A DNA stretch of 64,000 nt. Source: Yinghuangia seranimata (GTDB taxonomy: Bacteria > Actinomycetota > Actinomycetes > Streptomycetales > Streptomycetaceae). Within the stretch, counting starts at the first letter, position 1, and every line of letters begins with the position of its first letter. Positions 1 through 64,000 of the stretch are shown here, piece after piece. A model generated the notes under the pieces. That model worked only from the letters and a program-made list of their open reading frames with translations. It searched no databases and had not been told where the DNA came from. The position numbers and the translations under genes were made by a program. The stretch lies in NCBI RefSeq assembly GCF_029953285.1, contig NZ_JASAOI010000063.1, forward strand, positions 1-64,000, given 5' to 3'.

Positions 1-157
1 CGCCTCCCCCGCCCGATAGTTGCCGCGGTTTTAAGCGCGGCCGGGCGGCGGTCAAGGCGCCCCCTCGAACACCGGTCAGGCCACGGATACTTCGCTGGTC
101 CACCGCGCCTTGACAGCCGCTCGGCCGCGCGGACAATCAAAAATCGGGAGGGGGAGA
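1..157 (+). repeat. Stem-loop repeat, copy A
   Basis: Two long complementary arms flank a 44-nt loop. The inner ends are GTCAAGGCGC (51-60) and GCGCCTTGAC (105-114), and the arms extend outward to about 1 and 157. The same architecture, arm sequence and loop length recur at 55450-55606 (inverted, diverged) and 55948-56104 (direct, close match). The loops share blocks such as CAGGCCAC and TCCACC. The copy may be cut by the window edge. It is followed by a tail with several GTGCAG motifs (about 175-260) like those next to the other copies. I see no transposase; it could be a MITE-like or structured element. Confidence 0.8.
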
Positions 158-339
158 TGGCCACCGCCGGCATGCAGGCCCGGGACGGTGCAGGCCAACG
201 GGGTCCACACCGCCACGGTGCAGGTCGGGGACAGTGCAGCCAGGCGCAGTCCGTGCCGCCACCGAGCAGCCTGAGAAGGTGCGGACACCCGCAGTCCACG
301 CTGCGGCAGGCAGGAACCGACGCCCTCAGGCGAAATCCT

Positions 340-675
340 CAGGCCCCCGCCACCTGTCGCTCCTCGCCTACCTGCTCTTCGACGGCCCGATGCCGGTCAG
401 CGAGCTGGCCGCGCGCCTCGAGGTCGTGCCCGCGACGGTGAGCCCGATGGTCAGCGACCTCGGCAAACGGGGCATCCTCGAACGCGGCGCGGACCCGGCC
501 GACCGGCACCGGGCGATCGTCGCCATCGCCGACGCGCACGAGCCGGCGATCCGCACGTGGCTCGGGCCGGAGCGCCGGGGCGTGGCGCAAGGCGCTGGCA
601 CCGCTGTCGGACGCCGAGCGGGCGGTGTTCACGGAGACGCTGGCCGCGTACGAGCGGGCCCTGGGCGACGACTGA
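340..675 (+). pseudogene. MarR-family regulator remnant, truncated and frameshifted
   Basis: The reading frame from about 350 encodes the winged-helix core of a MarR regulator: an LLAYLLFDGP helix, then PVSELAARLEVVPATVSPMV, then GILERGADPADRHRAIV for the wing. At 577-580 a GGGG run shifts the frame. Removing one G restores AWRKALAPLSDAERAVF and a proper C-terminus ending at the TGA at 673-675. The normal N-terminal dimerisation helix is absent; the sequence before about 340 is the GTGCAG-rich tail of repeat copy A. The gene therefore looks truncated by the repeat. The single-base shift could be a real mutation or a sequencing error. The family call is firm; loss of function is inferred. Confidence 0.7.
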
Positions 676-813
676 CCGGGCCGCGAGGGCGAGACGGACG
701 AAGCGGGCCGAGTCGGCGGAGCAGCGACAGACCGCCCCCGCCCTCGCAATCTGACACCCCGTCAGGAAAACTGTGCCGGGCACCTCGCACCACCGCCCGG
801 AACGGAGACCGCC

Positions 814-1437
814 ATGGCCCGCGTGTACGAGATCGACTCGATCGTCCCGGTGATCGACCCGACGGCGTTCGTCCACCCCGACGCCGTCCTCGTCGGCGAC
901 GTCATCATCGGCCCACGCGCCTACATCGGCCCGCTCGCGAGCCTGCGCGGCGACTTCGGCCGGATCACCGTCGGGGCGGGCGCGAACGTCCAGGACGGCT
1001 GCGTCGTGCACTGCTTCCCCGGCACGGACACCGTCGTCGACGAGGACGGGCACATCGGGCACGGCGCGGTCCTGCACGGCTGCCGGGTCGGGCGCGGCGT
1101 GCTGGTCGGCATGAACGCGGTCGTGATGGACGGCGTCGAGCTGGGCGCGTACGCGTTCGTCGCGGCGAACAGCTTCGTGAAGGCCGGCACCGTCGTCCCG
1201 GAGAAGCACCTCGCCGCGGGGACCCCGGCCGCCGTCGTCCGGGAGCTGACCGAGACCGAACTGGCCTGGAAGGCCAACGGCACCCGTGTCTACCAGGACC
1301 TGGCGGCGCGCTCCCTCGTGAGCCTGCGCCCCGCAACGCCCCTCACCGCGGTCGAACCGGACCGCCGCAGGGTCAGCACGGACAGCTCCGTGGCCGTCCC
1401 GCTGCACACCTACCGCGAGCGGAACGGCGAACGGTGA
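814..1437 (+). CDS. paaY: PaaY-like gamma-carbonic anhydrase fold protein (hexapeptide repeats)
   Basis: This 207-residue protein is built from left-handed beta-helix hexapeptide repeats (about residues 18-150) with a C-terminal helix (about 150-170). RGDFGR (45-50) and His66, His83 and His88 (VVHCFPG, GHIGH, LHGC) match the subunit-interface Arg/Asp and metal ligands of gamma-class carbonic anhydrases. Overall order and length match PaaY of phenylacetate catabolism, a thioesterase protecting cells from toxic ring-epoxide products; CaiE is the near relative. No other paa gene is in the window, so the pathway role is inferred. An ATG start with GGAG about 8 nt upstream is convincing. Confidence 0.8.
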   Translation: MARVYEIDSIVPVIDPTAFVHPDAVLVGDVIIGPRAYIGPLASLRGDFGRITVGAGANVQDGCVVHCFPGTDTVVDEDGHIGHGAVLHGCRVGRGVLVGMNAVVMDGVELGAYAFVAANSFVKAGTVVPEKHLAAGTPAAVVRELTETELAWKANGTRVYQDLAARSLVSLRPATPLTAVEPDRRRVSTDSSVAVPLHTYRERNGER

Positions 1438-1474
1438 CCCAGGCGACTCCGGCGACTCCGACGACTCAGGCGAC

Positions 1475-1855
1475 TCAGGCCTGCGGGTCCGCGCCCGAGA
1501 CCGCGTACCGGCGCCGGATGCGCTCGAACGGGTAGCGCCCCAGGACGACCAGCGCGGCACCGTACGCGGCCAGCAGGACCACCGAGCCGGTGGTCAGCGT
1601 CTGCCCCTCGATCCCGTCCCCGAGCAGCCGCCCCAGCGGCACGAGCGGCGCGATCGAGAGCAGCGCGGCCCCGGTGCACCAGTGCGCGACGCTGCGGTTC
1701 GCCTCGTGCGCGTGGTGCGTGTCGTCCGAGATCCGCCGCGTGACGACCGGATACCCGCGCCGCGGGTGGCACACCAGCCCGCGGTACCCGGTGAACGCCG
1801 CGATGGAGGTCATCAGGGCGAGCGCCGCGAAGCAGATGAAGACGAGGAAAATCAA
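1475..1855 (-). CDS. Small integral membrane protein
   Basis: This protein has 126 residues. Hydrophobic segments at about residues 1-23, 58-78 and 86-106 suggest three membrane helices, separated by a basic loop with a HHAHEANRSVAHW stretch. That loop followed by a hydrophobic helix faintly recalls SdpI-type immunity proteins, but I cannot assign the family. The gene is convergent with the paaY-like gene (37 bp apart) and lies downstream of the etfA terminator. A GGAAGGG about 12 nt upstream of the ATG supports the start. No function can be given. Confidence 0.6.
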   Translation of the reverse strand: MIFLVFICFAALALMTSIAAFTGYRGLVCHPRRGYPVVTRRISDDTHHAHEANRSVAHWCTGAALLSIAPLVPLGRLLGDGIEGQTLTTGSVVLLAAYGAALVVLGRYPFERIRRRYAVSGADPQA

Positions 1856-1988
1856 GGCGCTGCCCTTCCGAGCCCGTGCGTTCGACCGACCTCATCCAGG
1901 CTAAGCGAGGTCAAACCTCCCCCCGGTGGGGCATTCGTCACATTTGCCCGATCACCGACAGCGGACCTCGACGGACCCGGGAATGCCG

Positions 1989-2028
1989 CCGGCCCCTGGT
2001 CCTCCCGTGCGGGAGAGCCAGGGGCCGG
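1989..2028 (-). terminator. Terminator-like hairpin after etfA
   Basis: A perfect 11-bp outer stem (CCGGCCCCTGG at 1989-1999, CCAGGGGCCGG at 2018-2028) encloses an inner CTCCCG/CGGGAG stem. It lies 25 bp downstream of the etfA stop. There is no long T tract, as is usual for high-GC actinomycete terminators. Confidence 0.75.
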
Positions 2029-2052
2029 GCGTCAAGCGTCAGACGGCGGGCG

Positions 2053-3012
2053 TCACTTGCGCTTGTTGATCTCTTCCTCGAGCTGCGGGAGGACCTTGAA
2101 CAGGTCGCCCACGACGCCGTAGTCGACGAGGTCGAAGATCGGGGCGTCCTCGTCCTTGTTGATCGCGACGATGGTCTTCGAGGTCTGCATGCCCGCGCGG
2201 TGCTGGATCGCGCCGGAGATGCCCGCCGCGATGTACAGCTGCGGCGAGACCTGCGTGCCGGTCTGGCCGACCTGGTGGCTGTGCGGGTACCAGCCGGCGT
2301 CGACGGCGGCACGGGAGGCGCCGACCGCCGCACCGAGGGCGTCGGCGACGCGCTCGATGACGACGAAGTTCTCGGCGCCGTTCACGCCGCGGCCGCCGGA
2401 GACGACGATGTCGGCCTCGGTCAGCTCGGGGCGGTCGGACTTCTCACGCGGGGCGCGGGAGACGACCTTGGTGCCGGTGGCGGCCGCGGAGAACTTCACC
2501 GCGACGGACTCGACGGCGGGGGTGGCCGGGGCCTCCTCCGGGGTCGCGGCGTTGGGCTTGACCGTGATGATCGGCGTGCCCTTGGTGACGTGCGCGCGGA
2601 CCTGGTAGGTCGCGGCGAAGACCGACTGCTCGGTCTCGGGGCCGTTCTCACCGGCGACGACGTCGACGGCGTCGGTGATCAGGCCCGAGCCGAGGCGGAC
2701 CGCGACGCGGGCACCGACCTCACGGCCGTCGGGCGACGACGGCACGAGGATGGCGGCCGGGTTGACGGCGCCGGCGACCTGCGCGAGGGCGTCGGCCTTC
2801 GGCACGACGAGGTACTCGTCGACCTCGGCGGCGTCCACGACGTAGATCTTCTGGGCGCCGTAGCGGCCCAGGGTCTCGGTGGCGGCGTCGGCGCCCTTGC
2901 CCAGGAACACGGCCGAGGGCTCGCCGATGCGGCGGGCCAGCGTCAGCAGCTCCAGGGTCGGCTTGCGAACGGCTCCGTCGACGTGGTCGACGAGAACGAG
3001 GATCTCACCCAC
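2053..3012 (-). CDS. etfA: Electron transfer flavoprotein subunit alpha
   Basis: ETF-alpha (319 residues) is the FAD-binding subunit of the soluble heterodimer that takes electrons from acyl-CoA dehydrogenases to ETF:quinone oxidoreductase. The N-terminal half has the ETF alpha/beta fold. The C-terminal half carries the FAD-binding signature LYIAAGISGAIQHRAGM, then IVAINKDEDAPIFDLVDYG, near residues 235-272. Length is normal. It lies 63 bp downstream of etfB on the same strand, a standard etfBA operon ending at the hairpin at 1989-2028. Two acyl-CoA dehydrogenases at the far end of the window are plausible partners, but ETF serves many dehydrogenases. Confidence 0.97.
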   Translation of the reverse strand: MGEILVLVDHVDGAVRKPTLELLTLARRIGEPSAVFLGKGADAATETLGRYGAQKIYVVDAAEVDEYLVVPKADALAQVAGAVNPAAILVPSSPDGREVGARVAVRLGSGLITDAVDVVAGENGPETEQSVFAATYQVRAHVTKGTPIITVKPNAATPEEAPATPAVESVAVKFSAAATGTKVVSRAPREKSDRPELTEADIVVSGGRGVNGAENFVVIERVADALGAAVGASRAAVDAGWYPHSHQVGQTGTQVSPQLYIAAGISGAIQHRAGMQTSKTIVAINKDEDAPIFDLVDYGVVGDLFKVLPQLEEEINKRK

Positions 3013-3075
3013 TGAATCTCTCCTTGTCCGGTGAAGCCCGGAAACAGATCAGAAAAAGGTCCGGTGCTGCCCGAC

Positions 3076-3855
3076 TCAGATGAACTTCTTGGCGGCGAGG
3101 AACGTGGCCAGCTGCACGCCGCCCTCGCCCTCGTCCGTGACGACCTCGCCCTTGGTGCGCGCCGGGCGCGCGGTGGCGGCGTCGACCGTCGACCAGGCGG
3201 CGGACAGGCCGACCTCGTCGGAGTCGATGCCCAGGTCATCCAGGTCCTTGGACTCCAGCGGCTTCTTGCGGGCCGCCATGATGCCCTTGAAGGACGGGAA
3301 GCGTGCCTCGCCCGTGCGGTCGGTGACCGAGATGACGGCAGGGAGCGAGGCCTCGACCTGCTCGGTCGCGGTGTCGCCCTCGCGGCGGCCCTTGACGACG
3401 CCGCCCTCGACCTTGACCTCGTCGAGGTAGGTGACCTGCGGGACGCCCAGGCGCTCGGCGAGCATCGCGGGCACGACGCCCATGCCGCCGTCGGTGGAGG
3501 CCATGCCGCAGATGACCAGGTCGTAGCCGTTGGCCTCGATGGCCTTGGCGAGGATCAGGGAGGTGCCGAGCGCGTCGGTGCCCTGGATGTCGTCGTCGTT
3601 GACGTGGACCGCGTTGTCGCCGCCCATGGCGAGGGCCTTGCGCAGCGCGTCCGTGGCGTCGTCCGGACCGACCGTGAGGTAGGTGATCTCGGCCTCGACG
3701 CCCGACTCGACGATCTGCAGGGCCTGCTCGATCGCGTACTCGTCGAGTTCGGAGAGGAGCGAGTCGACCGACTCGCGGTCGGTGGTGCCGTCCTCATTGA
3801 ACCCGCGGTCGGCGGTGGCGTCGGGCACGTACTTCACGCAGACAACGATTTTCAC
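3076..3855 (-). CDS. etfB: Electron transfer flavoprotein subunit beta
   Basis: ETF-beta (259 residues) pairs with ETF-alpha and binds AMP as a structural ligand. The start KIVVCVKYVPDA is typical. ASTDGGMGVVPAMLAERLGVPQVTYLDEV (about 135-163) and the following beta strand match the ETF-beta signature region. It is the first gene of the etfBA operon. A short perfect palindrome about 265 bp upstream (4120-4132) may be an operator. Confidence 0.97.
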   Translation of the reverse strand: MKIVVCVKYVPDATADRGFNEDGTTDRESVDSLLSELDEYAIEQALQIVESGVEAEITYLTVGPDDATDALRKALAMGGDNAVHVNDDDIQGTDALGTSLILAKAIEANGYDLVICGMASTDGGMGVVPAMLAERLGVPQVTYLDEVKVEGGVVKGRREGDTATEQVEASLPAVISVTDRTGEARFPSFKGIMAARKKPLESKDLDDLGIDSDEVGLSAAWSTVDAATARPARTKGEVVTDEGEGGVQLATFLAAKKFI

Positions 3856-4234
3856 AACAGTTCTCCTGTGGTCGTCCGGTCACCCAGGTGCCGGTCCGAG
3901 GGTGTCATGCCCGTCCGAAGACGCCGCTATGGCCCCACCGCGGCTCGCGCGAAGCCGGGTGTTCGATCACTCCCGCATCATTGCATCCACGGGAGTACCC
4001 GCTGGTACGGCGTCCCACCAGGTCCATGACGGCTCCGGCCCCTTCGATCCTGCGATGTCCGTCTCCTGACCTCCCCACGCACGCGCGCGTGTGTGAAGCG
4101 GCCTGGCACTTCCATCATGTGACGGTCCGTCAACTTCTAGTCGAGAGTACGCGCCCCCGGAAGGGAACCTGACCACCGCCCCGCCACTTGGGCGATTGAT
4201 GGAGGTTTCTTCCGGCACCCTGACGGGCCTCCGA
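3856..4234. promoter_or_regulatory. Intergenic upstream region of etfBA (379 bp)
   Basis: No credible gene is present. The one distinct element is a 13-bp perfect palindrome TGACGGTCCGTCA at 4120-4132. On the minus strand it overlaps TTGACG (4133-4128), a good -35 hexamer. I could not find a convincing -10 at ideal spacing, so the promoter is tentative. Confidence 0.45.
4120..4132 (-). promoter_or_regulatory. Candidate repressor operator upstream of etfBA
   Basis: TGACGG-T-CCGTCA is a perfect inverted repeat overlapping a TTGACG -35-like hexamer on the etfBA strand. The placement is that of a repressor site. The cognate regulator is unknown. Confidence 0.4.
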
Positions 4235-5707
4235 CTACTTGTTACTGGACAGTAACACCGCTGGACCGGCCTTGTCACCGGTGCGCGGACCCGACGAGAG
4301 CAGGCTCACCGGCGCACCGAGGGCCGCCGAGACGATCTCCGGCCACGGCGACGGCGTGTCCGCGGCGACCGGCACCGGTTCCAGGACGGGCGCGGCGCGC
4401 ATCAGCCGCGCGGTGAGCCGCTCCTGGCCGGCCAGGTCGCCGCGCCGGCCGACCGGCAGCCGGTCGAGCCGGCCGCCGTCGAGTTCGTACGCCCGGCACA
4501 GCACGAGCGGGAACCGCTCCGGCGCGTCGAGATGGGTCACCGCGAGCGCGTCCACGCCTCCGCACACCTCGACGGCGTAGCGGTGCGCGACGGCGTCGAA
4601 GTGGCCGACCCGGAACGCGCCCTGCCAGCGCCCCGTGTCGTTGTGCCGGTCGGGCAGCGCGGCCGTGGCGGCGGCGTCCTCGGTGACCAGCGGCCCTGGG
4701 CCGTGCCGTGGCGTATAGGTGCGCACCACGCCGAGCCGCAGCGCGGACCCGGCGGCGAGGCCGGCGTCGGCGAGCAGTGTCTCGGCGTTGGCGAAGGTGG
4801 TGGTCGACCAGGTGGTGTACGGGTGGAAGCCGTGCCACTCGTCGAGCAGCACGCCCTGCGCGCCCTCGAACACGACGCGGCCGCGGCGGAGCAGGCGGAC
4901 GGTGTGGGCGTCGTCGACGAGCCGGACAGCGCGGCCGAAGGCGGCGAACGCGTCGACGCAGGCGTCGATGTCGGGAACGGAGCCGAGGTCGAGAGGGGTG
5001 GCGCGACGGGGGCCTTGCGGGTGGCCGGATCCGAGGGGCGCCGCGTCGCCGGCGGCGGTATCGGCGGCGGCGGTATCGGCGGCGGCGGCGATGTCGTCGG
5101 TGTAGACGGCCGCGTCGGTGTCGGCGGCGGCGCCTATGCCGGCGATGCCTTCGGCGCGCAGGGCGTCGAGCAGGGTCCGCAGGCGGGTGCGGAGCAGCCG
5201 CGGGTCGAGGCAGTCGCGGGCGCGTATCGCCTCGTCGGGGAACCGCGCGGCGAACGCGGCGGTCTCCCCCACGCCCATGCCGCACGAGCCGTGCCGGGCG
5301 GCGCCGCGCGCCAGCTCGCGGACCCGGTTGGCGGCGGCGTGGTACGGGGTGGTCAGCAGCGCGTCCCGGTGCACGGTGAGCCGGTCGAACGGGCGGGGGA
5401 CACCGACCGCGGCCAGGTGCGCGCCCTCGGCGGTCAGCGCCAGCGGGTCGACGATCATGAAGCGCGACAGGTGGGTCTCGACGCCGGGCGTGAAGGTGCC
5501 GGAGCCCCACTGGGCGAACGTGTGGTGGCGCCCGTCGTCGGTGACGACGTTGTGCGCGGCCTGCGCGCCGCCGTTGAAGCGGACGACCGCGCGGACGGGG
5601 TCGGCGGTGTCGCGGGCGCGGGCGCACAGGTGGTCGACGACGGTGCCCTTGCCGGCGTCGCCGAAGCCGAGGTCGACGACGGCGGTGTGGCGGGGGGCGT
5701 CGGGCAC
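4235..5707 (-). CDS. Divergent adenylosuccinate synthetase (PurA paralogue)
   Basis: This 490-residue protein has the PurA plan: an N-terminal GFGDAGKGTVVDHL P-loop-like segment in place of the usual GDEGKGK. The catalytic Asp is kept, while the following Glu is Ala. VVFEGAQGVLLDEWHG, YTPRHGPGPLVTE and GGVDALAVTHLD then follow in the family order. PurA joins IMP and aspartate using GTP. It is about 60 residues longer than typical PurA because of an Ala/Asp-rich repeat-like insert (about residues 198-228), and it contains unusual HGFHPYTTWSTTTF. The GTG start at 5707 has GGAG about 8 nt upstream; a longer in-frame start lacks support. It is probably not the housekeeping copy, and the exact substrate is uncertain. 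Confidence 0.8.
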   Translation of the reverse strand: MPDAPRHTAVVDLGFGDAGKGTVVDHLCARARDTADPVRAVVRFNGGAQAAHNVVTDDGRHHTFAQWGSGTFTPGVETHLSRFMIVDPLALTAEGAHLAAVGVPRPFDRLTVHRDALLTTPYHAAANRVRELARGAARHGSCGMGVGETAAFAARFPDEAIRARDCLDPRLLRTRLRTLLDALRAEGIAGIGAAADTDAAVYTDDIAAAADTAAADTAAGDAAPLGSGHPQGPRRATPLDLGSVPDIDACVDAFAAFGRAVRLVDDAHTVRLLRRGRVVFEGAQGVLLDEWHGFHPYTTWSTTTFANAETLLADAGLAAGSALRLGVVRTYTPRHGPGPLVTEDAAATAALPDRHNDTGRWQGAFRVGHFDAVAHRYAVEVCGGVDALAVTHLDAPERFPLVLCRAYELDGGRLDRLPVGRRGDLAGQERLTARLMRAAPVLEPVPVAADTPSPWPEIVSAALGAPVSLLSSGPRTGDKAGPAVLLSSNK

Positions 5708-5809
5708 GCGGACTCCAGGGTGTGGCGACCGGTCACGGGGGCACGGGAGGACGGGGGCGCGCGGGTCGCGGTGTGATGGTCGGACCGGAAATCGCGCCCC
5801 CACTCAGGG

Positions 5810-5838
5810 GGTATAGCAGCGGCGGCTGTTCCGTTCAC
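5810..5838 (-). promoter_or_regulatory. Possible promoter of the PurA-like gene
   Basis: On the minus strand TGAACG and TATACC (5815-5810) are separated by about 16 nt, about 100 bp before the GTG at 5707. This is a weak, by-eye prediction. Confidence 0.25.
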
Positions 5839-5850
5839 CGCGGGCGCCCA

Positions 5851-5881
5851 CAGGGCCGGTCGGATGATCCGACCGGCCCTG
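5851..5881 (-). terminator. Strong hairpin terminator after the VWA gene
   Basis: A perfect 15-bp stem with a single-nucleotide loop (arm CAGGGCCGGTCGGAT and its complement) lies 11 bp beyond the VWA gene stop. It separates the nrtR-like cassette from the PurA-like gene. Confidence 0.85.
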
Positions 5882-5891
5882 TGCTCAGGCA

Positions 5892-6896
5892 CTACAACCG
5901 GGTCGTCCCCGCGGCCGGCCCGCCGTCGTCGAGGCTCGGCAGCTTGCCGGCCACCGCGACGCCGCCCGGGCGGGCGTCGGCGTACGCCGAGAGCGCGCGG
6001 GAGACCGATCCGACCTGCGTGTCGGTCGAGCCGACGTCGCGCAGGTGGCCGAGGCCTTCGTCGAGGTCGATGGCGTCCTCGGCGAGGCCGATGGTGAGCG
6101 CGATGGTCTCGCACACCGCGTCCAGGTCGTCGAGCTCGATGACGTTCTGCCGCAGCAGCTTCTTCCAGATGCCGAGCACCTCGGTGTCGCCGACGTACGA
6201 CGCCCCCGCCGGGAGGATGTAGTACACCTCGAACTTGCGCTGCAGCTCGGCGACGATCGCCTCGACGGGGATGTCTTCACCGATCGTGTCGCCGATCACC
6301 GCCTCGACCTCGCGCTTCTTGACCCGCCCGTACGGCATCTCGTCGCCGATGACGAACAGGTAGCCGCGCTTGCCGCGCTTGTCCAGGCAGTCGAGTTCGG
6401 TGTGCCGGGCCATGAAGTACATGGCCAGCTCGTACGATTCGGTCTTCTGGCCGCCGCCGCCACCTTCGAGCAGGATCGTGCCGAGCTGGTCGTCCATGCG
6501 GTTGTCGGACTCGAACTGGCCGACCTGCAACGGCACTCGGTCGCACGTGGCGTCGCCGATCGCGCCGAAGAGGATCTGCGGGTGGTCGACGTAGCCCTTG
6601 CGCAGCAGCAGTCCGAACAGCTCGGCGAGCTTGGTCTGCAGCGTGATCGGCACCGAGCCCATCGAGCCGGTGACGTCGAACAGGATGGAGATCGCGAGCG
6701 ACGTCGGGTGCTCGTCGCTGTCGCGGCTCTCACGCACGCCCACGCCGCGCGGGTCGAGGTCGGCGTGGGCCTTCCAGGAGCTGCGCGGAACGGACTTCAC
6801 GGTGGAGTCGTTGTACGCGAACGCGCTGCGCCCCGTGCTGGCGTTGTAGGCGTTCGCCGCGTCGTACACATCGGTGGACCAGTTGCCGCTTCCCAT
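5892..6896 (-). CDS. von Willebrand factor A domain protein
   Basis: This protein has 334 residues. A Rossmann-like VWA domain (about 67-265) carries a MIDAS motif DVTGSMG (Asp74, Thr76, Ser78) and a later GDATCD and GDEMPYG, the expected second and third metal-site loops. The N-terminus (GSGNWSTDVYDAANAY) and a short C-terminal tail lack known domains. There is no signal peptide or membrane segment, so it is probably cytoplasmic. It is the last gene of a three-gene minus-strand cassette (NrtR-like regulator, J-domain pseudokinase, VWA), 59 bp after the second gene. Metal-dependent ligand binding is expected from the family; the ligand is unknown. Confidence 0.88.
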   Translation of the reverse strand: MGSGNWSTDVYDAANAYNASTGRSAFAYNDSTVKSVPRSSWKAHADLDPRGVGVRESRDSDEHPTSLAISILFDVTGSMGSVPITLQTKLAELFGLLLRKGYVDHPQILFGAIGDATCDRVPLQVGQFESDNRMDDQLGTILLEGGGGGQKTESYELAMYFMARHTELDCLDKRGKRGYLFVIGDEMPYGRVKKREVEAVIGDTIGEDIPVEAIVAELQRKFEVYYILPAGASYVGDTEVLGIWKKLLRQNVIELDDLDAVCETIALTIGLAEDAIDLDEGLGHLRDVGSTDTQVGSVSRALSAYADARPGGVAVAGKLPSLDDGGPAAGTTRL

Positions 6897-6955
6897 GGTG
6901 GTGGTCGTCCCTCCTCAGGGAATGTCGTGCTCGGGATGTCGTGCTCCGGGGACTG

Positions 6956-8104
6956 CTACTTGCGCCGGCCCGGCCGCGCGGCGGGCATGGTGAACGGCCG
7001 GAACCGGCGCGGCCCGTACAACCGCCCCAGCAGCTCGTCGAGTTCGCCGAGGAGCCGCCACGCGTCGTGCGGCCGGCGGGCCGGGGCGGCCAGCGTGCAG
7101 CCGCGCGCGAAGCGGAAGACGGGCTTGGGGGCGTCGGGGGCCAGCAGGTACGTCATGCACTTGGTGGCCATGTAGATGTCGGTCGACGGGTCCGGCGGCT
7201 GCTTGGCCGGGACCTCCGGCGGATACAGCTCGGCGTAGCGGTCGAGCATCGCCGGGACGTACTCGGTGGCGGCCGTGTACGCGTCGTCGGCTCCGCGGCC
7301 GAGCAGCGTCGAGTAGCACCAGTCGACCAGCACGAGGCCGTGCTGCTGGGGGTGGATCAGGACGTGGTCGGGCACCACCGCGCCGTGCACGACGCCCGCG
7401 CGATGCGCGTAGCCGAGCGCGACGAGCAGCCGCCGCCACATCCACGCGACGTCGCGCGCGTCGAGCCCGTCGGGGTACGCCTCGCGCACCTCGGCGAGCG
7501 AGCGGAATCCGCGCACCCGCTCGATGACGTTGGCGCGCCGCTCGTTGCCGGTGTCCTCGTCGCGGTGCCGGAACGACTCGACGAGCGCCGGCACGTACGA
7601 CGCGTACTTGCGGTCGCCCTCGCGCGCGATGCGCTCCAGGGCGGTCGCCTCACGCTCCATCAGGTCGTTGTCGGCGACCGAGCGCGGCATCTTGAGCAGC
7701 GCCCGCACCTCGGCGCCGGCGGCGTCGGCGTAACTGACCTTGAACAGCGTGCCGATGTCGCCGCGGGCGCGTTCGCCGCCGACGGAGTACGCGCGTTTCC
7801 TTGTGGTGACGACGACCTGGCGGCCCGTCACCCCGGTGATGGTCTGCTGGTAGCGCTGCCACAGCTCCGACAGCCGGGTGAACACCGCCTGGGCGGCGGC
7901 CTTGCGGCCCTCGGGGACCGCGTCCGGGTGCAGGATGCGGGCGAGTGCGCGGTACATGCGTCCCCCCGAACGCAGGCACGCCTCGGGAGTGCCGTCGTAC
8001 GGCCCGAACAGGTCCTCGGGGGCGATCGCCCCGCCGACGAGTTCGAGGGCCTCCTCGAGAGTCCTCGGGATCGCGGGAGTCGTGGTTCCGGGCGTGCCTG
8101 TCAC
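6956..8104 (-). CDS. J-domain/protein-kinase-like fusion (probable pseudokinase)
   Basis: This protein has 382 residues. The N-terminal 90 residues look like a J-domain: ALARILHPD (HPD at 59-61) followed by a helix FTRLSELWQRYQQ. A protein-kinase-like domain follows (about 115-360) with ALLKMP as the ATP-lysine strand. The catalytic loop reads HGAVVPDHVLIH where HRDLKPxNVL is expected, so the catalytic Asp, Lys and Asn are replaced. The DFG equivalent is DWC. Phosphotransfer is therefore doubtful. Its start overlaps the stop of the Nudix regulator by 4 bp (ATGA), so the two are translationally coupled. Co-chaperone recruitment via HPD is a family-based inference. Confidence 0.75.
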   Translation of the reverse strand: MTGTPGTTTPAIPRTLEEALELVGGAIAPEDLFGPYDGTPEACLRSGGRMYRALARILHPDAVPEGRKAAAQAVFTRLSELWQRYQQTITGVTGRQVVVTTRKRAYSVGGERARGDIGTLFKVSYADAAGAEVRALLKMPRSVADNDLMEREATALERIAREGDRKYASYVPALVESFRHRDEDTGNERRANVIERVRGFRSLAEVREAYPDGLDARDVAWMWRRLLVALGYAHRAGVVHGAVVPDHVLIHPQQHGLVLVDWCYSTLLGRGADDAYTAATEYVPAMLDRYAELYPPEVPAKQPPDPSTDIYMATKCMTYLLAPDAPKPVFRFARGCTLAAPARRPHDAWRLLGELDELLGRLYGPRRFRPFTMPAARPGRRK

Positions 8105-8988
8105 TGGTTTTCCTCCCGTGACGGACGCAGCAGCGCGGGATGCAGCAGGCTCGCGCCGCCGGCTCGATAGAGCCGGGCGCGTCGGCCGCCGCGGGCGCCG
8201 CCGCGGGCGGTGGTGGTGTCGGTGTCCTCGACGAAGCCGGGCGCCGACAGCACCTTGCGGTGGAAGTTTCCGGCGTGCAGGGGTTCCCCCCAGACCGTCT
8301 CGTAGACCTCGCGCAGCTCCGAGATGGTGAACTCGGGCGGTGCGAACGCCGTGGCGAGCGCGGTGTATTCGAGCTTGGACCGGGCGCGCTCCAGGCCGTC
8401 GGCGAGGATGCGCGCGTGGTCGAAGGCGAGTTCGGACGGGTCGAGCGCGTCGACCGGCAGCCAGGCCGCCGCCGCGGCGTCGCCGCCCGCGGTCGCCTCG
8501 GGCAGGTCGGGCGCGAAGGCCAGGTAGGCGACGGACACGACGCGCATGCGCGGGTCGCGGCCCGGTGTGCCATAGGTGCCGAGCTGCTCCAGGTGCAGCC
8601 TCGGGGCGGGGGCGTCGGACGGTGCGGAGTCGGCCTCGGGCGCGCCGCCCTCCCCTGCGGCGCCGAGCGCGGACAGGCCGGTCTCCTCGGCGAGTTCCCG
8701 CACCGCGGCCTGGCCGAGGTCCTCGTCCTCGGCCGCGCGGACGAAGCCGCCGGGCAGCGCCCGGAAGCCCTCGTACGGCATGCCGCCGCGCCGGATGGTC
8801 AGCACGTGCAGCGCCTTGCCGCCGCCGTCCGCGCGCTGCCTGATGGTGAGCGCGACCACGTCGACGGTGACCGCGATCGGCGCGAAGGCGCGCGGATCGT
8901 ACGCGGCCAGCCAGGCCTGCTCCGTGCCCCCCGGGGTGTCCCCGCCAGGCTGTCCGACCGTCGTCATGTGCTCCGCCTCGCCGCTCAC
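8101..8988 (-). CDS. NrtR-type Nudix-domain transcriptional regulator
   Basis: This protein has 295 residues. The N-terminal Nudix domain (about 25-190) contains LPGGFVRAAEDEDL and AAVRELAEETGL, the near-canonical Nudix box spaced as in NrtR proteins. A C-terminal winged helix-turn-helix follows (about 210-262, EFTISELREVYETVWGE and NFHRKVL). NrtR regulators sense ADP-ribose or related metabolites and control NAD metabolism genes. Here the likely targets are its own cassette. A 27-bp imperfect palindrome at 8996-9022 lies directly in front of the GTG start. An internal ATG at 8967 is the alternative start. Low-complexity Glu/Ala/Pro insertions occur within the Nudix domain. Confidence 0.85.
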   Translation of the reverse strand: MSGEAEHMTTVGQPGGDTPGGTEQAWLAAYDPRAFAPIAVTVDVVALTIRQRADGGGKALHVLTIRRGGMPYEGFRALPGGFVRAAEDEDLGQAAVRELAEETGLSALGAAGEGGAPEADSAPSDAPAPRLHLEQLGTYGTPGRDPRMRVVSVAYLAFAPDLPEATAGGDAAAAAWLPVDALDPSELAFDHARILADGLERARSKLEYTALATAFAPPEFTISELREVYETVWGEPLHAGNFHRKVLSAPGFVEDTDTTTARGGARGGRRARLYRAGGASLLHPALLRPSREENQ

Positions 8989-8995
8989 TCGATCC

Positions 8996-9022
8996 TAGTT
9001 GTTCTCGACATGAGAAAATCTA
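8996..9022 (-). promoter_or_regulatory. Candidate NrtR-like operator
   Basis: An imperfect 27-bp inverted repeat has outer TAG/CTA and inner TTCTC/GAGAA half-sites around GACAT, 8 bp upstream of the regulator's start. Position and symmetry suggest autoregulation of the three-gene cassette. Confidence 0.6.
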
Positions 9023-9238
9023 GTGCCGAGACCAAAGTACCTGTCCACTCCGACACGGGCCACAGGGTTTTCCCTCACGTGGAAGCACCCGTTCGGCGCC
9101 CCTCGAACACCTCACCGAGCGCCGTCCCGAGCGCCTCCCCGAGCGCCCCGCGCGCACTCCCCCGAACGGGCGTCGCACCGCTCTGGTAGGCAGGTCCCCA
9201 CACCCCCGGCCACGCCGCCACCAAGGAGACGCTCCGTC

Positions 9239-10213
9239 ATGTACACGTACCGGGACATGGACTCGTTCGGCGGTCTGCCCGTCGCCGCGCTGAACGACCT
9301 CCCCGACCCGAAGGGGACCCGGGCCGACAACGCCCACGCCCACAAGCCGCTGCCTGCCGCAGGCAAGGCCGCGTGGGCGCTGCGGATCCCGACGTACCAA
9401 GCCCCCGAGACCTTCCCCGAGCACTTCGCGCGCTTCCTCGCCACGGTCGACAGCACCAAGGTCAGCGCGCTGCTCATCGGCTCCTGGGGCGTGAACGACC
9501 TCAGCTCCAAGGTCGTGGTCGACCTGCTCGTCGAACACGCCGACAAGTTCCCCGCCTTGCGCCACCTGTACCTCGGCTACATCCACTACGAGGAGAACGA
9601 GCTCTCCTGGATCCAGCAGAGCGACGTCACGCCGCTGCTCACCGAGTTCCCGAAGCTGGAAACGCTCATCGTCAAGGGCGCGTACATCGAACTCTCCCCC
9701 GTCGAACACGACTCCCTGCGGACCCTCGAGTTCCAGACCGTCGGCCTCCCGGCCGACGTCGTGCAGGCCGTCGGCGCCTCGACGCTCCCGGCCCTCGAAT
9801 CCCTCGAACTGTGGCTCGGCGTCGAGGACTACGACGGCGACGCCACCGCCGAGGACCTCGCCGGCATCCTCAACGGCCGCGGCCTGCCCGCCCTCACCTC
9901 ACTGGGCCTGATGAACAGCGAGATCCAGGACGAGATCTGCGCCGCCGTCGCCTCCGCCCCGATCGTCGCCCGGCTGCGGCGGCTCGACCTGTCCATGGGC
10001 ACGCTGGGCAACCAGGGCGCCGAGGCGCTGCTCACCGGGCAGCCGCTCCAGCACCTCGAACAGCTTGTCCTGAGCCACCACTTCATGACCCAGAGCATGT
10101 GCGACCGACTCGCGGACGCCCTGCCCGACGTCGTCGTCGGCCTCGAGGACCTCGAGGAGGAGGACGACCTGGACGGCACCGAGGTGTGGCGCTACGTCGA
10201 GGTGTCCGAGTAA
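9239..10213 (+). CDS. STM4015-family LRR-like protein, paralogue 1
   Basis: This is a 324-residue member of the STM4015 family, named after a Salmonella locus tag; its function is undescribed to my knowledge. It starts with MDSFGGLPVAAL, then KVSALLIGSWG, LRHLYLGYI, TPLLTEFPKLETLIVKG, LESLELWLG, LTSLGLMNSEIQD, LRRLDLSMGTLGNQGAEALL and LSHHFM. The regularly spaced leucines give an irregular LRR-type solenoid of roughly 8-9 turns. The ATG at 9239 has GGAG upstream. It is first of six tandem paralogues that precede STM4014, STM4013, STM4012 and STM4011 homologues. There is no signal peptide, so it is likely cytoplasmic. Confidence 0.85.
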   Translation: MYTYRDMDSFGGLPVAALNDLPDPKGTRADNAHAHKPLPAAGKAAWALRIPTYQAPETFPEHFARFLATVDSTKVSALLIGSWGVNDLSSKVVVDLLVEHADKFPALRHLYLGYIHYEENELSWIQQSDVTPLLTEFPKLETLIVKGAYIELSPVEHDSLRTLEFQTVGLPADVVQAVGASTLPALESLELWLGVEDYDGDATAEDLAGILNGRGLPALTSLGLMNSEIQDEICAAVASAPIVARLRRLDLSMGTLGNQGAEALLTGQPLQHLEQLVLSHHFMTQSMCDRLADALPDVVVGLEDLEEEDDLDGTEVWRYVEVSE

Positions 10214-10267
10214 CCGCGCGCCCTCGCCACGTCGACCACCCCGCACGGAACCGAACCAGAGGACACC

Positions 10268-11320
10268 TTGCCGACCATCCCCTACACCCGCGGCCTGCTG
10301 GAGTCGTTCGGCGGCCTCCCCGTCGCGGCCTTCGCCCCGCACGGCGAGCCGCAGTACGACTGGTACATCGACCCGGCCGACGTGCGGCCGGAAACCGGCC
10401 TCCCGCCCGCCGACAAGGCCGCGTGGCGGCTGCGGACGCTCAACGACGACTACGCCACCGACCCTGAGGACTACCCGAGCCTGTACGCGCGGTTCGTCGA
10501 CACCGTCGACACCACCAAGGTCACCGCACTCGTCATCGGCGGATGGGGACCCAGCTACGAAGAGGCCTCGGCCGACGTCCCCCTCGGCCTGCTCACCGCC
10601 GACGCGCAGCGCTTCCCCGCGCTGCGACACCTCTTCGTCGGCGACATCAGCCAGGAGGAGGAAGAGGTGTCCTGGATCGTCCAGGACGACCTCACCCCGC
10701 TGCTCAACGCCTTCCCCGACCTGCACACCCTCGGTGTCAAGGGCGGCTCCCACCTCCGGCTCGACGCGATACGCCACGTCGGCCTGCGCGAACTGGTCTT
10801 CCACAGCGGCGGACTGCCCGGCCACGTCCTCGAAGCCGTCGGCGCGTGCGAACTCCCCGCGCTCACCCACCTGTACGCGATGCTCGGCCACCCCGAGTAC
10901 GGCGGCATCGACACCGTCGACCGGATCCGCGTCGGCGCCGGCCTGGGAGGGCAGGCCGGCACCGTGGACCAGCTCGCCGGGATCCTCTCCGGCGCCGGCC
11001 TGCCCGCGCTGACCCACCTCGCGCTGTGCGACAGCCTGGTCCAGGACGCCGTCGCCGCCACGGTCGCGGGCGCCCCTGTCGTCGCCCGGCTCGCCGAACT
11101 CGACCTGTCCATGGGCACCTTGGGCGACGAGGGCGCCGAAGCACTGCTCGCCGGACAGCCGCTCGGGCACCTCACGCGGCTCGACCTGCACCACCACTTC
11201 ATCGGCGACGCGCTCCAGGAACGGCTGCGGACGCTGTGCGCCGAAGCCGGCGTCGACCTGGACCTGTCCGACCACCAGACGGCCCGCGACTGGGGCCGCT
11301 ACGTCGCGGTCGCCGAGTAG
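10268..11320 (+). CDS. STM4015-family LRR-like protein, paralogue 2
   Basis: This 350-residue paralogue is the longest of the six. It shares SFGGLPVAAF, KVTALVIGGWG, LRHLFVGDI, EVSWIVQDDLTPLL, LAELDLSMGTLGDEGAEALL and LHHHFI with its neighbours. An extra segment (about residues 215-238, around DRIRVGAGLGGQAG) is absent from the other copies and sits in the solenoid before the DQLAGILSGAGLPALTHL turn. The TTG start at 10268 is preceded by GAGGA, so a TTG initiator is likely. It lies 54 bp after paralogue 1. Its role is unknown. Confidence 0.85.
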   Translation: MPTIPYTRGLLESFGGLPVAAFAPHGEPQYDWYIDPADVRPETGLPPADKAAWRLRTLNDDYATDPEDYPSLYARFVDTVDTTKVTALVIGGWGPSYEEASADVPLGLLTADAQRFPALRHLFVGDISQEEEEVSWIVQDDLTPLLNAFPDLHTLGVKGGSHLRLDAIRHVGLRELVFHSGGLPGHVLEAVGACELPALTHLYAMLGHPEYGGIDTVDRIRVGAGLGGQAGTVDQLAGILSGAGLPALTHLALCDSLVQDAVAATVAGAPVVARLAELDLSMGTLGDEGAEALLAGQPLGHLTRLDLHHHFIGDALQERLRTLCAEAGVDLDLSDHQTARDWGRYVAVAE

Positions 11321-11367
11321 CACGCCCGCCACCGACCAGCACCCGAACAGGAGCCCGGAACACCAGC

Positions 11368-12378
11368 ATGGGCATCTACCGATACCTCGAACACTTCGGC
11401 GGTCTGCCCGTCGCCGACCTGCGCCCGGCCGGCTCGAAGGCGGCCTCGCTGACGCCCGGCACGCACCCCGACGACACCCGCCACGGTGACGAACCCCGCT
11501 ACGGCATAGCCCCGGACGAGTACGCCCCCGACGCGGTCGCGTGGCGGGTGCGCTACCGGTACTGGGAGGACGCCCCCGACTGGGCCGACCACTTCCGGTA
11601 CTTCCTCGACACCGTCGACACCACCAAGGTCACCGCCCTCATCATCGGAGCCTGGAGCGAGGACCTGTCCGAGGACGAGGTCGTCATACCGTCGCTCGTC
11701 GAGGCCGCCGACCGGTTCCCCGCACTGCGCCACCTGTTCGTCGGCGAAGCGGTGCAGGAGGAGTCGGAGCTGACCTGGATCGAGTTCACCAGACCGCTCA
11801 ACGACGTCCTCGACGCGTTCCCGAACCTCACCGGACTCGGCGTGCGAGGCTTCGTCGACGTGAACCCCGGCCGGCACCCGAACCTGCGCCGCCTGACCAT
11901 GGAGGGCATGCTGACCGCCTCGATCGCCCGCGGCCTCGGCGCGTGCGAGTTCCCGCTCCTGGAAACCCTGGAACTGTGGCTCGGCGTCGCACACCACGGC
12001 GGCACGGCCACCCCCGAAGACCTCGCACAACTCCTCGAAGGCGCCCGCACACCGGCCTTGCGCCAGCTCGCCCTGCTCAACAGCGAGCGTCAGGACGACT
12101 TCGCCGCCGCACTCGCCGCCGCCCCCGTCGTCGCGGGCCTGAAGCGCCTCGACCTGTCCATGGGCACCTTCGGCGACGAAGGCGCGGAAGCCCTCCTCGG
12201 CGGCCAACCCCTCGGCCACCTCGAGGAGTTCGTGGTCAACCACCACTTCATGTCCGAGCCGATGACGGAACGGCTCCGGACAACCCTCGCCGACAGCGGC
12301 GTCGACGTCGTCCTCTCGGCCCCCGAGGAGCGCCGCGACTGGGGCGTCGACGGCCGCTACGTCGAGGTGGCCGAATAG
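11368..12378 (+). CDS. STM4015-family LRR-like protein, paralogue 3
   Basis: This 336-residue paralogue carries HFGGLPVADL, then a 40-residue variable stretch ending YGIAPDEYAPDAVAWR, then KVTALIIGAW, LRHLFVGEAVQEESELTWI, LETLELWLG, LRQLALLNSERQDD, LKRLDLSMGTFGDEGAEALL and VNHHFM. The YGIAPDEYAPDAVAW block and LLNSERQD are shared only with paralogue 4, suggesting these two are the most recent duplicates. The ATG at 11368 has GGAG upstream. It ends 1 bp before paralogue 4 begins. Confidence 0.85.
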   Translation: MGIYRYLEHFGGLPVADLRPAGSKAASLTPGTHPDDTRHGDEPRYGIAPDEYAPDAVAWRVRYRYWEDAPDWADHFRYFLDTVDTTKVTALIIGAWSEDLSEDEVVIPSLVEAADRFPALRHLFVGEAVQEESELTWIEFTRPLNDVLDAFPNLTGLGVRGFVDVNPGRHPNLRRLTMEGMLTASIARGLGACEFPLLETLELWLGVAHHGGTATPEDLAQLLEGARTPALRQLALLNSERQDDFAAALAAAPVVAGLKRLDLSMGTFGDEGAEALLGGQPLGHLEEFVVNHHFMSEPMTERLRTTLADSGVDVVLSAPEERRDWGVDGRYVEVAE

Positions 12379-12379
12379 C

Positions 12380-13396
12380 ATGGGCATCGGTGACTACGTC
12401 ACATCCTTCGGCGGTCTCCCGGTCGCCGACCTGCGGCCGCCCGATTCGGACGAACAGTCCGCCGCGCCGGGCAGCCAACCGACGAACAGCTACCTCGACA
12501 CCGATGCCCAGTACGGCATCGCCCCCGACGAGTACGCGCCCGACGCGGTCGCCTGGCGGCTGCGTTTCCGGCACTGGGACGCGGATCCCGAGTGGTCCGA
12601 CCACTTCGCCTACTTCCTGGACTCCGTGGACACCCGGCGGGTGACGTCCCTGGTGATCGGCGCATGGGACGAGGACCTTTCCGACGGCGGGCCTGTCATC
12701 CCCTCGCTGGTCGCCGCCGCCGACCGCCTGCCCGCGCTGCGGCACCTGTTCGTGGGCGACGTCATCTCCGAGGAGTCGGAGATCTCCTGGATCTCGTTCG
12801 ACGACCCGTTCACTCCGCTGCTCGACGCCTACCCGGCGTTGGAGACGTTCGCGTTCCGCGGCAGCCCGGGCTCGGATTTCCCGACGGCGCACCGGGGCCT
12901 GCGCACCCTGCGGTTCGAGTCCGGTGGCCTGCACGGCGGGATCGTCCGCTCAATCGGCGGCGCGGACCTGCCCGCGCTGGAAGACCTCGAACTGTGGCTG
13001 GGTACCGAGCGCTACTCCGGCGACACGACCGTCGGCGACCTGTCCGAGATCCTCTCCGGCGCCAGGCTGCCGTCTCTGCGCCGCCTCGCGCTGCTGAACA
13101 GCGAGCGGCAGGACGAGATCGCCGCCGCGATCGCGTCCGCGCCGGTCGTCGCCCAGCTGACGGAACTCGACCTGTCCATGGGGACGCTCGGCGACGACGG
13201 TGCGGAGGCACTGCTGAGCGGCCAGCCGCTCGGACACCTTGAGCGGCTCAGGATCCGTCACCACTTCCTGTCCCCCGGCGTGATCGAACGGCTGCGTACG
13301 ACGCTCGGGGCGCAAGGCGTTGCCGTCGACGTCTCCGAGCCCGAAATCCCGTACGACTGGGCTGACGACGGCCGATACGTCGAGGTTTCCGAGTGA
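12380..13396 (+). CDS. STM4015-family LRR-like protein, paralogue 4
   Basis: This 338-residue paralogue is closest to paralogue 3, sharing the YGIAPDEYAPDAVAWR block, LRHLFVGD and LLNSERQDE. The conserved blocks are LTELDLSMGTLGDDGAEALL and IRHHFL. It starts 1 bp after the stop of paralogue 3, with no own Shine-Dalgarno sequence resolvable outside that gene's 3' end, so reinitiation is likely. Unlike paralogue 3 it has SFDDPFTPLLDAYPALE in the central strand and a shorter block at the ESGGLHGGIVRS turn. Confidence 0.85.
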   Translation: MGIGDYVTSFGGLPVADLRPPDSDEQSAAPGSQPTNSYLDTDAQYGIAPDEYAPDAVAWRLRFRHWDADPEWSDHFAYFLDSVDTRRVTSLVIGAWDEDLSDGGPVIPSLVAAADRLPALRHLFVGDVISEESEISWISFDDPFTPLLDAYPALETFAFRGSPGSDFPTAHRGLRTLRFESGGLHGGIVRSIGGADLPALEDLELWLGTERYSGDTTVGDLSEILSGARLPSLRRLALLNSERQDEIAAAIASAPVVAQLTELDLSMGTLGDDGAEALLSGQPLGHLERLRIRHHFLSPGVIERLRTTLGAQGVAVDVSEPEIPYDWADDGRYVEVSE

Positions 13397-13454
13397 CGTC
13401 GCCGACCCGGAACACCGGGCTTCGAAACACCCAGCACCGAAAGGACGTCAGCCC

Positions 13455-14408
13455 ATGAGCGTCAACGAGCACGAGACGCACTTCGCCGGACTGCCCGTTG
13501 TCGAGGCGACGATGGACGACGAGCGCTCGATCCGCATACCGCAGGTCGCCGACCCCGGTGCCGTCGCTTGGCGGCTCCGGCTCGTCGAGGCGATCGAGTT
13601 CGCGGAGCCCGAGAGCGGCTTCGAGGAGTTGTTCCAGCACTTCCTGGACACCGTGGACACCACCCGCGTCCGCGCGCTGCTGATCGGCGACTGGGGCGTC
13701 ACCGACGCGGAGGAAGACCTCCCGTTCACCATGCTCCTGGGGGCCCGGGACCGGTTCCCGGCGCTGCGCGCGCTGTTCCTCGGCGACATCGTCCGCGAGG
13801 AGTCCGACGTCGCCTACATCCCGCAGGGCGACCTGGCCCCGCTGCTGGCGGCCTTCCCCGCCCTCGAGGAACTCGCCACCTGCGGGGGCGAGGGCCTGGC
13901 CTTCCCCGTCGGCGACTACCCGCACCTGCGCCGCCTGCGGCTGCAGAGCGGCGGCATGCCGGCCGAGGTGGTGCGCGCGGTCGGGGCGTCCACCTTCCCG
14001 GTGCTGGAGTACCTGGACGTCTGGCTGGGGGTCGACCGGTACGGCGGCGACACGACCACCGACGACCTCGCCGGCATCCTCAACGGCGCCGGCCTGCCGA
14101 GCCTGACGCACCTCGGCCTGATGGACAGCGAGATCCAGGACGCCGTCGCGGGCGCCGTCGCCGGTGCGCCGATCGTCGCGCGGCTGACCGAACTCGACCT
14201 GTCCATGGGCACCTTGGGCGACGAGGGCGTGGAGCAGCTGATCGCCGGTCAGCCCCTCACCCACCTGCGGCGGCTCGTCCTGAGCCACCACTTCGTCGGC
14301 GAGGGCGTGCAGAAGCGCCTGCGGGACGCGGTGCCGGACGTCGACGTGGACCTGTCCGACGCGCAGACGGAGCCGGACTGGGGACGGTACGTGGCGGTCT
14401 CCGAGTGA
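13455..14408 (+). CDS. STM4015-family LRR-like protein, paralogue 5
   Basis: At 317 residues this is the shortest paralogue, with an abbreviated N-terminus (HFAGLPVVEATMDDERS) and no YGIAPDEY block. Its solenoid is most like paralogue 1 (DDLAGILNGAGLPSLTHLGLMDSEIQD). The conserved LTELDLSMGTLGDEGVEQLI and LSHHFV are present. A 58-bp gap with AAGGA separates it from paralogue 4. Its stop overlaps the GTG start of paralogue 6. Confidence 0.85.
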   Translation: MSVNEHETHFAGLPVVEATMDDERSIRIPQVADPGAVAWRLRLVEAIEFAEPESGFEELFQHFLDTVDTTRVRALLIGDWGVTDAEEDLPFTMLLGARDRFPALRALFLGDIVREESDVAYIPQGDLAPLLAAFPALEELATCGGEGLAFPVGDYPHLRRLRLQSGGMPAEVVRAVGASTFPVLEYLDVWLGVDRYGGDTTTDDLAGILNGAGLPSLTHLGLMDSEIQDAVAGAVAGAPIVARLTELDLSMGTLGDEGVEQLIAGQPLTHLRRLVLSHHFVGEGVQKRLRDAVPDVDVDLSDAQTEPDWGRYVAVSE

Positions 14409-15382
14409 CACCTGTTCGGCATCTGACCGAGTTCGGCGGGCTGCCCGTCGTGCGTTTCGCGGACGATGGTCCCGAAGCCCACGACAGCACACCCGCCGGC
14501 TCGGTCGCCTGGAAGCTCGGGCTCGACGCGTGGTGGCGCGAGCGCGGCCCGGCGCGTACCCCCGCAGACGCGTTCCGCGAGCAGTTCGCACGGTTCGCGG
14601 ACACGGTGGACACGGCCGGCGTGACCGCGCTCGTGATCGGCGTGTGGGGTGAGCCGGGCGAGAGTTCCGGCACCGCCGTCGACTGCCTGGAGCGGTACGC
14701 CGACCGGTTCCCCGGGCTGCGCGCCGTGTTCCTCGGCGACGTCGTCCCCGACGAGTGCGAGATCTCGTGGCTCGACCAGGCCGCGTTCACGCTGGTGCTT
14801 CAGGCGTTCCCGCTGCTGGAGGAACTCGGGGTACGCGGGGGCGGCGGCTACCGTCCCGTGCCGCTGACCCACGAGCGGCTGCGGTGGCTGACGTTCGAGA
14901 GCGGGAACCTGTCCGGGCGCGTCGTCAGGTGTGTCGCGGAGTCGGCTTTCCCGGCCCTGGAGCACCTGGAAATCTGGTGCGGGGATGCAGATTACGGCGC
15001 CGACGTCGAGCCGGGCGACGTCGACCGGCTGGTCGACACCCTCGGGCGCGGGGCGCCGGACCTGGGCTCGCTCGGGCTGCGCAACTGCGGTTTCACCGAC
15101 CACGTGGCCGCCGTGCTGGCGGCGGCCCCGGTGACCGCGCGCCTGCACACCCTCGACCTGTCGCTCGGCACGCTCGGCGACGTCGGCGCGGAGGCACTGC
15201 TCGCCGGGCAGCCGCTCACCCGCCTGCGGCGTCTGGACCTGCACCACCACTACCTCAGCCGCGCCATGGCCCGGCGGGTCCTGGACACGCTGGTGCCCGC
15301 AGGGGTGTCCGTCGACGTCACCCAGGGCCGCCTGCGCGAGAACGCCGAGCGGTTCGAGCGGTACGTGGCGGTGGCCGAATGA
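14405..15382 (+). CDS. STM4015-family LRR-like protein, paralogue 6
   Basis: This 325-residue paralogue is the most divergent. The signature turn reads LDLSLGTLGDVGAEALL (Leu for Met) and the end motif is LHHHYL. The central part has EISWLDQAAFTLVLQAFPLLEELG. The GTG at 14405 overlaps the previous stop (GTGA), and its own stop overlaps the ATG of the STM4014-type gene (ATGA). Because it is directly coupled to the enzyme genes it may be the ancestral cluster copy, with the other five as expansions; this is inference. Confidence 0.85.
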   Translation: MTPVRHLTEFGGLPVVRFADDGPEAHDSTPAGSVAWKLGLDAWWRERGPARTPADAFREQFARFADTVDTAGVTALVIGVWGEPGESSGTAVDCLERYADRFPGLRAVFLGDVVPDECEISWLDQAAFTLVLQAFPLLEELGVRGGGGYRPVPLTHERLRWLTFESGNLSGRVVRCVAESAFPALEHLEIWCGDADYGADVEPGDVDRLVDTLGRGAPDLGSLGLRNCGFTDHVAAVLAAAPVTARLHTLDLSLGTLGDVGAEALLAGQPLTRLRRLDLHHHYLSRAMARRVLDTLVPAGVSVDVTQGRLRENAERFERYVAVAE

Positions 15383-16539
15383 GCGGCTACCCGGTCACGG
15401 AAACCGGAGTGACGGTCGTCGGCAACCCCGGCCACCGCCGCCTCGTCGGATTCGCCGCGGCAGCGCACGCCGCCGGACTGCCCGAACCGCGGGTCGTGCC
15501 CTGGCGGGACGTCCTGTCCGGCGCGCCGATCGCGTTCGCCGCGGGCCCGGTGCGTGTCGACTCGCCCGGCGAGGACCAGGACGTCCACGACCTCCTGTCC
15601 CGCGACGGGGCGCCGCGCGACGCCACGCGGGTCGAGGGCGGTGCCGTGCGGCACGCGGCCCTCCTGCGCGGGCTCCAGCGCATCCGTGACGCGGTCGACG
15701 GCACGCCCGGCGCCTGGCTCGTCAACGAACCCGACGACATAGCGGTGATGTTCGACAAGCCGCGGGCGAGCGCGCTGCTCGCCGAGGCCGGGGTGCCGGT
15801 GCCGCATGCGCTCACCGGGCCCGACACGAAGGTCGCTTCGTACGAGCACCTGCGCGAGCTCATGCGCGAGGAGAGGCGTCCGCGGGTGTTCATCAAGCCC
15901 GCGCACGGCTCGTCGGCGTCCGGCGTGGTCGCGCTGGAGACGAGCGGGTCGGGGCGGGTGCAAGCCACCACGTCGGCCGAACTCGTGCGTACCGCGGGCG
16001 GCGTCGAGCTGTTCAACGCGCTGCGGATCCGCAAGTACCGCGACGAGGCCGACGTCGCCGCCCTGATCGACGCCCTGTGCGCCGACCGCGTGCACGTCGA
16101 GTCGTGGCTGCCCAAACTCACCCTCGACGGGCACGCCGTGGACCTCCGCGTGCTGGTCGTCGCGGGGCGCGCGACGCACGTCGTGGCGCGCGCTTCGCGC
16201 TCCCCGATGACCAACCTGCACCTCGGCAACGCGCGCGCCGACGTGGGCGCCGTGCGCGCCGCCGTGGGCGATGAGGCGTGGGCGCGGGCAATGGCGTCGT
16301 GTGTCCGCGCCGCGGGGTGTTTTCCCCGTACGCTGCACGTCGGCGTCGACCTGCTGTTCGCGGTGGACCGGCGCCGCCACGCCGTCGGCGAGGTCAACGC
16401 GTTCGGCGACCTGCTCCCCGGCGTGCTGCACCACGGGCGGGACACCTGGGCGGAACAGGTCGACGCGCTGGTGCGAGGATGGCGCCCGCGACCGCCCGAG
16501 CGGCGGACCGCACCCCACGAGGACCGAGGTACTGCCTGA
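15379..16539 (+). CDS. STM4014-family ATP-grasp protein
   Basis: This 386-residue protein has an ATP-grasp layout: an N-terminal Rossmann-like subdomain (TGVTVVGNPGHRRLVGFAAA), then DKPRASALLAEAGVPVP (127-142), the lysine strand RVFIKPAHGSSASGV (Lys173), DLRVLVVAGRATHVVARAS and the metal-binding end GEVNAFGDLLPG. ATP-grasp enzymes ligate a carboxylate (via acyl-phosphate) to an amine or thiol. The order of the cluster (STM4015 copies, 4014, 4013, 4012, 4011) mirrors the naming order of these families. The substrate is unknown. It is translationally coupled to paralogue 6. Confidence 0.82.
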   Translation: MSGYPVTETGVTVVGNPGHRRLVGFAAAAHAAGLPEPRVVPWRDVLSGAPIAFAAGPVRVDSPGEDQDVHDLLSRDGAPRDATRVEGGAVRHAALLRGLQRIRDAVDGTPGAWLVNEPDDIAVMFDKPRASALLAEAGVPVPHALTGPDTKVASYEHLRELMREERRPRVFIKPAHGSSASGVVALETSGSGRVQATTSAELVRTAGGVELFNALRIRKYRDEADVAALIDALCADRVHVESWLPKLTLDGHAVDLRVLVVAGRATHVVARASRSPMTNLHLGNARADVGAVRAAVGDEAWARAMASCVRAAGCFPRTLHVGVDLLFAVDRRRHAVGEVNAFGDLLPGVLHHGRDTWAEQVDALVRGWRPRPPERRTAPHEDRGTA

Positions 16540-16540
16540 C

Positions 16541-17416
16541 ATGACGACACCCCTCCCGCCGGAGTACGGGGGCGGCGAAGCGGGCGCGGACCCGCAGGCG
16601 CCGGACATGAACGCCGTGGTCGGTCAGCACGACCTGCTCGTCGTCACGCTCGACACGCTGCGCTACGACGTCGCCGTCGAACTGGCCGGGGCCGGGCGGC
16701 TGCCGAACCTCGCACGCGTGCTGCCGGGCGGGCGCTGGGAGCAGCGGCACACGCCGGGCAGCTTCACGTTCGCGGCGCACACCGCGTTCCTGGCCGGGTT
16801 CCTGCCGACGCCGCTCGGGCCCGGGCCGCATCCGCGGCTGTTCGCGGCCCGGTTCGGCGGCAGCGAGTCAACGGCGGCGAACACGTGGGTGTTCGAGGAG
16901 GCCGACCTGCCGGCCGGGCTGGCGCGGGCCGGCTACCACACGGCGTGCATCGGCGGCGTCGGGTTCTTCAACAAGCAGGGCGCGCTCGGGTCGGTGCTGC
17001 CGGGCATGTTCGCCGAGAGTCACTGGGACCCCGAGCTGGGCGTGGCGTCGCCGATCTCGTTCGAGGCCCAGGTCGCCCGCGCGGAGCGGGTGGTCGGCGC
17101 GCTGGACGCCGACCAGCGGCTGTTCCTGCTGGTGAACGTGTCCGCGCTGCACCAGCCCAACTGGTTCCACATGCCGGGCGCCTCGTCCGCCGACGGCGAC
17201 TCGCGGGAGACCCACGCGGCCGCGCTCGAATACGTCGACCGGCACATCGGGCGGCTGTTCCGCGCGATGAGCAGCCGTCGGCCGTGCTTCACGATCGTGA
17301 CGTCCGACCACGGGACGGCGTACGGCGAGGACGGCTACACCGGGCACCGCATCGGGCACGAGGTCGTGTGGACGGTGCCGTACGCGCACTTCACCTTGAA
17401 CCCGGGCGAATGGTGA
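16541..17416 (+). CDS. STM4013/SEN3800-family hydrolase (alkaline phosphatase/sulfatase fold)
   Basis: This 291-residue protein shows the alkaline-phosphatase-superfamily metal ligands: LLVVTLDTLRYD (Asp38) near the N-terminus and IVTSDHGTAYGEDGYTGHRIGHE near the C-terminus. A GSFTFAAHTAFLAGFLP segment lies where the nucleophile Ser/Thr normally sits. It is shorter than true sulfatases (about 450+) and lacks the Cys/Ser-x-P-x-R formylglycine signature, so a phosphatase- or phosphotransferase-like activity is more likely. There is no signal peptide, so it should act in the cytoplasm. It begins 1 bp after the STM4014-type gene stop. A 127-bp gap precedes the inserted sigma-factor pair. Confidence 0.82.
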   Translation: MTTPLPPEYGGGEAGADPQAPDMNAVVGQHDLLVVTLDTLRYDVAVELAGAGRLPNLARVLPGGRWEQRHTPGSFTFAAHTAFLAGFLPTPLGPGPHPRLFAARFGGSESTAANTWVFEEADLPAGLARAGYHTACIGGVGFFNKQGALGSVLPGMFAESHWDPELGVASPISFEAQVARAERVVGALDADQRLFLLVNVSALHQPNWFHMPGASSADGDSRETHAAALEYVDRHIGRLFRAMSSRRPCFTIVTSDHGTAYGEDGYTGHRIGHEVVWTVPYAHFTLNPGEW

Positions 17417-17543
17417 TGTCTCGTCAGACCTGCTGACGCGGATCCGGGCCGGGTTCCGAACGAATCCGGATCCGCGCACAGCACATCGCCGCCTCGCCGC
17501 GTTCTCTCTTGCCGGAAGCTCCCGACGGGAGGAGAGGAAACGC

Positions 17544-18101
17544 GTGGAATTCGAGGAGTTCGCGGCAGCCCGATTGCCCGGGCTGCTGCGGTGCGCCTAC
17601 ATGCTGTGCGGGGACCGGGAACTCGCCCGCGACATCACGCAGGAGGTCCTGACCAGGGCCCTGGTGAAGTGGCGGCGGATATCCGGCTTGGCACACCCTG
17701 AGGCGTACGTCCGGACCATGGTGACGAACGAGTTCCTGTCGCTGCGGCGCAGGAAGGCCGTCGCCACGGTGGCGCTGACGTACGAGGCCCTGGACGGACC
17801 GGCCGCGCCGACGGCCGAGGACCCGGGGCACCAGGTCGGCCTGCGCGCCGACCTGTGGCAGCGGCTCGGGGCCCTGCCGCGGAAGCAGCGTGCGGTCGTC
17901 GTGCTGCGCTACTACGAGGGACTCACCGACAACGAGATCGCCGACGCGCTCGGCTGCCGGCCGTCGACGGTACGCGGCTACGCGGCGCGCGCGCTCGCGA
18001 CGCTGCGGGTGTCGATGACGGAGGAGTCGGGCCCTGCCCCGGACCGCGCCGCTCGGATTCCGGTTGCGACGCTGACCGCCCAGGACGGAGGCGCACGATG
18101 A
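17544..18101 (+). CDS. SigE-family (SigE70-type) RNA polymerase sigma factor
   Basis: This is a 185-residue ECF-type sigma factor. Region 2 lies at about 10-75 (LLRCAYMLCGDRELARDITQ and YVRTMVTNEFLSLRRRK) and region 4 at about 108-158 (LPRKQRAVVVLRYYEGLTDNEIADALGC, STVRGYAARAL), matching the actinobacterial SigE-family group. The GTG start at 17544 has a strong GGAGGAGAGG upstream. It overlaps the next membrane protein gene by 4 bp, as is usual for sigma/anti-sigma pairs. It sits inside the STM4011-STM4015 cluster, between the 4013 and 4012 homologues, with its own spacing on both sides. Whether it controls the cluster is unknown. Confidence 0.9.
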   Translation: MEFEEFAAARLPGLLRCAYMLCGDRELARDITQEVLTRALVKWRRISGLAHPEAYVRTMVTNEFLSLRRRKAVATVALTYEALDGPAAPTAEDPGHQVGLRADLWQRLGALPRKQRAVVVLRYYEGLTDNEIADALGCRPSTVRGYAARALATLRVSMTEESGPAPDRAARIPVATLTAQDGGAR

Positions 18102-19243
18102 CGAAGCAGTACGAAGCCGATGACCTGCGGAGGACGTTCGCCATGATGGAAGACAACGCGCCCGACGGTCTCGGCATGATCGAGGCAGCCCGCACCGCGG
18201 CGGTCGGCCGCAAGCGCCGCCGCCGGGCCATCGGCGCCGCCGGAGCCGCACTGGCGCTGGTGGCCGGGGCGACGACCGCCCTGGCGGTCACCAGCGGCGG
18301 GGGCGGCGGGGACGTGCGCCCCGCGGCGACCGCGGCGACCGCCCCCACCACCGCACCGGCCGCCCCTCTGTCCCTGACCGTGCCGGTGTCCTTCGCGCCG
18401 AGCAGCGGTCTCACGATGACGAACGCCATGTCCAACGGCCTCGACGCCCAGACCTGGTGGACGATGCACCTCCGCAGCAGCGGCACCGGCACCACGCCGA
18501 CCGACGTGGACCTGCGGCTGTCCCCCGACGGAACCGAAGCCAAGTACCGGTCCGAGGGCGGCACACCGGCCAAGGTCCACGACGCCGCCGCCTTCGTCAA
18601 CGTGGCGGGCGACTCGACCCCGGCAGCCGAGCGGCCCACGACCGTGGTGTGGCAGCTGCCGTCCGGGCTCTGGGCGGTGCTCATCGTCCGTGGCGGCAGC
18701 GCGACCACCAACGAAGCGCGCATCGCCGACGCGCTGCGGGTGGCGGAGGCACTGCGCGCCGACACACCCGTCGATGTGCCGCAGCCGGTCCGGTTGCCGT
18801 ATGTCCCCGCGGGCCTTGAGGTCAAGTACGGCGACATGGCGTCGTCGACGGGGAACCAGATCTGGCTGACCGACCCCGCGTTGCCGCTGGTCGACAACGG
18901 TGGGCACGGCGCACCCCAGACGCACCCCCTGCTTCTCATGGTGAACGTCGCCGACAAGCGGCCACCGTCCCAGCCCGTTGATCCCCGCTCCACGCCGCCT
19001 CCGGCGGGCACACCGGTCCGCATCGGCACGATGGACTTCCTGTACTGGGAGTCCGACCCGCAGGTGCCGGGCGGCACCTGGCAGCACCCGGCCAGGTTCG
19101 AAGGCACCGTCGGCTCGTGCTTCGTGTCGGTCGAGACGCTGGACCGTAACCGGGTGACCCGCGCCGATCTCGAAGAGGTGATTCGGCAGGCCCAGTTCAA
19201 GGACTGCAAGGACCAGTCCACCTGGGTTCCGCCGTTCAAGTAG
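18098..19243 (+). CDS. Putative anti-sigma-like single-pass membrane protein
   Basis: This 381-residue protein has a cytosolic N-terminus (about 1-43) with basic RKRRRR, one transmembrane segment (about 45-66, AIGAAGAALALVAGATTALAV), a Thr/Ala/Pro-rich linker, and a large extracytoplasmic C-terminal domain with two Cys near the end (GSCFVSV, FKDCKDQ) that could pair. It is coupled to the sigma gene by an ATGA overlap. The placement suggests the cognate anti-sigma or a signal sensor, but no zinc anti-sigma HxxxCxxC motif is visible, so this is inference. Confidence 0.65.
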   Translation: MTKQYEADDLRRTFAMMEDNAPDGLGMIEAARTAAVGRKRRRRAIGAAGAALALVAGATTALAVTSGGGGGDVRPAATAATAPTTAPAAPLSLTVPVSFAPSSGLTMTNAMSNGLDAQTWWTMHLRSSGTGTTPTDVDLRLSPDGTEAKYRSEGGTPAKVHDAAAFVNVAGDSTPAAERPTTVVWQLPSGLWAVLIVRGGSATTNEARIADALRVAEALRADTPVDVPQPVRLPYVPAGLEVKYGDMASSTGNQIWLTDPALPLVDNGGHGAPQTHPLLLMVNVADKRPPSQPVDPRSTPPPAGTPVRIGTMDFLYWESDPQVPGGTWQHPARFEGTVGSCFVSVETLDRNRVTRADLEEVIRQAQFKDCKDQSTWVPPFK

Positions 19244-19354
19244 GCCTCTGACACCCGGCACGGCGGCCGCCACCCCACCTGGCGGCCGCCGTGTCGGCGT
19301 TGCGGCATAGGGTCGGGGCGATCAACGACCGCAGAACCGCCGGAGGAACCGCCC

Positions 19355-20707
19355 ATGGGGTCGACCCGTACCGCCGATCCCGCCCTCGCGGACACGGGCT
19401 CGCGGTCGCCGTACGGCGGCTACGTGTACGCGTATCCGCACAAGACCGCATACCGGCCGTTCGAGGACCCGCCGGCGCTGCGGGACGTGTGGGCCGGGCA
19501 GGACCTCTCGTCGCTCTTCCTGTACTTCCACATCCCGTTCTGCGCGACGCGCTGCGGGTTCTGCAACCTCTTCCTCCGGACGGGCGCTCCGGAGGAGCTG
19601 GTGACCCGTTACCTGGACGCGCTGGAGCGGCAGGCGCGGGCGGTGCGCGAGGCGATACCCGGTGCGCGGTTCGCGACAGCCGCGGTCGGCGGCGGGACGC
19701 CGACGTACCTGAGCGCACCGGAGCTGGAGCGGCTGTTCGGGATCGCGACGGACGTGCTCGGCGTGGACCTGGCCGCGGTGCCGCTCGCCGTCGAGACCTC
19801 CCCGGGAACCGCCACCCCCGACCGGCTCGCGGTGCTCGCCGCGCACGGGACGACGCGTGTGAGCATCGGCGTCCAGTCGTTCGACGACGCCGAGGCGCAC
19901 GCCGCCGGGCGGCCGCAGAAGCGGGCCGAGGTGGAGGCGGCGCTCACGGCCATCCGGGACGCGGCGATCCCGTCGCTCAACATCGACCTGATCTACGGCA
20001 TCGACGGGCAGACCCCGGACAGCTGGCGGAGGTCGCTGGACGCCGCGCTGGCGTGGCGGCCCGAGGAGGTCTACCTCTACCCGCTGTACGTCCGCCCGTT
20101 GACCGGCCTCGGCCGCCGTGCCGTGACCCGCGCGGACTGGGACCGGGAGCGGCTGGCGCTGTACCGGATCGGCCGGGACCGGCTGCGGGAGGCGGGCTAC
20201 GAGCAGACGTCGATGCGTGGCTTCCGGCGCGCCGACGGGCCGCGGGACGCCGACACCGGGTACCGCTGCCAGCGGGACGGCATGATCGGCCTCGGCTGCG
20301 GGGCCCGCTCGTACACCGCGGACCTGCACTATTCGTTCGAGTACGCGGTCGGCATCAGCGAGGTGCGGGCGATCATCGACGAGTACGTGACGTTCGATCA
20401 GGAGGCGTTCTCGCGGGCCCGCGTGGGCATCCGGCTGGATGCCGGGGAGCAGCGGCGGCGGCATCTGCTGACCTCGCTGCTCCAGGCCGAGGGCCTGGAA
20501 GCCGCCGACTACCGGGGCCGGTTCGGCTCGGACGCGGCGGTCGACTTCGCGGCGGAGCTGGCGCCGCTGGCCGACGCGGGGTGGGTGGCCGTGGACGCCG
20601 ACCGGATCCGGCTCACCGAGGAGGGCCTGGCGTGGTCGGACGCGGTCGGCCCGGCGCTGTTCTCGGGGCGGGCCCAGGAACTCATGGACGGCTACGAACT
20701 CCGGTGA
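19355..20707 (+). CDS. STM4012-family radical SAM protein (HemN-like)
   Basis: This 450-residue protein has the radical SAM motif HIPFCATRCGFC (Cys63, Cys67, Cys70; CxxxCxxC) for a 4Fe-4S cluster, followed by GGGTPTYL, SIGVQSFDDAEAHAAGRPQ and NIDLIYGIDGQT, all in the order of coproporphyrinogen dehydrogenase-like (HemN/HemW) enzymes. A HemN_C-like domain occupies about 365-445. It belongs to the STM4012 branch, not to haem synthesis proper. GGAGGA precedes the ATG. It is coupled to the following STM4011 gene (GTGA overlap). The reaction is unknown. Confidence 0.87.
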   Translation: MGSTRTADPALADTGSRSPYGGYVYAYPHKTAYRPFEDPPALRDVWAGQDLSSLFLYFHIPFCATRCGFCNLFLRTGAPEELVTRYLDALERQARAVREAIPGARFATAAVGGGTPTYLSAPELERLFGIATDVLGVDLAAVPLAVETSPGTATPDRLAVLAAHGTTRVSIGVQSFDDAEAHAAGRPQKRAEVEAALTAIRDAAIPSLNIDLIYGIDGQTPDSWRRSLDAALAWRPEEVYLYPLYVRPLTGLGRRAVTRADWDRERLALYRIGRDRLREAGYEQTSMRGFRRADGPRDADTGYRCQRDGMIGLGCGARSYTADLHYSFEYAVGISEVRAIIDEYVTFDQEAFSRARVGIRLDAGEQRRRHLLTSLLQAEGLEAADYRGRFGSDAAVDFAAELAPLADAGWVAVDADRIRLTEEGLAWSDAVGPALFSGRAQELMDGYELR

Positions 20708-21585
20708 TTCCGCTGCCGTTTGCCGACGCTCCCCCGGCGTTGACGATCCTCTACCGGGGGCCGTTGGCGTCCTGCGACTACGACTGCGGGTACTGCCCGT
20801 TCGCCAAGCGGCGGGACTCCGCGGCGCAACTACGGGCGGACCGGGCGGCGTTGGAGCGCTTCGCGGCGTGGGTGGGAGACGCGCCGGAGCGGGTGTCGCT
20901 GCTGTTCACGCCGTGGGGCGAGGGCCTGGTGCGGTCGTGGTACCGGCGGACGCTGGCCGAGCTGAGCCATCTGCCGAACGTCGACCGGGTCGCGATCCAG
21001 ACCAACCTGAGCGCCCGCCCGGCGTGGACCGAAGCCGCGGACCTGTCGCGGCTCGCGCTGTGGGGGACGTACCACCCGGACCAGGTGCCGTACGACCGGT
21101 TCCTGGGCCGCTGCCGCGAACTGCACGCGCGCGGCGTGCGGTTCAGCGTCGGGGTCGTCGGGCTTCCGGAACACCTGGACGCGGCACGGCGGTTGCGCGG
21201 CGACCTGCCGGAGGGCGTCTACCTGTGGGTCAACGCGGCCGAGGGCCGCACCTACACGGACGCCGAGGCCGCCGACTGGACGGGGATCGACCCGCTGTTC
21301 GGCTACAGCCGGCATGCGCACCCGTCGCGCGGCGCGGCGTGCCGTACCGGCGAGACGGTGGTGAGCGTGGACGGCGACGGCGAGGTGCGGCGCTGCCACT
21401 TCGTGCCCGAGCGGATCGGGAACCTCTACGACGGCTCGTTCCGGGCCGCACTGGGGCCGCGGCCGTGCCCGAAGGAGCTGTGCGACTGCCACATCGGCTA
21501 TGTGCACCTCGAGGCGCTGCCGCTCTACGACGTGTTCGCCGGCGGGGTGCTCGAACGTGTCCCGAACCTACCGCCGTTCCGCTGA
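20704..21585 (+). CDS. STM4011-family radical SAM protein
   Basis: This 293-residue protein has CDYDCGYC (Cys24, Cys28, Cys31) near the N-terminus. The C-terminal part contributes further cysteines (ACRTGE, RRCHF, PCPKELCDC), resembling an auxiliary iron-sulfur cluster region like the SPASM/twitch domains of peptide-modifying radical SAM enzymes. A LFTPWGEGLVRSWYRRTL segment follows the cluster loop. The GTG start overlaps the STM4012 gene stop. Together with STM4012, STM4013 and STM4014 it forms the enzymatic half of the cluster. No substrate peptide could be identified. Confidence 0.85.
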   Translation: MIPLPFADAPPALTILYRGPLASCDYDCGYCPFAKRRDSAAQLRADRAALERFAAWVGDAPERVSLLFTPWGEGLVRSWYRRTLAELSHLPNVDRVAIQTNLSARPAWTEAADLSRLALWGTYHPDQVPYDRFLGRCRELHARGVRFSVGVVGLPEHLDAARRLRGDLPEGVYLWVNAAEGRTYTDAEAADWTGIDPLFGYSRHAHPSRGAACRTGETVVSVDGDGEVRRCHFVPERIGNLYDGSFRAALGPRPCPKELCDCHIGYVHLEALPLYDVFAGGVLERVPNLPPFR

Positions 21586-21666
21586 CCTGCGGCGGAGGCC
21601 CGCGCAGCGACACGCGTGATCTTCCCCGCAACGGATTTCCCTTGCGGGCAAGGGTGTTCGCATGGG

Positions 21667-21679
21667 TACATTCCGCCGG
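21667..21679 (+). promoter_or_regulatory. Possible promoter of a leaderless DUF1152 transcript
   Basis: TACATT (21667-21672) lies 7 bp before the GTG at 21679, and TTGCGG lies about 19 bp upstream of it. The spacing would start the transcript at or near the GTG itself, a leaderless mRNA, which is common in actinomycetes. No Shine-Dalgarno sequence is visible. Confidence 0.35.
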
Positions 21680-22650
21680 TGTTCTCCCTCTCCGAACCGC
21701 CTTTGTTCACCCGTCTGTCGTCGTGCGAACGCGTGCTGGTCGCGGGCGCCGGCGGCGGCTTCGACGTCTACGCGGGCCTGCCCCTCGCGCTCGCCCTGGA
21801 GGCGGCCGGCAAGCAGGTCCACCTCGCGAACCTGTCGTTCGTCGGCGTCGACCGGCTGCCGGCCCGCGACATGCTCCGGCCCGGCGTGGCGGCCGTCCTG
21901 CCGGAGACCGGCGGTCCCGGCGTGTACTTCCCCGAACGGTCCCTGGCCCGCTGGCGCGACGCCAACGGGGCGGCGTCGCCGGTGGTGTACGCGTTCCAGA
22001 TGACGGGCGTACGGCCGCTCGCGAGCATGTACCGGACGCTGTGCACGCTGCTGGAGCTGGACGCCATCGTGCTGGTCGACGGCGGCACGGACATCCTGAT
22101 GCGCGGTGACGAGTCGGGCCTGGGCACCCCGGGCGAGGACATGACCAGCCTCGCGGCGGTCGCCTCCCTGCCGCCGGACATGGCCCCGACCCGGCTGGTG
22201 GTGTCCCTCGGCTTCGGCATCGACGCGTACCACGGCGTGTGCCACACCCACGTGTTGGAGAACCTCGCGGCGCTGGAACGCGACGGCGGCTACCTCGGCG
22301 CGCTGTCCATCCCCCGCGACTCCCGCGAAGGCACTCTCTACCTCGACGCCGTCGCCCACGCCGAGCGGGAGACCGAGGCGCACCCGAGTATCGTCCACGG
22401 CTCCGTGGCGGCGGCGATCCGGGGCGAGTTCGGGAACGTGGCGCTGAGCGAGCGCACGCGGAACAGCGAGCTGTTCGTCAATCCGCTGATGGGCGTGTAC
22501 TTCACCGTCGAGCTCGACGCCCTGGCGCGCCGGAACCTCTACCTCGACCGGCTGCGCGACACGTACACACTGTGGGACGTGGTGGCGCGGATCGAGGGCT
22601 TCAGGGACGAGGTGCCGACCATCCGGCCGCAGAAGGCGTACCCGCACTGA
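21679..22650 (+). CDS. DUF1152 family protein
   Basis: This 323-residue protein carries the glycine-rich start VLVAGAGGGFDVYAGLPLALAL, typical of DUF1152, followed by HLANLSF, DAIVLVDGGTDILMRGDE and LGFGIDAYHGVCH. The Rossmann-like glycine loop suggests nucleotide or cofactor binding, but no activity is established. I chose GTG 21679, which fits the promoter spacing and places the glycine loop near residue 20. A longer GTG start at 21616 is possible. It lies 93 bp after STM4011 and may or may not belong to that cluster. Confidence 0.8.
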   Translation: MFSLSEPPLFTRLSSCERVLVAGAGGGFDVYAGLPLALALEAAGKQVHLANLSFVGVDRLPARDMLRPGVAAVLPETGGPGVYFPERSLARWRDANGAASPVVYAFQMTGVRPLASMYRTLCTLLELDAIVLVDGGTDILMRGDESGLGTPGEDMTSLAAVASLPPDMAPTRLVVSLGFGIDAYHGVCHTHVLENLAALERDGGYLGALSIPRDSREGTLYLDAVAHAERETEAHPSIVHGSVAAAIRGEFGNVALSERTRNSELFVNPLMGVYFTVELDALARRNLYLDRLRDTYTLWDVVARIEGFRDEVPTIRPQKAYPH

Positions 22651-22677
22651 GTCCCGCGCCTCGGCCCGTCCGCCGGC

Positions 22678-22696
22678 ACATGAGCTTGGCTCGTGT
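22678..22696 (+). promoter_or_regulatory. TetR operator at its own promoter
   Basis: ACATGAG-CTTGG-CTCGTGT: two 7-nt half-sites with a 5-nt spacer, 27 bp upstream of the TetR gene. It matches (one mismatch, same spacer length) the site at 26700-26726 in front of the alpha-galactosidase. Confidence 0.65.
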
Positions 22697-22722
22697 TGCT
22701 CGACTGATGGGATGATGGGGGT

Positions 22723-23388
22723 GTGAACCACGCTCGTACAGCGGGGGCCCCGCGCCGCCGGCCCGTCCAGAAGCGCAGCGCCGCACGCTTCGAACGGCTG
22801 CTGGACGCCTGCGCCGAGCTGCTGGACGAGGTCGGCTACGCCGCGCTCACCACCAAGGAAGTCGCCCGCAGGGCCGGAGTGCCCATCGGCACCCTGTACC
22901 AGTTCTTCCCCGACCAGCAGGGGCTGATCGGGGCGCTCGCGGCCCGTAACCTCAACGCCTTCGTCGAGCGGGTCTCGGCCCGCCTGGAGAGCGAGCGGCC
23001 CGAAGACGTCTCGGGGATCGTGGACGTGACCGTCGACGAGTTCGTCGCCATGCGCCGGACCGTCGCCGGTTTCGGCGTGGTCGACTTCGGCGCGACGGGC
23101 CAGGACCACGTCCTCGACGCGACTCTGGACAACAACACGGCGGTCGCCGGGCGGCTGCGCGGCCTGGTCCCGGCCCTGACCGGGATCCAGGACGACGCCG
23201 AACTGGAGATCGCCGTCCGGGTCGCCCTGGAGTGCGCGGACAGTGTGCTGAACCTGGCGTTCCAGGCCGATCCGCACGGCGATCCCCGGTTGATCGCCGA
23301 GTGCAAGCGGGTCCTCAACAGCTATCTGAGCGATCGAATCGGTTCACGGACAGCAGGCGCTTCGAGCGCGGTCAGCGGACGGCCCTGA
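22723..23388 (+). CDS. TetR-family transcriptional repressor
   Basis: This 221-residue protein has an N-terminal TetR helix-turn-helix (about 18-65: ARFERLLDACAELLDEVGYAALTTKEVARRAGVPIGTLYQFF) and a variable ligand-binding C-terminus. The GTG start at 22723 is reasonable. It lies convergent to, and overlaps by 17 bp, the MFS gene on the other strand. Matching ACATGAG-N5-CTCATGT-type sites in front of this gene and of the alpha-galactosidase strongly suggest it represses both its own transcription and the alpha-galactosidase/MFS operon. The inducer is probably a galactoside or related sugar (inference). Confidence 0.9.
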   Translation: MNHARTAGAPRRRPVQKRSAARFERLLDACAELLDEVGYAALTTKEVARRAGVPIGTLYQFFPDQQGLIGALAARNLNAFVERVSARLESERPEDVSGIVDVTVDEFVAMRRTVAGFGVVDFGATGQDHVLDATLDNNTAVAGRLRGLVPALTGIQDDAELEIAVRVALECADSVLNLAFQADPHGDPRLIAECKRVLNSYLSDRIGSRTAGASSAVSGRP

Positions 23389-24634
23389 CCTTCCAGACCA
23401 GGGTCGCGCCCAGGGCGGACACGGCCGCGGAACAGAGGAACAACGAGCGGTAGCCCCCGAGATGGCCGAGGACGAGCGAGGCGATCGGGGGGACGACCAC
23501 GTACGGCAGCGAGGTCATCAGGTTCGCCAGGGCCATGTCCTTGCCGCGGTCCGCCGAGCCCGGGAGCACTTCGGTGACCAGCGCGGTGTCGACGGCCAGG
23601 TACACGCCGAAGCCCAGGCCGAGGATCACGGCCGCGACCAGCGTCATGGCCCAGGTGGGGGACAGGGCGAGCGGGATCGCGGCGGCGGCCATCGTGAGGC
23701 CGCCGACGAAGACCGGCATGCGCCGCCTGCCGAGCTTGTCGGAGAGCCAGCCGCTGAGGACGACCGTCGAGACCGTGGCCGCGCAGTTGACGCCGACGAC
23801 GATGAGCAGGCCGTCCTCGGTGGACTGCCCGGGGAAGCGCTGCTCGTAGTGCAGCACGTCGTCCAGGAAGTAGGGCAGGTAGAGCGTGCCCAGGCCGTAC
23901 CCCAGGCCCATGAGGAACCGGGAGCCCAGTGCCCACAGGAAGTCCGGGTGCTCGCGCGGGCTGATCCGGTAGCCGGCCAGGAAGACACGCGCGGAGAACG
24001 GCTCGCGGTGGCTCCGGGGCAACGGCGTGTCCTTCGTCACGACCGCGAACAGCACGATCAGCAGCGGGAACACGGCTATCAGGGCGTATTTCGCCGGGAA
24101 CCCCGCGACGAGGCCGACCAGCAGCCCGCCCACGATCATGCTGCCGGCCAGGGGTGCCATGGCCCAGCCGAGCACCAGGCCGCGCTGGGCGACCGGAACC
24201 CGGTCGGGCACCACCGGGGCGAGCCCGGCGCCGACGACCATGAAGCCGGCGGACAGCACGAAACTGCCGATCGCGACCCCGGCGACCGTTTTCTGGAATC
24301 CGATGAACAGCAGCGCCGCCATACAGAGCAGCGAGCCCGCGATCATCCACGGCCGGCGGCGGCCCCAGCGGCCGGTGGTGCGGTCGCAGAGCGCGCCGGC
24401 GAGCGGCGCGATGACGATGCCCGCGACCGCGCCCATCAGGCTGACCCAGGCGTAGCTGCCGATCTTCCCGGCCGAGTCGATCTGGTCGATCTGGTCGGGC
24501 ATCAGAAACGTGGTCGGCGTCTGCAACGGCACGTTCAGGCCCAGGTTGGCCAGGACGTACAGGGCTATCCAGCCGCGGCCGACCTCGCGCGTCGGCTCGG
24601 CGAGGGCGTCGGGCCGCTCGGCGGCGAGGGTCAC
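23372..24634 (-). CDS. Major facilitator superfamily transporter
   Basis: This 420-residue protein has about 12 hydrophobic segments. The first intracellular loop reads GALCDRTTGRWGRRRPWM, close to the loop of sugar/cation symporter-like MFS proteins, and GWLSDKLGRRRMPV is the matching loop of the second half. It overlaps the alpha-galactosidase gene by 4 bp in the same operon, so uptake of alpha-galactosides or their products is likely (inference). Expression should be under the operator at 26700-26726. Confidence 0.88.
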   Translation of the reverse strand: MTLAAERPDALAEPTREVGRGWIALYVLANLGLNVPLQTPTTFLMPDQIDQIDSAGKIGSYAWVSLMGAVAGIVIAPLAGALCDRTTGRWGRRRPWMIAGSLLCMAALLFIGFQKTVAGVAIGSFVLSAGFMVVGAGLAPVVPDRVPVAQRGLVLGWAMAPLAGSMIVGGLLVGLVAGFPAKYALIAVFPLLIVLFAVVTKDTPLPRSHREPFSARVFLAGYRISPREHPDFLWALGSRFLMGLGYGLGTLYLPYFLDDVLHYEQRFPGQSTEDGLLIVVGVNCAATVSTVVLSGWLSDKLGRRRMPVFVGGLTMAAAAIPLALSPTWAMTLVAAVILGLGFGVYLAVDTALVTEVLPGSADRGKDMALANLMTSLPYVVVPPIASLVLGHLGGYRSLFLCSAAVSALGATLVWKVRAVR

Positions 24635-26691
24635 CGGGGCACTCTCCTGAGGTGGACGAGCTCGCTCGTCCAGTCGAAGGACAGCAGCGGCGGGAGACCG
24701 TGGCCGAGCAGGACGGCGCCGTCGTGCACGGCGCCGGTGGCCTCGTCCCGGTAGCGGGCGTCGGGGTCGAGGCCCTTCAGCCGGGTGCGGGCGACCGAGC
24801 GGTCGAGCGCGGACGGCTGGAACTGGAAGACGACCGTCTCGTCCTCGGTGAGGTACTGCACGGCGTGGCGGTCCAGGCGGTACTGGGCGCCGCCGTGCAC
24901 GACGGGCCGGATCCGCTTGTACTGCTCGACCAGCATGCGGGACCAGCCCAGTTCGTCCTCACTCCACCTGCGCAGGTCCCCGCCGATGCCCATAGCCCCG
25001 GCCATCGAGACGTGGAAGCGGTACCGCAGCGGGGTGGGTCGGGCGGAGAAGCTGTTCGGGCTGTCCGTGACCCAGGCGCCCATCGTCCGGGCGGGCAGCA
25101 GCTGGCAGTGTCCGTGCTGGATGGCGATCCGGTCCGCGGCGTCGGTGTTGTCGGACGTCCACACCTGGTCGGCGCGGGCCAGCACACCCAGGTCGGCCCG
25201 GCCGCCACCGCCCGCGCACGACTCCAGGTACAGGCCGGGCCGGGCCGCGCGCAGCCGGTCCATGACCTCGTAGACGCCGCGCGTGTGCTCGATCCAGACC
25301 CGGTCGGGGTCGGCGGCGCCGGGCTGCCCGGCCTCGGTGAAGGGCCGGTTCATGTCCCATTTGAGGAAGGCGACGTCCAGTTCGGTGACGGTCCTGACCA
25401 GCCATTCGACCGCCCACTCGCGGACGTCGCGGCGGGCGAAGTTCAGCACGTGCTGGTTACGGCTCTGCGTGCGGGTGCGGCCCTCCTGGTGGAGGATCCA
25501 GTCGGGGTGCGCGCGGTACAGGTCGCTGTCGGGGTTGACCGCCTCCGGCTCGACCCACAGGCCGAAGCCCATGCCCAGCGACCGGACGTGGTCGGCGAGC
25601 GGGCCCAGACCGTCCGGGAAGCGCTCCGGGTTGGGCCACCAGTCGCCGAGCCCGGCCGCGTCGCTGGTGCGGGACCCGAACCAGGCGTCGTCCACCACGA
25701 AGACCTCGACGCCGATACCCGCCGCCAGTTCGGCCAGTTCGGTCTGCTGCTTCTCGCTGATGTCGAACTCGGTGGCCTCCCACGAGTTGAAGATCAGCGG
25801 GCGTTCGGCCGGTCGGGCGGGCAGCACCTGGCGTTCGACGTAGGCGTGCCAGCGGCGGCTGGTGCCGCCGAAGCCGTCCGGGGCGTACAGGCCGGTGAAG
25901 ACGGGGGTCTCCAGGCGCTCGCCGGGGAGCAGCTTCCAGACCAGTCCCTCGTGGCCGAAGCCGCCGGTCCAGGAGGCGCGGCCGTAAGGGTCGCGGCGCA
26001 GGGTGATCCGGCGGCTGCCGCTCCAGGCCAGGGCCGCGCTCCAGACCTCGCCGTACTCCTCCCCGGCGTCGTGCGCGTCGAGCATCAGCCAGGGGCCGGC
26101 GTGCTGTCCGGTGATGCCGAGCCGACTGGTGAGCACGGTCTCCCCGACGGGCACCCGGTCGCGCTGGAGCTGGAACTCCCGTCCCCACTCACCCACCACG
26201 TGGCTGACCCGGTAGTCGTCGCGGGCGGGCAGCGTCCACGCGGCGGAGTCGAACCGCAGGACGTCCACGGGCTCGCCCGCGGTCAGGACGGCCCAGCGTT
26301 CGATCTGGTCGTGGCCGTCGCGGATCCGGTAGTGCAGGTCGAGGCCGAGCGAGCGGGCGCGGTCGGAGAACGAGAGCGTGAGGTGTCCACCGTCGGCGAC
26401 GTGCGAGACGAACCGCCACGCGAAGCCGCGTACGCCGTCCTCGAACCGGACCGTCAACGACGGCGCCCCGAAGCGCAGTCCACCCTCGACGACGTACTCC
26501 TCGCCGCCGGGGTCGTCGTCTCCGGGGCCCGTGGCCGGCAGGTCGTCCGCGATCACGACGGCCTGCTCCAGCGTCAGCGGCCGGCCCCAATGCACGTGCC
26601 GGGGGACGTCGTCGGCGTCCAACCGGAAGGCGTAGGAGGTGCCGGGCGTGCTCAGCAGCCAGAGTCGGGCTTCTGAGTGGTGGGCGATCAT
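24631..26691 (-). CDS. Alpha-galactosidase, glycoside hydrolase family 36
   Basis: This 686-residue retaining alpha-galactosidase has a GH36 layout: an N-terminal beta-sandwich (about 1-300), a (beta/alpha)8 barrel and a C-terminal beta domain. The nucleophile is Asp446 in FLKWDMNR; the acid/base lies in TSDNTDAADR (513-517 for SDNTD). PLIFNSWEATEFD and GFGLWVEPEAVNPDSDLY are the classical barrel strands. There is no signal peptide, so it acts in the cytoplasm on imported galactosides, consistent with the co-transcribed MFS carrier. The ATG at 26691 is 9 bp from the operator. Confidence 0.93.
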   Translation of the reverse strand: MIAHHSEARLWLLSTPGTSYAFRLDADDVPRHVHWGRPLTLEQAVVIADDLPATGPGDDDPGGEEYVVEGGLRFGAPSLTVRFEDGVRGFAWRFVSHVADGGHLTLSFSDRARSLGLDLHYRIRDGHDQIERWAVLTAGEPVDVLRFDSAAWTLPARDDYRVSHVVGEWGREFQLQRDRVPVGETVLTSRLGITGQHAGPWLMLDAHDAGEEYGEVWSAALAWSGSRRITLRRDPYGRASWTGGFGHEGLVWKLLPGERLETPVFTGLYAPDGFGGTSRRWHAYVERQVLPARPAERPLIFNSWEATEFDISEKQQTELAELAAGIGVEVFVVDDAWFGSRTSDAAGLGDWWPNPERFPDGLGPLADHVRSLGMGFGLWVEPEAVNPDSDLYRAHPDWILHQEGRTRTQSRNQHVLNFARRDVREWAVEWLVRTVTELDVAFLKWDMNRPFTEAGQPGAADPDRVWIEHTRGVYEVMDRLRAARPGLYLESCAGGGGRADLGVLARADQVWTSDNTDAADRIAIQHGHCQLLPARTMGAWVTDSPNSFSARPTPLRYRFHVSMAGAMGIGGDLRRWSEDELGWSRMLVEQYKRIRPVVHGGAQYRLDRHAVQYLTEDETVVFQFQPSALDRSVARTRLKGLDPDARYRDEATGAVHDGAVLLGHGLPPLLSFDWTSELVHLRRVPR

Positions 26692-26699
26692 CTAGCTCC

Positions 26700-26726
26700 C
26701 TAGACATGAGGAGGGCTCATGTTTAG
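26700..26726 (-). promoter_or_regulatory. TetR operator of the alpha-galactosidase/MFS operon
   Basis: CTAGACATGAG-GAGGG-CTCATGTTTAG: 11-nt half-sites with one mismatch and a 5-nt spacer, just upstream of the alpha-galactosidase start. It contains the same ACATGAG-N5-CTCATGT core as the TetR promoter site (22678-22696). Confidence 0.7.
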
Positions 26727-26884
26727 GCCACATGCTAGGCGCGCGCGTCCCCGACGCCAACCCCCTGACGGCGCACCCGCACCGGCAACGGTTTCTGGAA
26801 AATTCCGCGCCACCCGAGACAACTCTTGGCGGGCCCAGGCGTGTTCAGGCCATGACACTCGCCTTCGGCCCGAGGGACACCTGC

Positions 26885-28018
26885 ATGACCATGGCACGGC
26901 GCAAGAAATCCACCGACGGCTTCGCCCTGGTCCGCATGCTCGCCGCCACCGCGGTCGTCGTCGACCACGCCGTGCCCCTCAGCGGAAACGGCCTCGGGCT
27001 GCTCCCCCAGCAGCGCATCGGCATCAACCTCGGTGCCTGGGCGGTCGGCGCGTTCATGGCCATCAGCGGGTACTTCGTCTGCCAGAGCTTCGAACGGGAC
27101 CCGTCCGTCTGGCGCTACTGCACGCGCCGGATCCTGCGCATCGTGCCCGCGCTCGCCGTGCTCCTGCTTCTCACCGTCCTGGTGCTCGGCCCCGTCGCCA
27201 CGACGCTCTCGACCAGCGACTACTTCCACGACCCCGCCACCTGGGAGTACCTCAAGCAGGACATCCTGATCTTCCCTCAGGACTACTGGCTCCCCGGCGT
27301 CTTCGAGCACAACCCGCACAACGCCGCCGTGAACGGCTCGCTGTGGAGCCTGCCGGTCGAGGTCGTCGGCTACGGGCTGGTGGTCGTCCTCGGCGTCGTC
27401 GGCGGCCTCCGGCACCGCTGGATCACGATCGCGAGCGCCATGACCGCCTCACTGATCGTCGAACGCCTCATCACCCGGCAGTGGGACGCCGGACCGACGA
27501 TCCTGATGGTCCCGTCCGTGGCGCTGATGCAAATGCTCCCGATCTACCTGTACGGCATGGCCCTCTACCTCTACCGCGACAAGATCCCGCTCACCTGGTG
27601 GGGCGTCGCCGCCTGCGTCGGCATCGAACTCGTCTTCTTCGGCACCCCGATGGTCGAGGTCACCCGCGGCGTCACCCTCGCCTACATCCCGCTGGCCGTC
27701 GGCCACCTGATGCCCAAGTGGGTGAAGCTCCCCGCGTCCGTCGGCATGGCCAGCTACGGCGTCTACCTCTACGGCTTCCCGATCGAGCAACTGCTGGTCT
27801 CGCACGGCGTCCGCAACCAGTACCACCTGATGGCCTACGCCCTCGCTATCACGCTGCCCATAGCGATGCTCTCGTGGAAGCTCGTCGAGGAACCGGCCAT
27901 GAACTTCCGTTCCACGCTGTTCCGATGGGCGAGGTCCGCACGCGCCCGGACACGCATCCCCGCTCCCCGCAAGCCGGTATCCGACGATGCGGCGGGCGAA
28001 CCCGTCCACCAGCGCTGA
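26885..28018 (+). CDS. Acyltransferase 3 family membrane protein
   Basis: This 377-residue protein has about 10 hydrophobic helices and an N-terminal FALVRMLAATAVVVDHAVPL, the acyltransferase-3 pattern with a conserved His in the first helix. FMAISGYFVCQSFERDPSVWRYCTRRILRIVPAL is the second conserved block. Such enzymes O-acylate cell-surface or secreted glycans and lipids. The ATG at 26885 has GAGGGA 8 nt upstream; longer in-frame starts encode a non-conserved leader. It is divergent from the alpha-galactosidase and convergent (4 bp) with the DUF6745 gene. The acceptor is unknown. Confidence 0.88.
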   Translation: MTMARRKKSTDGFALVRMLAATAVVVDHAVPLSGNGLGLLPQQRIGINLGAWAVGAFMAISGYFVCQSFERDPSVWRYCTRRILRIVPALAVLLLLTVLVLGPVATTLSTSDYFHDPATWEYLKQDILIFPQDYWLPGVFEHNPHNAAVNGSLWSLPVEVVGYGLVVVLGVVGGLRHRWITIASAMTASLIVERLITRQWDAGPTILMVPSVALMQMLPIYLYGMALYLYRDKIPLTWWGVAACVGIELVFFGTPMVEVTRGVTLAYIPLAVGHLMPKWVKLPASVGMASYGVYLYGFPIEQLLVSHGVRNQYHLMAYALAITLPIAMLSWKLVEEPAMNFRSTLFRWARSARARTRIPAPRKPVSDDAAGEPVHQR

Positions 28019-28022
28019 AGGA

Positions 28023-29243
28023 TCAGGTCTCGCGGGAGGGGTGGTACTCCTCCTCGGTCAGGCCGAAGGTCCAGGCGACGCCGGCGCGGGCGGTGCGGGT
28101 GGTCGGGGGGACGCGCAGCCAGTAGGTGCGGACCGAACCGTCCGGCTCCGGCGTGGAGTTGAGGACCTCGACCATGACGACGGGCTCGTCGCCCGGCAGT
28201 TGGATGCGCCACAGGACGCCCGTCGCGTCGCGGTGCAGCGGCTGCGCGCCGACCTCGGACAGGTAGCGGTCGTACCCGTAGATCTCCAACATGACGCGCC
28301 GCAGTTCGGCGTTGTCCTCGTTGCGGATGCGCGTAGCGTCGAGGCTGCTGCCGCGCGGGCCGAGGCCGGTGACGAAGTCGGCCGGGATCGGCATGCCACG
28401 CCACGCGTGCAGCGCGAAGCCGTCGGGGAACGCGAGCGCGGCGCCCTCGCCGCTGTGCAGGCGGGCGTTCTCGTCGCGGTGCAGCTGCGTGGGCCGTTCG
28501 GCGACCAGCACGACACGCTCGTACGGCCACCACCAGCCGGCGGCGCGGGCCACCCGGCCGACCGCGTCCAGCGCGGGGGCGGCCGGGGAGTGCGCCAACT
28601 CCGGGAAGCAGCGCCGCAGTCCGTCGAAGGCCGCGAGCCAGGCGGCGTCGTGCTGGCCGCCCATCGCGTCCAGCGTCGCGGCGCGCGCCTCGACGGCGGC
28701 CTTCGTGGGCGCGGTGCGCTCCATGCCCGGGTTGCGCGGGCCACCGCCGCCACCGGTCGCGGCGGACACGGCGCCCTCGACGCCCTCGCGGATGCGCGCG
28801 GTCAGCCCGGTGGTCGGGGCCCACAGGCGTTCGGCGACCTCCTGCCACGCCTGGGCCCAGGTGGCCTGGCCGAGCGTCGCGGCGGCGTCGGTGCGGGCGC
28901 GTTCCCAGGTGGCGGCGCGCAGCCGGTCGCGCACGGGGGCGCCGGCGCGGGAGCCGGCCGGGGCACGCACGGGCAGCTTCATCGCGGCCAGCTCCTGCGG
29001 CTTGAACGCGCCGGACACCACGGTCGCGGCGACCGCGGCGGCCAACGGCGAGTCGTACCACAGGATCTTGTCCGGCTCGGCGAGCCCGGCGGCGCGGTAC
29101 GCGTCCCGGATCGCGGCCTCGGCGGCCGCCCGGTCGGCGGGCCCGGTCGCGGCGGCGACGGCGGCCCACGTGTCGGCGGTCTCGGAGAGGGCCGCGCGAT
29201 GGGCGAGCGTGAGCTCGGGGAAGGCGGCGGTGGCGGCGGTCAC
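28023..29243 (-). CDS. DUF6745 domain protein
   Basis: This 406-residue protein matches DUF6745 as I recall the family: a conserved block WWWPYERVVLVAERP, then LHRDENARLHSGEGAALAFPDGFALHAWRGMPIPADF, then RIRNEDNAELRRVMLEIYG. The N-terminal 200 residues are Ala/Arg-rich and helical. The GTG start at 29243 is preceded by GAGGAG. The 109-residue gene just upstream on the same strand (71 bp apart) is a likely partner. There is no signal or membrane segment. Function is unknown. Confidence 0.75.
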   Translation of the reverse strand: MTAATAAFPELTLAHRAALSETADTWAAVAAATGPADRAAAEAAIRDAYRAAGLAEPDKILWYDSPLAAAVAATVVSGAFKPQELAAMKLPVRAPAGSRAGAPVRDRLRAATWERARTDAAATLGQATWAQAWQEVAERLWAPTTGLTARIREGVEGAVSAATGGGGGPRNPGMERTAPTKAAVEARAATLDAMGGQHDAAWLAAFDGLRRCFPELAHSPAAPALDAVGRVARAAGWWWPYERVVLVAERPTQLHRDENARLHSGEGAALAFPDGFALHAWRGMPIPADFVTGLGPRGSSLDATRIRNEDNAELRRVMLEIYGYDRYLSEVGAQPLHRDATGVLWRIQLPGDEPVVMVEVLNSTPEPDGSVRTYWLRVPPTTRTARAGVAWTFGLTEEEYHPSRET

Positions 29244-29314
29244 GGGCGGGCTCCTCGAGCGGGGAAGAGAGGGAAGGCGGGGAGGGCGAGGAAGGCTGGG
29301 AAGGTGAGGGAGGG

Positions 29315-29644
29315 TCAGTCCGCGACGATCCGGACCGCGCCCGGCACGTACTCGCGCTGCCGGACCACCCGGTACCAGCCCTTCGGCAGCGAGATCGCGG
29401 CGTGCTCCTCGTGCACCAGGCGGGTGGGCGCGTCCAGCTTGAGGTGCCCGATCACCGTCGGCTCCGGGTCGAGGAACAGCGTGCCCGCGCCGACCACCGC
29501 GTGCGCGTGGCCGGTCACCTCGCCGAGCGCCAGCACCAGCCGCCCGCGCCCGTCGCGCGGCTTGGCCGGCAGCGCGGTGACGCCCTGCGGCACCGCCGTC
29601 TCGTCGACGGGCAGGATCAGAATGTCGCCCTGACGGTACATCAA
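29315..29644 (-). CDS. Conserved small protein upstream of DUF6745
   Basis: This 109-residue soluble protein begins MYRQGDILILPV and has a central LVLALGEVTGHAHAVVG and an end EEHAAISLPKGWYRVVRQREY, compatible with an all-beta (barrel-like) domain. Two adjacent ATG codons begin the frame, so 29644 or 29641 is the start. It precedes the DUF6745 gene on the same strand and is probably co-transcribed. I do not recognise a function. Confidence 0.65.
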   Translation of the reverse strand: MMYRQGDILILPVDETAVPQGVTALPAKPRDGRGRLVLALGEVTGHAHAVVGAGTLFLDPEPTVIGHLKLDAPTRLVHEEHAAISLPKGWYRVVRQREYVPGAVRIVAD

Positions 29645-29757
29645 TCCCCCTGGTAGACAGTTGGGTTCGTCGTCTCCGAGGGGCCTTGACCAGCCCCTCC
29701 GACACCTCAGACGCTACGACGCCGCACTGACACCCACGGGAACCCAGGCTCGGCCGA

Positions 29758-30321
29758 CTAGGCCGGCCGCTCGACCCGGTAGACGACATGCGCCGGGTCG
29801 TCGACGGGGTTGTCCGGCTCCATCTCCCCTTCCCCGACGCGGCTGAAGCCGGCCTTCTCCAACGCGCGCCACGAGCGGCGGTTGGCGGCGACGACCGGGA
29901 CGATCACGGCGGGGGCGTCCGGGTGGTCCTGCCAGGTGCGTTCGACCATCGCCGCGATCATGCGCGGCCCGAAGCCCCTGCCGACGAGCTCCGGCGCGCC
30001 GACCAGGTAGTCGATCATCACGGCCCCGTCGGGCACCGGCACGATCGCCGCGAGCGCGTCGAGCTCCTCGGGGTAGTCCGCGATCCGCGCCCGCTGCACC
30101 AGCCCGACCGGCCGCCCGTCGAGCAACGCGAGCCAGTCCTCCGACGGCTCCTCGCCGCGCATGGACGGCCCGAAGTCGCGTTCGACCGCCTCGTCGGACG
30201 TCTCGTGGTTCCACCAGCGCGCGACGTACGGCTGCTCCAGCCAGCCCTTCAGCAGCGGAAAGTCCGCCGCTTCGAGCCGCCGCCAGGTGATCGTTCCCGA
30301 AGTCTCGCCCACCCGCGCCAC
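29758..30321 (-). CDS. GNAT-family acetyltransferase (AAC(6')-like)
   Basis: This protein has about 187 residues from GTG 30321. WRRLEAADFPLLKGWLEQPYVARWWNHE, DWLALLDGRPVGLVQRARIADY, DYLVGAPELVGRGFGPRMIAAMV (acetyl-CoA loop) and ANRRSWRALEKAGFSRVGE follow the order of aminoglycoside 6'-N-acetyltransferases and siderophore lysine acyltransferases. Substrate specificity cannot be read from the sequence. The start is uncertain: 30360, 30321 or 30312 are in frame and none has a clear ribosome-binding site. It is divergent from the AbiEii-type gene. Confidence 0.8.
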   Translation of the reverse strand: MARVGETSGTITWRRLEAADFPLLKGWLEQPYVARWWNHETSDEAVERDFGPSMRGEEPSEDWLALLDGRPVGLVQRARIADYPEELDALAAIVPVPDGAVMIDYLVGAPELVGRGFGPRMIAAMVERTWQDHPDAPAVIVPVVAANRRSWRALEKAGFSRVGEGEMEPDNPVDDPAHVVYRVERPA

Positions 30322-30425
30322 GTTAACAGCCGGACGCCGGAAGACCCCGCGGGCACTCACCGAGAACGCACGCGCGTGGGCCGCGTTCCGGGTTTGATGT
30401 CGGCACCGCCTGCAACTCTCGGCGC

Positions 30426-31538
30426 GTGCCGAGAACCACTCCCCCTGCTCCGTCGGAGCGCGCCGCCCGCTGGCACCACGCGCGCCGCACCGCCCGCGAC
30501 AACGTGCTCACGGCCGTCGCCCGCTCCCGCTGGGCCGCCGACCTCGTGCTGCACGGCGACGCCCTGCTCAAGGCATGGTTCGGCGAGGCCGCCCGCGAGC
30601 CGGGCGGCCTCGACTTCGTCGTCCGACCTGAAACGTGGCTCCCGAGCGAGCCGCGAACCACGCGGATGCTCGACGAGGTCGCGCGTTCGTCGGCCGCTGT
30701 CGCGGCCGAGCACGGCGTGGTGCGCATCGATGAGGCGAACGTGCGCTGCGAGGAGACCCGCGTGCGCGGGCGCAAGCCCGGCAGACGGCTGACCCTTCGG
30801 TGGCACGCCGAGGGACTGCCGCCCGGCGCCGTCCACGTCGACTTCGCGTTCACCGAACGCCTGCCCGTGCAACCCGAGTTCGCACTGCTCCCCGGGACCG
30901 GCACCGATGGCGCCACACGGATTGCGGCCGCGACCCCGGAGCTGTCGCTGGCGTGGAAACTGCGGCGGCTGCTGTCCGACGGGTGGTCGCCCGCCAAGGA
31001 CCTGTACGACGCGGTCCTGCTGGCCGAGGCCGTCCCGCTCCCGGTCGGGTTGCTGATGCGGACCCTCGTCGCCGCGGAGCCGCACTGGGCGGGCCGCCGG
31101 TTCGTGCCCGAGATGGTGGACGGCATCTCCGTGGACGCGGCCGAACTGCGCAGGAAGTTCCCGGACACCGCGGCCGTGCTCCACGAGCGCCTCAAGGCCG
31201 CGCTGGCCCCGACGCTCGCGGAAAGCGCGGCCGTCCCGCCCACCGACGGCTACCGGTGGCGAGCCGTGCACCTCGCTCCGTGCATCGAGCAGGCCCGGGA
31301 AGTGCTGCGCGGCGAAGGCATGGATGCCGTGCTCGCCCTCCTGGAGGGCGCGTCCATGGGCATGCCCGAGAGCATCGTGACCCTGCGCGAAGCGGTCGGT
31401 GCCGACCGGTGCGGTACGGCGGACGCCGCGGCGACTCTCATCGAGTTTCACCAGCGGCAGGCCCCCGACCGCTACTCCTGGTCGAACCCGGCCGATCACG
31501 TCGAGAAGGCTCTCTTCACCCTCCGCGAAACCGTCTGA
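30426..31538 (+). CDS. AbiEii/AbiGii-type nucleotidyltransferase-like protein
   Basis: This 370-residue protein has LVLHGDALLKAWFGEAAREPGGLDFVV (about 39-65), the GG/S-x-D-x-D/E region of the MNT superfamily, here as GGLDF. ELSLAWKLRRLLSDGWSPAKDLYDAVLLAE (about 175-204) is the conserved AbiEii helix block with the Lys/Asp pair. AbiEii is the toxin of type IV abortive-infection toxin-antitoxin systems. No AbiEi antitoxin with an N-terminal winged helix lies next to it, so it may instead be a solitary family member. The following gene is 92 bp downstream on the same strand. Confidence 0.75.
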   Translation: MPRTTPPAPSERAARWHHARRTARDNVLTAVARSRWAADLVLHGDALLKAWFGEAAREPGGLDFVVRPETWLPSEPRTTRMLDEVARSSAAVAAEHGVVRIDEANVRCEETRVRGRKPGRRLTLRWHAEGLPPGAVHVDFAFTERLPVQPEFALLPGTGTDGATRIAAATPELSLAWKLRRLLSDGWSPAKDLYDAVLLAEAVPLPVGLLMRTLVAAEPHWAGRRFVPEMVDGISVDAAELRRKFPDTAAVLHERLKAALAPTLAESAAVPPTDGYRWRAVHLAPCIEQAREVLRGEGMDAVLALLEGASMGMPESIVTLREAVGADRCGTADAAATLIEFHQRQAPDRYSWSNPADHVEKALFTLRETV

Positions 31539-31630
31539 CGCATCCGACAAGACGGCCCGACGACGGTCGCCGTGCGACGACCACACCCGGCAACGGCGCA
31601 TGCGCCGATCGATCCCCGAGGAGCCCCCGA

Positions 31631-32926
31631 GTGAGTACGACGCGCCCCGAACCGGTCGATCTGGTACTGGAGTTGGCCGAGTCCCCGGTCGCTGAGGCGC
31701 TGGCCGCGCGCCTGGCCGGGAGCCGCGAACCCGACATGCGCACGCCGTGCGCGCGATGCGGTTCACGGGACGGCTGCGGCTCCAGATGGCGGCGCCCCGT
31801 CGGCCGCCCCGCCGCGGAGGTCGTCGCGGAGGCCCTGGACAGACTCCCCGACGAGGCGCCGACCCGCCGCCCGCAGGTGCTGCGCACGTTCGCGCAACCC
31901 GCGGCCGGGGTCCGCCCGGCCGCCGTCCCGCCCACCGAACTCGCGCTCCGGCCCGACCTCACCCCTGGTGAACTGTCCGCGCTGCTCGCCCTCGACGAAC
32001 CCGACGTCGACGCACGCCTGTTCGGCCACCTGGCGCTGGACGACCGGGAGCGCCGCCGCATGCTCGACGGCATCCGGTCGGACGGCAGCCGTGGCCCGGT
32101 CGGCACGCCGCTGCTCGACGTGCTGTGGACCATGGACCTGGCCCGGCTGCGCCGCATGCTGCCGCTGGCCATCGAGTCGGGCGACCCCGGAGTCGCCTCG
32201 GTGATCGTCGGCCGCCTGGAGCCGCAGACCGAATCCGGGCGGCTGCGGCCCATCGTCGCCGTGTGGACGCGGCACGACGCCGAGGCAGCCGGACGGCTCC
32301 TGGCATCCGCCTCCTACCCGGCGGCCCACACCGAGGAGATCGCCCGCGCGTTGGCGGCTCCGGACGGCCTGGACGTCCTGCGCGCCCGGCTGGCCGAGTT
32401 GGCGGACCCCGCGTACATCGTCGCGTCCTTGCGCCGGCTCGCGCACGACCGCCAGTCCTGGTGGATCGAGCACATCGCCGCCGAGGGCGGCGTGTTCCCG
32501 TGGGCCGAGCTCCTCCGTTCGCATCAGGAGGACCCGCTGCCCGACGCGCTGCGCAACGCCCTGACCGCGCTCCCGGACTGCCCCAAGGAACTGCTGATCA
32601 CCCGGCTTCGCAAAGGGCTGCCCGAGGAAGGCAAAGCCGACCCCTGGCTGGACGCCGCCCTGGAAGCCGGCGCTCTGTCCCCGCACGACCTGCTGCGGCA
32701 CGTATCCCCGGCCGCGAGCGCACTGACGCTCCTCCGCGCCCCGGAGCACCACGACCGCCGCGCCCGCTGGCACGCGTCCACCACGAGCGAGCCCACCGGC
32801 GACCTCTTCCGCGCCACCCTGGGGACGGACCTGGACGCCTGGGTCGTCGCGGTCCGCCTGGTCGAGCAGTTCCCGGGCAGCATCGTCGAGTTGCTGGAGA
32901 CCTCCCGCGCCGCCACCACCGTTTGA
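31631..32926 (+). CDS. Unknown protein with N-terminal Cys cluster
   Basis: This 431-residue, Ala/Leu/Arg-rich, mostly helical protein may form HEAT-like helical repeats (LLDVLWTMDLARLRRMLPLAI, IVGRLEPQTESGRLR). CARCGSRDGCG near residue 40 could bind a metal. I recognise no family. The GTG start at 31631 follows CGAG-rich sequence. It follows the AbiEii-like gene, and its 3' half is antisense to the C-terminal extension of the RsbW-like gene; that overlap is discussed as a finding. Similar proteins may pair with nucleotidyltransferases, but I cannot verify this. Confidence 0.6.
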   Translation: MSTTRPEPVDLVLELAESPVAEALAARLAGSREPDMRTPCARCGSRDGCGSRWRRPVGRPAAEVVAEALDRLPDEAPTRRPQVLRTFAQPAAGVRPAAVPPTELALRPDLTPGELSALLALDEPDVDARLFGHLALDDRERRRMLDGIRSDGSRGPVGTPLLDVLWTMDLARLRRMLPLAIESGDPGVASVIVGRLEPQTESGRLRPIVAVWTRHDAEAAGRLLASASYPAAHTEEIARALAAPDGLDVLRARLAELADPAYIVASLRRLAHDRQSWWIEHIAAEGGVFPWAELLRSHQEDPLPDALRNALTALPDCPKELLITRLRKGLPEEGKADPWLDAALEAGALSPHDLLRHVSPAASALTLLRAPEHHDRRARWHASTTSEPTGDLFRATLGTDLDAWVVAVRLVEQFPGSIVELLETSRAATTV

Positions 32927-33315
32927 CCCGCGGCTCCGGCCTCGGGTCGATCGAGTTCGCACCAGACCGACTTCGTTTCGGCCTCGCGGGTGAATCCCCA
33001 ACGGGCCGCCATCAGGCCGACCAGCAGGAGGCCTCGGCCGCCGATGCTGCCGCCGTCGGGCAGACATGGCACGGGCGTACCGGGGCCGTGGTCGACGACC
33101 TCGATCCGCAGGACGGAGTCGTCGAGGGAGAGCCTCAGTTCGGGCCTTCCGGTCCCGTGGCACAGGGCGTTGGTGACGAGTTCCGAAGCTAAGAGGACGG
33201 CCGCTTCGACGAGTTCCGGCAGTCGGTACGCGAACAGGAGCCCTCGCACGTGGTCGCGGGCGAACCGGGCTGACTCGGGACTGTCGGGGAGCAGGTAGCT
33301 GCGGCTCGCGTTCAC
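32524..33315 (-). CDS. RsbW-like ATP-binding (anti-sigma type) protein with C-terminal extension
   Basis: The first ~125 residues are a HATPase_c domain of the actinobacterial anti-sigma/serine-kinase-like type: LLASELVTNALCHG (N-box, Glu45, Asn49), VVDHGPGTPVP (G1) and GRGLLLVGLMAARWGF (G2). Members act as sigma-factor kinases or partner switches. Normally the protein ends soon after VWCEL. Here no stop appears and the frame continues about 130 residues, antisense to the preceding gene, to 32524. It is divergent from the XRE gene, as in the common ATPase/XRE/DUF397 arrangement. Confidence 0.78.
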   Translation of the reverse strand: MNASRSYLLPDSPESARFARDHVRGLLFAYRLPELVEAAVLLASELVTNALCHGTGRPELRLSLDDSVLRIEVVDHGPGTPVPCLPDGGSIGGRGLLLVGLMAARWGFTREAETKSVWCELDRPEAGAAGQTVVAAREVSSNSTMLPGNCSTRRTATTQASRSVPRVARKRSPVGSLVVDACQRARRSWCSGARRSVSALAAGDTCRSRSCGDRAPASRAASSQGSALPSSGSPLRSRVISSSLGQSGSAVRALRSASGSGSS

Positions 33316-33439
33316 GGAGTGGCGACCTCTTCTGTGGATGCAATGTCACTTTCTGCATCACAAGCGTCGCTGTCCGAAGTTAGCCTTGACAGAGTCCGAG
33401 CGACAGCAACGGAACTGTATGGAAGGGGAACCGAAGACA

Positions 33440-34267
33440 ATGGCCAACCCCAGGAACCTCGACCCGACCGAGTCCCCGCGCGCCTTTTACGGCGCGGAGC
33501 TGCGCAGACTCCGCGAGGAGGCCAGGTACTCCCAGGAGAGACTGGGAGAGCTGGTGTTCTGTTCGGGGGTCTATATCGGCCAGATCGAAACGGCCGTGCG
33601 CAAACCGCAGTTGGACATGTCGAAGCGCCTCGACGAGGTGCTGAAGACCGGCGGGCTGCTCACGCGCCTGTGCAGGCTGGTCAACCGGACGCGGCACGCG
33701 GAGTACTTCGCGCCGGTGGCCGAGTTGGAGGCGCTGGCGACGGAGATCTACGAGTACGCGCCGATGCTGGTGCCTGGGTTGCTCCAGACGCCCGAGTACG
33801 CGAAAGCGGTGATCCTCGGCGCGCAGCCGATGATCGCCGAGTCGGAGTTGGCGGAGCTCGTTGCGGCACGCATCGAACGATCGCAGTTGCTGGAACGCCA
33901 AACACCGCCGCTGTTCTGGGCGGTGCTGGACGAAAGCGTGCTGCGACGCCCGGTCGGTGGCGCCAGCGTGATGCGTGAGCAGCTCGCGCATATCGCCGAT
34001 CTGATCAGGCGTCGACGAGTGGCCGTCCAGGTGCTGCCGTATGCGGCGGGCGCGCATGCGTTGATGGATGGATTCCTCAAGTTCATGGACTTCGAGGACG
34101 CGCCTTCGGTGGCGTACATCGAGGGAGTTCGTGCTGGTCAGCTGCTGGACGATCCGGCCACTATCAAGCTGTGCCGACTGTCCTACGATTGCGTCAGGGC
34201 CGCTGCGTTGTCGCCGGAGGCGTCCCTGGATCTCATCGTGTCGGCGGCGGAGGACCAGGCGAAATGA
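33440..34267 (+). CDS. XRE-family regulator with DUF5753 domain
   Basis: This 275-residue protein has an N-terminal helix-turn-helix (LRRLREEARYSQERLGELVFCSGVYIGQIE, about 16-45) and a C-terminal DUF5753 domain (PGLLQTPEYAKAV, LRRPVGGASVMREQLAHIADL, VLPYAAGAHALMDGFLKFMDF). Such proteins with DUF397 partners regulate development and secondary metabolism in streptomycetes. The ATG at 33440 has GGGGAA upstream; an in-frame ATG at 33419 is the alternative. It overlaps the DUF397 gene by 4 bp. Confidence 0.92.
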   Translation: MANPRNLDPTESPRAFYGAELRRLREEARYSQERLGELVFCSGVYIGQIETAVRKPQLDMSKRLDEVLKTGGLLTRLCRLVNRTRHAEYFAPVAELEALATEIYEYAPMLVPGLLQTPEYAKAVILGAQPMIAESELAELVAARIERSQLLERQTPPLFWAVLDESVLRRPVGGASVMREQLAHIADLIRRRRVAVQVLPYAAGAHALMDGFLKFMDFEDAPSVAYIEGVRAGQLLDDPATIKLCRLSYDCVRAAALSPEASLDLIVSAAEDQAK

Positions 34268-34461
34268 AGGCTGAGATCGCTCCGTTGAGCTCGTTGGCTT
34301 GGCGCAAGAGCTCGTACAGCAACGGCACGGGTGGAGACTGCGTCGAGGTCGCCGACGGCAACCTCCCGCTCGTCCCCGTCCGTGACTCGAAGGACACCGC
34401 GCGCGGGCACCTGCTCATCCCCGCGTCCCGGTGGGCGTCCTTCACCGACGCGCTGAAGTAG
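34264..34461 (+). CDS. DUF397 domain protein
   Basis: This 65-residue protein has LAWRKSSYSNGTGGDCVEVAD and VPVRDSKDTARGHLLIPASRWASF, the diagnostic DUF397 pattern. These proteins travel with XRE-DUF5753 regulators and are proposed antitoxin-like or modulatory partners. The start overlaps the XRE stop (ATGA), so it is translationally coupled. Confidence 0.93.
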   Translation: MKAEIAPLSSLAWRKSSYSNGTGGDCVEVADGNLPLVPVRDSKDTARGHLLIPASRWASFTDALK

Positions 34462-34474
34462 TGGCAACGGCAAA

Positions 34475-34504
34475 GGGCGGGGACTGACGAATCAGTCCCC
34501 GCCC
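34475..34504. terminator. Bidirectional terminator
   Basis: A perfect 13-bp stem (GGGCGGGGACTGA with its complement) has a CGAA tetraloop, located between the convergent DUF397 and ABC transporter genes. Confidence 0.85.
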
Positions 34505-34522
34505 GTTCGCGTAATGCTGGGG

Positions 34523-35824
34523 CTAGTCGACCAGGTGGCAGGCCGCCTGGATCGGGGCCGTGGTGTTGCTGACGAGCTTCAGGCGAGGGTCGGTGCCTTC
34601 GGCGAACTCGACGTGGGCCTTGCCGTCGCGGGCCTCGATCGTCTTCACGCCGCGCCAGAACGGGTCCTCGGCGGTCTTCTCCCGGACCCGGTCGAGGAGG
34701 CTGATGATCGCCGCCGCCTCGTGGCCGCGTCCGGGGGTGAGGCTGAGCTGCCGGATGCCCGGCGCGGTGAGTTCGACCGGCCGGCCGAACAGCGCCGTGT
34801 CGGCCACGCGCACGTCCTCGCCCTCGGCCAGCCAGTGGCGTTCGAGCAGCGCGCCCAGGTCGCGGCCTTCCCATCCGCAGCCGGCCACGGCGACCGGGCA
34901 ACGCGGGTGGAACGAGCAGCCGAGCGGCGGTGCGGCCGCGTCGGGGATCTCGCCGCGGGGGAGGTCGCGCGGAACGCCGACCTTCTCCGGGTCCGGGATC
35001 GCCCCGAGCAGCGCCTTGGTGTACGGGTGCCGCGGGTTCGCGAAGATCTCCTCGGTGGGGCCGATCTCGACGACCCGGCCGAGGTACATGATCGCGATGC
35101 GGTCGCAGAAGAACTTGGCGCTGGCCAGGTCGTGCGTCACGTAGACGTACGTCAGGTCCAGGTCCCGCTTCAGGTCCAGGAACAGCTGGAGGATCTTGGC
35201 CCGGACGCTCATGTCGAGCATCGAGATGGGCTCGTCCGCGACCAGCAGTTCGGGGCCCGCGATGATGGCACGGGCCATCACGGCGCGCTGCTTCTGGCCG
35301 CCGGACAGGTCCGACGGGAACTTGTCCATGAACAGCTCGGCCGGGCTGAGCCCGACCCGCTCCAGGGTCTCGGCGACCTTGGCGCGGCGCTCGACGGGGT
35401 CCGGCACCAGACCGTGGATCTGGAGCGGGTGGCCGACCGCGGTGGCGATGTCCATGGACGGGTTGAGCGACGCGTGCGGGTCCTGGAAGACCATCTGCAG
35501 CTTGCGGCGCAGCGGGCGCAGGTCGGACTCCTTGAGCCCGGCCAGCTCGCGGCCGCGGTAGCGGATGCTGCCGCCGGTGGCGCGGTTGAGGCCGAGCAGG
35601 GTGCGGCCGAGCGTGGTCTTGCCCGAGCCGGACTCGCCGACCAGGCCGAGCACCTCGCCCTTGTTCAGGCTGAACGACACGCCGTCGACGGCCTTGACGG
35701 CGCCGGCGTCGCGGTTGAACAGGCCGCCGCGCAGCGGGAAGTGCACCTGGAGGTCGGCGACCTCGATCAGCGTCTCGGCGTCCTTCGCGGTCTCGGACGT
35801 CGCGGTGTCAGGCTTCGTCAGCAA
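34523..35824 (-). CDS. Peptide/nickel-type ABC transporter ATPase, OppF/DppF-like
   Basis: This 433-residue ATPase has Walker A (GESGSGKTTLGR), signature LSGGQKQRA and Walker B (LLVADEPIS), then an oligopeptide-transporter C-terminal region with the cysteines of GCSFHPRCP. An extra ~95-residue C-terminal tail follows GRDLGALLERHWL and ends AACHLVD; similar tails occur, as I recall, in other actinobacterial homologues. It pairs with the second ATPase (17-bp overlap) to energise the permeases. Confidence 0.92.
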   Translation of the reverse strand: MLTKPDTATSETAKDAETLIEVADLQVHFPLRGGLFNRDAGAVKAVDGVSFSLNKGEVLGLVGESGSGKTTLGRTLLGLNRATGGSIRYRGRELAGLKESDLRPLRRKLQMVFQDPHASLNPSMDIATAVGHPLQIHGLVPDPVERRAKVAETLERVGLSPAELFMDKFPSDLSGGQKQRAVMARAIIAGPELLVADEPISMLDMSVRAKILQLFLDLKRDLDLTYVYVTHDLASAKFFCDRIAIMYLGRVVEIGPTEEIFANPRHPYTKALLGAIPDPEKVGVPRDLPRGEIPDAAAPPLGCSFHPRCPVAVAGCGWEGRDLGALLERHWLAEGEDVRVADTALFGRPVELTAPGIRQLSLTPGRGHEAAAIISLLDRVREKTAEDPFWRGVKTIEARDGKAHVEFAEGTDPRLKLVSNTTAPIQAACHLVD

Positions 35825-36875
35825 CGCTGATCTCCTCGACCTCGAGCGGAAGGCGGCCTTCCGCGGTGGTCATGTCGGGCACCGGCAGCCAGCACGTGTT
35901 GCGGCTGCCGGAGGGCAGCAGCACCTCGGGCGGAGCCTCTTCGGCGCACACCCGCATCGCCTTGGGGCAGCGCGGGTGGAAACGGCAGCCGACGGGCGGG
36001 TGCGCGAGGTCGGGCGGCGAGCCGGGGATGAAGTGCAGCCCGGTGGTGCCGAGCGAGATGGTGGAGCGCAGCAGCTCCTGCGTGTAGGGGTGCTGCGGGT
36101 TGGCGAACACCTCGCGGGCGTCGCCCTGTTCGACGATGTGGCCGGCGTACATCACCGCGACGCGGTCGCACGCCTCGGCGACGATGCCGAGGTTGTGGGT
36201 GATGAGCACCAGCGCGGTGTCGAAGTTGCGGCGCAGGTCGGCGAGGATCTGGATGATCTGCGCCTCGACCAGCACGTCGAGTGCGGTGGTCGGCTCGTCG
36301 GCGACGACGAACGCGGGCCGCAGCACGAGCGCGAGCGCGATCATGATGCGCTGCCGCATACCGCCCGAGAACTCGTGCGGGTACGACTCGTAGCGGCTGG
36401 CCGGGATGCCCATGCCGCGCAGCGCCTCGAGCGCGCGGGACCGGATCTGGTCCTTGGGCAGTTCGGGGTGGTGCGTCTTGAGGGTCTCCTCGAAGTGCTC
36501 GGAGACTTTCATCAGCGGGTTGAGCCGGGTCATCGGCTCCTGGAAGATCAGGCCGAGCTCGGGGCCGCGGAGCTGCTGGAGCTCCTTGGCCGGCATGCCG
36601 ACGAGGTTCTTCCCGGCGAAGCGGACCTCGCCGTCCACCGCCGCGCCGGCCGGCAGCAGGCCGAGGACGCCGCGGCCGAGCGTCGACTTGCCGCAGCCGG
36701 ACTCGCCGACCAGGCCGAGCGTCTCGCCCGGGCGGACGTCGAAGGTGACACCGTCGACGGCGGCGACGGGGCCGCGCGTGCTGCCGTACCAGACGCGCAG
36801 GTCGCGCGCGGACAGGACGGGCGACGCGGACTCGCGGGCCTCGGTGGTGCTTTCGGTGCTGCTCGCGGTGGTCAC
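35808..36875 (-). CDS. Peptide/nickel-type ABC transporter ATPase, OppD/DppD-like
   Basis: This 355-residue protein has Walker A GESGCGKSTLGR, signature FSGGMRQRIMIA and Walker B FVVADEPTTALDV, then CRFHPRCPKAMRVC, the C-terminal oligopeptide/dipeptide domain with a possible iron-sulfur Cys set. It is part of the five-gene transporter operon, overlapping the OppC-type gene by 4 bp and the OppF-type gene by 17 bp. Confidence 0.93.
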   Translation of the reverse strand: MTTASSTESTTEARESASPVLSARDLRVWYGSTRGPVAAVDGVTFDVRPGETLGLVGESGCGKSTLGRGVLGLLPAGAAVDGEVRFAGKNLVGMPAKELQQLRGPELGLIFQEPMTRLNPLMKVSEHFEETLKTHHPELPKDQIRSRALEALRGMGIPASRYESYPHEFSGGMRQRIMIALALVLRPAFVVADEPTTALDVLVEAQIIQILADLRRNFDTALVLITHNLGIVAEACDRVAVMYAGHIVEQGDAREVFANPQHPYTQELLRSTISLGTTGLHFIPGSPPDLAHPPVGCRFHPRCPKAMRVCAEEAPPEVLLPSGSRNTCWLPVPDMTTAEGRLPLEVEEISVADEA

Positions 36876-38035
36876 TTGCCCTCCTCCTGCGGCTGCTCGG
36901 AACCGGCGGTCTCGGCGGTCTCGGCGGTCTCGGTGCTCTCTGCGCCGTCGGCCGCGGCCGGTTCGGCCTCGGTCTCGGTGCTCTCCGCCGCCGGCGCGTC
37001 GGCCTGGGCCGGCACGGCGGCGACGGTCACCACGGTGCGCGGCTTGGTCAGCGCCGGGATGATCACCTTGGAGATCTTGCGGCGGCGCATCGTCGGGTTG
37101 AGCACGTCGTTGAGGCCTTCACCCAACAGGGTGAACCCGAGGATGGCCAGGACGATAGCCACACAGGGGAACGTCGCGGTCCACCAGATGTCGGCGTTGA
37201 TGTCGGTCAGCGCGCGGCTGACGTCGTAGCCCCACTCGGCGGCCTCGGTCGGCTGGATGCCGAAGCCGAGGAAGCCCAGGCCGGCCAGCGTCGACAGCGC
37301 GTCGGCGGCGTTGACGGTCGTGATGACCGGCACCGACTGGATGACGTTGCCGAAGATGTAGCGGCGCATGATGGTGCCCGGCTTGGCGCCGATCGCGCGG
37401 GCCGCCTCGACGTACATCGCCTCGCGCGCGGACAACGTGGACGCGCGCACCACGCGGAAGTACTGCGGGATGTAGACCACGGTGATGGCGATCGCCGTGG
37501 TGAGCACGCCGCCGCCCGGCAGACCCTGGAACATGAACGCGGCGACGATCGCCAGCAGCAGGTACGGGAACGCGAAGAGCGTGTCCATGATCAGGACGAG
37601 GATCCGGTCCAGCCACCCGCCGAAGAAGCCGGACACCAGGCCCAGCAGCACGCCGACGATGAGCGAGAACACCACGGCGAGGACCATGACCTCGAGCGCG
37701 GTGCGGGCGCCCCAGATGACGCGCGACAGCACGTCCAGGCTCTGCACGGTGGTGCCGAACGTGTTGGTCCCGCTGGGCTCGCCGAGCTTCGGGAAGCGCT
37801 CGCCGCCGTCCTGGTACGTGTCGAAGTCGTACGGCGAGATCCACGGCGCGAGCAGCGCGGTCAGCACGAACAGCGTGCTCAGCACGATGCCGGACCACAG
37901 CATGAACTTGCCGATGCCGTGCGCCTCGCGGATCAGCCCGAGGGTCTGGCGCGGCCCCGAGAACCGGCGGCCCTTGGAGCGCGCCGCGGACGGGGCGACG
38001 GTGGTGACCGGCGGGGTCGTCTGCATGCTCGTCAT
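36872..38035 (-). CDS. Peptide/nickel-type ABC transporter permease, OppC/DppC-like
   Basis: This 387-residue permease has an N-terminal hydrophilic leader, about six transmembrane helices and the EAA loop (EAARAIGAKPGTIMRRYIFGNV). After the last helix a long acidic, Ala/Glu/Thr-rich tail (ESTETEAEPAA, TETAETAE) of about 50 residues is unusual for the family. The start at 38035 overlaps the preceding permease stop by 1 bp (TGATG). Confidence 0.92.
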   Translation of the reverse strand: MTSMQTTPPVTTVAPSAARSKGRRFSGPRQTLGLIREAHGIGKFMLWSGIVLSTLFVLTALLAPWISPYDFDTYQDGGERFPKLGEPSGTNTFGTTVQSLDVLSRVIWGARTALEVMVLAVVFSLIVGVLLGLVSGFFGGWLDRILVLIMDTLFAFPYLLLAIVAAFMFQGLPGGGVLTTAIAITVVYIPQYFRVVRASTLSAREAMYVEAARAIGAKPGTIMRRYIFGNVIQSVPVITTVNAADALSTLAGLGFLGFGIQPTEAAEWGYDVSRALTDINADIWWTATFPCVAIVLAILGFTLLGEGLNDVLNPTMRRRKISKVIIPALTKPRTVVTVAAVPAQADAPAAESTETEAEPAAADGAESTETAETAETAGSEQPQEEGK

Positions 38036-39069
38036 CAGTACCGCACCCTCGGGTCGATCAGCGCGTTGACAAAGTCGATCAGGATGCCGATCACGATCAC
38101 GACCACCGCGATGAACGTGACGATGCCCTGGACGGCGATGTAGTCGCGCGCGTTGAGGTAGTTGATGAGCTGGTTGCCGAGGCCGGGCCAGCTGAACGTT
38201 TTCTCGGTGAGGACCGAGCCGCCGAGCAGCAGGGCGACCTGCATGCCGATGACGGTGATCACCGGGATGAGCGCGTTGCGGAAGGCGTGCTTGGTGACCA
38301 CCTTGTGCTCGCGGATGCCGCGGGCGCGAGCGGCCTCGACGTAGTCGCCGCGCAGCGTCTGGATGAGGTTGACGCGCACCATGCGGATGAAGACGCCGAC
38401 GATGATCAGCCCGAGCGTGACCGACGGGAGGATCAGGTGGAGGAAGATGTTGTGCACCGCGTTCCAGTCGCCGGCCATGGCGGCGTCGACGATCAGGATG
38501 TGGCTCTTGGTGGGCACACTCGCCTGGATCAGGGGTGACGCCTGAAGGCTCGAGTCGTCGAGCCAGCCCAGCTTCTTGACGAAGACGATCTGGGCCAGGG
38601 CGCCGAGCACGAACGCCGGTGCCGCGTACGTCACGATGCCGAACAACCGGATCGCGACGTCGAAGCCGGTGTCTCTGTACCGGCCGGCGAGCAGGCCGAG
38701 CGGCAGACCGACGACGAGGGCGACGAAGAGCGCCGCGAGCGCGAGCGTGAGCGTCGCGCCGCCGTTCTCCACGATGATGTCGGTCACTTTGCGGTGGTCC
38801 GAGATCGTCGTGCCGAAGTCGCCCTTGACGACGTTGCCGAGGTACTCGCCGTACTGGTTGATGAGCGGCCGGTCGAATCCGGCGGCGTGCCGCTTCGCGG
38901 CGATCTGCTCGGCGGTCATCTTCGCGCCGCCCGCGGAGGCGGTCACCGGGTCGCCGGGGGCGACACGCAGCATGAAGAAGACCAGCGTCAGCAGGATCAG
39001 CACCATCGGGACCGCCATCGCGAGCCGGATGACGAAGTACCGGCCGAGGCTCCCTGATTTCTGGCTCAT
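38035..39069 (-). CDS. Peptide/nickel-type ABC transporter permease, OppB/DppB-like
   Basis: This 344-residue inner-membrane permease has the typical first helix (IRLAMAVPMVLILLTLVFFMLRVAPGDPV), an EAA loop (EAARARGIREHKVVTKHAFRNA) and about six helices. I chose the ATG at 39069 (MSQKSGSLGRYF); upstream in-frame codons encode a non-conserved leader overlapping the intercistronic hairpin. Confidence 0.93.
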   Translation of the reverse strand: MSQKSGSLGRYFVIRLAMAVPMVLILLTLVFFMLRVAPGDPVTASAGGAKMTAEQIAAKRHAAGFDRPLINQYGEYLGNVVKGDFGTTISDHRKVTDIIVENGGATLTLALAALFVALVVGLPLGLLAGRYRDTGFDVAIRLFGIVTYAAPAFVLGALAQIVFVKKLGWLDDSSLQASPLIQASVPTKSHILIVDAAMAGDWNAVHNIFLHLILPSVTLGLIIVGVFIRMVRVNLIQTLRGDYVEAARARGIREHKVVTKHAFRNALIPVITVIGMQVALLLGGSVLTEKTFSWPGLGNQLINYLNARDYIAVQGIVTFIAVVVIVIGILIDFVNALIDPRVRY

Positions 39070-39097
39070 AGTCAGATTCCTTCGGGGACACGCCACG

Positions 39098-39126
39098 GGG
39101 CACGGGCGGGTGACCCGCCCGTGCCC
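39098..39126 (-). terminator. Intercistronic hairpin between the binding protein and permease genes
   Basis: A 13-bp stem (GGGCACGGGCGGG and complement) has a TGA loop, in the 88-bp gap after the substrate-binding protein gene. Hairpins here commonly attenuate or stabilise the binding-protein mRNA so that it exceeds downstream products. Confidence 0.7.
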
Positions 39127-39157
39127 GTTGCGCTGTCCTACGCGAGTGTGCGGCGGA

Positions 39158-40753
39158 CTACTTCTTGCTGATGACCCAGAAGCTGACCAGGACGGAGACG
39201 TCCAGGGTCTTGTCGACACCCTCGACACCCGGGCGCGTCACCGCGACCTGCTTGCCCTGCCAGAGCGGGATGTACGGAACGTCGTCGGCGGCGATCTTCT
39301 GCGCTTCGGCGAAGGCCGCGTTGCGGGCCGCCGGGTCGGCGCTGGTGCGCTCCTTCTCGATCAGCGCCTTGGCGGCCGGGTTGTCGTAGTTCACGTGGAA
39401 CGTGCCGTCAGGACGCAGGAAGGGCTCGATGTAGTTGTCCGAGTCCGGGAAGTCCGGCTGCCAGCCCGCACCCCACGCGGCGTACTCGCCGGCCGCGAAG
39501 GACTTCTTGTAGGCCTCCCACTCCGTGGTCTGGAGGTTGACCTTGAACAGGCCCGAGGCGTCCAGCTGGCGCTTGATCTCGGTGTACTCGTCCGCCGTGG
39601 TGGCGCCGTAGTGGCCCGGGTTGTACCAGAGCGTCAGGTCGACCGGCGTCTTGACGCCCGCGGCGTCCAGGATCGCCTTGGCCTTGTCCTTGCTCGGCGC
39701 GCCGTACTTGTCCTTGAACGCGTCGGCGTGGCCGGCGAAGCCGTTCGCGACGAGCGAGTACAGCGGGTCGACGGTGCCGTTGTAGGCCTGCTTGATCATC
39801 GACTCGCGGTCGACGGTCTGCGCGATGGCCTGGCGGACGGCCTTGTTGTCGACCGGGGCGCTCTTGACGTTGAACGTCATGAAGCGGATGGTCGAGCCGA
39901 TGCCGTCGATGACCTTGATGCCCTGCGACGACTTGCCGCGCAGGTCGGTGATGTCGGTCGGCGACAGGCCGGTGACGGCGACGTCGACGGTGCCGTTCTC
40001 GATGGCCTGCTTGAGCGCCGACGACTCGGTGAAGTACTGGATGAGGAACTTGCCGTTGGCCGGCTTGATGTCACCCTTGTACTTGTCGTTGAGCTCGAAG
40101 ACGGCCTGCTGGCCGGGCGTGTACTTGGCCAGCTTGTAGGCACCCGAGCCGAGCAGCGTGCTGTTGTCCGCGAGCTTGTCCAGCGGGTACTTGCCGCTGG
40201 ACGGCACGATGGCGCCGACCTCGGAGGCCACGACGGACGCGAAGGTCACGTCGGCGTTCTTGAGGTGGAAGACGACCGTGTTGTCGTCCGGGGCGTCGAC
40301 GGTGTCCATCGAACCCAGCAGCGGCGCGGGGCCGTTCGGGTCGTTGATCTTCAGCATGCGCTCGAAGGAGAACTTGACGTCCTTCGCGGTGAGCGGCGTG
40401 CCGTCCGAGAAGGTCTGCCCCGGCTTCAGCGTGCAGCTGTAGGTCTTCGGGTCGGGGAAGTCGCACTTCTGCGCGGCGTCCGGGACGGCAGTGGTGCTGC
40501 CCTCCGGGAAGCGGTAGAGCTTCTGGAAGGTGTTGCGGATGATCGTCCACGACGGGAGGTCGTAGGCGGCCGCCGGGTCGAGGGACCCCACCTTGTCGGT
40601 GGTGCCGAGGATGACGGTCCCGCCGCCACCGGCGCCGCCGCTCGGGTTGCCCCCGTTGCCCTTGCCGGAGCCGTCGTCGCTACTGCACGCCGCCATGGAG
40701 GCGGCGAGTATGCCGACCGTGGCCGCGGCGATAACGCGCTTCGTACGTGCCAT
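39158..40753 (-). CDS. Peptide/nickel-type ABC transporter substrate-binding lipoprotein
   Basis: This 531-residue protein starts MARTKRVIAAATVGILAASMAACSSDD: a signal peptide with a lipobox ending at Cys. Then comes the SBP_bac_5 fold: VGSLDPAAAYDLPSWTIIRNTF, YTCTLKPGQTFSDGTPLTAKDVKFSFERML and VRQAIAQTVDRESMI. It is the first gene of the five-gene uptake operon. The ligand is probably a peptide but could be another solute. Confidence 0.93.
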   Translation of the reverse strand: MARTKRVIAAATVGILAASMAACSSDDGSGKGNGGNPSGGAGGGGTVILGTTDKVGSLDPAAAYDLPSWTIIRNTFQKLYRFPEGSTTAVPDAAQKCDFPDPKTYSCTLKPGQTFSDGTPLTAKDVKFSFERMLKINDPNGPAPLLGSMDTVDAPDDNTVVFHLKNADVTFASVVASEVGAIVPSSGKYPLDKLADNSTLLGSGAYKLAKYTPGQQAVFELNDKYKGDIKPANGKFLIQYFTESSALKQAIENGTVDVAVTGLSPTDITDLRGKSSQGIKVIDGIGSTIRFMTFNVKSAPVDNKAVRQAIAQTVDRESMIKQAYNGTVDPLYSLVANGFAGHADAFKDKYGAPSKDKAKAILDAAGVKTPVDLTLWYNPGHYGATTADEYTEIKRQLDASGLFKVNLQTTEWEAYKKSFAAGEYAAWGAGWQPDFPDSDNYIEPFLRPDGTFHVNYDNPAAKALIEKERTSADPAARNAAFAEAQKIAADDVPYIPLWQGKQVAVTRPGVEGVDKTLDVSVLVSFWVISKK

Positions 40754-41195
40754 GGATGAAATCCCTCTGCCCAGGCGCCGAATGGTGGACACGCGGCGCT
40801 GCCTGGGCCGGAACACTAGCCGTCGGCCGGACCAGAAAGAGGAGGACGATTGGTCTCATAAACATCACGGACTGGACACGACATGGGACTTCGCGCGTAG
40901 AAAACCGGGCCCGACCAGTGGATCATGAGGTTTTGGTCCGGATGGGCCTTCGAATCGAAGGATCGAACGCGAATTCGGCTTCACGCCGAAAGTTGTTCTT
41001 TAATCGGCAAAGTTGCCTGGATCACATATCTACAAATCGGACATCTCTTTGTATTTATGGACCAAATACATCGGACAAACTGTCCAGATTGCGAGACCAG
41101 TCCCGGCCAACGGACATCACCATCCGATAGCCGGATCTTGACGGTGCATCAGATAACGGTCGGCGCACTCGTCAGCGCGCTCACCGGTGCTCCCG
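40754..41195. promoter_or_regulatory. AT-richer intergenic region upstream of the ABC operon (442 bp)
   Basis: No convincing gene. The stretch 40,830-41,130 is clearly less GC-rich than its surroundings. It contains the palindrome CCTTCGA-A-TCGAAGG (40947-40961), GGACA-AAC-TGTCC (41073-41085) and a TTTGGTCC (40932-40939) whose complement GGACCAAA occurs at 41059-41066. It must hold the ABC operon promoter on the minus strand; I cannot fix the -10/-35. Confidence 0.5.
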
Positions 41196-43436
41196 TCAGC
41201 GCACCCGCGGCACGCCGTCCAGCAAGGTCGCGATCCGGTCCGCCGGGCCCGGCCGCGAGAAGTACCAGCCCTGCCCCGCGTCGCACCCGATGTCGCGCAG
41301 CCGCTCGGCCTGCGCGGCCGTCTCGATGCCCTCCGCCGTGACCGTCAGGCCCAGCGCGTGCGCGAGGTCCACCAGCGACGCGACGATGCGCGCGTCCACC
41401 GGGTCCGGGTCGGCGTCGCCCGAGCCGCGCAGGCCCTCGACGAACGAGCCTGCGATCTTCAGCTCGCACACCGGCAGCCGGCGCAGGTACGCCAGGTTCG
41501 AGTAGCCGGTGCCGAAGTCGTCGATGGCGATCCGCACGCCCATCTCGGCGAGTTCGCGCAGCCGCTCCAGCGGGCCGCCGTCGGTCGCCATGATCTGCGA
41601 CTCGGTCAGCTCGAACTGCAGCCGCTCCGGCTCCAGGCCGGTCTCCGCGAGCACCCGGCGCACCTGCCGCACCAGGCCCGGCTCGTGGCACTGCCGCTCG
41701 GCGAGGTTGACGCTCACGAACGGCACCGGTCCGCCGAGGTCGCGCCACCGGCGGGCCTCGCGGCAGGCGCGCTCCAGGACGTACATGCCGAGCGGCACGA
41801 TCAGCCCGGTCTCCTCCGCGAGCCCGATGAACCGGTCGGGCCCGATCAGGCCCTGCCGGGGATGCCGCCACCGCACCAGCGCCTCGACGCCCAGCACCGC
41901 GCCGTCCGCGAGCGACACCAGCGGCTGGTAGTCCACGTCGAACTCACCGTGGTGCAGCGCCGCCGGCATCTCGGCCGACAGCGTGTAGCGGGCCACCTCG
42001 CGGTCGTTGCGCTCGGTGTCGAACACCGTCCAGCGGCCGCGTCCCCCGGACTTCGCCCAGTACAGGGTGATGTCGGCGGCGCGCATCGTGTCCGCCGGGC
42101 CGGTGCCGGCCACCGGCCGCTCGACGATGCCGATCGACGCGGTCACCGCGAGGTCGTGGCCGCGGATCCGGAACGGCTCGCGCAGCGCGCCGAGGATGCC
42201 CTCCGCTAGCGCGACCACCTGGCCGGTGCCGGCCGAGTGCTCGACGAGCACCACGAACTCGTCGCCGCCCATGCGGGCGATCAGGTGCCCGGCGCGCGAC
42301 ACGTACGCGTCGAGCCGCCGCGCGACCGCGATCAGCAGCTGGTCGCCCACGTCGTGGCCGAGGCTGTCGTTGACCACCTTGAACCCGTCGAGGTCCAGGT
42401 AGCACAGGCCGACCCGGTCGGCGTCGCCCGGCGCCGCGAACACCGCGTCGAGCCGGTCGAAGAACAGCGCGCGGTTCGGCAGCCCGGTGAGCGGGTCGTG
42501 CTGGGACTGGTGGCGCAGCCGGGTGTAGAGGCGGTGCCGGTCGGTGACGTCCTCGATCATCGCGACCTGGTACTCGGGGTGGCCGGCGGTGTCGCGCACG
42601 AGGGAGACCGTCAGGTGCGTCCACAGCGGCTCGCCGTCGGCGCGCAGGTAGCGCTTCTCGGCGGAGAAGTGCTCGCGCTCGCCGCGCACCAGCTCCTCGT
42701 ACCACTGCCACACGTGGCCGGGGTCGTCGGCGAGCATGAAGTCGCGCACCTGGCGGCCGGTCAGGTCGTCGGTGTGGAAGCCGAACATCTGGGCGAGCGC
42801 CGGGTTCACGTCGAGGATCACGCCGTCGACGTCGCCGATCGCGATGCCGAGCCCGGACTGCTCGAACACCGCGCGGAACCGGGCCTCGCTGGTGTGCAGC
42901 GCCTGCTCGGTCAGCTCGCGCGCGTCCAGCACCGCGGCGTGGATGGACTGCTGCTCGTGGAGCGTGCGCGTGCGCAGCGCCTCGGCGTAGCCGGCGGCGA
43001 GCGCGCCCTGGATCTGGATGAGGCGCAGCAGGTACGCGTCGGGGTCGTGCCGCTCGGCGTACGCCCGCTCGCGCAGCACCGGCCACCACGCGCCGATCAG
43101 GGCGAACGTGCGCTCCAGCGTGCCCGTGCCGGTGAAGTGCGCCGCGACCAGGGCCTCACCGATCGAGCGGGCCTCGTGCGGCTGGAACGGCTCGGAGCCG
43201 AGCGCCGACGACAGGCGCCGCGTCAGGTCGCGCAGGTAGACCTGCATGTCGGCGAGCGGCAGCGGCACATAGCTGGTGCCCTGCACGGAGTGCGCCCACT
43301 GCCGCGCGAACTCGTCGTACGCGTCGCCGGCGTACGGCACGGGCGCGCTCAGGGTCGGGTTGAGCCCGCCGGCGGTGAGGCCGGCGGGACTCGTACCGGC
43401 GGCGCCGGATGGGGCGTCGTCGGCGTGCGAACTCAT
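41196..43436 (-). CDS. PAS-GGDEF-EAL protein (cyclic-di-GMP turnover)
   Basis: This 746-residue cytoplasmic protein has a helical N-terminal region (about 40-190), a PAS domain (about 205-320: SEARFRAVFEQSGLGIAIGDVDG), GGDEF with intact GGDEF motif (RMGGDEFVVL), and an EAL domain with intact EAL (VEALVRWRHPRQG), DDFGTGYSNL and the ELTES block. Both catalytic signatures are preserved, so it could make and/or degrade c-di-GMP. There are no membrane helices. PAS would sense redox, a cofactor or a ligand. It overlaps the preceding methyltransferase gene by 4 bp. Streptomycetes use such proteins to control development. Confidence 0.93.
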   Translation of the reverse strand: MSSHADDAPSGAAGTSPAGLTAGGLNPTLSAPVPYAGDAYDEFARQWAHSVQGTSYVPLPLADMQVYLRDLTRRLSSALGSEPFQPHEARSIGEALVAAHFTGTGTLERTFALIGAWWPVLRERAYAERHDPDAYLLRLIQIQGALAAGYAEALRTRTLHEQQSIHAAVLDARELTEQALHTSEARFRAVFEQSGLGIAIGDVDGVILDVNPALAQMFGFHTDDLTGRQVRDFMLADDPGHVWQWYEELVRGEREHFSAEKRYLRADGEPLWTHLTVSLVRDTAGHPEYQVAMIEDVTDRHRLYTRLRHQSQHDPLTGLPNRALFFDRLDAVFAAPGDADRVGLCYLDLDGFKVVNDSLGHDVGDQLLIAVARRLDAYVSRAGHLIARMGGDEFVVLVEHSAGTGQVVALAEGILGALREPFRIRGHDLAVTASIGIVERPVAGTGPADTMRAADITLYWAKSGGRGRWTVFDTERNDREVARYTLSAEMPAALHHGEFDVDYQPLVSLADGAVLGVEALVRWRHPRQGLIGPDRFIGLAEETGLIVPLGMYVLERACREARRWRDLGGPVPFVSVNLAERQCHEPGLVRQVRRVLAETGLEPERLQFELTESQIMATDGGPLERLRELAEMGVRIAIDDFGTGYSNLAYLRRLPVCELKIAGSFVEGLRGSGDADPDPVDARIVASLVDLAHALGLTVTAEGIETAAQAERLRDIGCDAGQGWYFSRPGPADRIATLLDGVPRVR

Positions 43437-44239
43437 GTACGGATCCCTACTCCCGCGATTCCCGCGAACAACGCGGCGTCGGCGACCGGTTCGGCGCCCG
43501 GCTCGGGGCGCCATTCCGGGAGGAAGACCAGGCCGGGGTCGACCAGGTCGAAGCCGCTCAGCAGGGCACCGATCTCGGCGCGGCCGCGCATGTGCATCGG
43601 CGCGTTGCGGCTGCGGTACAGGTCCTGGTGCTCGGCGGCCTTGTCGGGCCGGCCGTCGCCGCTGGCGTGCGACACGACGAGGCGGCTGCCCGGGGCGGTG
43701 TGCTTGTGCAGGGTCGCCATGATGTCGGCGGGCCCCTCGTCGTCGTGCACGAAGTGGAGGACGGCGACGAGCAGGACGCCGAGCGGGCGTTCCAGGTCGA
43801 CCAGCCCCGTCGCGGCGGCCGCCTCCAGCACGTCCTGCGGCTGCCGCAGGTCGCCGCCGAGCATGGCGGCGCGCGGGTCGCCGGCGAGTATGGCCCGGCC
43901 GTGCGCGACCGCGACCGGGTCGAGGTCGACGTACACCACCGGCGCGTCGGACCCGGCGTTGCGGACCACCTCGTGGGTGCTGCCGACGGTCGGGATGCCG
44001 GAGCCGATGTCGAGGAACTGCGTGATGCCGTCGTCGAGCAGGTGGCGGACGGCGCGCCGCATGAACGCGCGGTTCTCCTGCATGATCCGCGGCAGCTCGG
44101 GCCACATGGCGACGGCCTGCGCGGCCATCTCGCGGTCCACCTCGAAGTTGTGCGACCCGCCGAGGTAGTAGTCGTAGACCCGGGCCACGCTCGGCTTGCT
44201 CAGGTCGATCTCTTCCGGTGCCCACGACGGCCGTTCCAT
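43433..44239 (-). CDS. SAM-dependent methyltransferase (PF04672-type)
   Basis: This 268-residue protein has SVARVYDYYLGGSHNFEVDRE, then FLDIGSGIPTVG (SAM-binding loop I), VVYVDLDPVAVAHGRA and LVAVLHFVHDDEGP. These match the actinobacterial Methyltransf_19 family, which is greatly expanded in streptomycetes. Substrates are unknown. The ATG at 44239 has a GGGGGA upstream; the longer frame is not conserved-looking. It is coupled to the PAS-GGDEF-EAL gene. Confidence 0.9.
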   Translation of the reverse strand: MERPSWAPEEIDLSKPSVARVYDYYLGGSHNFEVDREMAAQAVAMWPELPRIMQENRAFMRRAVRHLLDDGITQFLDIGSGIPTVGSTHEVVRNAGSDAPVVYVDLDPVAVAHGRAILAGDPRAAMLGGDLRQPQDVLEAAAATGLVDLERPLGVLLVAVLHFVHDDEGPADIMATLHKHTAPGSRLVVSHASGDGRPDKAAEHQDLYRSRNAPMHMRGRAEIGALLSGFDLVDPGLVFLPEWRPEPGAEPVADAALFAGIAGVGIRT

Positions 44240-44463
44240 GTGTCCCCCGCCTCCAGGTGCGGGACGTCGCCCTCGGGCGCCGCCCTGCGTGCGATGTGCT
44301 GATAATCGAGTTGATCCACGTGCGACGAGTGACGTGTGATCACTGTCGACGGTATCCGCCGGGAGCGCGAAACGTCTCGCACTCCGGCCCGGCGCGAGGA
44401 GCATCACTCCTGCGAGGGACAGCGGGTGACGGTGGACCGGGAACTATTGGGGGGTTAGCGGTC

Positions 44464-45357
44464 ATGCTGGTCGAACTGGCGGTCGGAGACGCCTACGGGG
44501 CGGGGTTCGAGTACGCGCCGGCGGACTTCGTGCGGCGCGGCAACACGCTCGCGCGGTACGTGCAGCACCCGACGCACAGCGACGTCGGGCCGGGGCGGTA
44601 CACGGACGACACACAGATGAGCATCGCGGTCGCGGAGTGGCTGCTGGACGGCACGGCGCCGGACGCGGAGCCGGGAGCTCTCGCCCGGGAGGACCTGGCG
44701 GAGCGCTTCGTCCGCGCGTACAAGCGCGACGAACGGGCGGGGTACGCGTCGGGGTTCCGCTCGGTGCTCGACCGCGTGTGGACGGGCGCGGAACTGCTGG
44801 AGTCGCTGCGGCCCGGCAGCGACAAGAGCGGCGCGGCGATGCGCGCGGGCGTGCTGGGCCTGCTGCCGGACCTGGGACAGGTCGCCGAGCTGACCCGGAT
44901 TCAGGCGCGGATCACGCACGACTCCCCCGGCGGGGTCGGCGCTGCGCTGGGTGCCGCCTTCACCGTGCACTACTGCCGGTACGGGCTCGGGCCGCTGGAC
45001 GAACTGCCGCGCTGGCTCGACCGCAACGTGGCCGCGGCCGACCCGGCCCGGTACGGCCGCTGGACCGAGACCTGGCGCGGCAAGGTCGGCTCGCCGGGCA
45101 TGCACAGCGCCCGGGCGGCCGTCACCTCGCTGGTCGCGAACCGCACGATGAGCGGGCTGTTGAAGGCGTGCACGGCGTGGACCGGCGACGTCGACACCGT
45201 GGCGACGATCGCCCTGGCGGCGGCGTCGGTGTCGGGCGAGTACGAGGACGACCTGCCGAAGGCGCTGCTCGACGGGCTGGAGGACGGACCTTACGGGCGT
45301 ACCTATTTGAGCGAATTGGACGCGCGGCTGGACGAGCGATGGGGTCTACGTGCCTGA
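44464..45357 (+). CDS. ADP-ribosylglycohydrolase family protein
   Basis: This 297-residue protein has the DraG/ARH signatures GDAYGAGFEY, YTDDTQMSIAVAE (metal-binding Thr-Asp-Asp) and ITHDSPGGVGAALGAAF, typical of enzymes that remove ADP-ribose from proteins or small molecules using two Mg ions. The ATG at 44464 has GGGGGG about 12 nt upstream. It is divergent from the methyltransferase. The target is unknown. Confidence 0.88.
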   Translation: MLVELAVGDAYGAGFEYAPADFVRRGNTLARYVQHPTHSDVGPGRYTDDTQMSIAVAEWLLDGTAPDAEPGALAREDLAERFVRAYKRDERAGYASGFRSVLDRVWTGAELLESLRPGSDKSGAAMRAGVLGLLPDLGQVAELTRIQARITHDSPGGVGAALGAAFTVHYCRYGLGPLDELPRWLDRNVAAADPARYGRWTETWRGKVGSPGMHSARAAVTSLVANRTMSGLLKACTAWTGDVDTVATIALAAASVSGEYEDDLPKALLDGLEDGPYGRTYLSELDARLDERWGLRA

Positions 45358-46518
<1,161 letters not shown>

Positions 46519-46531
46519 TCCGGACATGACA

Positions 46532-46567
46532 CCGCCGGGGCGGCCGATCGAACGGCCGCCCCGGCGG
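46532..46567. terminator. Bidirectional terminator
   Basis: A 15-bp stem (CCGCCGGGGCGGCCG and complement) with a 6-nt loop lies between the convergent membrane protein gene and lon. A second G/C-rich inverted sequence follows to about 46620. Confidence 0.85.
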
Positions 46568-46636
46568 GGGGTGTTGGGGCGCGGGGCCCCGCCGGGGGGG
46601 GCCGGCCCCCGCGGGGGCCTCGCACCGGGCGCCGCT

Positions 46637-49039
46637 TCAGGCCGCGGCGGCGACCTTGACGTCGGCCGGCTCCAGGGCGAGTGCCAGCACCTCGCGCACG
46701 TCCGCCACGGCGTGCACCGTCAGCTGGGCCCGGACCGCCTCCGGCACGTCGTCCAGGTCGGGCTCGTTGCGCTTCGGGATCAGCACCGTGGTGATGCCGG
46801 CCTGGTGCGCCGCGAGCAGCTTCTGCTTGACGCCGCCGATGGGCAGCACGCGCCCGGTCAGCGACACCTCGCCGGTCATCGCCACGTCACCGCGCACCGG
46901 GCGGCCCGTCAGCAGGGACACGAGGGCGGTCGTCATGGTGACGCCCGCGCTCGGCCCGTCCTTGGGCACCGCGCCCGCGGGGACGTGGATGTGCACGCCG
47001 CGGTCCTTCAGGTCGCCGACCGGGAGCTCCAGTTCGACGCCGCGCGACCGCAGGTAGGACAGCGCGATCTGCGCGGACTCCTTCATGACGTCGCCGAGCT
47101 GGCCGGTCAGCGTCACCCCGGTCCCGCCCGTCTCCGGGTCGGCCAGCGACGCCTCGATGTACAGCACGTCGCCGCCGGCACCGGTGACCGCCAGGCCGGT
47201 GGCCACGCCCGGGACCGCGGTGCGCTGCTCCTCCTTGGCGAGCTGCGCCTCGGGGGTGTGGCGCGGCCGTCCCAGGTAGTCGCGCAGCTGCTCCGGGCCG
47301 ACCTCCAGCGGCAGTTCGACGTTGTCCAGGGCCTGCTTGGCCGCGATCTTGCGGAGCACCCGCGCGATCGCGCGCTCCAGCGTGCGGACGCCGGCCTCGC
47401 GGGTGTACTCGCCGGCCAGCAGGCGCAGCGCGTCCTCGGTGAACGCCACCTCGGTCGCGTCCAGGCCGGCCTTGTCCAGCTGGCGCGGCACCAGGTGGTC
47501 GCGGGCGATGGTGACCTTCTCGTCCTCGGTGTAGCCGTCGAGGCGCACCAGCTCCATGCGGTCGAGCAGCGGCTCCGGGATGGCCTCCAGGACGTTCGCG
47601 GTCGCCAGGAACACCACGTCGGACAGGTCGAGTTCGACCTCGAGGTAGTGGTCGCGGAAGGTGTGGTTCTGCGCCGGGTCGAGCACCTCGAGGAGCGCCG
47701 CGGTCGGGTCGCCGCGGTAGTCGGAGCCGACCTTGTCGATCTCGTCGAGCAGGACGACGGGGTTCATGCTGCCCGCCTCCTTGATCGCCCGGACCAGGCG
47801 GCCCGGCAGCGCGCCGACGTACGTGCGGCGGTGGCCGCGGATCTCCGCCTCGTCGCGGACGCCGCCGAGCGCGACCCGCACGAAGTTGCGGCCCATCGCC
47901 CGCGCGACCGACTCGCCCAACGAGGTCTTGCCGACCCCGGGCGGGCCGACCAGCGCCAGCACGGCACCGGAACGGCGGCCGCCGACGACGCCGAGACCGC
48001 GCTCCTCGCGGCGCTTCCGCACCGCCAGGTACTCGACGATGCGCTCCTTGACGTCGTCGAGTCCGGCGTGATCGGCGTCCAGGACGCCGCGCGCGCCGGC
48101 GATGTCGTAGGCGTCCTCGGTGCGCTCGTTCCACGGGATCTCCAGCACCGTGTCGAGCCACGTGCGGATCCAGCCGCCCTCGGGCGACGCGTCGGAGGCG
48201 TGCTCGAGCTTGTCGACCTCCTTGAGCGCGGCCTGCAGCACCTTCTCCGGCAGGTTCGCGGCCTCGACGCGGGCGCGGTAGTCGTCCTCCTCGTTGCCGG
48301 GCGTGCCGTTGAGCTCGCCGAGCTCCTTGCGGATGGCGGCCAGCTGCTGCTTGAGCAGGAACTCGCGCTGGGTCTTCTCCATGCCCTCCTGGACGTCCTT
48401 GCGGATCGTCTCCGCGACGTCCAGCTCGGCCAGGTGGTCGCGGGTCCAGCCGACGACCTTCTCCAGACGCTCGGTCAGGTCCGTGGTCTGCAGCAGCTCG
48501 ATCTTCTGCGCCTGCGACAGGTACGGGGCGTAGCCCGCGTTGTCGGACAGCTCGCTCGCGTCCTCGATCTGCTGGACGAAGTCGACGACCTGCCAGGCGC
48601 CGCGCTTGCCCAGGATCGTGGTGACCAGCGCCCGGTACTCACGCGCCAGCTCCTCGGCCCGCTCGTCCGCCGGGGCCTCCTCGATGAGGGTCGCCTCGAC
48701 CCACAGGGCCGCGCCGGGCCCGGTCGTCCCGGTCCCGATCCGCACGCGCGCGGTGCCGCGCACCACGACCGCGGACTCACCACTCGGCAGCCGCCCGATC
48801 TGCTCGATCACGCCCAGCGTGCCGACCGCCGGGTAGTGGCCGTCGTCCCGCGGCACGAGCAGCACCCGCGCCTTCCCCTTCCCCGCCCGGATCCCGGGCA
48901 ACGCCCGCGCCGCGTCCACCGCGGCCCGCGTCTCGCTGTCGTCGAGCTCCAGGGGCACCGCCATGCCCGGCAGCACGACGATGTCGTCCAGGGGCAGGAC
49001 CGGAAGGGTCAGAGTGCCGGAGGTCGCGTTGTCGCTCAT
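46637..49039 (-). CDS. lon: ATP-dependent Lon protease
   Basis: This 800-residue Lon has an N-terminal LAN domain (about 8-200), an AAA+ module with Walker [16 protein letters not shown] and Walker [11 protein letters not shown], then the serine-lysine protease domain with the catalytic dyad Ser697 (KDGPSAG) and Lys740 (GGVKQK). Length and motifs are those of bacterial LonA. It degrades misfolded and regulatory proteins in the cytoplasm. In Streptomyces lividans lon has been reported in the HspR heat-shock regulon, and HAIR-type half-sites lie in its leader here. Confidence 0.97.
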
Positions 49040-49050
49040 GGTGGGTTCCC

Positions 49051-49098
49051 CTTGAGTCGGTCAGTTCTCTTCAGTGCCTTGCGCTGATCACACTCAAG
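49051..49098 (-). promoter_or_regulatory. HAIR-like half-sites upstream of lon
   Basis: CTTGAGT (49051-49057) and ACTCAAG (49092-49098) are exact copies of the HspR HAIR half-sites, but they are separated by 34 nt instead of the usual 7. They sit 12-59 bp upstream of the lon start. Confidence 0.5.
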
Positions 49099-49194
49099 AA
49101 AGACGAGCCCCAGATTGTTCCCGCCCAGCTCCCACCCCTGATCGCTCTGAGCGAACAACCGTCGTGTACGGATGAAGGCTGCGAAATCCGGGGT

Positions 49195-49236
49195 GAAGTT
49201 GCGAGAGACCTTGCGATGTCTCACGTGACCTTGCGA
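49195..49236. repeat. Short direct repeats upstream of lon
   Basis: GACCTTGCGA occurs at 49207-49216 and 49227-49236 (20 bp apart), with a related GAAGTTGCGA at 49195-49204. Two exact copies spaced by two helical turns suggest a protein-binding site. Confidence 0.4.
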
Positions 49237-49292
49237 GGCGACCCGCGTTAGGCCGTTCGTGTCTACAGGGGTACGGATCGTCACCCGGCGGC

Positions 49293-49775
49293 GTGCACGG
49301 GCTGCGGCCCAACGGGTTCGAGGTCGGGTACAGCACCCGTGACGGTGACGAAGTCAGGATGCGGCTGATCGACGCGTGGGCTGTCCGGTTCGAGGATGCG
49401 GCCCCCGCCCGCGCCATCCGCTCGTACAAGGGCCAGCGGAATCTGCCCGGCCAATGGTGGTCCGCGACGGACGGTCGGCATGTCGGCTACGAGTCGCGGC
49501 TCGAACGCGATCACGTCATGGCGTTGGACTTCGATCCGACAGTGACGGCGATTTCCTCCCAGCCGTTCTGGTTGTTCTGGTCCATCGGCGAAGGCCGGAC
49601 ACGGTCACACGCACCGGACTACTTCGCTCGCCGGTCGGACGGGTCAGCCGTGGTCGTGGACTGCCGTCCGATGGGGCGTCGGCCCCGCCGCGACCTGCTG
49701 AAATTCGCGGCCACGCGCCGTGCATGCGTCGAGGTCGGGTGGGAATACCGACTGGTCGCAGCACCTCGCGGCTGT
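49293..49775 (+). pseudogene. TnsA-like transposase endonuclease remnant
   Basis: From GTG 49293 the frame encodes VRMRLIDAWAVRFEDAAPARAIRSY, RNLPGQWWSATDGRHVGYESRLERDHVMALDFDP, SQPFWLFW, APDYFARRSDGSAVVVDCRP and ACVEVGWEYRLV. This is the nuclease core of the TnsA-like proteins common in actinobacteria (Glu of GYESRLERD, Asp of PDYF, Asp of VVVD). After about 49770 the expected C-terminal helices are missing and the frame runs into unrelated sequence. No TnsB or TnsC gene follows. It appears to be a truncated mobile-element relic. Confidence 0.7.
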
Positions 49776-50296
49776 TCGCTTCTGTCTATCCCGAAGCCGT
49801 CAACGTTGCGGCCCTCATCGCCTCACCGCACTGGCGGCAACTCGCCAGCGGAAGCCCGGACGAGCGCCGACAGTTCAACCGCGCCCCCGGCCGACGCATC
49901 ACCTATCCATATAACGACCCGGAATCACGCCGCGACGCCGTCGCCCACTGGGCCGACCACAGCGCTTGGCGACCGCCCTCACCGCCATCCAGCCTCTTCT
50001 CACCTGGGAGGATTAACGGCGTCCTGTCACCGCTCCACGGCGCGCGCCAACGTCGGCACAACACGAGCTCGCTCTGGTTCGGCCGGAACCACCGCGCCGG
50101 GAAGACCCTGCTGCACCACAGTCATCTCCGCCCCACGCTAAGACGCGCTTGGGACCCCGACTTCGAACAGATCGGGGGCGCCATCTCACACAACGAAAAG
50201 GCAGACAAGTACGCACAAGCCGACGCCGCCCGCGAACGGCGCCTGCTCGAACGTCCGGCTGAGCCCTCCTGACACAGGGGCGTTCCCGCAACGCTC
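49776..50296. other. Degraded region without an intact gene
   Basis: This stretch of about 520 bp lies between the TnsA-like remnant and the DUF4265 gene. All three forward frames are open in short pieces. One ends NEKADKYAQADAARERRLLERPAEPS at 50272, which looks like the natural C-terminus of some protein but is not recognised. It is probably debris of the same mobile element. Confidence 0.5.
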
Positions 50297-50809
50297 CTAC
50301 GCGTTCCGCCAGGCATCGTTGATGCAGCCCTCTTCGTAGTGCCACCAGCCATCCGTCTGACCTTGGACGAGCAGGGCCTTGATGCCGCTCATGTCCGCGT
50401 CGGCCCGCACGTCGAAGGCAACCAAGGGGAACTCGTCACTGAACGCCTCTCCGCCCAGACCGAACGGCGCGAAGCGTTCATGGACAGCCTTCGCACTGCG
50501 CCCGAGCGGACCGCTCGGCACGGGCAAGACACGAATCGTGCAGCCGCCAGACGCCTCGACCTGGCCGACGGCCCAGCGAAGACCGTCGTCATCGCTCGCG
50601 AACCGCACGACGTCGCCTTGAGCAACGCCATTCTGAAGGAACGGCACATTCTCGATGCGCGCGGTGTCCTCGCCGACCTGGACGGCCCACAGTCCTTCCT
50701 GGTCATGCGGCAGCCAGCCCTCGCGCGGCACGAACCGAAACCACACCTTGATCCGACGGCCTTCCGCCGCATCGGACTCACCCGACGACGCAACGTTCAC
50801 GGCCGTCAT
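50297..50809 (-). CDS. DUF4265 domain protein
   Basis: This 170-residue soluble protein has KVWFRFVPREGWLPHDQEGLWAVQV, ARIENVPFLQNGVAQGDVVRF and LVQGQTDGWWHYEEGCINDAW, the conserved DUF4265 pattern. Function is unknown. ATG 50809 is preferred, with GGGTGGG upstream; longer frames lack conservation. It is divergent from the DUF4279 gene. Confidence 0.8.
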   Translation of the reverse strand: MTAVNVASSGESDAAEGRRIKVWFRFVPREGWLPHDQEGLWAVQVGEDTARIENVPFLQNGVAQGDVVRFASDDDGLRWAVGQVEASGGCTIRVLPVPSGPLGRSAKAVHERFAPFGLGGEAFSDEFPLVAFDVRADADMSGIKALLVQGQTDGWWHYEEGCINDAWRNA

Positions 50810-50944
50810 GATCGCCCACCCGCACTCGCTCCGATTGCCCCGGGGCACCTCCGGCGTTGTTCGCCGGATTTCGCCCTGACCGCGACGCCGCTGCGTCGGC
50901 ATAATGCCGTGCTGGCTGCCGGCGAGCGCCCATAGTCTCCCGGG

Positions 50945-51451
50945 ATGCCTCTGCGCCAATACGCCTACTTCGCGCTCATCAGCAAACACACCTCGGCTGC
51001 GGAAATGACCGCGTTCCTCGGCATCGAACCCGACGAAGTGCTGGTTCGCGGGAGCCGCATGACCGAGCCCGCCGTCATTCCGACGGCACACAAGTGGAAG
51101 ATCGTCTGCAGAGAGCCCGGCCTGCGGGTCGACGAGCAGATCGCCCGCGTCGTCGACCGTCTCGCCCCACACACGCAGCGCGTCGCCGAGCTCTCCGCGC
51201 GGCTCGCAGCCGAGGGCGAGCCGATGCACAGCGGTGCGGTGCTTGAGGTCGTGCGGTACTTCAACGACGACGCGCCCACCGCCGGCCCCCAGCAAGCCCA
51301 GCCGACCGAGGCGTCGAACCTGTTCGGCTGGCACATCGATCGCTCGGTCATGGATTTCCTCGCCGCGACCGGCGCGGTTCTGGACGTCGACGAGTACGAC
51401 ATGTCACCGGAACCATCCGACGAGGAGCCGGAACAGGCCGTCGGGCCCTGA
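50945..51451 (+). CDS. DUF4279 domain protein
   Basis: This 168-residue protein begins YAYFALISKHTSAAEMTAFLGIEPDEVLVRGS and ends with ASNLFGWHIDRSVMDFLAATGAVLDVDEYD, the two conserved DUF4279 blocks (often immunity-like or accessory proteins; role unproven). An acidic Glu/Pro tail follows. It is divergent from the DUF4265 gene, with 135 bp between starts that must hold both promoters. Confidence 0.82.
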   Translation: MPLRQYAYFALISKHTSAAEMTAFLGIEPDEVLVRGSRMTEPAVIPTAHKWKIVCREPGLRVDEQIARVVDRLAPHTQRVAELSARLAAEGEPMHSGAVLEVVRYFNDDAPTAGPQQAQPTEASNLFGWHIDRSVMDFLAATGAVLDVDEYDMSPEPSDEEPEQAVGP

Positions 51452-51484
51452 GCCGACGGCCCCGGCGGCTTGACGTTGCAGAGT

Positions 51485-53254
51485 TCACCTGGACGAATCG
51501 GCCGCGGTGGTCTCGCGCAACCCTGCGACCGGCACGTCAGCAGCGCGTTGCGGGGGCTCTGTCGGGAGGTCTCGGGTGTGGGAGAGGGGGGAGCACAGGA
51601 GGATCACGGCGGACAGGGGGATGGCGGCGCAGGTGAGCCACATGGCGGGGCGGGGGCCGAAGAGTTCGCCGAGGGTGCCGCCCAGGAGGGCTCCCAGGGG
51701 GATGGTGGCGTAGCCGAGGAAGGACGACGTGGCGGTGATGCGGCCGAGGAGGTCGGGCGGGCAGTAGCGCTGGTGGAAGCCCGCTTTCACGACGTTGCCG
51801 CCGACCACTCCGGCGACGACGAAGAAGCCGCCTGCGACGAAGAGGGCTGTGCCGGGGCCCGGGAAGGCTGCCGGGGCGAGGAGGCCCGCGAGGGCGAAGC
51901 CGAGCTCGAAGACGAGGGTGGCACGGGCGGTGCCGAAGCGGTCGGCGACGCGGCGGGCCAGGAAGGCACCGAGGATGCCGCCCGCGCTCGCGACGGCGAC
52001 GAGGGCGCCGACCGCGCCGGAGGAGAGTCCGACAGTGCGGACCAGGAACACCACGCGGATCGCCTGGTAGCCCATGAGGGCGAGGTTGGAGGCGGCCGAG
52101 AACAGCGACAGGGTGCGCAGCCACGGGTCGTGGGCGATCAGGGCCAGGCCCTCGCGGATGTCGGCGGACATGGTGCGTGGGCGGCGGTTCGTGTCGGGGG
52201 AGATAGTGCACGCGCGGCGCTCTGTGCCGGAGGAGATAGTGCGCGCACGGTTCGTGTCGGCGGAGGTGGTGTGCGCGCAGTTCGTGTCGGCGGAGGTGGT
52301 CTGCGCGCGGTTCGTATCGGCGGACATGGTGTGCGCGTCGCGATCGGGGTGGGGGGTGGCGGGCTCTCGGTGGCGGATTCGGCCCAGGCAGAGCAGGGAG
52401 ACGGCGAATGTTCCGGCGTTGACGAGCATCCCGTTGACCGCGCCCGCCGCCTGGGCGATGACGCCGCCCGAGCCGAGGCCGACGAGCTGCGCGGCCGAGG
52501 CGCTGCCGTGCAGTTTGGCGTTGCCCTCGGCCTGGTCGGCGGGTTCCAGAAGCCCCGGCAGGTAGGCGGTGTAGGCGGTCTGGAAGAACACTGCTGCGGT
52601 GCCCGCGAGCAGGGCGACGCCGAGCAGCAGCCAGATGGTGAGGAGCCCGAGCCACGCCGCTACGGGCAGGCTCGTGTACAGGAGGAGCGAGGCGGCGGCG
52701 GACGCGAGCATCACGCCCCGCCTCGGCAGCCGGTCGACCCACACGCCTGCGGGCAGGCCGATGAGGAGCCACGGCAGCCACGCGGCCGCGGTCAGCATGC
52801 CGACCTCGAACGTGGACGCGTCGAGCCGGTCGACCGCGATCAGGGGTATCGCGACGCTGGTGACGGCGGCACCGAACTTCCCCGCGGTCTCGCCGCACCA
52901 GAGCAGGCGGAAGTCCCGGTGGCGGAGCAGCAGTCCGCGCCGGGGTGGGATTCGCAGGTTGGGTGACGTGGGTGTTGGTGGTTGGGGCGTGTCCGGTGGC
53001 GTGTGGGTCGTGGCTACAGGAGCGGTCGGTGCCGCTCGGGCCGTGGGTGCGGGAGCGGCCGGTGCCGCTCGGGCCGTGGGTGCGGGAGCGGCCGGTGCCG
53101 CTCGGGCCGTGGGTGCGGGAGCGGCCGGTGTGGTCGATCCCGTCGATTCGGGAGCGGCCGGTGTGGTCGATCCCGTCGATTCGGGAGCGGTCGGTGCCGC
53201 GGGGGCCGCCGGTTGACGGTGTGCGGTTTCGGCGTCGGAGGGGCGGCGGGTCAT
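51485..53254 (-). CDS. MFS exporter (MFS_3/EntS-like) with minisatellite insertions
   Basis: This 589-residue protein has about 12 membrane helices; LLWCGETAGKFGAAVTSVAIPLIAV and GLPAGVWVDRLPRRGVMLA fit the MFS_3 exporters. Two low-complexity insertions are unusual. One is a 90-residue N-terminal leader of APAPTARAAPA and PESTGSTTPAA repeats. The other is a central cytoplasmic loop of about six units like TSADTNRAQ (52160-52340). The start at 53254 overlaps the upstream ArsR-type gene by 4 bp, so it is co-transcribed with its regulator. The substrate is unknown. Confidence 0.85.
   Translation of the reverse strand: MTRRPSDAETAHRQPAAPAAPTAPESTGSTTPAAPESTGSTTPAAPAPTARAAPAAPAPTARAAPAAPAPTARAAPTAPVATTHTPPDTPQPPTPTSPNLRIPPRRGLLLRHRDFRLLWCGETAGKFGAAVTSVAIPLIAVDRLDASTFEVGMLTAAAWLPWLLIGLPAGVWVDRLPRRGVMLASAAASLLLYTSLPVAAWLGLLTIWLLLGVALLAGTAAVFFQTAYTAYLPGLLEPADQAEGNAKLHGSASAAQLVGLGSGGVIAQAAGAVNGMLVNAGTFAVSLLCLGRIRHREPATPHPDRDAHTMSADTNRAQTTSADTNCAHTTSADTNRARTISSGTERRACTISPDTNRRPRTMSADIREGLALIAHDPWLRTLSLFSAASNLALMGYQAIRVVFLVRTVGLSSGAVGALVAVASAGGILGAFLARRVADRFGTARATLVFELGFALAGLLAPAAFPGPGTALFVAGGFFVVAGVVGGNVVKAGFHQRYCPPDLLGRITATSSFLGYATIPLGALLGGTLGELFGPRPAMWLTCAAIPLSAVILLCSPLSHTRDLPTEPPQRAADVPVAGLRETTAADSSR
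52160..52340 (-). repeat. Minisatellite in the MFS central loop
   Basis: About six imperfect 30-33-bp units encode T(M/T/I)SADTNRA-like peptides. Length changes in multiples of three would keep the frame. Confidence 0.75.
53021..53206 (-). repeat. 33-bp minisatellite in the MFS N-terminal leader
   Basis: Three near-identical 33-bp units (APAPTARAAPA) are followed by two units of a second 33-bp type (PESTGSTTPAA). Units within each type are almost identical, which suggests recent slippage. Confidence 0.85.
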
Positions 53255-53883
53255 GCCGGGGCCTGGTCGGCCTGCGGGGCGTCGGCGTCGTCGACCCGGC
53301 GGCGTGGGAAGGACTGCAGCTGGACGACGACCGGCAGCGCCTCGGGATCCGCCTCCCCCGGCGCGGGGGTGTGCCGGGCTACGACCGCTGCGAGTTCGGT
53401 GTTGAGTGCGGCGAGTTGGTCGCGGGTGAGGCGCAGGTCGCGCCAGTCGGAGACGGTTCCAGCCGCGCGCCAGGCCTCGTCCCAGTCCTCGTTGACGTAC
53501 GTGTGGACGCGTTCGAAGTACAGCCGCAGCAGGCTGTCGAGGTACACGTCGACCGCCCCCGCGCTCGCCGGGTCGTCGCGGAAGTCGGCGAGGTTGAGCT
53601 CGTTCGCCGGCCCGGTGCGGCGCCACCAGCGTTCGCGCTTGGTGCCACGCCCGGCGTCCTCCTCGATGAAGCCGTGTGCGGCGAGCTGGCGGAGGTGCCA
53701 GCTGACGGTGCCGGTGTTCTCGCCCAGGCGTTCGGCGAGACGGGCGGAGGTGGCGGGGCCGTCGAGGCTGAGCAGTTCGAAAATGCGCATGCGCAAGGGA
53801 TGCGCGAGGCCCTTGAGGCTGTTGGCGTCGATGCGCCGGGTCGGCCTGGCGGGTGGCGTGGTGGGCACGTGCTCGTCGGACAT
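53251..53883 (-). CDS. ArsR-type winged-helix regulator
   Basis: This 210-residue protein has LAHPLRMRIFELLSLDGPATSARLAERLGENTGTVSWHLRQLAAHGFIEED, a classic ArsR/HTH_20 winged helix near residues 25-75, followed by a C-terminal effector region unlike metal-sensing ArsR proteins. It is first in the operon with the MFS exporter. An inverted repeat immediately upstream (53895-53934) is its likely operator. No metal-binding Cys motif is seen. Confidence 0.87.
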   Translation of the reverse strand: MSDEHVPTTPPARPTRRIDANSLKGLAHPLRMRIFELLSLDGPATSARLAERLGENTGTVSWHLRQLAAHGFIEEDAGRGTKRERWWRRTGPANELNLADFRDDPASAGAVDVYLDSLLRLYFERVHTYVNEDWDEAWRAAGTVSDWRDLRLTRDQLAALNTELAAVVARHTPAPGEADPEALPVVVQLQSFPRRRVDDADAPQADQAPA

Positions 53884-53894
53884 GGCCTCAGCAT

Positions 53895-53934
53895 AGGTTG
53901 CAGAGGATTCTCTGCATAGTTTTCTCTGCAACCT
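53895..53934 (-). promoter_or_regulatory. Candidate ArsR-type operator
   Basis: AGGTTGCAGAG (53895-53905) and CTCTGCAACCT (53924-53934) are perfectly complementary. An internal CTCTGC (53910-53915) gives a third half-site. It is 12 bp upstream of the regulator start and between it and the divergent GNAT gene. Confidence 0.65.
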
Positions 53935-53993
53935 GGGCTGTCGGCGTGCGCAGCTATAAGGGCTTGTTCGGACCGCCAAAGATCGGAGTGAGG

Positions 53994-54647
53994 ATGGAAA
54001 CCGGCGCCGAGACCGCCACGATCGCCCGCGACTGGGTCATGGGATGGACCGCGTCGCGGATGGCCGCCCCGCCGGTCGCCGAGCCGTGGGGCTACACCGT
54101 CGACGTCGGCCTCGCCACGCAGATCACGCGGCACGTGCTCGTCGACCTCGACGAGGCGCTGGTGCGCAAGTTCACCGACGGCCCGACCGCGCCCGGCACG
54201 TGGCTGAAGACGTTCGTCCTGCCCGAGGTCCTCGAACCGTGGCTGACACCCGGATGGGTGTTCGACAGCGAGGGCTTCATGATGACCACCCCGCTCGAAC
54301 ACACGCCCGTGTCCACGCCCGACGGCTACCGCCTGCGGCTGTGGACGCGCGGCGAGGTCACGCGCCTCCTGATCGCCGGACCCGACGGAGGCTTCGCCGC
54401 CCGCGGCCAGGTGGCCATCCCCTCCCCCGGCGCCGTCGCCGTGTTCGACCAGATCGAGACGTCCCCCGACCACCGTCGCAAGGGCCTCGGCAGCCTGGTC
54501 ATGCGCACGCTCGGGAACGCCGCCGTCGAGGCCGGCACCACCGACGGCGTCCTCGGCGCCACGACGGACGGCCGCGCGCTGTACGAGGCGCTCGGCTGGA
54601 CGACACGCCTCCCCCTGACCGGCGTGATCCGCAAAGACGACGCCTGA
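53994..54647 (+). CDS. GNAT-family acetyltransferase
   Basis: This 217-residue protein has a C-terminal GNAT core: VFDQIETSPDHRRKGLGSLVMRTLGNAAVEAG (acetyl-CoA loop RRKGLG) and LYEALGWTTRLPL. The N-terminal half (WGYTVDVGLATQITRHVLVD, EPWLTPGWVF) is specific to this actinobacterial subgroup. It is divergent from the ArsR/MFS operon, and the shared operator could control it too. The acceptor is unknown. Confidence 0.85.
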   Translation: METGAETATIARDWVMGWTASRMAAPPVAEPWGYTVDVGLATQITRHVLVDLDEALVRKFTDGPTAPGTWLKTFVLPEVLEPWLTPGWVFDSEGFMMTTPLEHTPVSTPDGYRLRLWTRGEVTRLLIAGPDGGFAARGQVAIPSPGAVAVFDQIETSPDHRRKGLGSLVMRTLGNAAVEAGTTDGVLGATTDGRALYEALGWTTRLPLTGVIRKDDA

Positions 54648-54654
54648 CCCACCC

Positions 54655-55176
54655 TCAGCGGACGCCGCCGACCCGGTCCCGCGGCTCGGCCTCGGCGGCG
54701 CCCGCCATCGGCGCGGCCCAGTCCAGCGTCCGCAGCGACACCCACGCGAGCAGGGCCGCGAGCGGCAGTTCGACGAACACCGCGAGCACCATCGCCTGCA
54801 GGTACTCCAGTTGGGGCGCGGCCGACATGTAGTCGAACCACGCGTCGAGCCCGAGCAGCGTGGCGGTCATGGCCGCCGCCGGGCCGGTGGCGCGGTGCCG
54901 TACGGCGACCAGCCGGGCGACCATCAGCAGCGCCGCCACCTCGGCGAGGTCGAGGCCGATCCACGAGGTGTCGAAGCTGCGCTTGCCGGCGCCCCGCCCG
55001 AGTTCGACGACCAGGACGCCGATCCACACCACCAGCACGCCCGCGCAGATCCGCAGCAGGCGCGGCAGCAGCCGCGCGACCCGGGTGAAGGGGAACCGGC
55101 GCACCACGCCGAGCCGGCGAAGGCGCAGGCCCGCCGCGGTGGTCACGGCGGTCAGCACATGCAGCACGATCCCCAT
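54655..55176 (-). CDS. Membrane protein of unknown function
   Basis: This 173-residue protein has four hydrophobic segments (about 42-62, 74-92, 100-118, 127-150) and Arg-rich loops. It has no recognised domain. It is convergent with the GNAT gene (7 bp). The repeat island begins behind its start. Confidence 0.6.
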   Translation of the reverse strand: MGIVLHVLTAVTTAAGLRLRRLGVVRRFPFTRVARLLPRLLRICAGVLVVWIGVLVVELGRGAGKRSFDTSWIGLDLAEVAALLMVARLVAVRHRATGPAAAMTATLLGLDAWFDYMSAAPQLEYLQAMVLAVFVELPLAALLAWVSLRTLDWAAPMAGAAEAEPRDRVGGVR

Positions 55177-55304
55177 CCGACCAGGCTAGTTCGCGCGGCA
55201 CACCCGGCCGAGGCGGGCCTTCGGAAAGTGGATCATGAAGTGTCGGACCGGCTGTAGCGCGGCGCCCGTTCGAACACGCCGTACCCGCACGGGCGAAGGC
55301 GCTG

Positions 55305-55426
55305 CGTGGACTGCACCGGGCTCGCACCGGGACGGTCTGCACGGTGGCGGCGTGGAGTGCGCCGGGCTCGCACCGGGATGGGCTGCACGGTGGCGACATG
55401 GACTGCGCCTGCCTGTACCGTCCCGG
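55305..55426. repeat. 46-bp tandem repeat with CTGCAC/GTGCAG motifs
   Basis: Units at 55305-55350 and 55351-55396 are about 90% identical, with a third partial unit from 55397. Each carries CTGCACGGTGGCG. It is the equivalent (on the opposite strand) of the GTGCAG tail after copies A and C. The 46-bp period is not a multiple of three, so it is not a coding repeat. Confidence 0.75.
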
Positions 55427-55449
55427 GGCTGCTCCGTTGTCGGCGGCCT

Positions 55450-55606
55450 CCCGCCCCTCCCGCTTTTGATTTTCGCGCGGCCGCCCCGCGCGTCAAGCCG
55501 CGGTGGACCTTTGAAGGACCGGCGGCCTGTCCCGTGCAGGAGGGGGCGGCTTGACCCGCGGGCCGTCCGCGCTGAACATCCTCGGCACCTGCGGGAGGGG
55601 CGGGAG
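55450..55606 (-). repeat. Stem-loop repeat, copy B (inverted)
   Basis: The left arm carries GTCAAGCCGC (55492-55501) and the right arm GCGGCTTGAC (55546-55555). The loop is again exactly 44 nt. Read on the minus strand it aligns with copies A and C, with compensating changes in the arms (for example AAGGCGC/GCGCCTT becomes AAGCCGC/GCGGCTT). It is the most diverged copy. Confidence 0.75.
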
Positions 55607-55753
55607 GTGTGGCGCCGCGGTGATCGCTTCGCGCCGCCGGGCTGCGGTCCCAACGTGGTGGGGGGCGGGCGGTCGGTGTCGGCCGGGCGCCGGGACGGGT
55701 CGCGCCGCCGGGCCGCGGTCGCCGATCTCTCACCTCTCACTGACAACGGTTTT

Positions 55754-55795
55754 CAAAAGAACCAGATGGCAACATGTGGCCATTTGGTTCTTTTG
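55754..55795. repeat. 42-bp near-perfect palindrome in a low-GC patch
   Basis: CAAAAGAACCA at the left and TGGTTCTTTTG at the right, with an ATGGC-ACATGT-GCCAT centre; only two mismatching pairs in 21. It lies between the facing stem-loop copies B and C. No gene ends here that would need such a terminator, so it may be a recombination or protein-binding site. Confidence 0.75.
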
Positions 55796-55947
55796 ACGCA
55801 AAGCCAATAAGAGACCCGGCGCCTCACTGCCCCGATTTGATGCGATATGAGAACCCGGAAGCGTGGTCACCGGTCGTCAAAGGTGGTCGCCCGCCCCACG
55901 CTGGAACCGCAACACGGCGACGCGAAGCACGCATTGCGCCTCCACAC

Positions 55948-56104
55948 CGCCTCCCCCTCCCGATAGTTGCCGCGGTTTTAAGCGCGGCCGGGCGGCTGTC
56001 AAGGCGCCTCCCCGAACACGGCACAGGCCACCGGTCCGTACATGATCCACCGCGCCTTGACAGCCGTTCGGCCGCGCGGACCATCAAAAATCGGGAGGGG
56101 GAGG
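55948..56104 (+). repeat. Stem-loop repeat, copy C
   Basis: Close match to copy A over the arms (GTCAAGGCGC at 55998-56007, GCGCCTTGAC at 56052-56061) with a 44-nt loop. It is followed by a GTGCAG tail (about 56117-56145). It lies opposite copy B, with 341 bp between them. Confidence 0.85.
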
Positions 56105-56210
56105 ACGCCGCCGGCCACGGTGCAGGCCGGGGACGGTGCAGCCAGGCGCCGTCCCCGCCGCAGCGGACCAGCCTGCACCCGCACAGCGCGTGCCGCCGCC
56201 CGTACGCGGA

Positions 56211-56247
56211 GGGACCCCCGCCGGGGCGCATCACAGGCGGGGGTCCC
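56211..56247 (-). terminator. Hairpin downstream of the serine hydrolase
   Basis: A perfect 12-bp stem (GGGACCCCCGCC and complement) with a 13-nt loop lies about 160 bp beyond the serine hydrolase stop. It is a plausible transcription end. Confidence 0.55.
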
Positions 56248-56409
56248 ACACGGAGTCCGGGACCGGGGGGTCGGGCGGGCTCCGCGGCGGCCGTCAGGCC
56301 GGGCGCCTGGCGGGGCGACCGGTTCGAGCGTCGCAGCGGACACCGGCGGACGTCTTGGAAAATTTCGACATCCTTCGCCGTCTTTCACAGCAGCGCACGG
56401 CGGCCCGGA

Positions 56410-57828
56410 TCAGCAGAACTCGGCGGCGAGGGTGCCGTATTCGGTGAACAGCTCCCACTGCACCCAGTCGCCGTTGAGGTTCCACGAAGCGAGGTGCGTG
56501 CCCGCGCGGTTGGAGTACGTGTAGGTGAACGAGCCGGGGATGCCGCCGTTGTGCCCGTACAACGTCTCCACGTGCCCGTCGGCGCAGGTCAGCTTGCGTT
56601 CCACGATGCCGAGGCCGTAGCGGAGCGTCTGCTGCTTCCAGGGCTCGTCCGCGTACCAGTTCGTCGGCGCGTTCGCGTCGCTGGTGACGTTGAAGATCTT
56701 CGGGTTCGGGAAGCACTCGGGGTACGCGAAGCCGGTGTTGCAGGTGACCCCCGGCGGCAGCGCGGGCGCGGCCGTGCCGACGGTGTTCATGTTGAGCGTG
56801 GTCAGCATCGTGGTGAGCTGCGGCTCGGGCACCAGCCGACCCTGCAGCAGCGCCTTGAGGAACTTGATGAGGTCACCGGTGGTGGAGACGACCGCCCCGG
56901 TGCCGTACGCGTAGGAGATGTTCTGGTCGGCGGCCGGCTTGCCGATCCACAGGTTGCCGACGCGCGCCTTGGTGAAGTTGGTCCAGTGCGGGTCGTGCGG
57001 CTGCGGCAGCACCGTGTCGTCGGCCTTCGGCACCGTGGTGTCGGTGAGGCCGAGCGGGTCGACGACCATCTGCTTGACGGCGTCCTCCCACGCCATGCCG
57101 GTGACCTTCTCGACGATCATCCCGAGGATCGCGTAGTTGGTGTTGGAGTACTCGAAGCCCTTGCCCGGGTCGAACTGCGGGCCGTTGACGGCCATGCTCG
57201 CGACGAGTTCCCGCGGCGTGGTGACGGTGTTCGGGAAGGTCGCGACGACCTTCGCGTCGAACAGGTAGTCGCCCATGTAGTCCTTGATGCCGCTGGACAT
57301 GTTGAGCAGGTTCAGGACGGTGATCGGCAGCCCGCCGTTCTTCGGGTCGTCGAAGCACCGGAAGCGCAGCGGGTTGCAGCCCTGCGACGGGTTGTTCTTG
57401 AGGATCGGGCCGAGCAGCCCGAACACGTCGTCGGTCAGCTTGAGCCGGTTCGCGGCGACCAGCTTCATGACGACGGCGGAGGTGAACATCTTGGTGTTGC
57501 TGGCCGCCCGGAACTTGGCGTCGGCCTGGCGCGGCGACTGCGTGGCGGGGTTGTCGGCGGTTCCGGCCCACTGCACGCCGTCGACCTCGGTACGGCCGAC
57601 CGCCCCCGGGATCTGGTCCATGCCGTGCGGCGAACCGGGGGTGTTCCCGTCGTCGACGTTCGCGGTGACCATCTTCAGCGCGTCGAGGAAGCGGCTGTGG
57701 TCGCCGGGGTCCCCTGCTTGAGCCGACGGCGCGGTGGCGGCGGCCATGATCGCGGCTCCGGCGAACGCCGCGACGAGGCCGCGCAGCAGCCGGGGCCTGC
57801 GGTGGAAGGGTCTTCTGGCTGGGCGCAC
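56410..57828 (-). CDS. Secreted serine hydrolase, beta-lactamase/D-Ala-D-Ala carboxypeptidase family
   Basis: This 472-residue protein has an Arg-rich N-terminus plus hydrophobic helix and AQA cleavage-like site (about residue 38), so it is probably exported. The catalytic SxxK is Ser110-Asn-Thr-Lys113 (FRAASNTKMFTS). The second motif is YSNTNYAILG (Tyr-x-Asn). HNGGIPG stands for the KTG-box (as HxG) in class C-like esterases/peptidases. It could act on peptidoglycan or esters; beta-lactam resistance cannot be inferred. Cysteine pairs in the mid-region (NPLRFRCFDD; VTCNTGFAYPEC) fit an extracellular protein. Confidence 0.88.
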   Translation of the reverse strand: MRPARRPFHRRPRLLRGLVAAFAGAAIMAAATAPSAQAGDPGDHSRFLDALKMVTANVDDGNTPGSPHGMDQIPGAVGRTEVDGVQWAGTADNPATQSPRQADAKFRAASNTKMFTSAVVMKLVAANRLKLTDDVFGLLGPILKNNPSQGCNPLRFRCFDDPKNGGLPITVLNLLNMSSGIKDYMGDYLFDAKVVATFPNTVTTPRELVASMAVNGPQFDPGKGFEYSNTNYAILGMIVEKVTGMAWEDAVKQMVVDPLGLTDTTVPKADDTVLPQPHDPHWTNFTKARVGNLWIGKPAADQNISYAYGTGAVVSTTGDLIKFLKALLQGRLVPEPQLTTMLTTLNMNTVGTAAPALPPGVTCNTGFAYPECFPNPKIFNVTSDANAPTNWYADEPWKQQTLRYGLGIVERKLTCADGHVETLYGHNGGIPGSFTYTYSNRAGTHLASWNLNGDWVQWELFTEYGTLAAEFC

Positions 57829-57939
57829 GGTGTCTCCCCCGGGTCAGGTGCGGATGTGCTCGCACCGTGCCAGCTGACACGTGCCGGGTTCTTGGAGATT
57901 TCCGACAGAACGCGCGCGGACCGCGGGTGCGCCGCCCGG

Positions 57940-58845
57940 TCAGCGCCGCTGGTCGCCGTCCTCGTCGGGCTTGGCGCCGAAGGACTTGCGGAGCGTGTCG
58001 GGGCCCTTGTCCGCGGCCCATTCGGCGGTGGACGGGTCGACGCCCTCCTCGCCGGGGCCGTTGCGCCAGGCGGCGCCGCCGGCGAGCTCCTCCGACTCCT
58101 CCTCGATCTCGGCGTCGCTCGCCCGGGACGCGGCCCCCACCGTGGCCCCGCCACCCGCAACCGCACCGGCGCCGGCGCCGGCGCCGACACCCGCAACCGC
58201 ACCAGCACCCGCGGCGACACCAGCGCCCCCGCCCGCACGGACTCCCGCCCCGCCCGTCCTCGCGTCCGACTCCCGCACCATCCCGACGATCCGCCGCCCC
58301 GTGATGCCGAGCACCATGAGGCAGATCCCGTCGATGAGCAGCGCGATCGAGATGAACGCCCCGATGACGTAGCGGCTGCTGCTCGGCCACTCGGCGAGCA
58401 CCAGCAGGCCCAGCACGATGTCGACGACGCCGACGAGGATGCTCCACGTCATCCGCGCCGACAGGCTGGCGATGCCGCCGACCACCCGGAACAGGCCCGC
58501 GGTCAGCAGCAGGAACGCCACGAACAGCGTCAGCGCGGCGGCCGCCACGTCCGGGCGGCGCAGCAGCACGACGCCGGCGGCGATGTTCAGCGCGGCCACC
58601 GCGACGGTGAGCCAGAACGCGCTCGGGTCCTTGCGCGACTGCACCGCCTGGACGAGCCCGATGATCCCGCCGGCCAGCAGCAGCCACGCGAACAGCACCA
58701 TCGTGGTCAGCGTCGCGAACGCGGTGTACAGCAGGCCGATGACGCCCGCGATCACCAGGAGGGCGCCCAGGAACACCAGGACGCCGAACCCGAACCCGCC
58801 CCCGGTGCGCCGGTGCCGCGCCCCGGTGCTGCTTCTGGTGGCCAT
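57940..58845 (-). CDS. DUF308/HdeD-family membrane protein
   Basis: This 301-residue protein has six hydrophobic helices in three pairs (about 18-195) with ITLALLDG-like glycine turns typical of DUF308. A Gly/Ala-rich linker (GAGAGAGAVAGGG) and a charged C-terminal tail (EIEEESEELAGG, KPDEDGDQRR) of about 60 residues extend it. HdeD-type proteins are linked to acid or envelope stress; this function is by family only. The ATG at 58845 gives a clean N-terminus. Confidence 0.8.
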   Translation of the reverse strand: MATRSSTGARHRRTGGGFGFGVLVFLGALLVIAGVIGLLYTAFATLTTMVLFAWLLLAGGIIGLVQAVQSRKDPSAFWLTVAVAALNIAAGVVLLRRPDVAAAALTLFVAFLLLTAGLFRVVGGIASLSARMTWSILVGVVDIVLGLLVLAEWPSSSRYVIGAFISIALLIDGICLMVLGITGRRIVGMVRESDARTGGAGVRAGGGAGVAAGAGAVAGVGAGAGAGAVAGGGATVGAASRASDAEIEEESEELAGGAAWRNGPGEEGVDPSTAEWAADKGPDTLRKSFGAKPDEDGDQRR

Positions 58846-58987
58846 GGCGGTCGCTCCCTCGGTCGGCCCGGCACCGGGCGTCCGCCGCAGGGAAGCGCAC
58901 ACCGGGTGATAGCGGGTGCGTGTACCCGCTATGGGGAGCGATACCCCCGGATCACCGGCCGATCCCGGGATACGCCATAACCGCCGT

Positions 58988-60868
58988 TCAGCGGCCGCCC
59001 GAGCCCGGCGGCAGGGCCGGCGGGATCGCGGTGAGCCCGGCCGGCCCGAAGGCGTTGAAGCCGTCGGAGCCGGACGGCAGCGCCGCACGCGGCGCCGGGA
59101 AGGTCGGCCGCTGCTGCTCGACGAGCGGTCCCGCGGGGTCCGGCAGGCCGAGGAAGTGGCGGCGCAGCCGGTGCTTCTCGACGCGGTGGTTCGGGGTGCG
59201 GGGCATGCGCACGAGCACGCGGACGTGCGCCGGGCGCATGTACGGCGGCAGGGACTGCGCGCACCAGGCGTGCAGCGCCTCGGGGTCGAGCAGCTTGCCC
59301 GGGTCGGGCTCGACGTACAGCACGATGTCGTCGTCGGAGGAGCCGTCGCCGCGGCCGTTGGGCACCCCGAAGACGCCGCACAGGGTGATGTCCGGGTGCT
59401 GGTTGACGAGGTCCTCGATGTGGTACGCGGAGATGTTCTCGCCACGCATTCGGATGCGGTCCTGCACGCGGTCGACGAAGTGGATCAGCCCGTCCTCGCC
59501 GCGCACGACCGCGTCGCCGGTGTGCAGCCACAGGTTCCGCATCGCCTCGGCGGTGGTCAGCGGGTCGCCGGCATACTCCTGGACGACCAGCCCGGCCAGG
59601 TGCGGGCGCACCGCGAGCTCGCCGACGGTGCCGGGCGGGACGCGGCTGTCGTGCTCGTCGAGGACGGCGACGTCGAGGAACGGCAGCGGCCCGCCGAGCA
59701 GCCCCTTGCGCGGCACGGCGTGCCCGGGCACGACCGGCACCCGGTAGTGCGCGCAGACCCGGACGACCTGCTCGTGGGTGAGGCCGCGCTGGAGCGGCGG
59801 CGGGGTGCCGGCGCCTTCCGCGAGCTCCTCGACCACCGCGGCGACCGGCATGCCCGACTCGATCTGGCCGTACGCGGCGACCACGAAGTCGACGCCGAAG
59901 CGCCGCGCGAAGTCGGCGTGGGTGGGCGGCAGCGGGTGCAGCCACACCTTCGACAGCGGGTTGGCGGCGTCCTCGCGCCGCTCGGGGGCGCTGGTCAGCC
60001 ACGGGATGGCGGCGTCGGTGAGGACCGCGGTGCTGGCACCCGCGGCGGTGATCCGGCCCCAGAACTCGCCGGGGTGGAAGCGGTCCCACAGCGTGACGGT
60101 GGCGCCGGTCCACGCGGCGCGCGCGACGCCCGCGAAGGCGCCGTACACGGTGTGCATGGGCAGGTCGCTGTAGATGACGTCGTCGGGCGTGGTGAGCCGG
60201 CGCAGCAGGAAGGTGCTCTGCGCGATCCACCGGTGCCGCTGGACGACGGCCTTGGGGCGGCCGGTGTTGCCGGGCGTGTGCAGGATGGCGGCGACGTCGT
60301 CGGGGCCGGCGCCGATCTGGGGCGGCAGGGCGCGGGCGAGGAAGCGCGCGTACGGGATCTCGGGGAAGCCGTGCGGCGGCGGGACGCCGACCGAGTCGTG
60401 GACGGTGATCCGCGGCGCGTACGGGAGGTGCCGGCGCACGATCTCGAGCCCGGGCAGGCAGGCCCGCTCGGTGACGATCAGCTGCGGGTTGATCGTGCCG
60501 AGCTGTTGGAGGAGCAGTTCGCCGGACAGCTCGGGGTCGATCGGGCAGAAGACCGCGCCGGCCTTCCAGATGCCGAACATCCACAGCGCGGCGGCGTAGG
60601 GGCTGCGGCAGTGCACGACGACGCGGTCGCCGCGGCGGACGCCGACGGCCTCGAGGTTCCCGGCGATGGTGTCGGTGGCGCGGCGGGCCTCCGCGTAGCT
60701 GAGGTCGAGGCCGTGCTCGCCGTAGTGGATGAACACCCGCAGCGGGGTGCGGACCGACCAGGCGTCGAGGGCCTCGGTCACCGGTTCGCCGTCGACGGCG
60801 AGTTCGGCGGCGAGCGTGTCGAGGAAGGCCGCTCCGCCGGTGGCGCCCGTGCTGCTGGGTGTCGTCAC
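58988..60868 (-). CDS. AMP-forming acyl-CoA ligase (fatty acid/aryl-CoA type)
   Basis: This 626-residue ANL-superfamily enzyme activates a carboxylic acid as acyl-AMP, then transfers it to CoA. LHTPGNTGRPKAVV is the ATP loop (normally SGTTGxPK, here PGNTG). VAAYGQIES, WLHTGDAVVRGEDG and DRVQDRIRMRGENISA follow in order. The C-terminal lysine region reads MPRTPNHRVEK, where Arg replaces the usual Lys after the Gly position. The start GTG 60868 has AGGA upstream. It is divergent from the two acyl-CoA dehydrogenases, with which it likely shares a catabolic pathway. Confidence 0.88.
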   Translation of the reverse strand: MTTPSSTGATGGAAFLDTLAAELAVDGEPVTEALDAWSVRTPLRVFIHYGEHGLDLSYAEARRATDTIAGNLEAVGVRRGDRVVVHCRSPYAAALWMFGIWKAGAVFCPIDPELSGELLLQQLGTINPQLIVTERACLPGLEIVRRHLPYAPRITVHDSVGVPPPHGFPEIPYARFLARALPPQIGAGPDDVAAILHTPGNTGRPKAVVQRHRWIAQSTFLLRRLTTPDDVIYSDLPMHTVYGAFAGVARAAWTGATVTLWDRFHPGEFWGRITAAGASTAVLTDAAIPWLTSAPERREDAANPLSKVWLHPLPPTHADFARRFGVDFVVAAYGQIESGMPVAAVVEELAEGAGTPPPLQRGLTHEQVVRVCAHYRVPVVPGHAVPRKGLLGGPLPFLDVAVLDEHDSRVPPGTVGELAVRPHLAGLVVQEYAGDPLTTAEAMRNLWLHTGDAVVRGEDGLIHFVDRVQDRIRMRGENISAYHIEDLVNQHPDITLCGVFGVPNGRGDGSSDDDIVLYVEPDPGKLLDPEALHAWCAQSLPPYMRPAHVRVLVRMPRTPNHRVEKHRLRRHFLGLPDPAGPLVEQQRPTFPAPRAALPSGSDGFNAFGPAGLTAIPPALPPGSGGR

Positions 60869-61101
60869 TGTTGTCCTCACGGGGCACGGTCCCGACGGGC
60901 GGTCGGGCCGCATATGGGGGGATCACGGTGGGAGCTGTGTGGCGGTGCGCAGAGTGGAGCCGCAGCGTACCGCCTCGGCGGCGGGTGCGGGGCGGGAGTC
61001 TGCGGGCGTTGTCTTCCGCTCGCGGAAAGGTGTACCTAGCATCTGACCGGCGACCGGTGTTGACGCCCGGTCAGTAGCACTCCCCGAAGGAGGCGTGAGA
61101 C
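60869..61101. promoter_or_regulatory. Divergent promoter region, ligase / acyl-CoA dehydrogenases
   Basis: 233 bp between divergent starts. I see no clear palindrome; promoters for both directions must lie here. Confidence 0.4.
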
Positions 61102-62310
61102 TTGCCCGACAACACATCGGTGGGCGTGGTGACCGCGGAGGAGGTCCGCGGCCGGGTGCGCGATCTGGCGGCCGCGCACGATCCGGCCGGGACCGATCCC
61201 GTCGCGTTTCTCGGACACCGGTTCGACGCCGGCCTGGCCTGGGTGCACTTCCCGGTCGGGTGCGGCGGACTGGGCGCGCCGCGCGCGCTCCAGCAGGTGG
61301 TGGAGCAGGAGTTGGCCGCGGCGGGCGCGAAGCCGCCGAACGTGTACCGCAACCCGATCGGCCTGGGGATGGGCGCGCCGACCGTCGCCGTGCACGGCAC
61401 GGACGAGCAGCGGCGGAGGCTGCTGAGGCCGCTGTGGACCGGCGAGGAGGTGTGGTGCCAGCTGTTCTCCGAGCCGGGCGCGGGGTCGGACCTGGCGGGG
61501 CTGGCCACACGCGCGGTGCGTGACGGGGACGACTGGGTCGTCAACGGGCAGAAGGTGTGGACGTCCTTCGCGCACAAGGCGCGCTGGGCGATGCTGCTCG
61601 CCCGCACCGACCCGGACCTGCCCAAGCACCAGGGGCTGACCTACTTCTTCCTGGACATGACGCTGCCGGGCGTCGAGGTGCGGCCGCTGCGGCAGGCCAC
61701 CGGGCAGGCCGAGTTCAACGAGGTGTTCCTGACCGACGTGCGGATCCCGGACGCGATGCGCGCGGACGAGGTCGGCAAGGGCTGGGCGGTGTCGAACACG
61801 ACGCTGATGAACGAGCGCGTCGCGATCGGCGGCGGCGCGGCGCCGCGCGAGGGCGGCGCCATCGCGCCGGTCGCGAAGCTGTGGCGCGAGCATCCCGAGG
61901 TGCGCACCGGCGGGCTGCACGACCGGGTGATGCGGGCGTGGGTCGAGGGCGAGGTGGCGCGGCTCGCGAACGAGCGGATCCGGCAGCAGCTGGCGGCCGG
62001 CAAGCCGGGGCCCGAGGGGTCGGCGGCGAAGATCTCGTTCGCGCGGATCAACCAGGAGACCACCCGGCTCTGGCTGGAACTCACCGGCGAGGACGGGCTG
62101 GCCTACGACGACTGGACGATGCGCCGTGTGGATCTTGGCGGTTCGGACGGCGGGCGAGGCCCCGGCTACTACTACATCCGCGCCAAGGGCAACTCGATCG
62201 AGGGCGGCACGACGGAGATCCTGCGCGGCGTGATCGCCGACCGCGTGCTCGAACTGCCGCGTGAGCCGCGGTCCGACACCAAGCTGCCGTGGAAGGAGAT
62301 CCCTCGGTGA
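61102..62310 (+). CDS. Acyl-CoA dehydrogenase (large-type subunit)
   Basis: This 402-residue FAD enzyme has QLFSEPGAGSDLAGLATRAVRDGDDWVVNGQKVWTS (FAD-binding middle domain) and the C-terminal AKGNSIEGGTTEILRGVIADRVLELPREP. It is a typical member of the FadE group seen as two-gene pairs in sterol side-chain catabolism. The TTG start at 61102 is preceded by AGGAGG at about 8 nt. It is translationally coupled (GTGA) to the second dehydrogenase, which suggests a heteromeric enzyme. Confidence 0.9.
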   Translation: MPDNTSVGVVTAEEVRGRVRDLAAAHDPAGTDPVAFLGHRFDAGLAWVHFPVGCGGLGAPRALQQVVEQELAAAGAKPPNVYRNPIGLGMGAPTVAVHGTDEQRRRLLRPLWTGEEVWCQLFSEPGAGSDLAGLATRAVRDGDDWVVNGQKVWTSFAHKARWAMLLARTDPDLPKHQGLTYFFLDMTLPGVEVRPLRQATGQAEFNEVFLTDVRIPDAMRADEVGKGWAVSNTTLMNERVAIGGGAAPREGGAIAPVAKLWREHPEVRTGGLHDRVMRAWVEGEVARLANERIRQQLAAGKPGPEGSAAKISFARINQETTRLWLELTGEDGLAYDDWTMRRVDLGGSDGGRGPGYYYIRAKGNSIEGGTTEILRGVIADRVLELPREPRSDTKLPWKEIPR

Positions 62311-63440
62311 CCGAGATCCCCTCGCTGCTGTACTCGGAGATCGAGGACGACGTCCGGGCGACGTTGCGCGGTCTGCTGGCCGACCGGTGTTCGTGGAACG
62401 ACGTGCTCACACGTGTCGACACGGACGAGCCGTACGACGACGCGCTGTGGAAGGCGGTCGGCGAAGACCTGGGCCTGGCCGGGCTGTTGGTGCCCGAGGA
62501 GCTGGGCGGCGCGGGCGGCACGGCCCGCGAAGTGGCCGTCGTGCTCGAGGAACTGGCGCGCGCCGTCGCCCCGGTGCCCTACCTCGCGAGCGCGGTGCTG
62601 GCCGTCGGCGCGCTGCTGGCCGCGCCCGAAGGCCCGGCGCGCGACGGGGCGTTGGGCGCGCTGGCGGCCGGTGCCAAGGTGGGCACGCTCGCGGTTCCGG
62701 CCACGACGTACGGCGCACCCTTCCCGCTGACGGTGACCGGCGCGCCGGACGGCGACGGGCTGGTGCTGACCGGCGCGGTGACCAGCGTGCTGGCGGCCGA
62801 TCGGGCGGACCTGCTGGTGGTGCCGGTGGTCGTGGCCGGCGAGCCGTATCTTGCGCTGGTCGACGGCACCGCGCCGGGTCTGACCCGTGGCCGGATCACG
62901 ACGCTGGACGCGACGCGTCCGGTCGGCCCGGTGACGCTCGACGGGGTCCCGGCGGCGGTCGTGGCCGGGCCCGACGCGGCCGAGGCGGCGCTGCGGCACG
63001 CCCTCGGCCTCGGTGCGGCCCTGCTGGCGTCCGAGCAACTCGGCGTGTCCGAGCGGGCGTTGGAAGAGGCGGTCAACTACCTGAAGGTGCGCCACCAGTT
63101 CGGCCGGCCGATCGGCTCGTACCAGGCGCTGCGGCACCGTGCGGCCGACCTGTGGGCGGACATCGCGGCGGCTCGGGCGACCGCCCGCTACGCGGCGGCG
63201 GCCTTCGCCGACGGCTCCCCCGACGCGGAGGTCGCGGCGTCGCTGGCCCAGGCGTACTGCGGCGACGTCGCGGTGCACGCGGCCGAGGAGTGCGTGCAGA
63301 TGCACGGCGGCATCGGGTTCACGTGGGAGCACCCGGCCCACCTGTACCTCAAGCGGGCGATGAGCCTGTCGCTGCTGCTCGGCACCGCCGACCGGCACCG
63401 CACGGTCCTGGGCGGCCTGGTGGACCTGCCGCCGGCCTGA
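62307..63440 (+). CDS. Acyl-CoA dehydrogenase (second subunit)
   Basis: This 377-residue protein shows LLVPEELGGAGGTAREVAVVLEELARA and the C-terminal VQMHGGIGFTWEHPAHLYLKRA. GTG 62307 overlaps the stop of the first dehydrogenase and has GGAAGGAG upstream. Paired small dehydrogenases of this kind form alpha2-beta2 tetramers in actinobacterial steroid catabolism; by analogy this pair may act on a sterol or branched acyl-CoA. Electrons would go to EtfAB. Confidence 0.9.
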   Translation: MTEIPSLLYSEIEDDVRATLRGLLADRCSWNDVLTRVDTDEPYDDALWKAVGEDLGLAGLLVPEELGGAGGTAREVAVVLEELARAVAPVPYLASAVLAVGALLAAPEGPARDGALGALAAGAKVGTLAVPATTYGAPFPLTVTGAPDGDGLVLTGAVTSVLAADRADLLVVPVVVAGEPYLALVDGTAPGLTRGRITTLDATRPVGPVTLDGVPAAVVAGPDAAEAALRHALGLGAALLASEQLGVSERALEEAVNYLKVRHQFGRPIGSYQALRHRAADLWADIAAARATARYAAAAFADGSPDAEVAASLAQAYCGDVAVHAAEECVQMHGGIGFTWEHPAHLYLKRAMSLSLLLGTADRHRTVLGGLVDLPPA

Positions 63441-63456
63441 CCGCGACGCACTGCGA

Positions 63457-63501
63457 GGCTTCCGGCCGGGGCGCGGGCTGTGCCTGCCCCGGCTGGAAGC
63501 C
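63457..63501. terminator. Bidirectional terminator-like hairpin
   Basis: A near-perfect 16-nt stem (GGCTTCCGGCCGGGGC and its partner) with a 13-nt loop lies between the second dehydrogenase and the small membrane protein gene. Confidence 0.7.
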
Positions 63502-63506
63502 GGCCG

Positions 63507-63725
63507 TCACCAGAGCCCGATCGCCGCGAGCGTGGCGACGACCGCGACCGCGACGACCTTGATCCGGCTGAGCTCGAACGCGGTGTCGCTCGGCTGGTTG
63601 GCGGCCGGGTCGTTGTACCGCCACGACTCCGTCTCCCACCAGCCGTCCTCGGAACTGACCGCCCAGCCGATGCCGCAGAAGACCATTACGACGATCCACA
63701 GGAAGACGATCCAGCCGTGTGTCAT
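63507..63725 (-). CDS. Small two-helix membrane protein (DUF6199-like)
   Basis: This 72-residue protein has a hydrophobic helix at 5-22 and another at 55-70, with ESWRYNDPAANQPSDTAFELSRI between them. This middle resembles the DUF6199 proteins that I recall from streptomycetes; confidence in that name is modest. It is convergent with the acyl-CoA dehydrogenase pair. Confidence 0.6.
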   Translation of the reverse strand: MTHGWIVFLWIVVMVFCGIGWAVSSEDGWWETESWRYNDPAANQPSDTAFELSRIKVVAVAVVATLAAIGLW

Positions 63726-63816
63726 GGCGCTGCACCCCGTTCGGTGATGATCAACTACCCGTCACGCTAGACCCGTCGCGTGCCGGGCGGCTGAGGCACT
63801 TCCCTCCGTCGGGGAA

Positions 63817-63849
63817 CCCGGGGTGCGAGGGACGGACTCGCACCCCGGG
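63817..63849 (-). terminator. Terminator of the chitinase gene
   Basis: A perfect 13-bp stem (CCCGGGGTGCGAG and complement) with a 7-nt loop lies 24 bp beyond the GH18 stop. Confidence 0.8.
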
Positions 63850-63872
63850 TCCGAACAGGGGGACGGGCGGGG

Positions 63873-64000
63873 CTACTTGAGGCCGGCGTCCAGCGCGGCG
63901 ATCAGCTCGCCGTTGGCGGTGTCGCCGCTGAACTCCCAGAAGAAGGCGCCGCGCAGGTTCTGCGCCTTGGCGTACGCCATCTTGCCGGTGACGGTCGCCG
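63873..64000 (-). CDS. Glycoside hydrolase family 18 chitinase, 3' end (partial)
   Basis: Only the last 42 codons are in the window. They read KMAYAKAQNLRGAFFWEFSGD and NGELIAALDAGLK, then a TAG stop. GAFFWEFSGD is the conserved C-terminal strand of GH18 barrels (substrate-binding Trp). The catalytic DxxDxDxE lies outside the window. Confidence 0.85.
   Translation of the reverse strand, partial: ATVTGKMAYAKAQNLRGAFFWEFSGDTANGELIAALDAGLK

Follow-up and report, generated by a model that had tools for sequence, protein, structure and literature searches.

A conserved C-terminal tail on six STM4015 paralogues in a Yinghuangia STM4011-STM4015 cluster, possibly a target of the cluster's enzymes

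RESULTS

Gene content and layout of the cluster

The window, a 64,000-nucleotide stretch of Yinghuangia seranimata DNA, contains homologues of STM4015, STM4014, STM4013, STM4012, and STM4011, in that order and on one strand, as the original prediction stated (Table 1). The frame map and the computed family scores agree on this: all five families, including each of the six STM4015 copies, exceed the curated NCBIfam cut-offs (275 bits for NF038076, 175 for STM4014, 250 for STM4013, 380 for STM4012, and 200 for STM4011). The scores also confirm the enzyme types proposed at that time, namely, two radical SAM enzymes, an ATP-grasp ligase, and an alkaline-phosphatase-fold hydrolase. These are the families, and the order, of the STM4011-STM4015 cluster (NF038073 to NF038076 and NF006067); compared to such clusters generally, the window adds six STM4015 copies, an inserted sigma factor gene with its partner, and a nearby DUF6745 gene.

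Table 1. Features of the cluster and its companion genes in the window (positions are those of the window)
Feature	Coordinates	Strand	Remarks
STM4015 copy a, LRR protein	9239..10213	+	324 aa, tail WRYVEVSE; NF038076 346 bits
STM4015 copy b	10268..11320	+	350 aa, TTG start inferred, tail GRYVAVAE; NF038076 321 bits
STM4015 copy c	11368..12378	+	336 aa, tail GRYVEVAE; NF038076 287 bits
STM4015 copy d	12380..13396	+	338 aa, tail GRYVEVSE; NF038076 325 bits
STM4015 copy e	13455..14408	+	317 aa, tail GRYVAVSE; NF038076 325 bits
STM4015 copy f	14405..15382	+	325 aa, tail ERYVAVAE; NF038076 304 bits
STM4014, RimK/LysX/graspetide-like ATP-grasp ligase	15379..16539	+	386 aa; NF038074 421 bits; Foldseek of predicted model
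STM4013, alkaline-phosphatase/sulfatase-fold hydrolase	16541..17416	+	291 aa; NF038075 411 bits; Pfam Sulfatase 42 bits
SigE-family ECF sigma factor	17544..18101	+	TIGR02983 146 bits, over cut-off
Probable sigma-factor partner protein	18098..19243	+	4-bp overlap with sigma gene
STM4012, HemN-like radical SAM enzyme	19355..20707	+	450 aa; NF006067 618 bits
STM4011, radical SAM enzyme, extra C-terminal cysteines	20704..21585	+	293 aa; NF038073 401 bits
DUF6745 protein, cluster companion	28023..29243	-	406 aa, GTG start inferred; PF20530 333 bits
108-aa protein, GEVTGHAH and HEEH motifs, usual DUF6745 neighbour	29315..29641	-	homologues beside DUF6745

Stop-start overlaps within the core had also been predicted. 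Three of 4 bp are present (STM4015 copies e and f, copy f and STM4014, STM4012 and STM4011), and 1 bp separates copies c and d as well as STM4014 and STM4013, but the sigma factor gene and its partner split STM4013 from STM4012, with flanking gaps of 127 and 111 bp. The original gene list lacked both this insertion and, 6.4 kb downstream, the DUF6745 gene. The partner protein had no Pfam match at an E value of 0.01, and its match to CU044_5270 was far below the cut-off. In the cluster map the ECF sigma gene is also present in the cluster of genome G001 but was not found in that of G002. Promoter and terminator scans gave no signal above that of shuffled sequence.

Going by frame ends, the five families keep the same order on one strand in 22 of the 23 clusters mapped; the sole exception, in Bacteroides, retains only STM4015, STM4014, and STM4011. 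STM4014 and STM4015 occur in Actinomycetota, Deinococcota, Pseudomonadota, Bacillota, and Bacteroidota. As the original prediction held, the families are named, but we found no function for them in the open-licence literature searched. Iyer and others (2009) reportedly may have noted these ATP-grasp genes in their amidoligase work, so we claim no priority for the gene neighbourhood.

STM4015 copy number and age of the paralogues

An STM4015 match (E value of 0.001) was found in 186 of 394 Streptomycetaceae genomes. With up to five candidates scored per genome and partial matches included, 101 of these had one match, 71 had two, 6 had three, 1 had four, and 7 had five or more. Thus, six copies are exceptional, as predicted: 172 of the 186 positive genomes have one or two matches. 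Among the 23 mapped clusters, more than two copies were found only in the three clusters of the window's genus. When 17 genomes were fully scored, the numbers of STM4015 proteins over the cut-off were 7 in the window's genome (G000), 7 in G001, 3 in G002, and 2 each in G423 and G414; G775 had 4 spread over four contigs, and the 4 in G596 were two identical pairs. The seventh copy of the window's genome is on a separate contig (C49).

To judge by their sequences, the six window copies are old paralogues. A recent tandem burst was rejected because the copies are only 42 to 59% identical to each other and have separate relatives in the genus and in Embleya. The local diversification originally suggested is therefore real as diversification, but it is old and common to relatives.

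The diversity of the LRR proteins could also fit a role as target sensors in an immune-type or anti-phage system. A kinase-like gene upstream has weak PADLOC similarity (MkoA, PD-T4-6), and the lone STM4015 gene on C49 is near an AbiEii-like frame. However, when 7 of the 12 cluster genes were tested (two STM4015 copies, STM4014, STM4013, the partner, STM4012, and STM4011), PADLOC matched only STM4012, weakly, at 26.9 bits, and the upstream genes were found beside the cluster only in the window's genus (cluster map). We consider this reading very improbable.

A conserved C-terminal tail on STM4015

A new observation from these sequences is that STM4015 proteins end in a conserved tail. Of 109 distinct STM4015 proteins from STM4014-bearing Streptomycetaceae genomes, 106 have the C-terminal sequence R-[YF]-V-x-V-[SAG]-E or a close variant of it, scored as R[YFW][VTIA]x[VAL][SAGT]E$, a pattern written after the tails had been seen. 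The terminal Glu is present in all 16 proteins sampled from other taxa (other actinomycetes, Deinococcus, Methylobacterium, Paenibacillus, Salmonella, Bacteroides, and Calothrix), and the strict pattern in 8 of them. Tails vary among phyla (YMNAMYTE, WYYPMITE, WRYPSLTE), and only the Glu and the small residue preceding it are nearly constant.

Across the six window copies, identity is 83% over the last 7 residues, compared to 34% in the 25 gap-free columns before them and 49% over all gap-free columns, although 9 of 292 seven-column stretches outscore the tail and some LRR segments are equally conserved. Recent copying does not by itself explain the identity of the tail, because its codons are 64% identical at third positions versus 91% at first and second positions. 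In the 21 residues preceding the tail Asp and Glu make up 36%, versus 16% in the body. The AF2 model of copy a has pLDDT values above 90 across most of the LRR and of 56 and 45 at the end, and the tail would probably be exposed.

The strict tail was found in 3 of 8 Streptomycetaceae STM4015 proteins from genomes without STM4014; the tail in a fourth genome of this group, RYTAVDE, is one residue off the pattern. In enzyme-bearing genomes, 7 of 10 mapped lone STM4015 genes keep the tail. Fisher's test of tail loss against enzyme loss gave a P of 1.7e-5, but we do not take this value at face value because a phylogeny-aware test was not significant: tail loss accompanied enzyme loss in one or two of five independent pairs, with none opposite and the rest equal (sign test, P = 0.5).

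The enzymes

STM4014 exceeds its cut-off in 176 of 394 Streptomycetaceae genomes, all of which, compared by eye, are also STM4015 positive; 8 of 184 STM4015-positive genomes have no STM4014. The predicted STM4014 model, of moderate quality (pLDDT of 73.8 from 4 sequences), resembles graspetide ligases, LysX/ArgX, and RimK in its computed fold. Among the best 50 PDB matches listed by Foldseek (query TM-scores of 0.41 to 0.53), ranks 1 to 11 are PsnB with its precursor peptide, followed by ArgX/LysW (rank 12), RimK (15), LysX/ArgX with LysW-gamma-AAA (18), and RimK/RpsF (20). The list also includes small-molecule ligases and inositol kinases (DcsG, 14; PPIP5K2, 19; Ddl, 23). Single-sequence PDB searches with STM4014 and STM4011 gave nothing at an E value of 0.1.

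The PDB relatives of STM4012 are HemN (1OLT) and the methyltransferase NocN (9P2U). In STM4011, C24, C28, C31, and C213 are invariant in 23 rows, and C231, C255, C260, and C262 are conserved in at least 90% of them; in STM4013, D38, T76, D256, and H257 are conserved in at least 90% of 22 rows. We considered STM4011 as an anaerobic sulfatase-maturating enzyme for STM4013, but this is unlikely because STM4013 has FTFAAH at the position at which FGly sulfatases have a Cys/Ser motif.

In a reading that follows the original prediction, the target of the enzymes would be a free small molecule or peptide, and the STM4015 copies would form its recognition or receptor part. The enzyme content, the six diversified LRR proteins, and the small-molecule ligases among the STM4014 matches agree with it. 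Against it, the seven annotated five-family clusters have no further annotated genes among the five families, so that no separate precursor is evident in these clusters, and a role in recognition would leave the constant C-terminal Glu unexplained. The LRR part is diversified, as that prediction implied, but given the constant tail STM4015 probably does not serve in recognition only, and we judge tailoring of a free molecule to be improbable.

The DUF6745 companion

The DUF6745 gene is a frequent companion of the cluster, and the system is larger than five families: DUF6745 is present in 17 of 20 enzyme-bearing genomes versus 0 of 20 STM4015-less genomes, all picked from the lists. Homologues of the 108-aa gene, whose product had no Pfam match at an E value of 0.01, adjoin DUF6745 in 14 of the 15 clusters that have it. 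Fifteen distinct DUF6745 copies end in a YxPxxx[EQ][TA]-like motif, and the Deinococcus protein looks LRR-like by eye, with weak, sub-cut-off matches to LRR effector models.

Conserved C-terminal motifs commonly serve as docking signals, and the STM4015 C terminus could instead be a docking or degradation signal. As an adaptor, STM4015 would dock its tail noncovalently on an enzyme while the LRR recruits the true substrate, either another protein or DUF6745. That DUF6745 accompanies the enzymes, can be LRR-like, and has a C-terminal motif of its own speaks for such a role. Against it, the stretches retrieved for the Salmonella, Paenibacillus, and Bacteroides clusters showed no DUF6745 gene. 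The preference for a Glu at the end even in distant taxa also suits carboxylate chemistry better than docking, and several structural neighbours of STM4014 use carboxylates of this kind. We regard the adaptor role as unlikely.

DISCUSSION

The conserved tail is exactly C-terminal, and STM4015 is therefore a candidate substrate or carrier. Our preferred reading, held tentatively and with a little less than even confidence, is that STM4015 is a ribosomally made substrate or carrier whose tail is modified by the shared enzyme set. A folded LRR domain would bear an acidic, probably flexible linker and the constant peptide R-[YF]-V-x-V-[SAG]-E-COOH. STM4014 would use ATP to activate a carboxylate of the C-terminal Glu, the presumed site, and join it to an amine, much as RimK does with ribosomal protein S6 and LysX/ArgX with LysW. 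In the order of steps that we infer, STM4011 and STM4012 would then act by radical chemistry on the tail or on the group joined to it, and STM4013 would remove or transfer a phosphoryl- or sulfo-type group. LRR domains that differ in their surfaces would thus all come to bear the same modified tail, and the six paralogues may represent six targets or addresses for one modification. That no release enzyme was identified counts against this reading. It is possible, but rather doubtful, that the chemistry is protein tethered, with the ATP-grasp and radical SAM enzymes turning the tail into a fixed reactive group or cofactor that diversified LRRs deliver to partners.

Three known systems are similar in part. 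In LysW, the substrate is attached to the terminal Glu of an EDWGE motif (PMC10433800). STM4015 also has a C-terminal Glu after acidic residues, and STM4014 is an ATP-grasp ligase of similar fold. However, STM4015 has an LRR fold and lacks conserved zinc Cys residues (in 113 proteins, no column with at least 85% conservation is a Cys), STM4014 lacks the GSWGR motif (its glycine loop reads KPAHGSSASG), and the cluster adds radical SAM enzymes. RimK likewise is an ATP-grasp ligase that acts at a protein C terminus (PMC4431377), but STM4015 is a dedicated LRR family, the cluster is multienzyme, and STM4014 scores only 24.7 bits against rimK_fam (cut-off, 143.4). With graspetides (PsnA/PsnB) and radical SAM RiPPs, the cluster shares a ligase model nearest to PsnB, radical SAM enzymes, and a short peptide as the proposed target; in contrast, STM4015 is a folded protein of 317 to 350 aa rather than a short precursor, and its constant tail and more variable body reverse the conserved leader and variable core. 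The STM4011-STM4015 families are named and widespread, and with a defined C-terminal target their function can be tested directly on a single protein. Should the tail prove to be modified, modification on an LRR scaffold would put radical SAM and ATP-grasp enzymes to a new use.

The best PDB match of the AF2 model of copy a is 2RA8 (Q64V53, Bacteroides fragilis), a solved structure of a relative that matches the LRR part. The 2RA8 chain, deposited as uncharacterised, has about 80 N-terminal residues more than STM4015, and in a relative from Bacteroides finegoldii this N-terminal region holds a WGR domain.

Cluster content and STM4015 copy number

All ten STM4011-STM4015 genes of the window passed the curated family cut-offs in a profile search. 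The cluster comprises 12 plus-strand genes. The original prediction had its coordinates right; absent from that description was the pair within the cluster formed by a sigma factor and its partner. Of the mapped clusters in two other members of the genus, that of G001 shares both the upstream genes and the sigma pair (the partner match is weak, 61 bits); that of G002 shares the upstream genes but lacks a sigma pair.

Coordinates of the cluster, its neighbors and features in compared stretches
Feature	Position	Strand	Remark
Six STM4015, STM4014, STM4013, SigE-type ECF sigma factor, overlapping partner gene, STM4012, STM4011	window 9239-21585	+	12 genes
NrtR-like NUDIX regulator, kinase-like, unassigned 334-aa and adenylosuccinate-synthetase-like genes	window 4235-8988	-	upstream of cluster in 3/3 genus genomes
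DUF1152 gene	window 21616-22650		downstream of cluster
DUF6745 (PF20530) gene	window 28023-29243	-	starts 6.4 kb downstream of cluster
DUF1152 frame, G002	L089 8753-9847		instead adjoins lone STM4015 without tail
STM4015, Calothrix plasmid	L107 2014-3288		terminal Glu
STM4013 and STM4012, Bacteroides finegoldii	L109 8755-9120		only remnants; STM4015, STM4014, STM4011 kept

STM4015 was matched in 186 of 394 Streptomycetaceae genomes (184 over the cut-off), once in 101, twice in 71 and three or more times in 14, counts that include partial matches and at most five scored candidates per genome. Full scoring of 17 genomes gave 7 matches in the window's 9.8-Mb genome, 8 in G001 and 5 in G002 (7, 7 and 3 over the cut-off); beyond this genus, high counts fell on full scoring and, over the cut-off, came to 4 in G775 (on four contigs), 4 in G629, 2 each in G423 and G414, and 4 in G596, the last being two identical pairs on two contigs. 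Six copies per cluster are not the rule: of 23 mapped clusters, 20 contain one or two, and the only larger arrays are those of the window (6), G001 (5) and G002 (3, including one partial gene). Across the phylum, a sample of 396 genomes yielded only 6 positives.

The window's copies, a to f in gene order, are 42 to 59% identical pairwise. In a tree built by a quick method from 56 selected rows, copy a clustered with a lone G001 gene (one outside the enzyme cluster) and the first Embleya copy, array genes were the partners of b (from G002) and of e (from G001), c and d fell together in a group also holding other array copies and second Embleya copies, and f had no close partner among the chosen rows. 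Judged from these sequences, the six copies make up an old family whose members have been reshuffled. The local diversification originally proposed thus holds in that the copies have diverged, but not in being local, because the array is old and has relatives in the genus and in Embleya.

A constant C-terminal tail

RYV[AE]V[SA]E closes all six copies. Tails were compared in 133 distinct STM4015 proteins that reach 250 aa and end in a stop, after exclusion of frames that were shorter or unstopped; this sample is skewed toward high-scoring matches, and the strict pattern (R[YFW][VTIA]x[VAL][SAGT]E$) was set after the tails had been seen. Of the 109 proteins from Streptomycetaceae genomes carrying STM4014, 106 fit the pattern, as did 3 of the 8 from genomes lacking STM4014 and 8 of the 16 from other taxa. 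A terminal Glu occurred in 106, 5 and 16, respectively. The three exceptions within enzyme-bearing genomes are all lone genes, and 7 of 10 mapped lone genes retain the tail. A lone clade in Streptomyces (L090, L093, L119) ends in GPLTY. No match to the window's enzymes was found in the stretch examined around the Calothrix plasmid gene.

STM4014 passed the cut-off in 176 of 394 genomes. When the lists were compared by eye, each of these also had STM4015, and eight further genomes had STM4015 without STM4014; these eight also lack STM4012 over the cut-off. The pattern fails in five of them, one tail (RYTAVDE) being off by a single residue. They fall in few lineages, and of the independent pairs 1 to 2 favor joint loss, none opposes it and 3 to 4 show no difference (P = 0.5), so that loss of the tail along with the enzymes is suggestive only.

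Putative modification of STM4015

The model of copy a (13 sequences, mean pLDDT 86.9) is a predicted LRR fold with a low-confidence end; its best PDB match, 2RA8 of Bacteroides fragilis, is also a relative by sequence. The STM4014 model (4 sequences, pLDDT 73.8) best matched PsnB, ArgX/LysX and RimK, and also DcsG, Ddl and inositol kinases. STM4012 is closest by sequence to HemN and the methyltransferase NocN. Because the Glu-ending peptide is constant and exactly C-terminal, and because the ligase has the RimK/LysX/graspetide fold, these data are best explained by a putative modification at the STM4015 C-terminus, for which STM4014 would be the ligase. By analogy, the closest working model would be LysW, which, according to an excerpt of PMC10433800, carries its substrate on a C-terminal Glu. 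However, STM4015 has no conserved counterpart of the zinc cysteines of that carrier and STM4014 lacks the GSWGR motif of its ligase, which places them outside the LysW/LysX system; precursor size and the part that varies likewise separate STM4015 from RiPPs. In the available excerpts of open-licence literature, STM4011-STM4015 appear by name in single table lines only, with no treatment of the system in work on the chemistry (judged mostly by title and abstract start); among DUF6745, 2RA8, Q64V53, SEN3800 and PRK08208, only the last occurred, once, in a method paper.

Further components

DUF6745 lies in the examined flanks of 15 of the 23 mapped clusters (wider flanks were taken for three only), in 14 beside its usual 108-aa neighbor. 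That small gene was not found at the G001 cluster, although DUF6745 is present in the flanks; it stands alone, at a contig edge, in one cluster, and seven have neither gene. Among 48 genomes picked from lists, not at random, PF20530 passed the cut-off in 17 of 20 that carry the enzymes and in 1 of 8 that have STM4015 alone; none of 20 genomes lacking STM4015 passed, one of them giving a match below the cut-off. Two of the 17 (G414, G435) carry it on a contig different from that of the best listed STM4015 matches. DUF6745 is not exclusive to STM4015 genomes: the 396-genome phylum sample contains 10 genomes over the cut-off, namely 4 of the 6 with STM4015 (335 to 390 bits) and 6 without an STM4015 match, which score lower (47 to 261 bits).

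In Bacteroides finegoldii, STM4011 is fused to a Cof-type HAD hydrolase; in Salmonella the hydrolase has a gene of its own, which overlaps that of STM4011. The B. finegoldii STM4015 bears a WGR domain. Two records labelled phage (OR845521.1, OR850900.1) hold fragments of a Salmonella-type cluster, perhaps host DNA.
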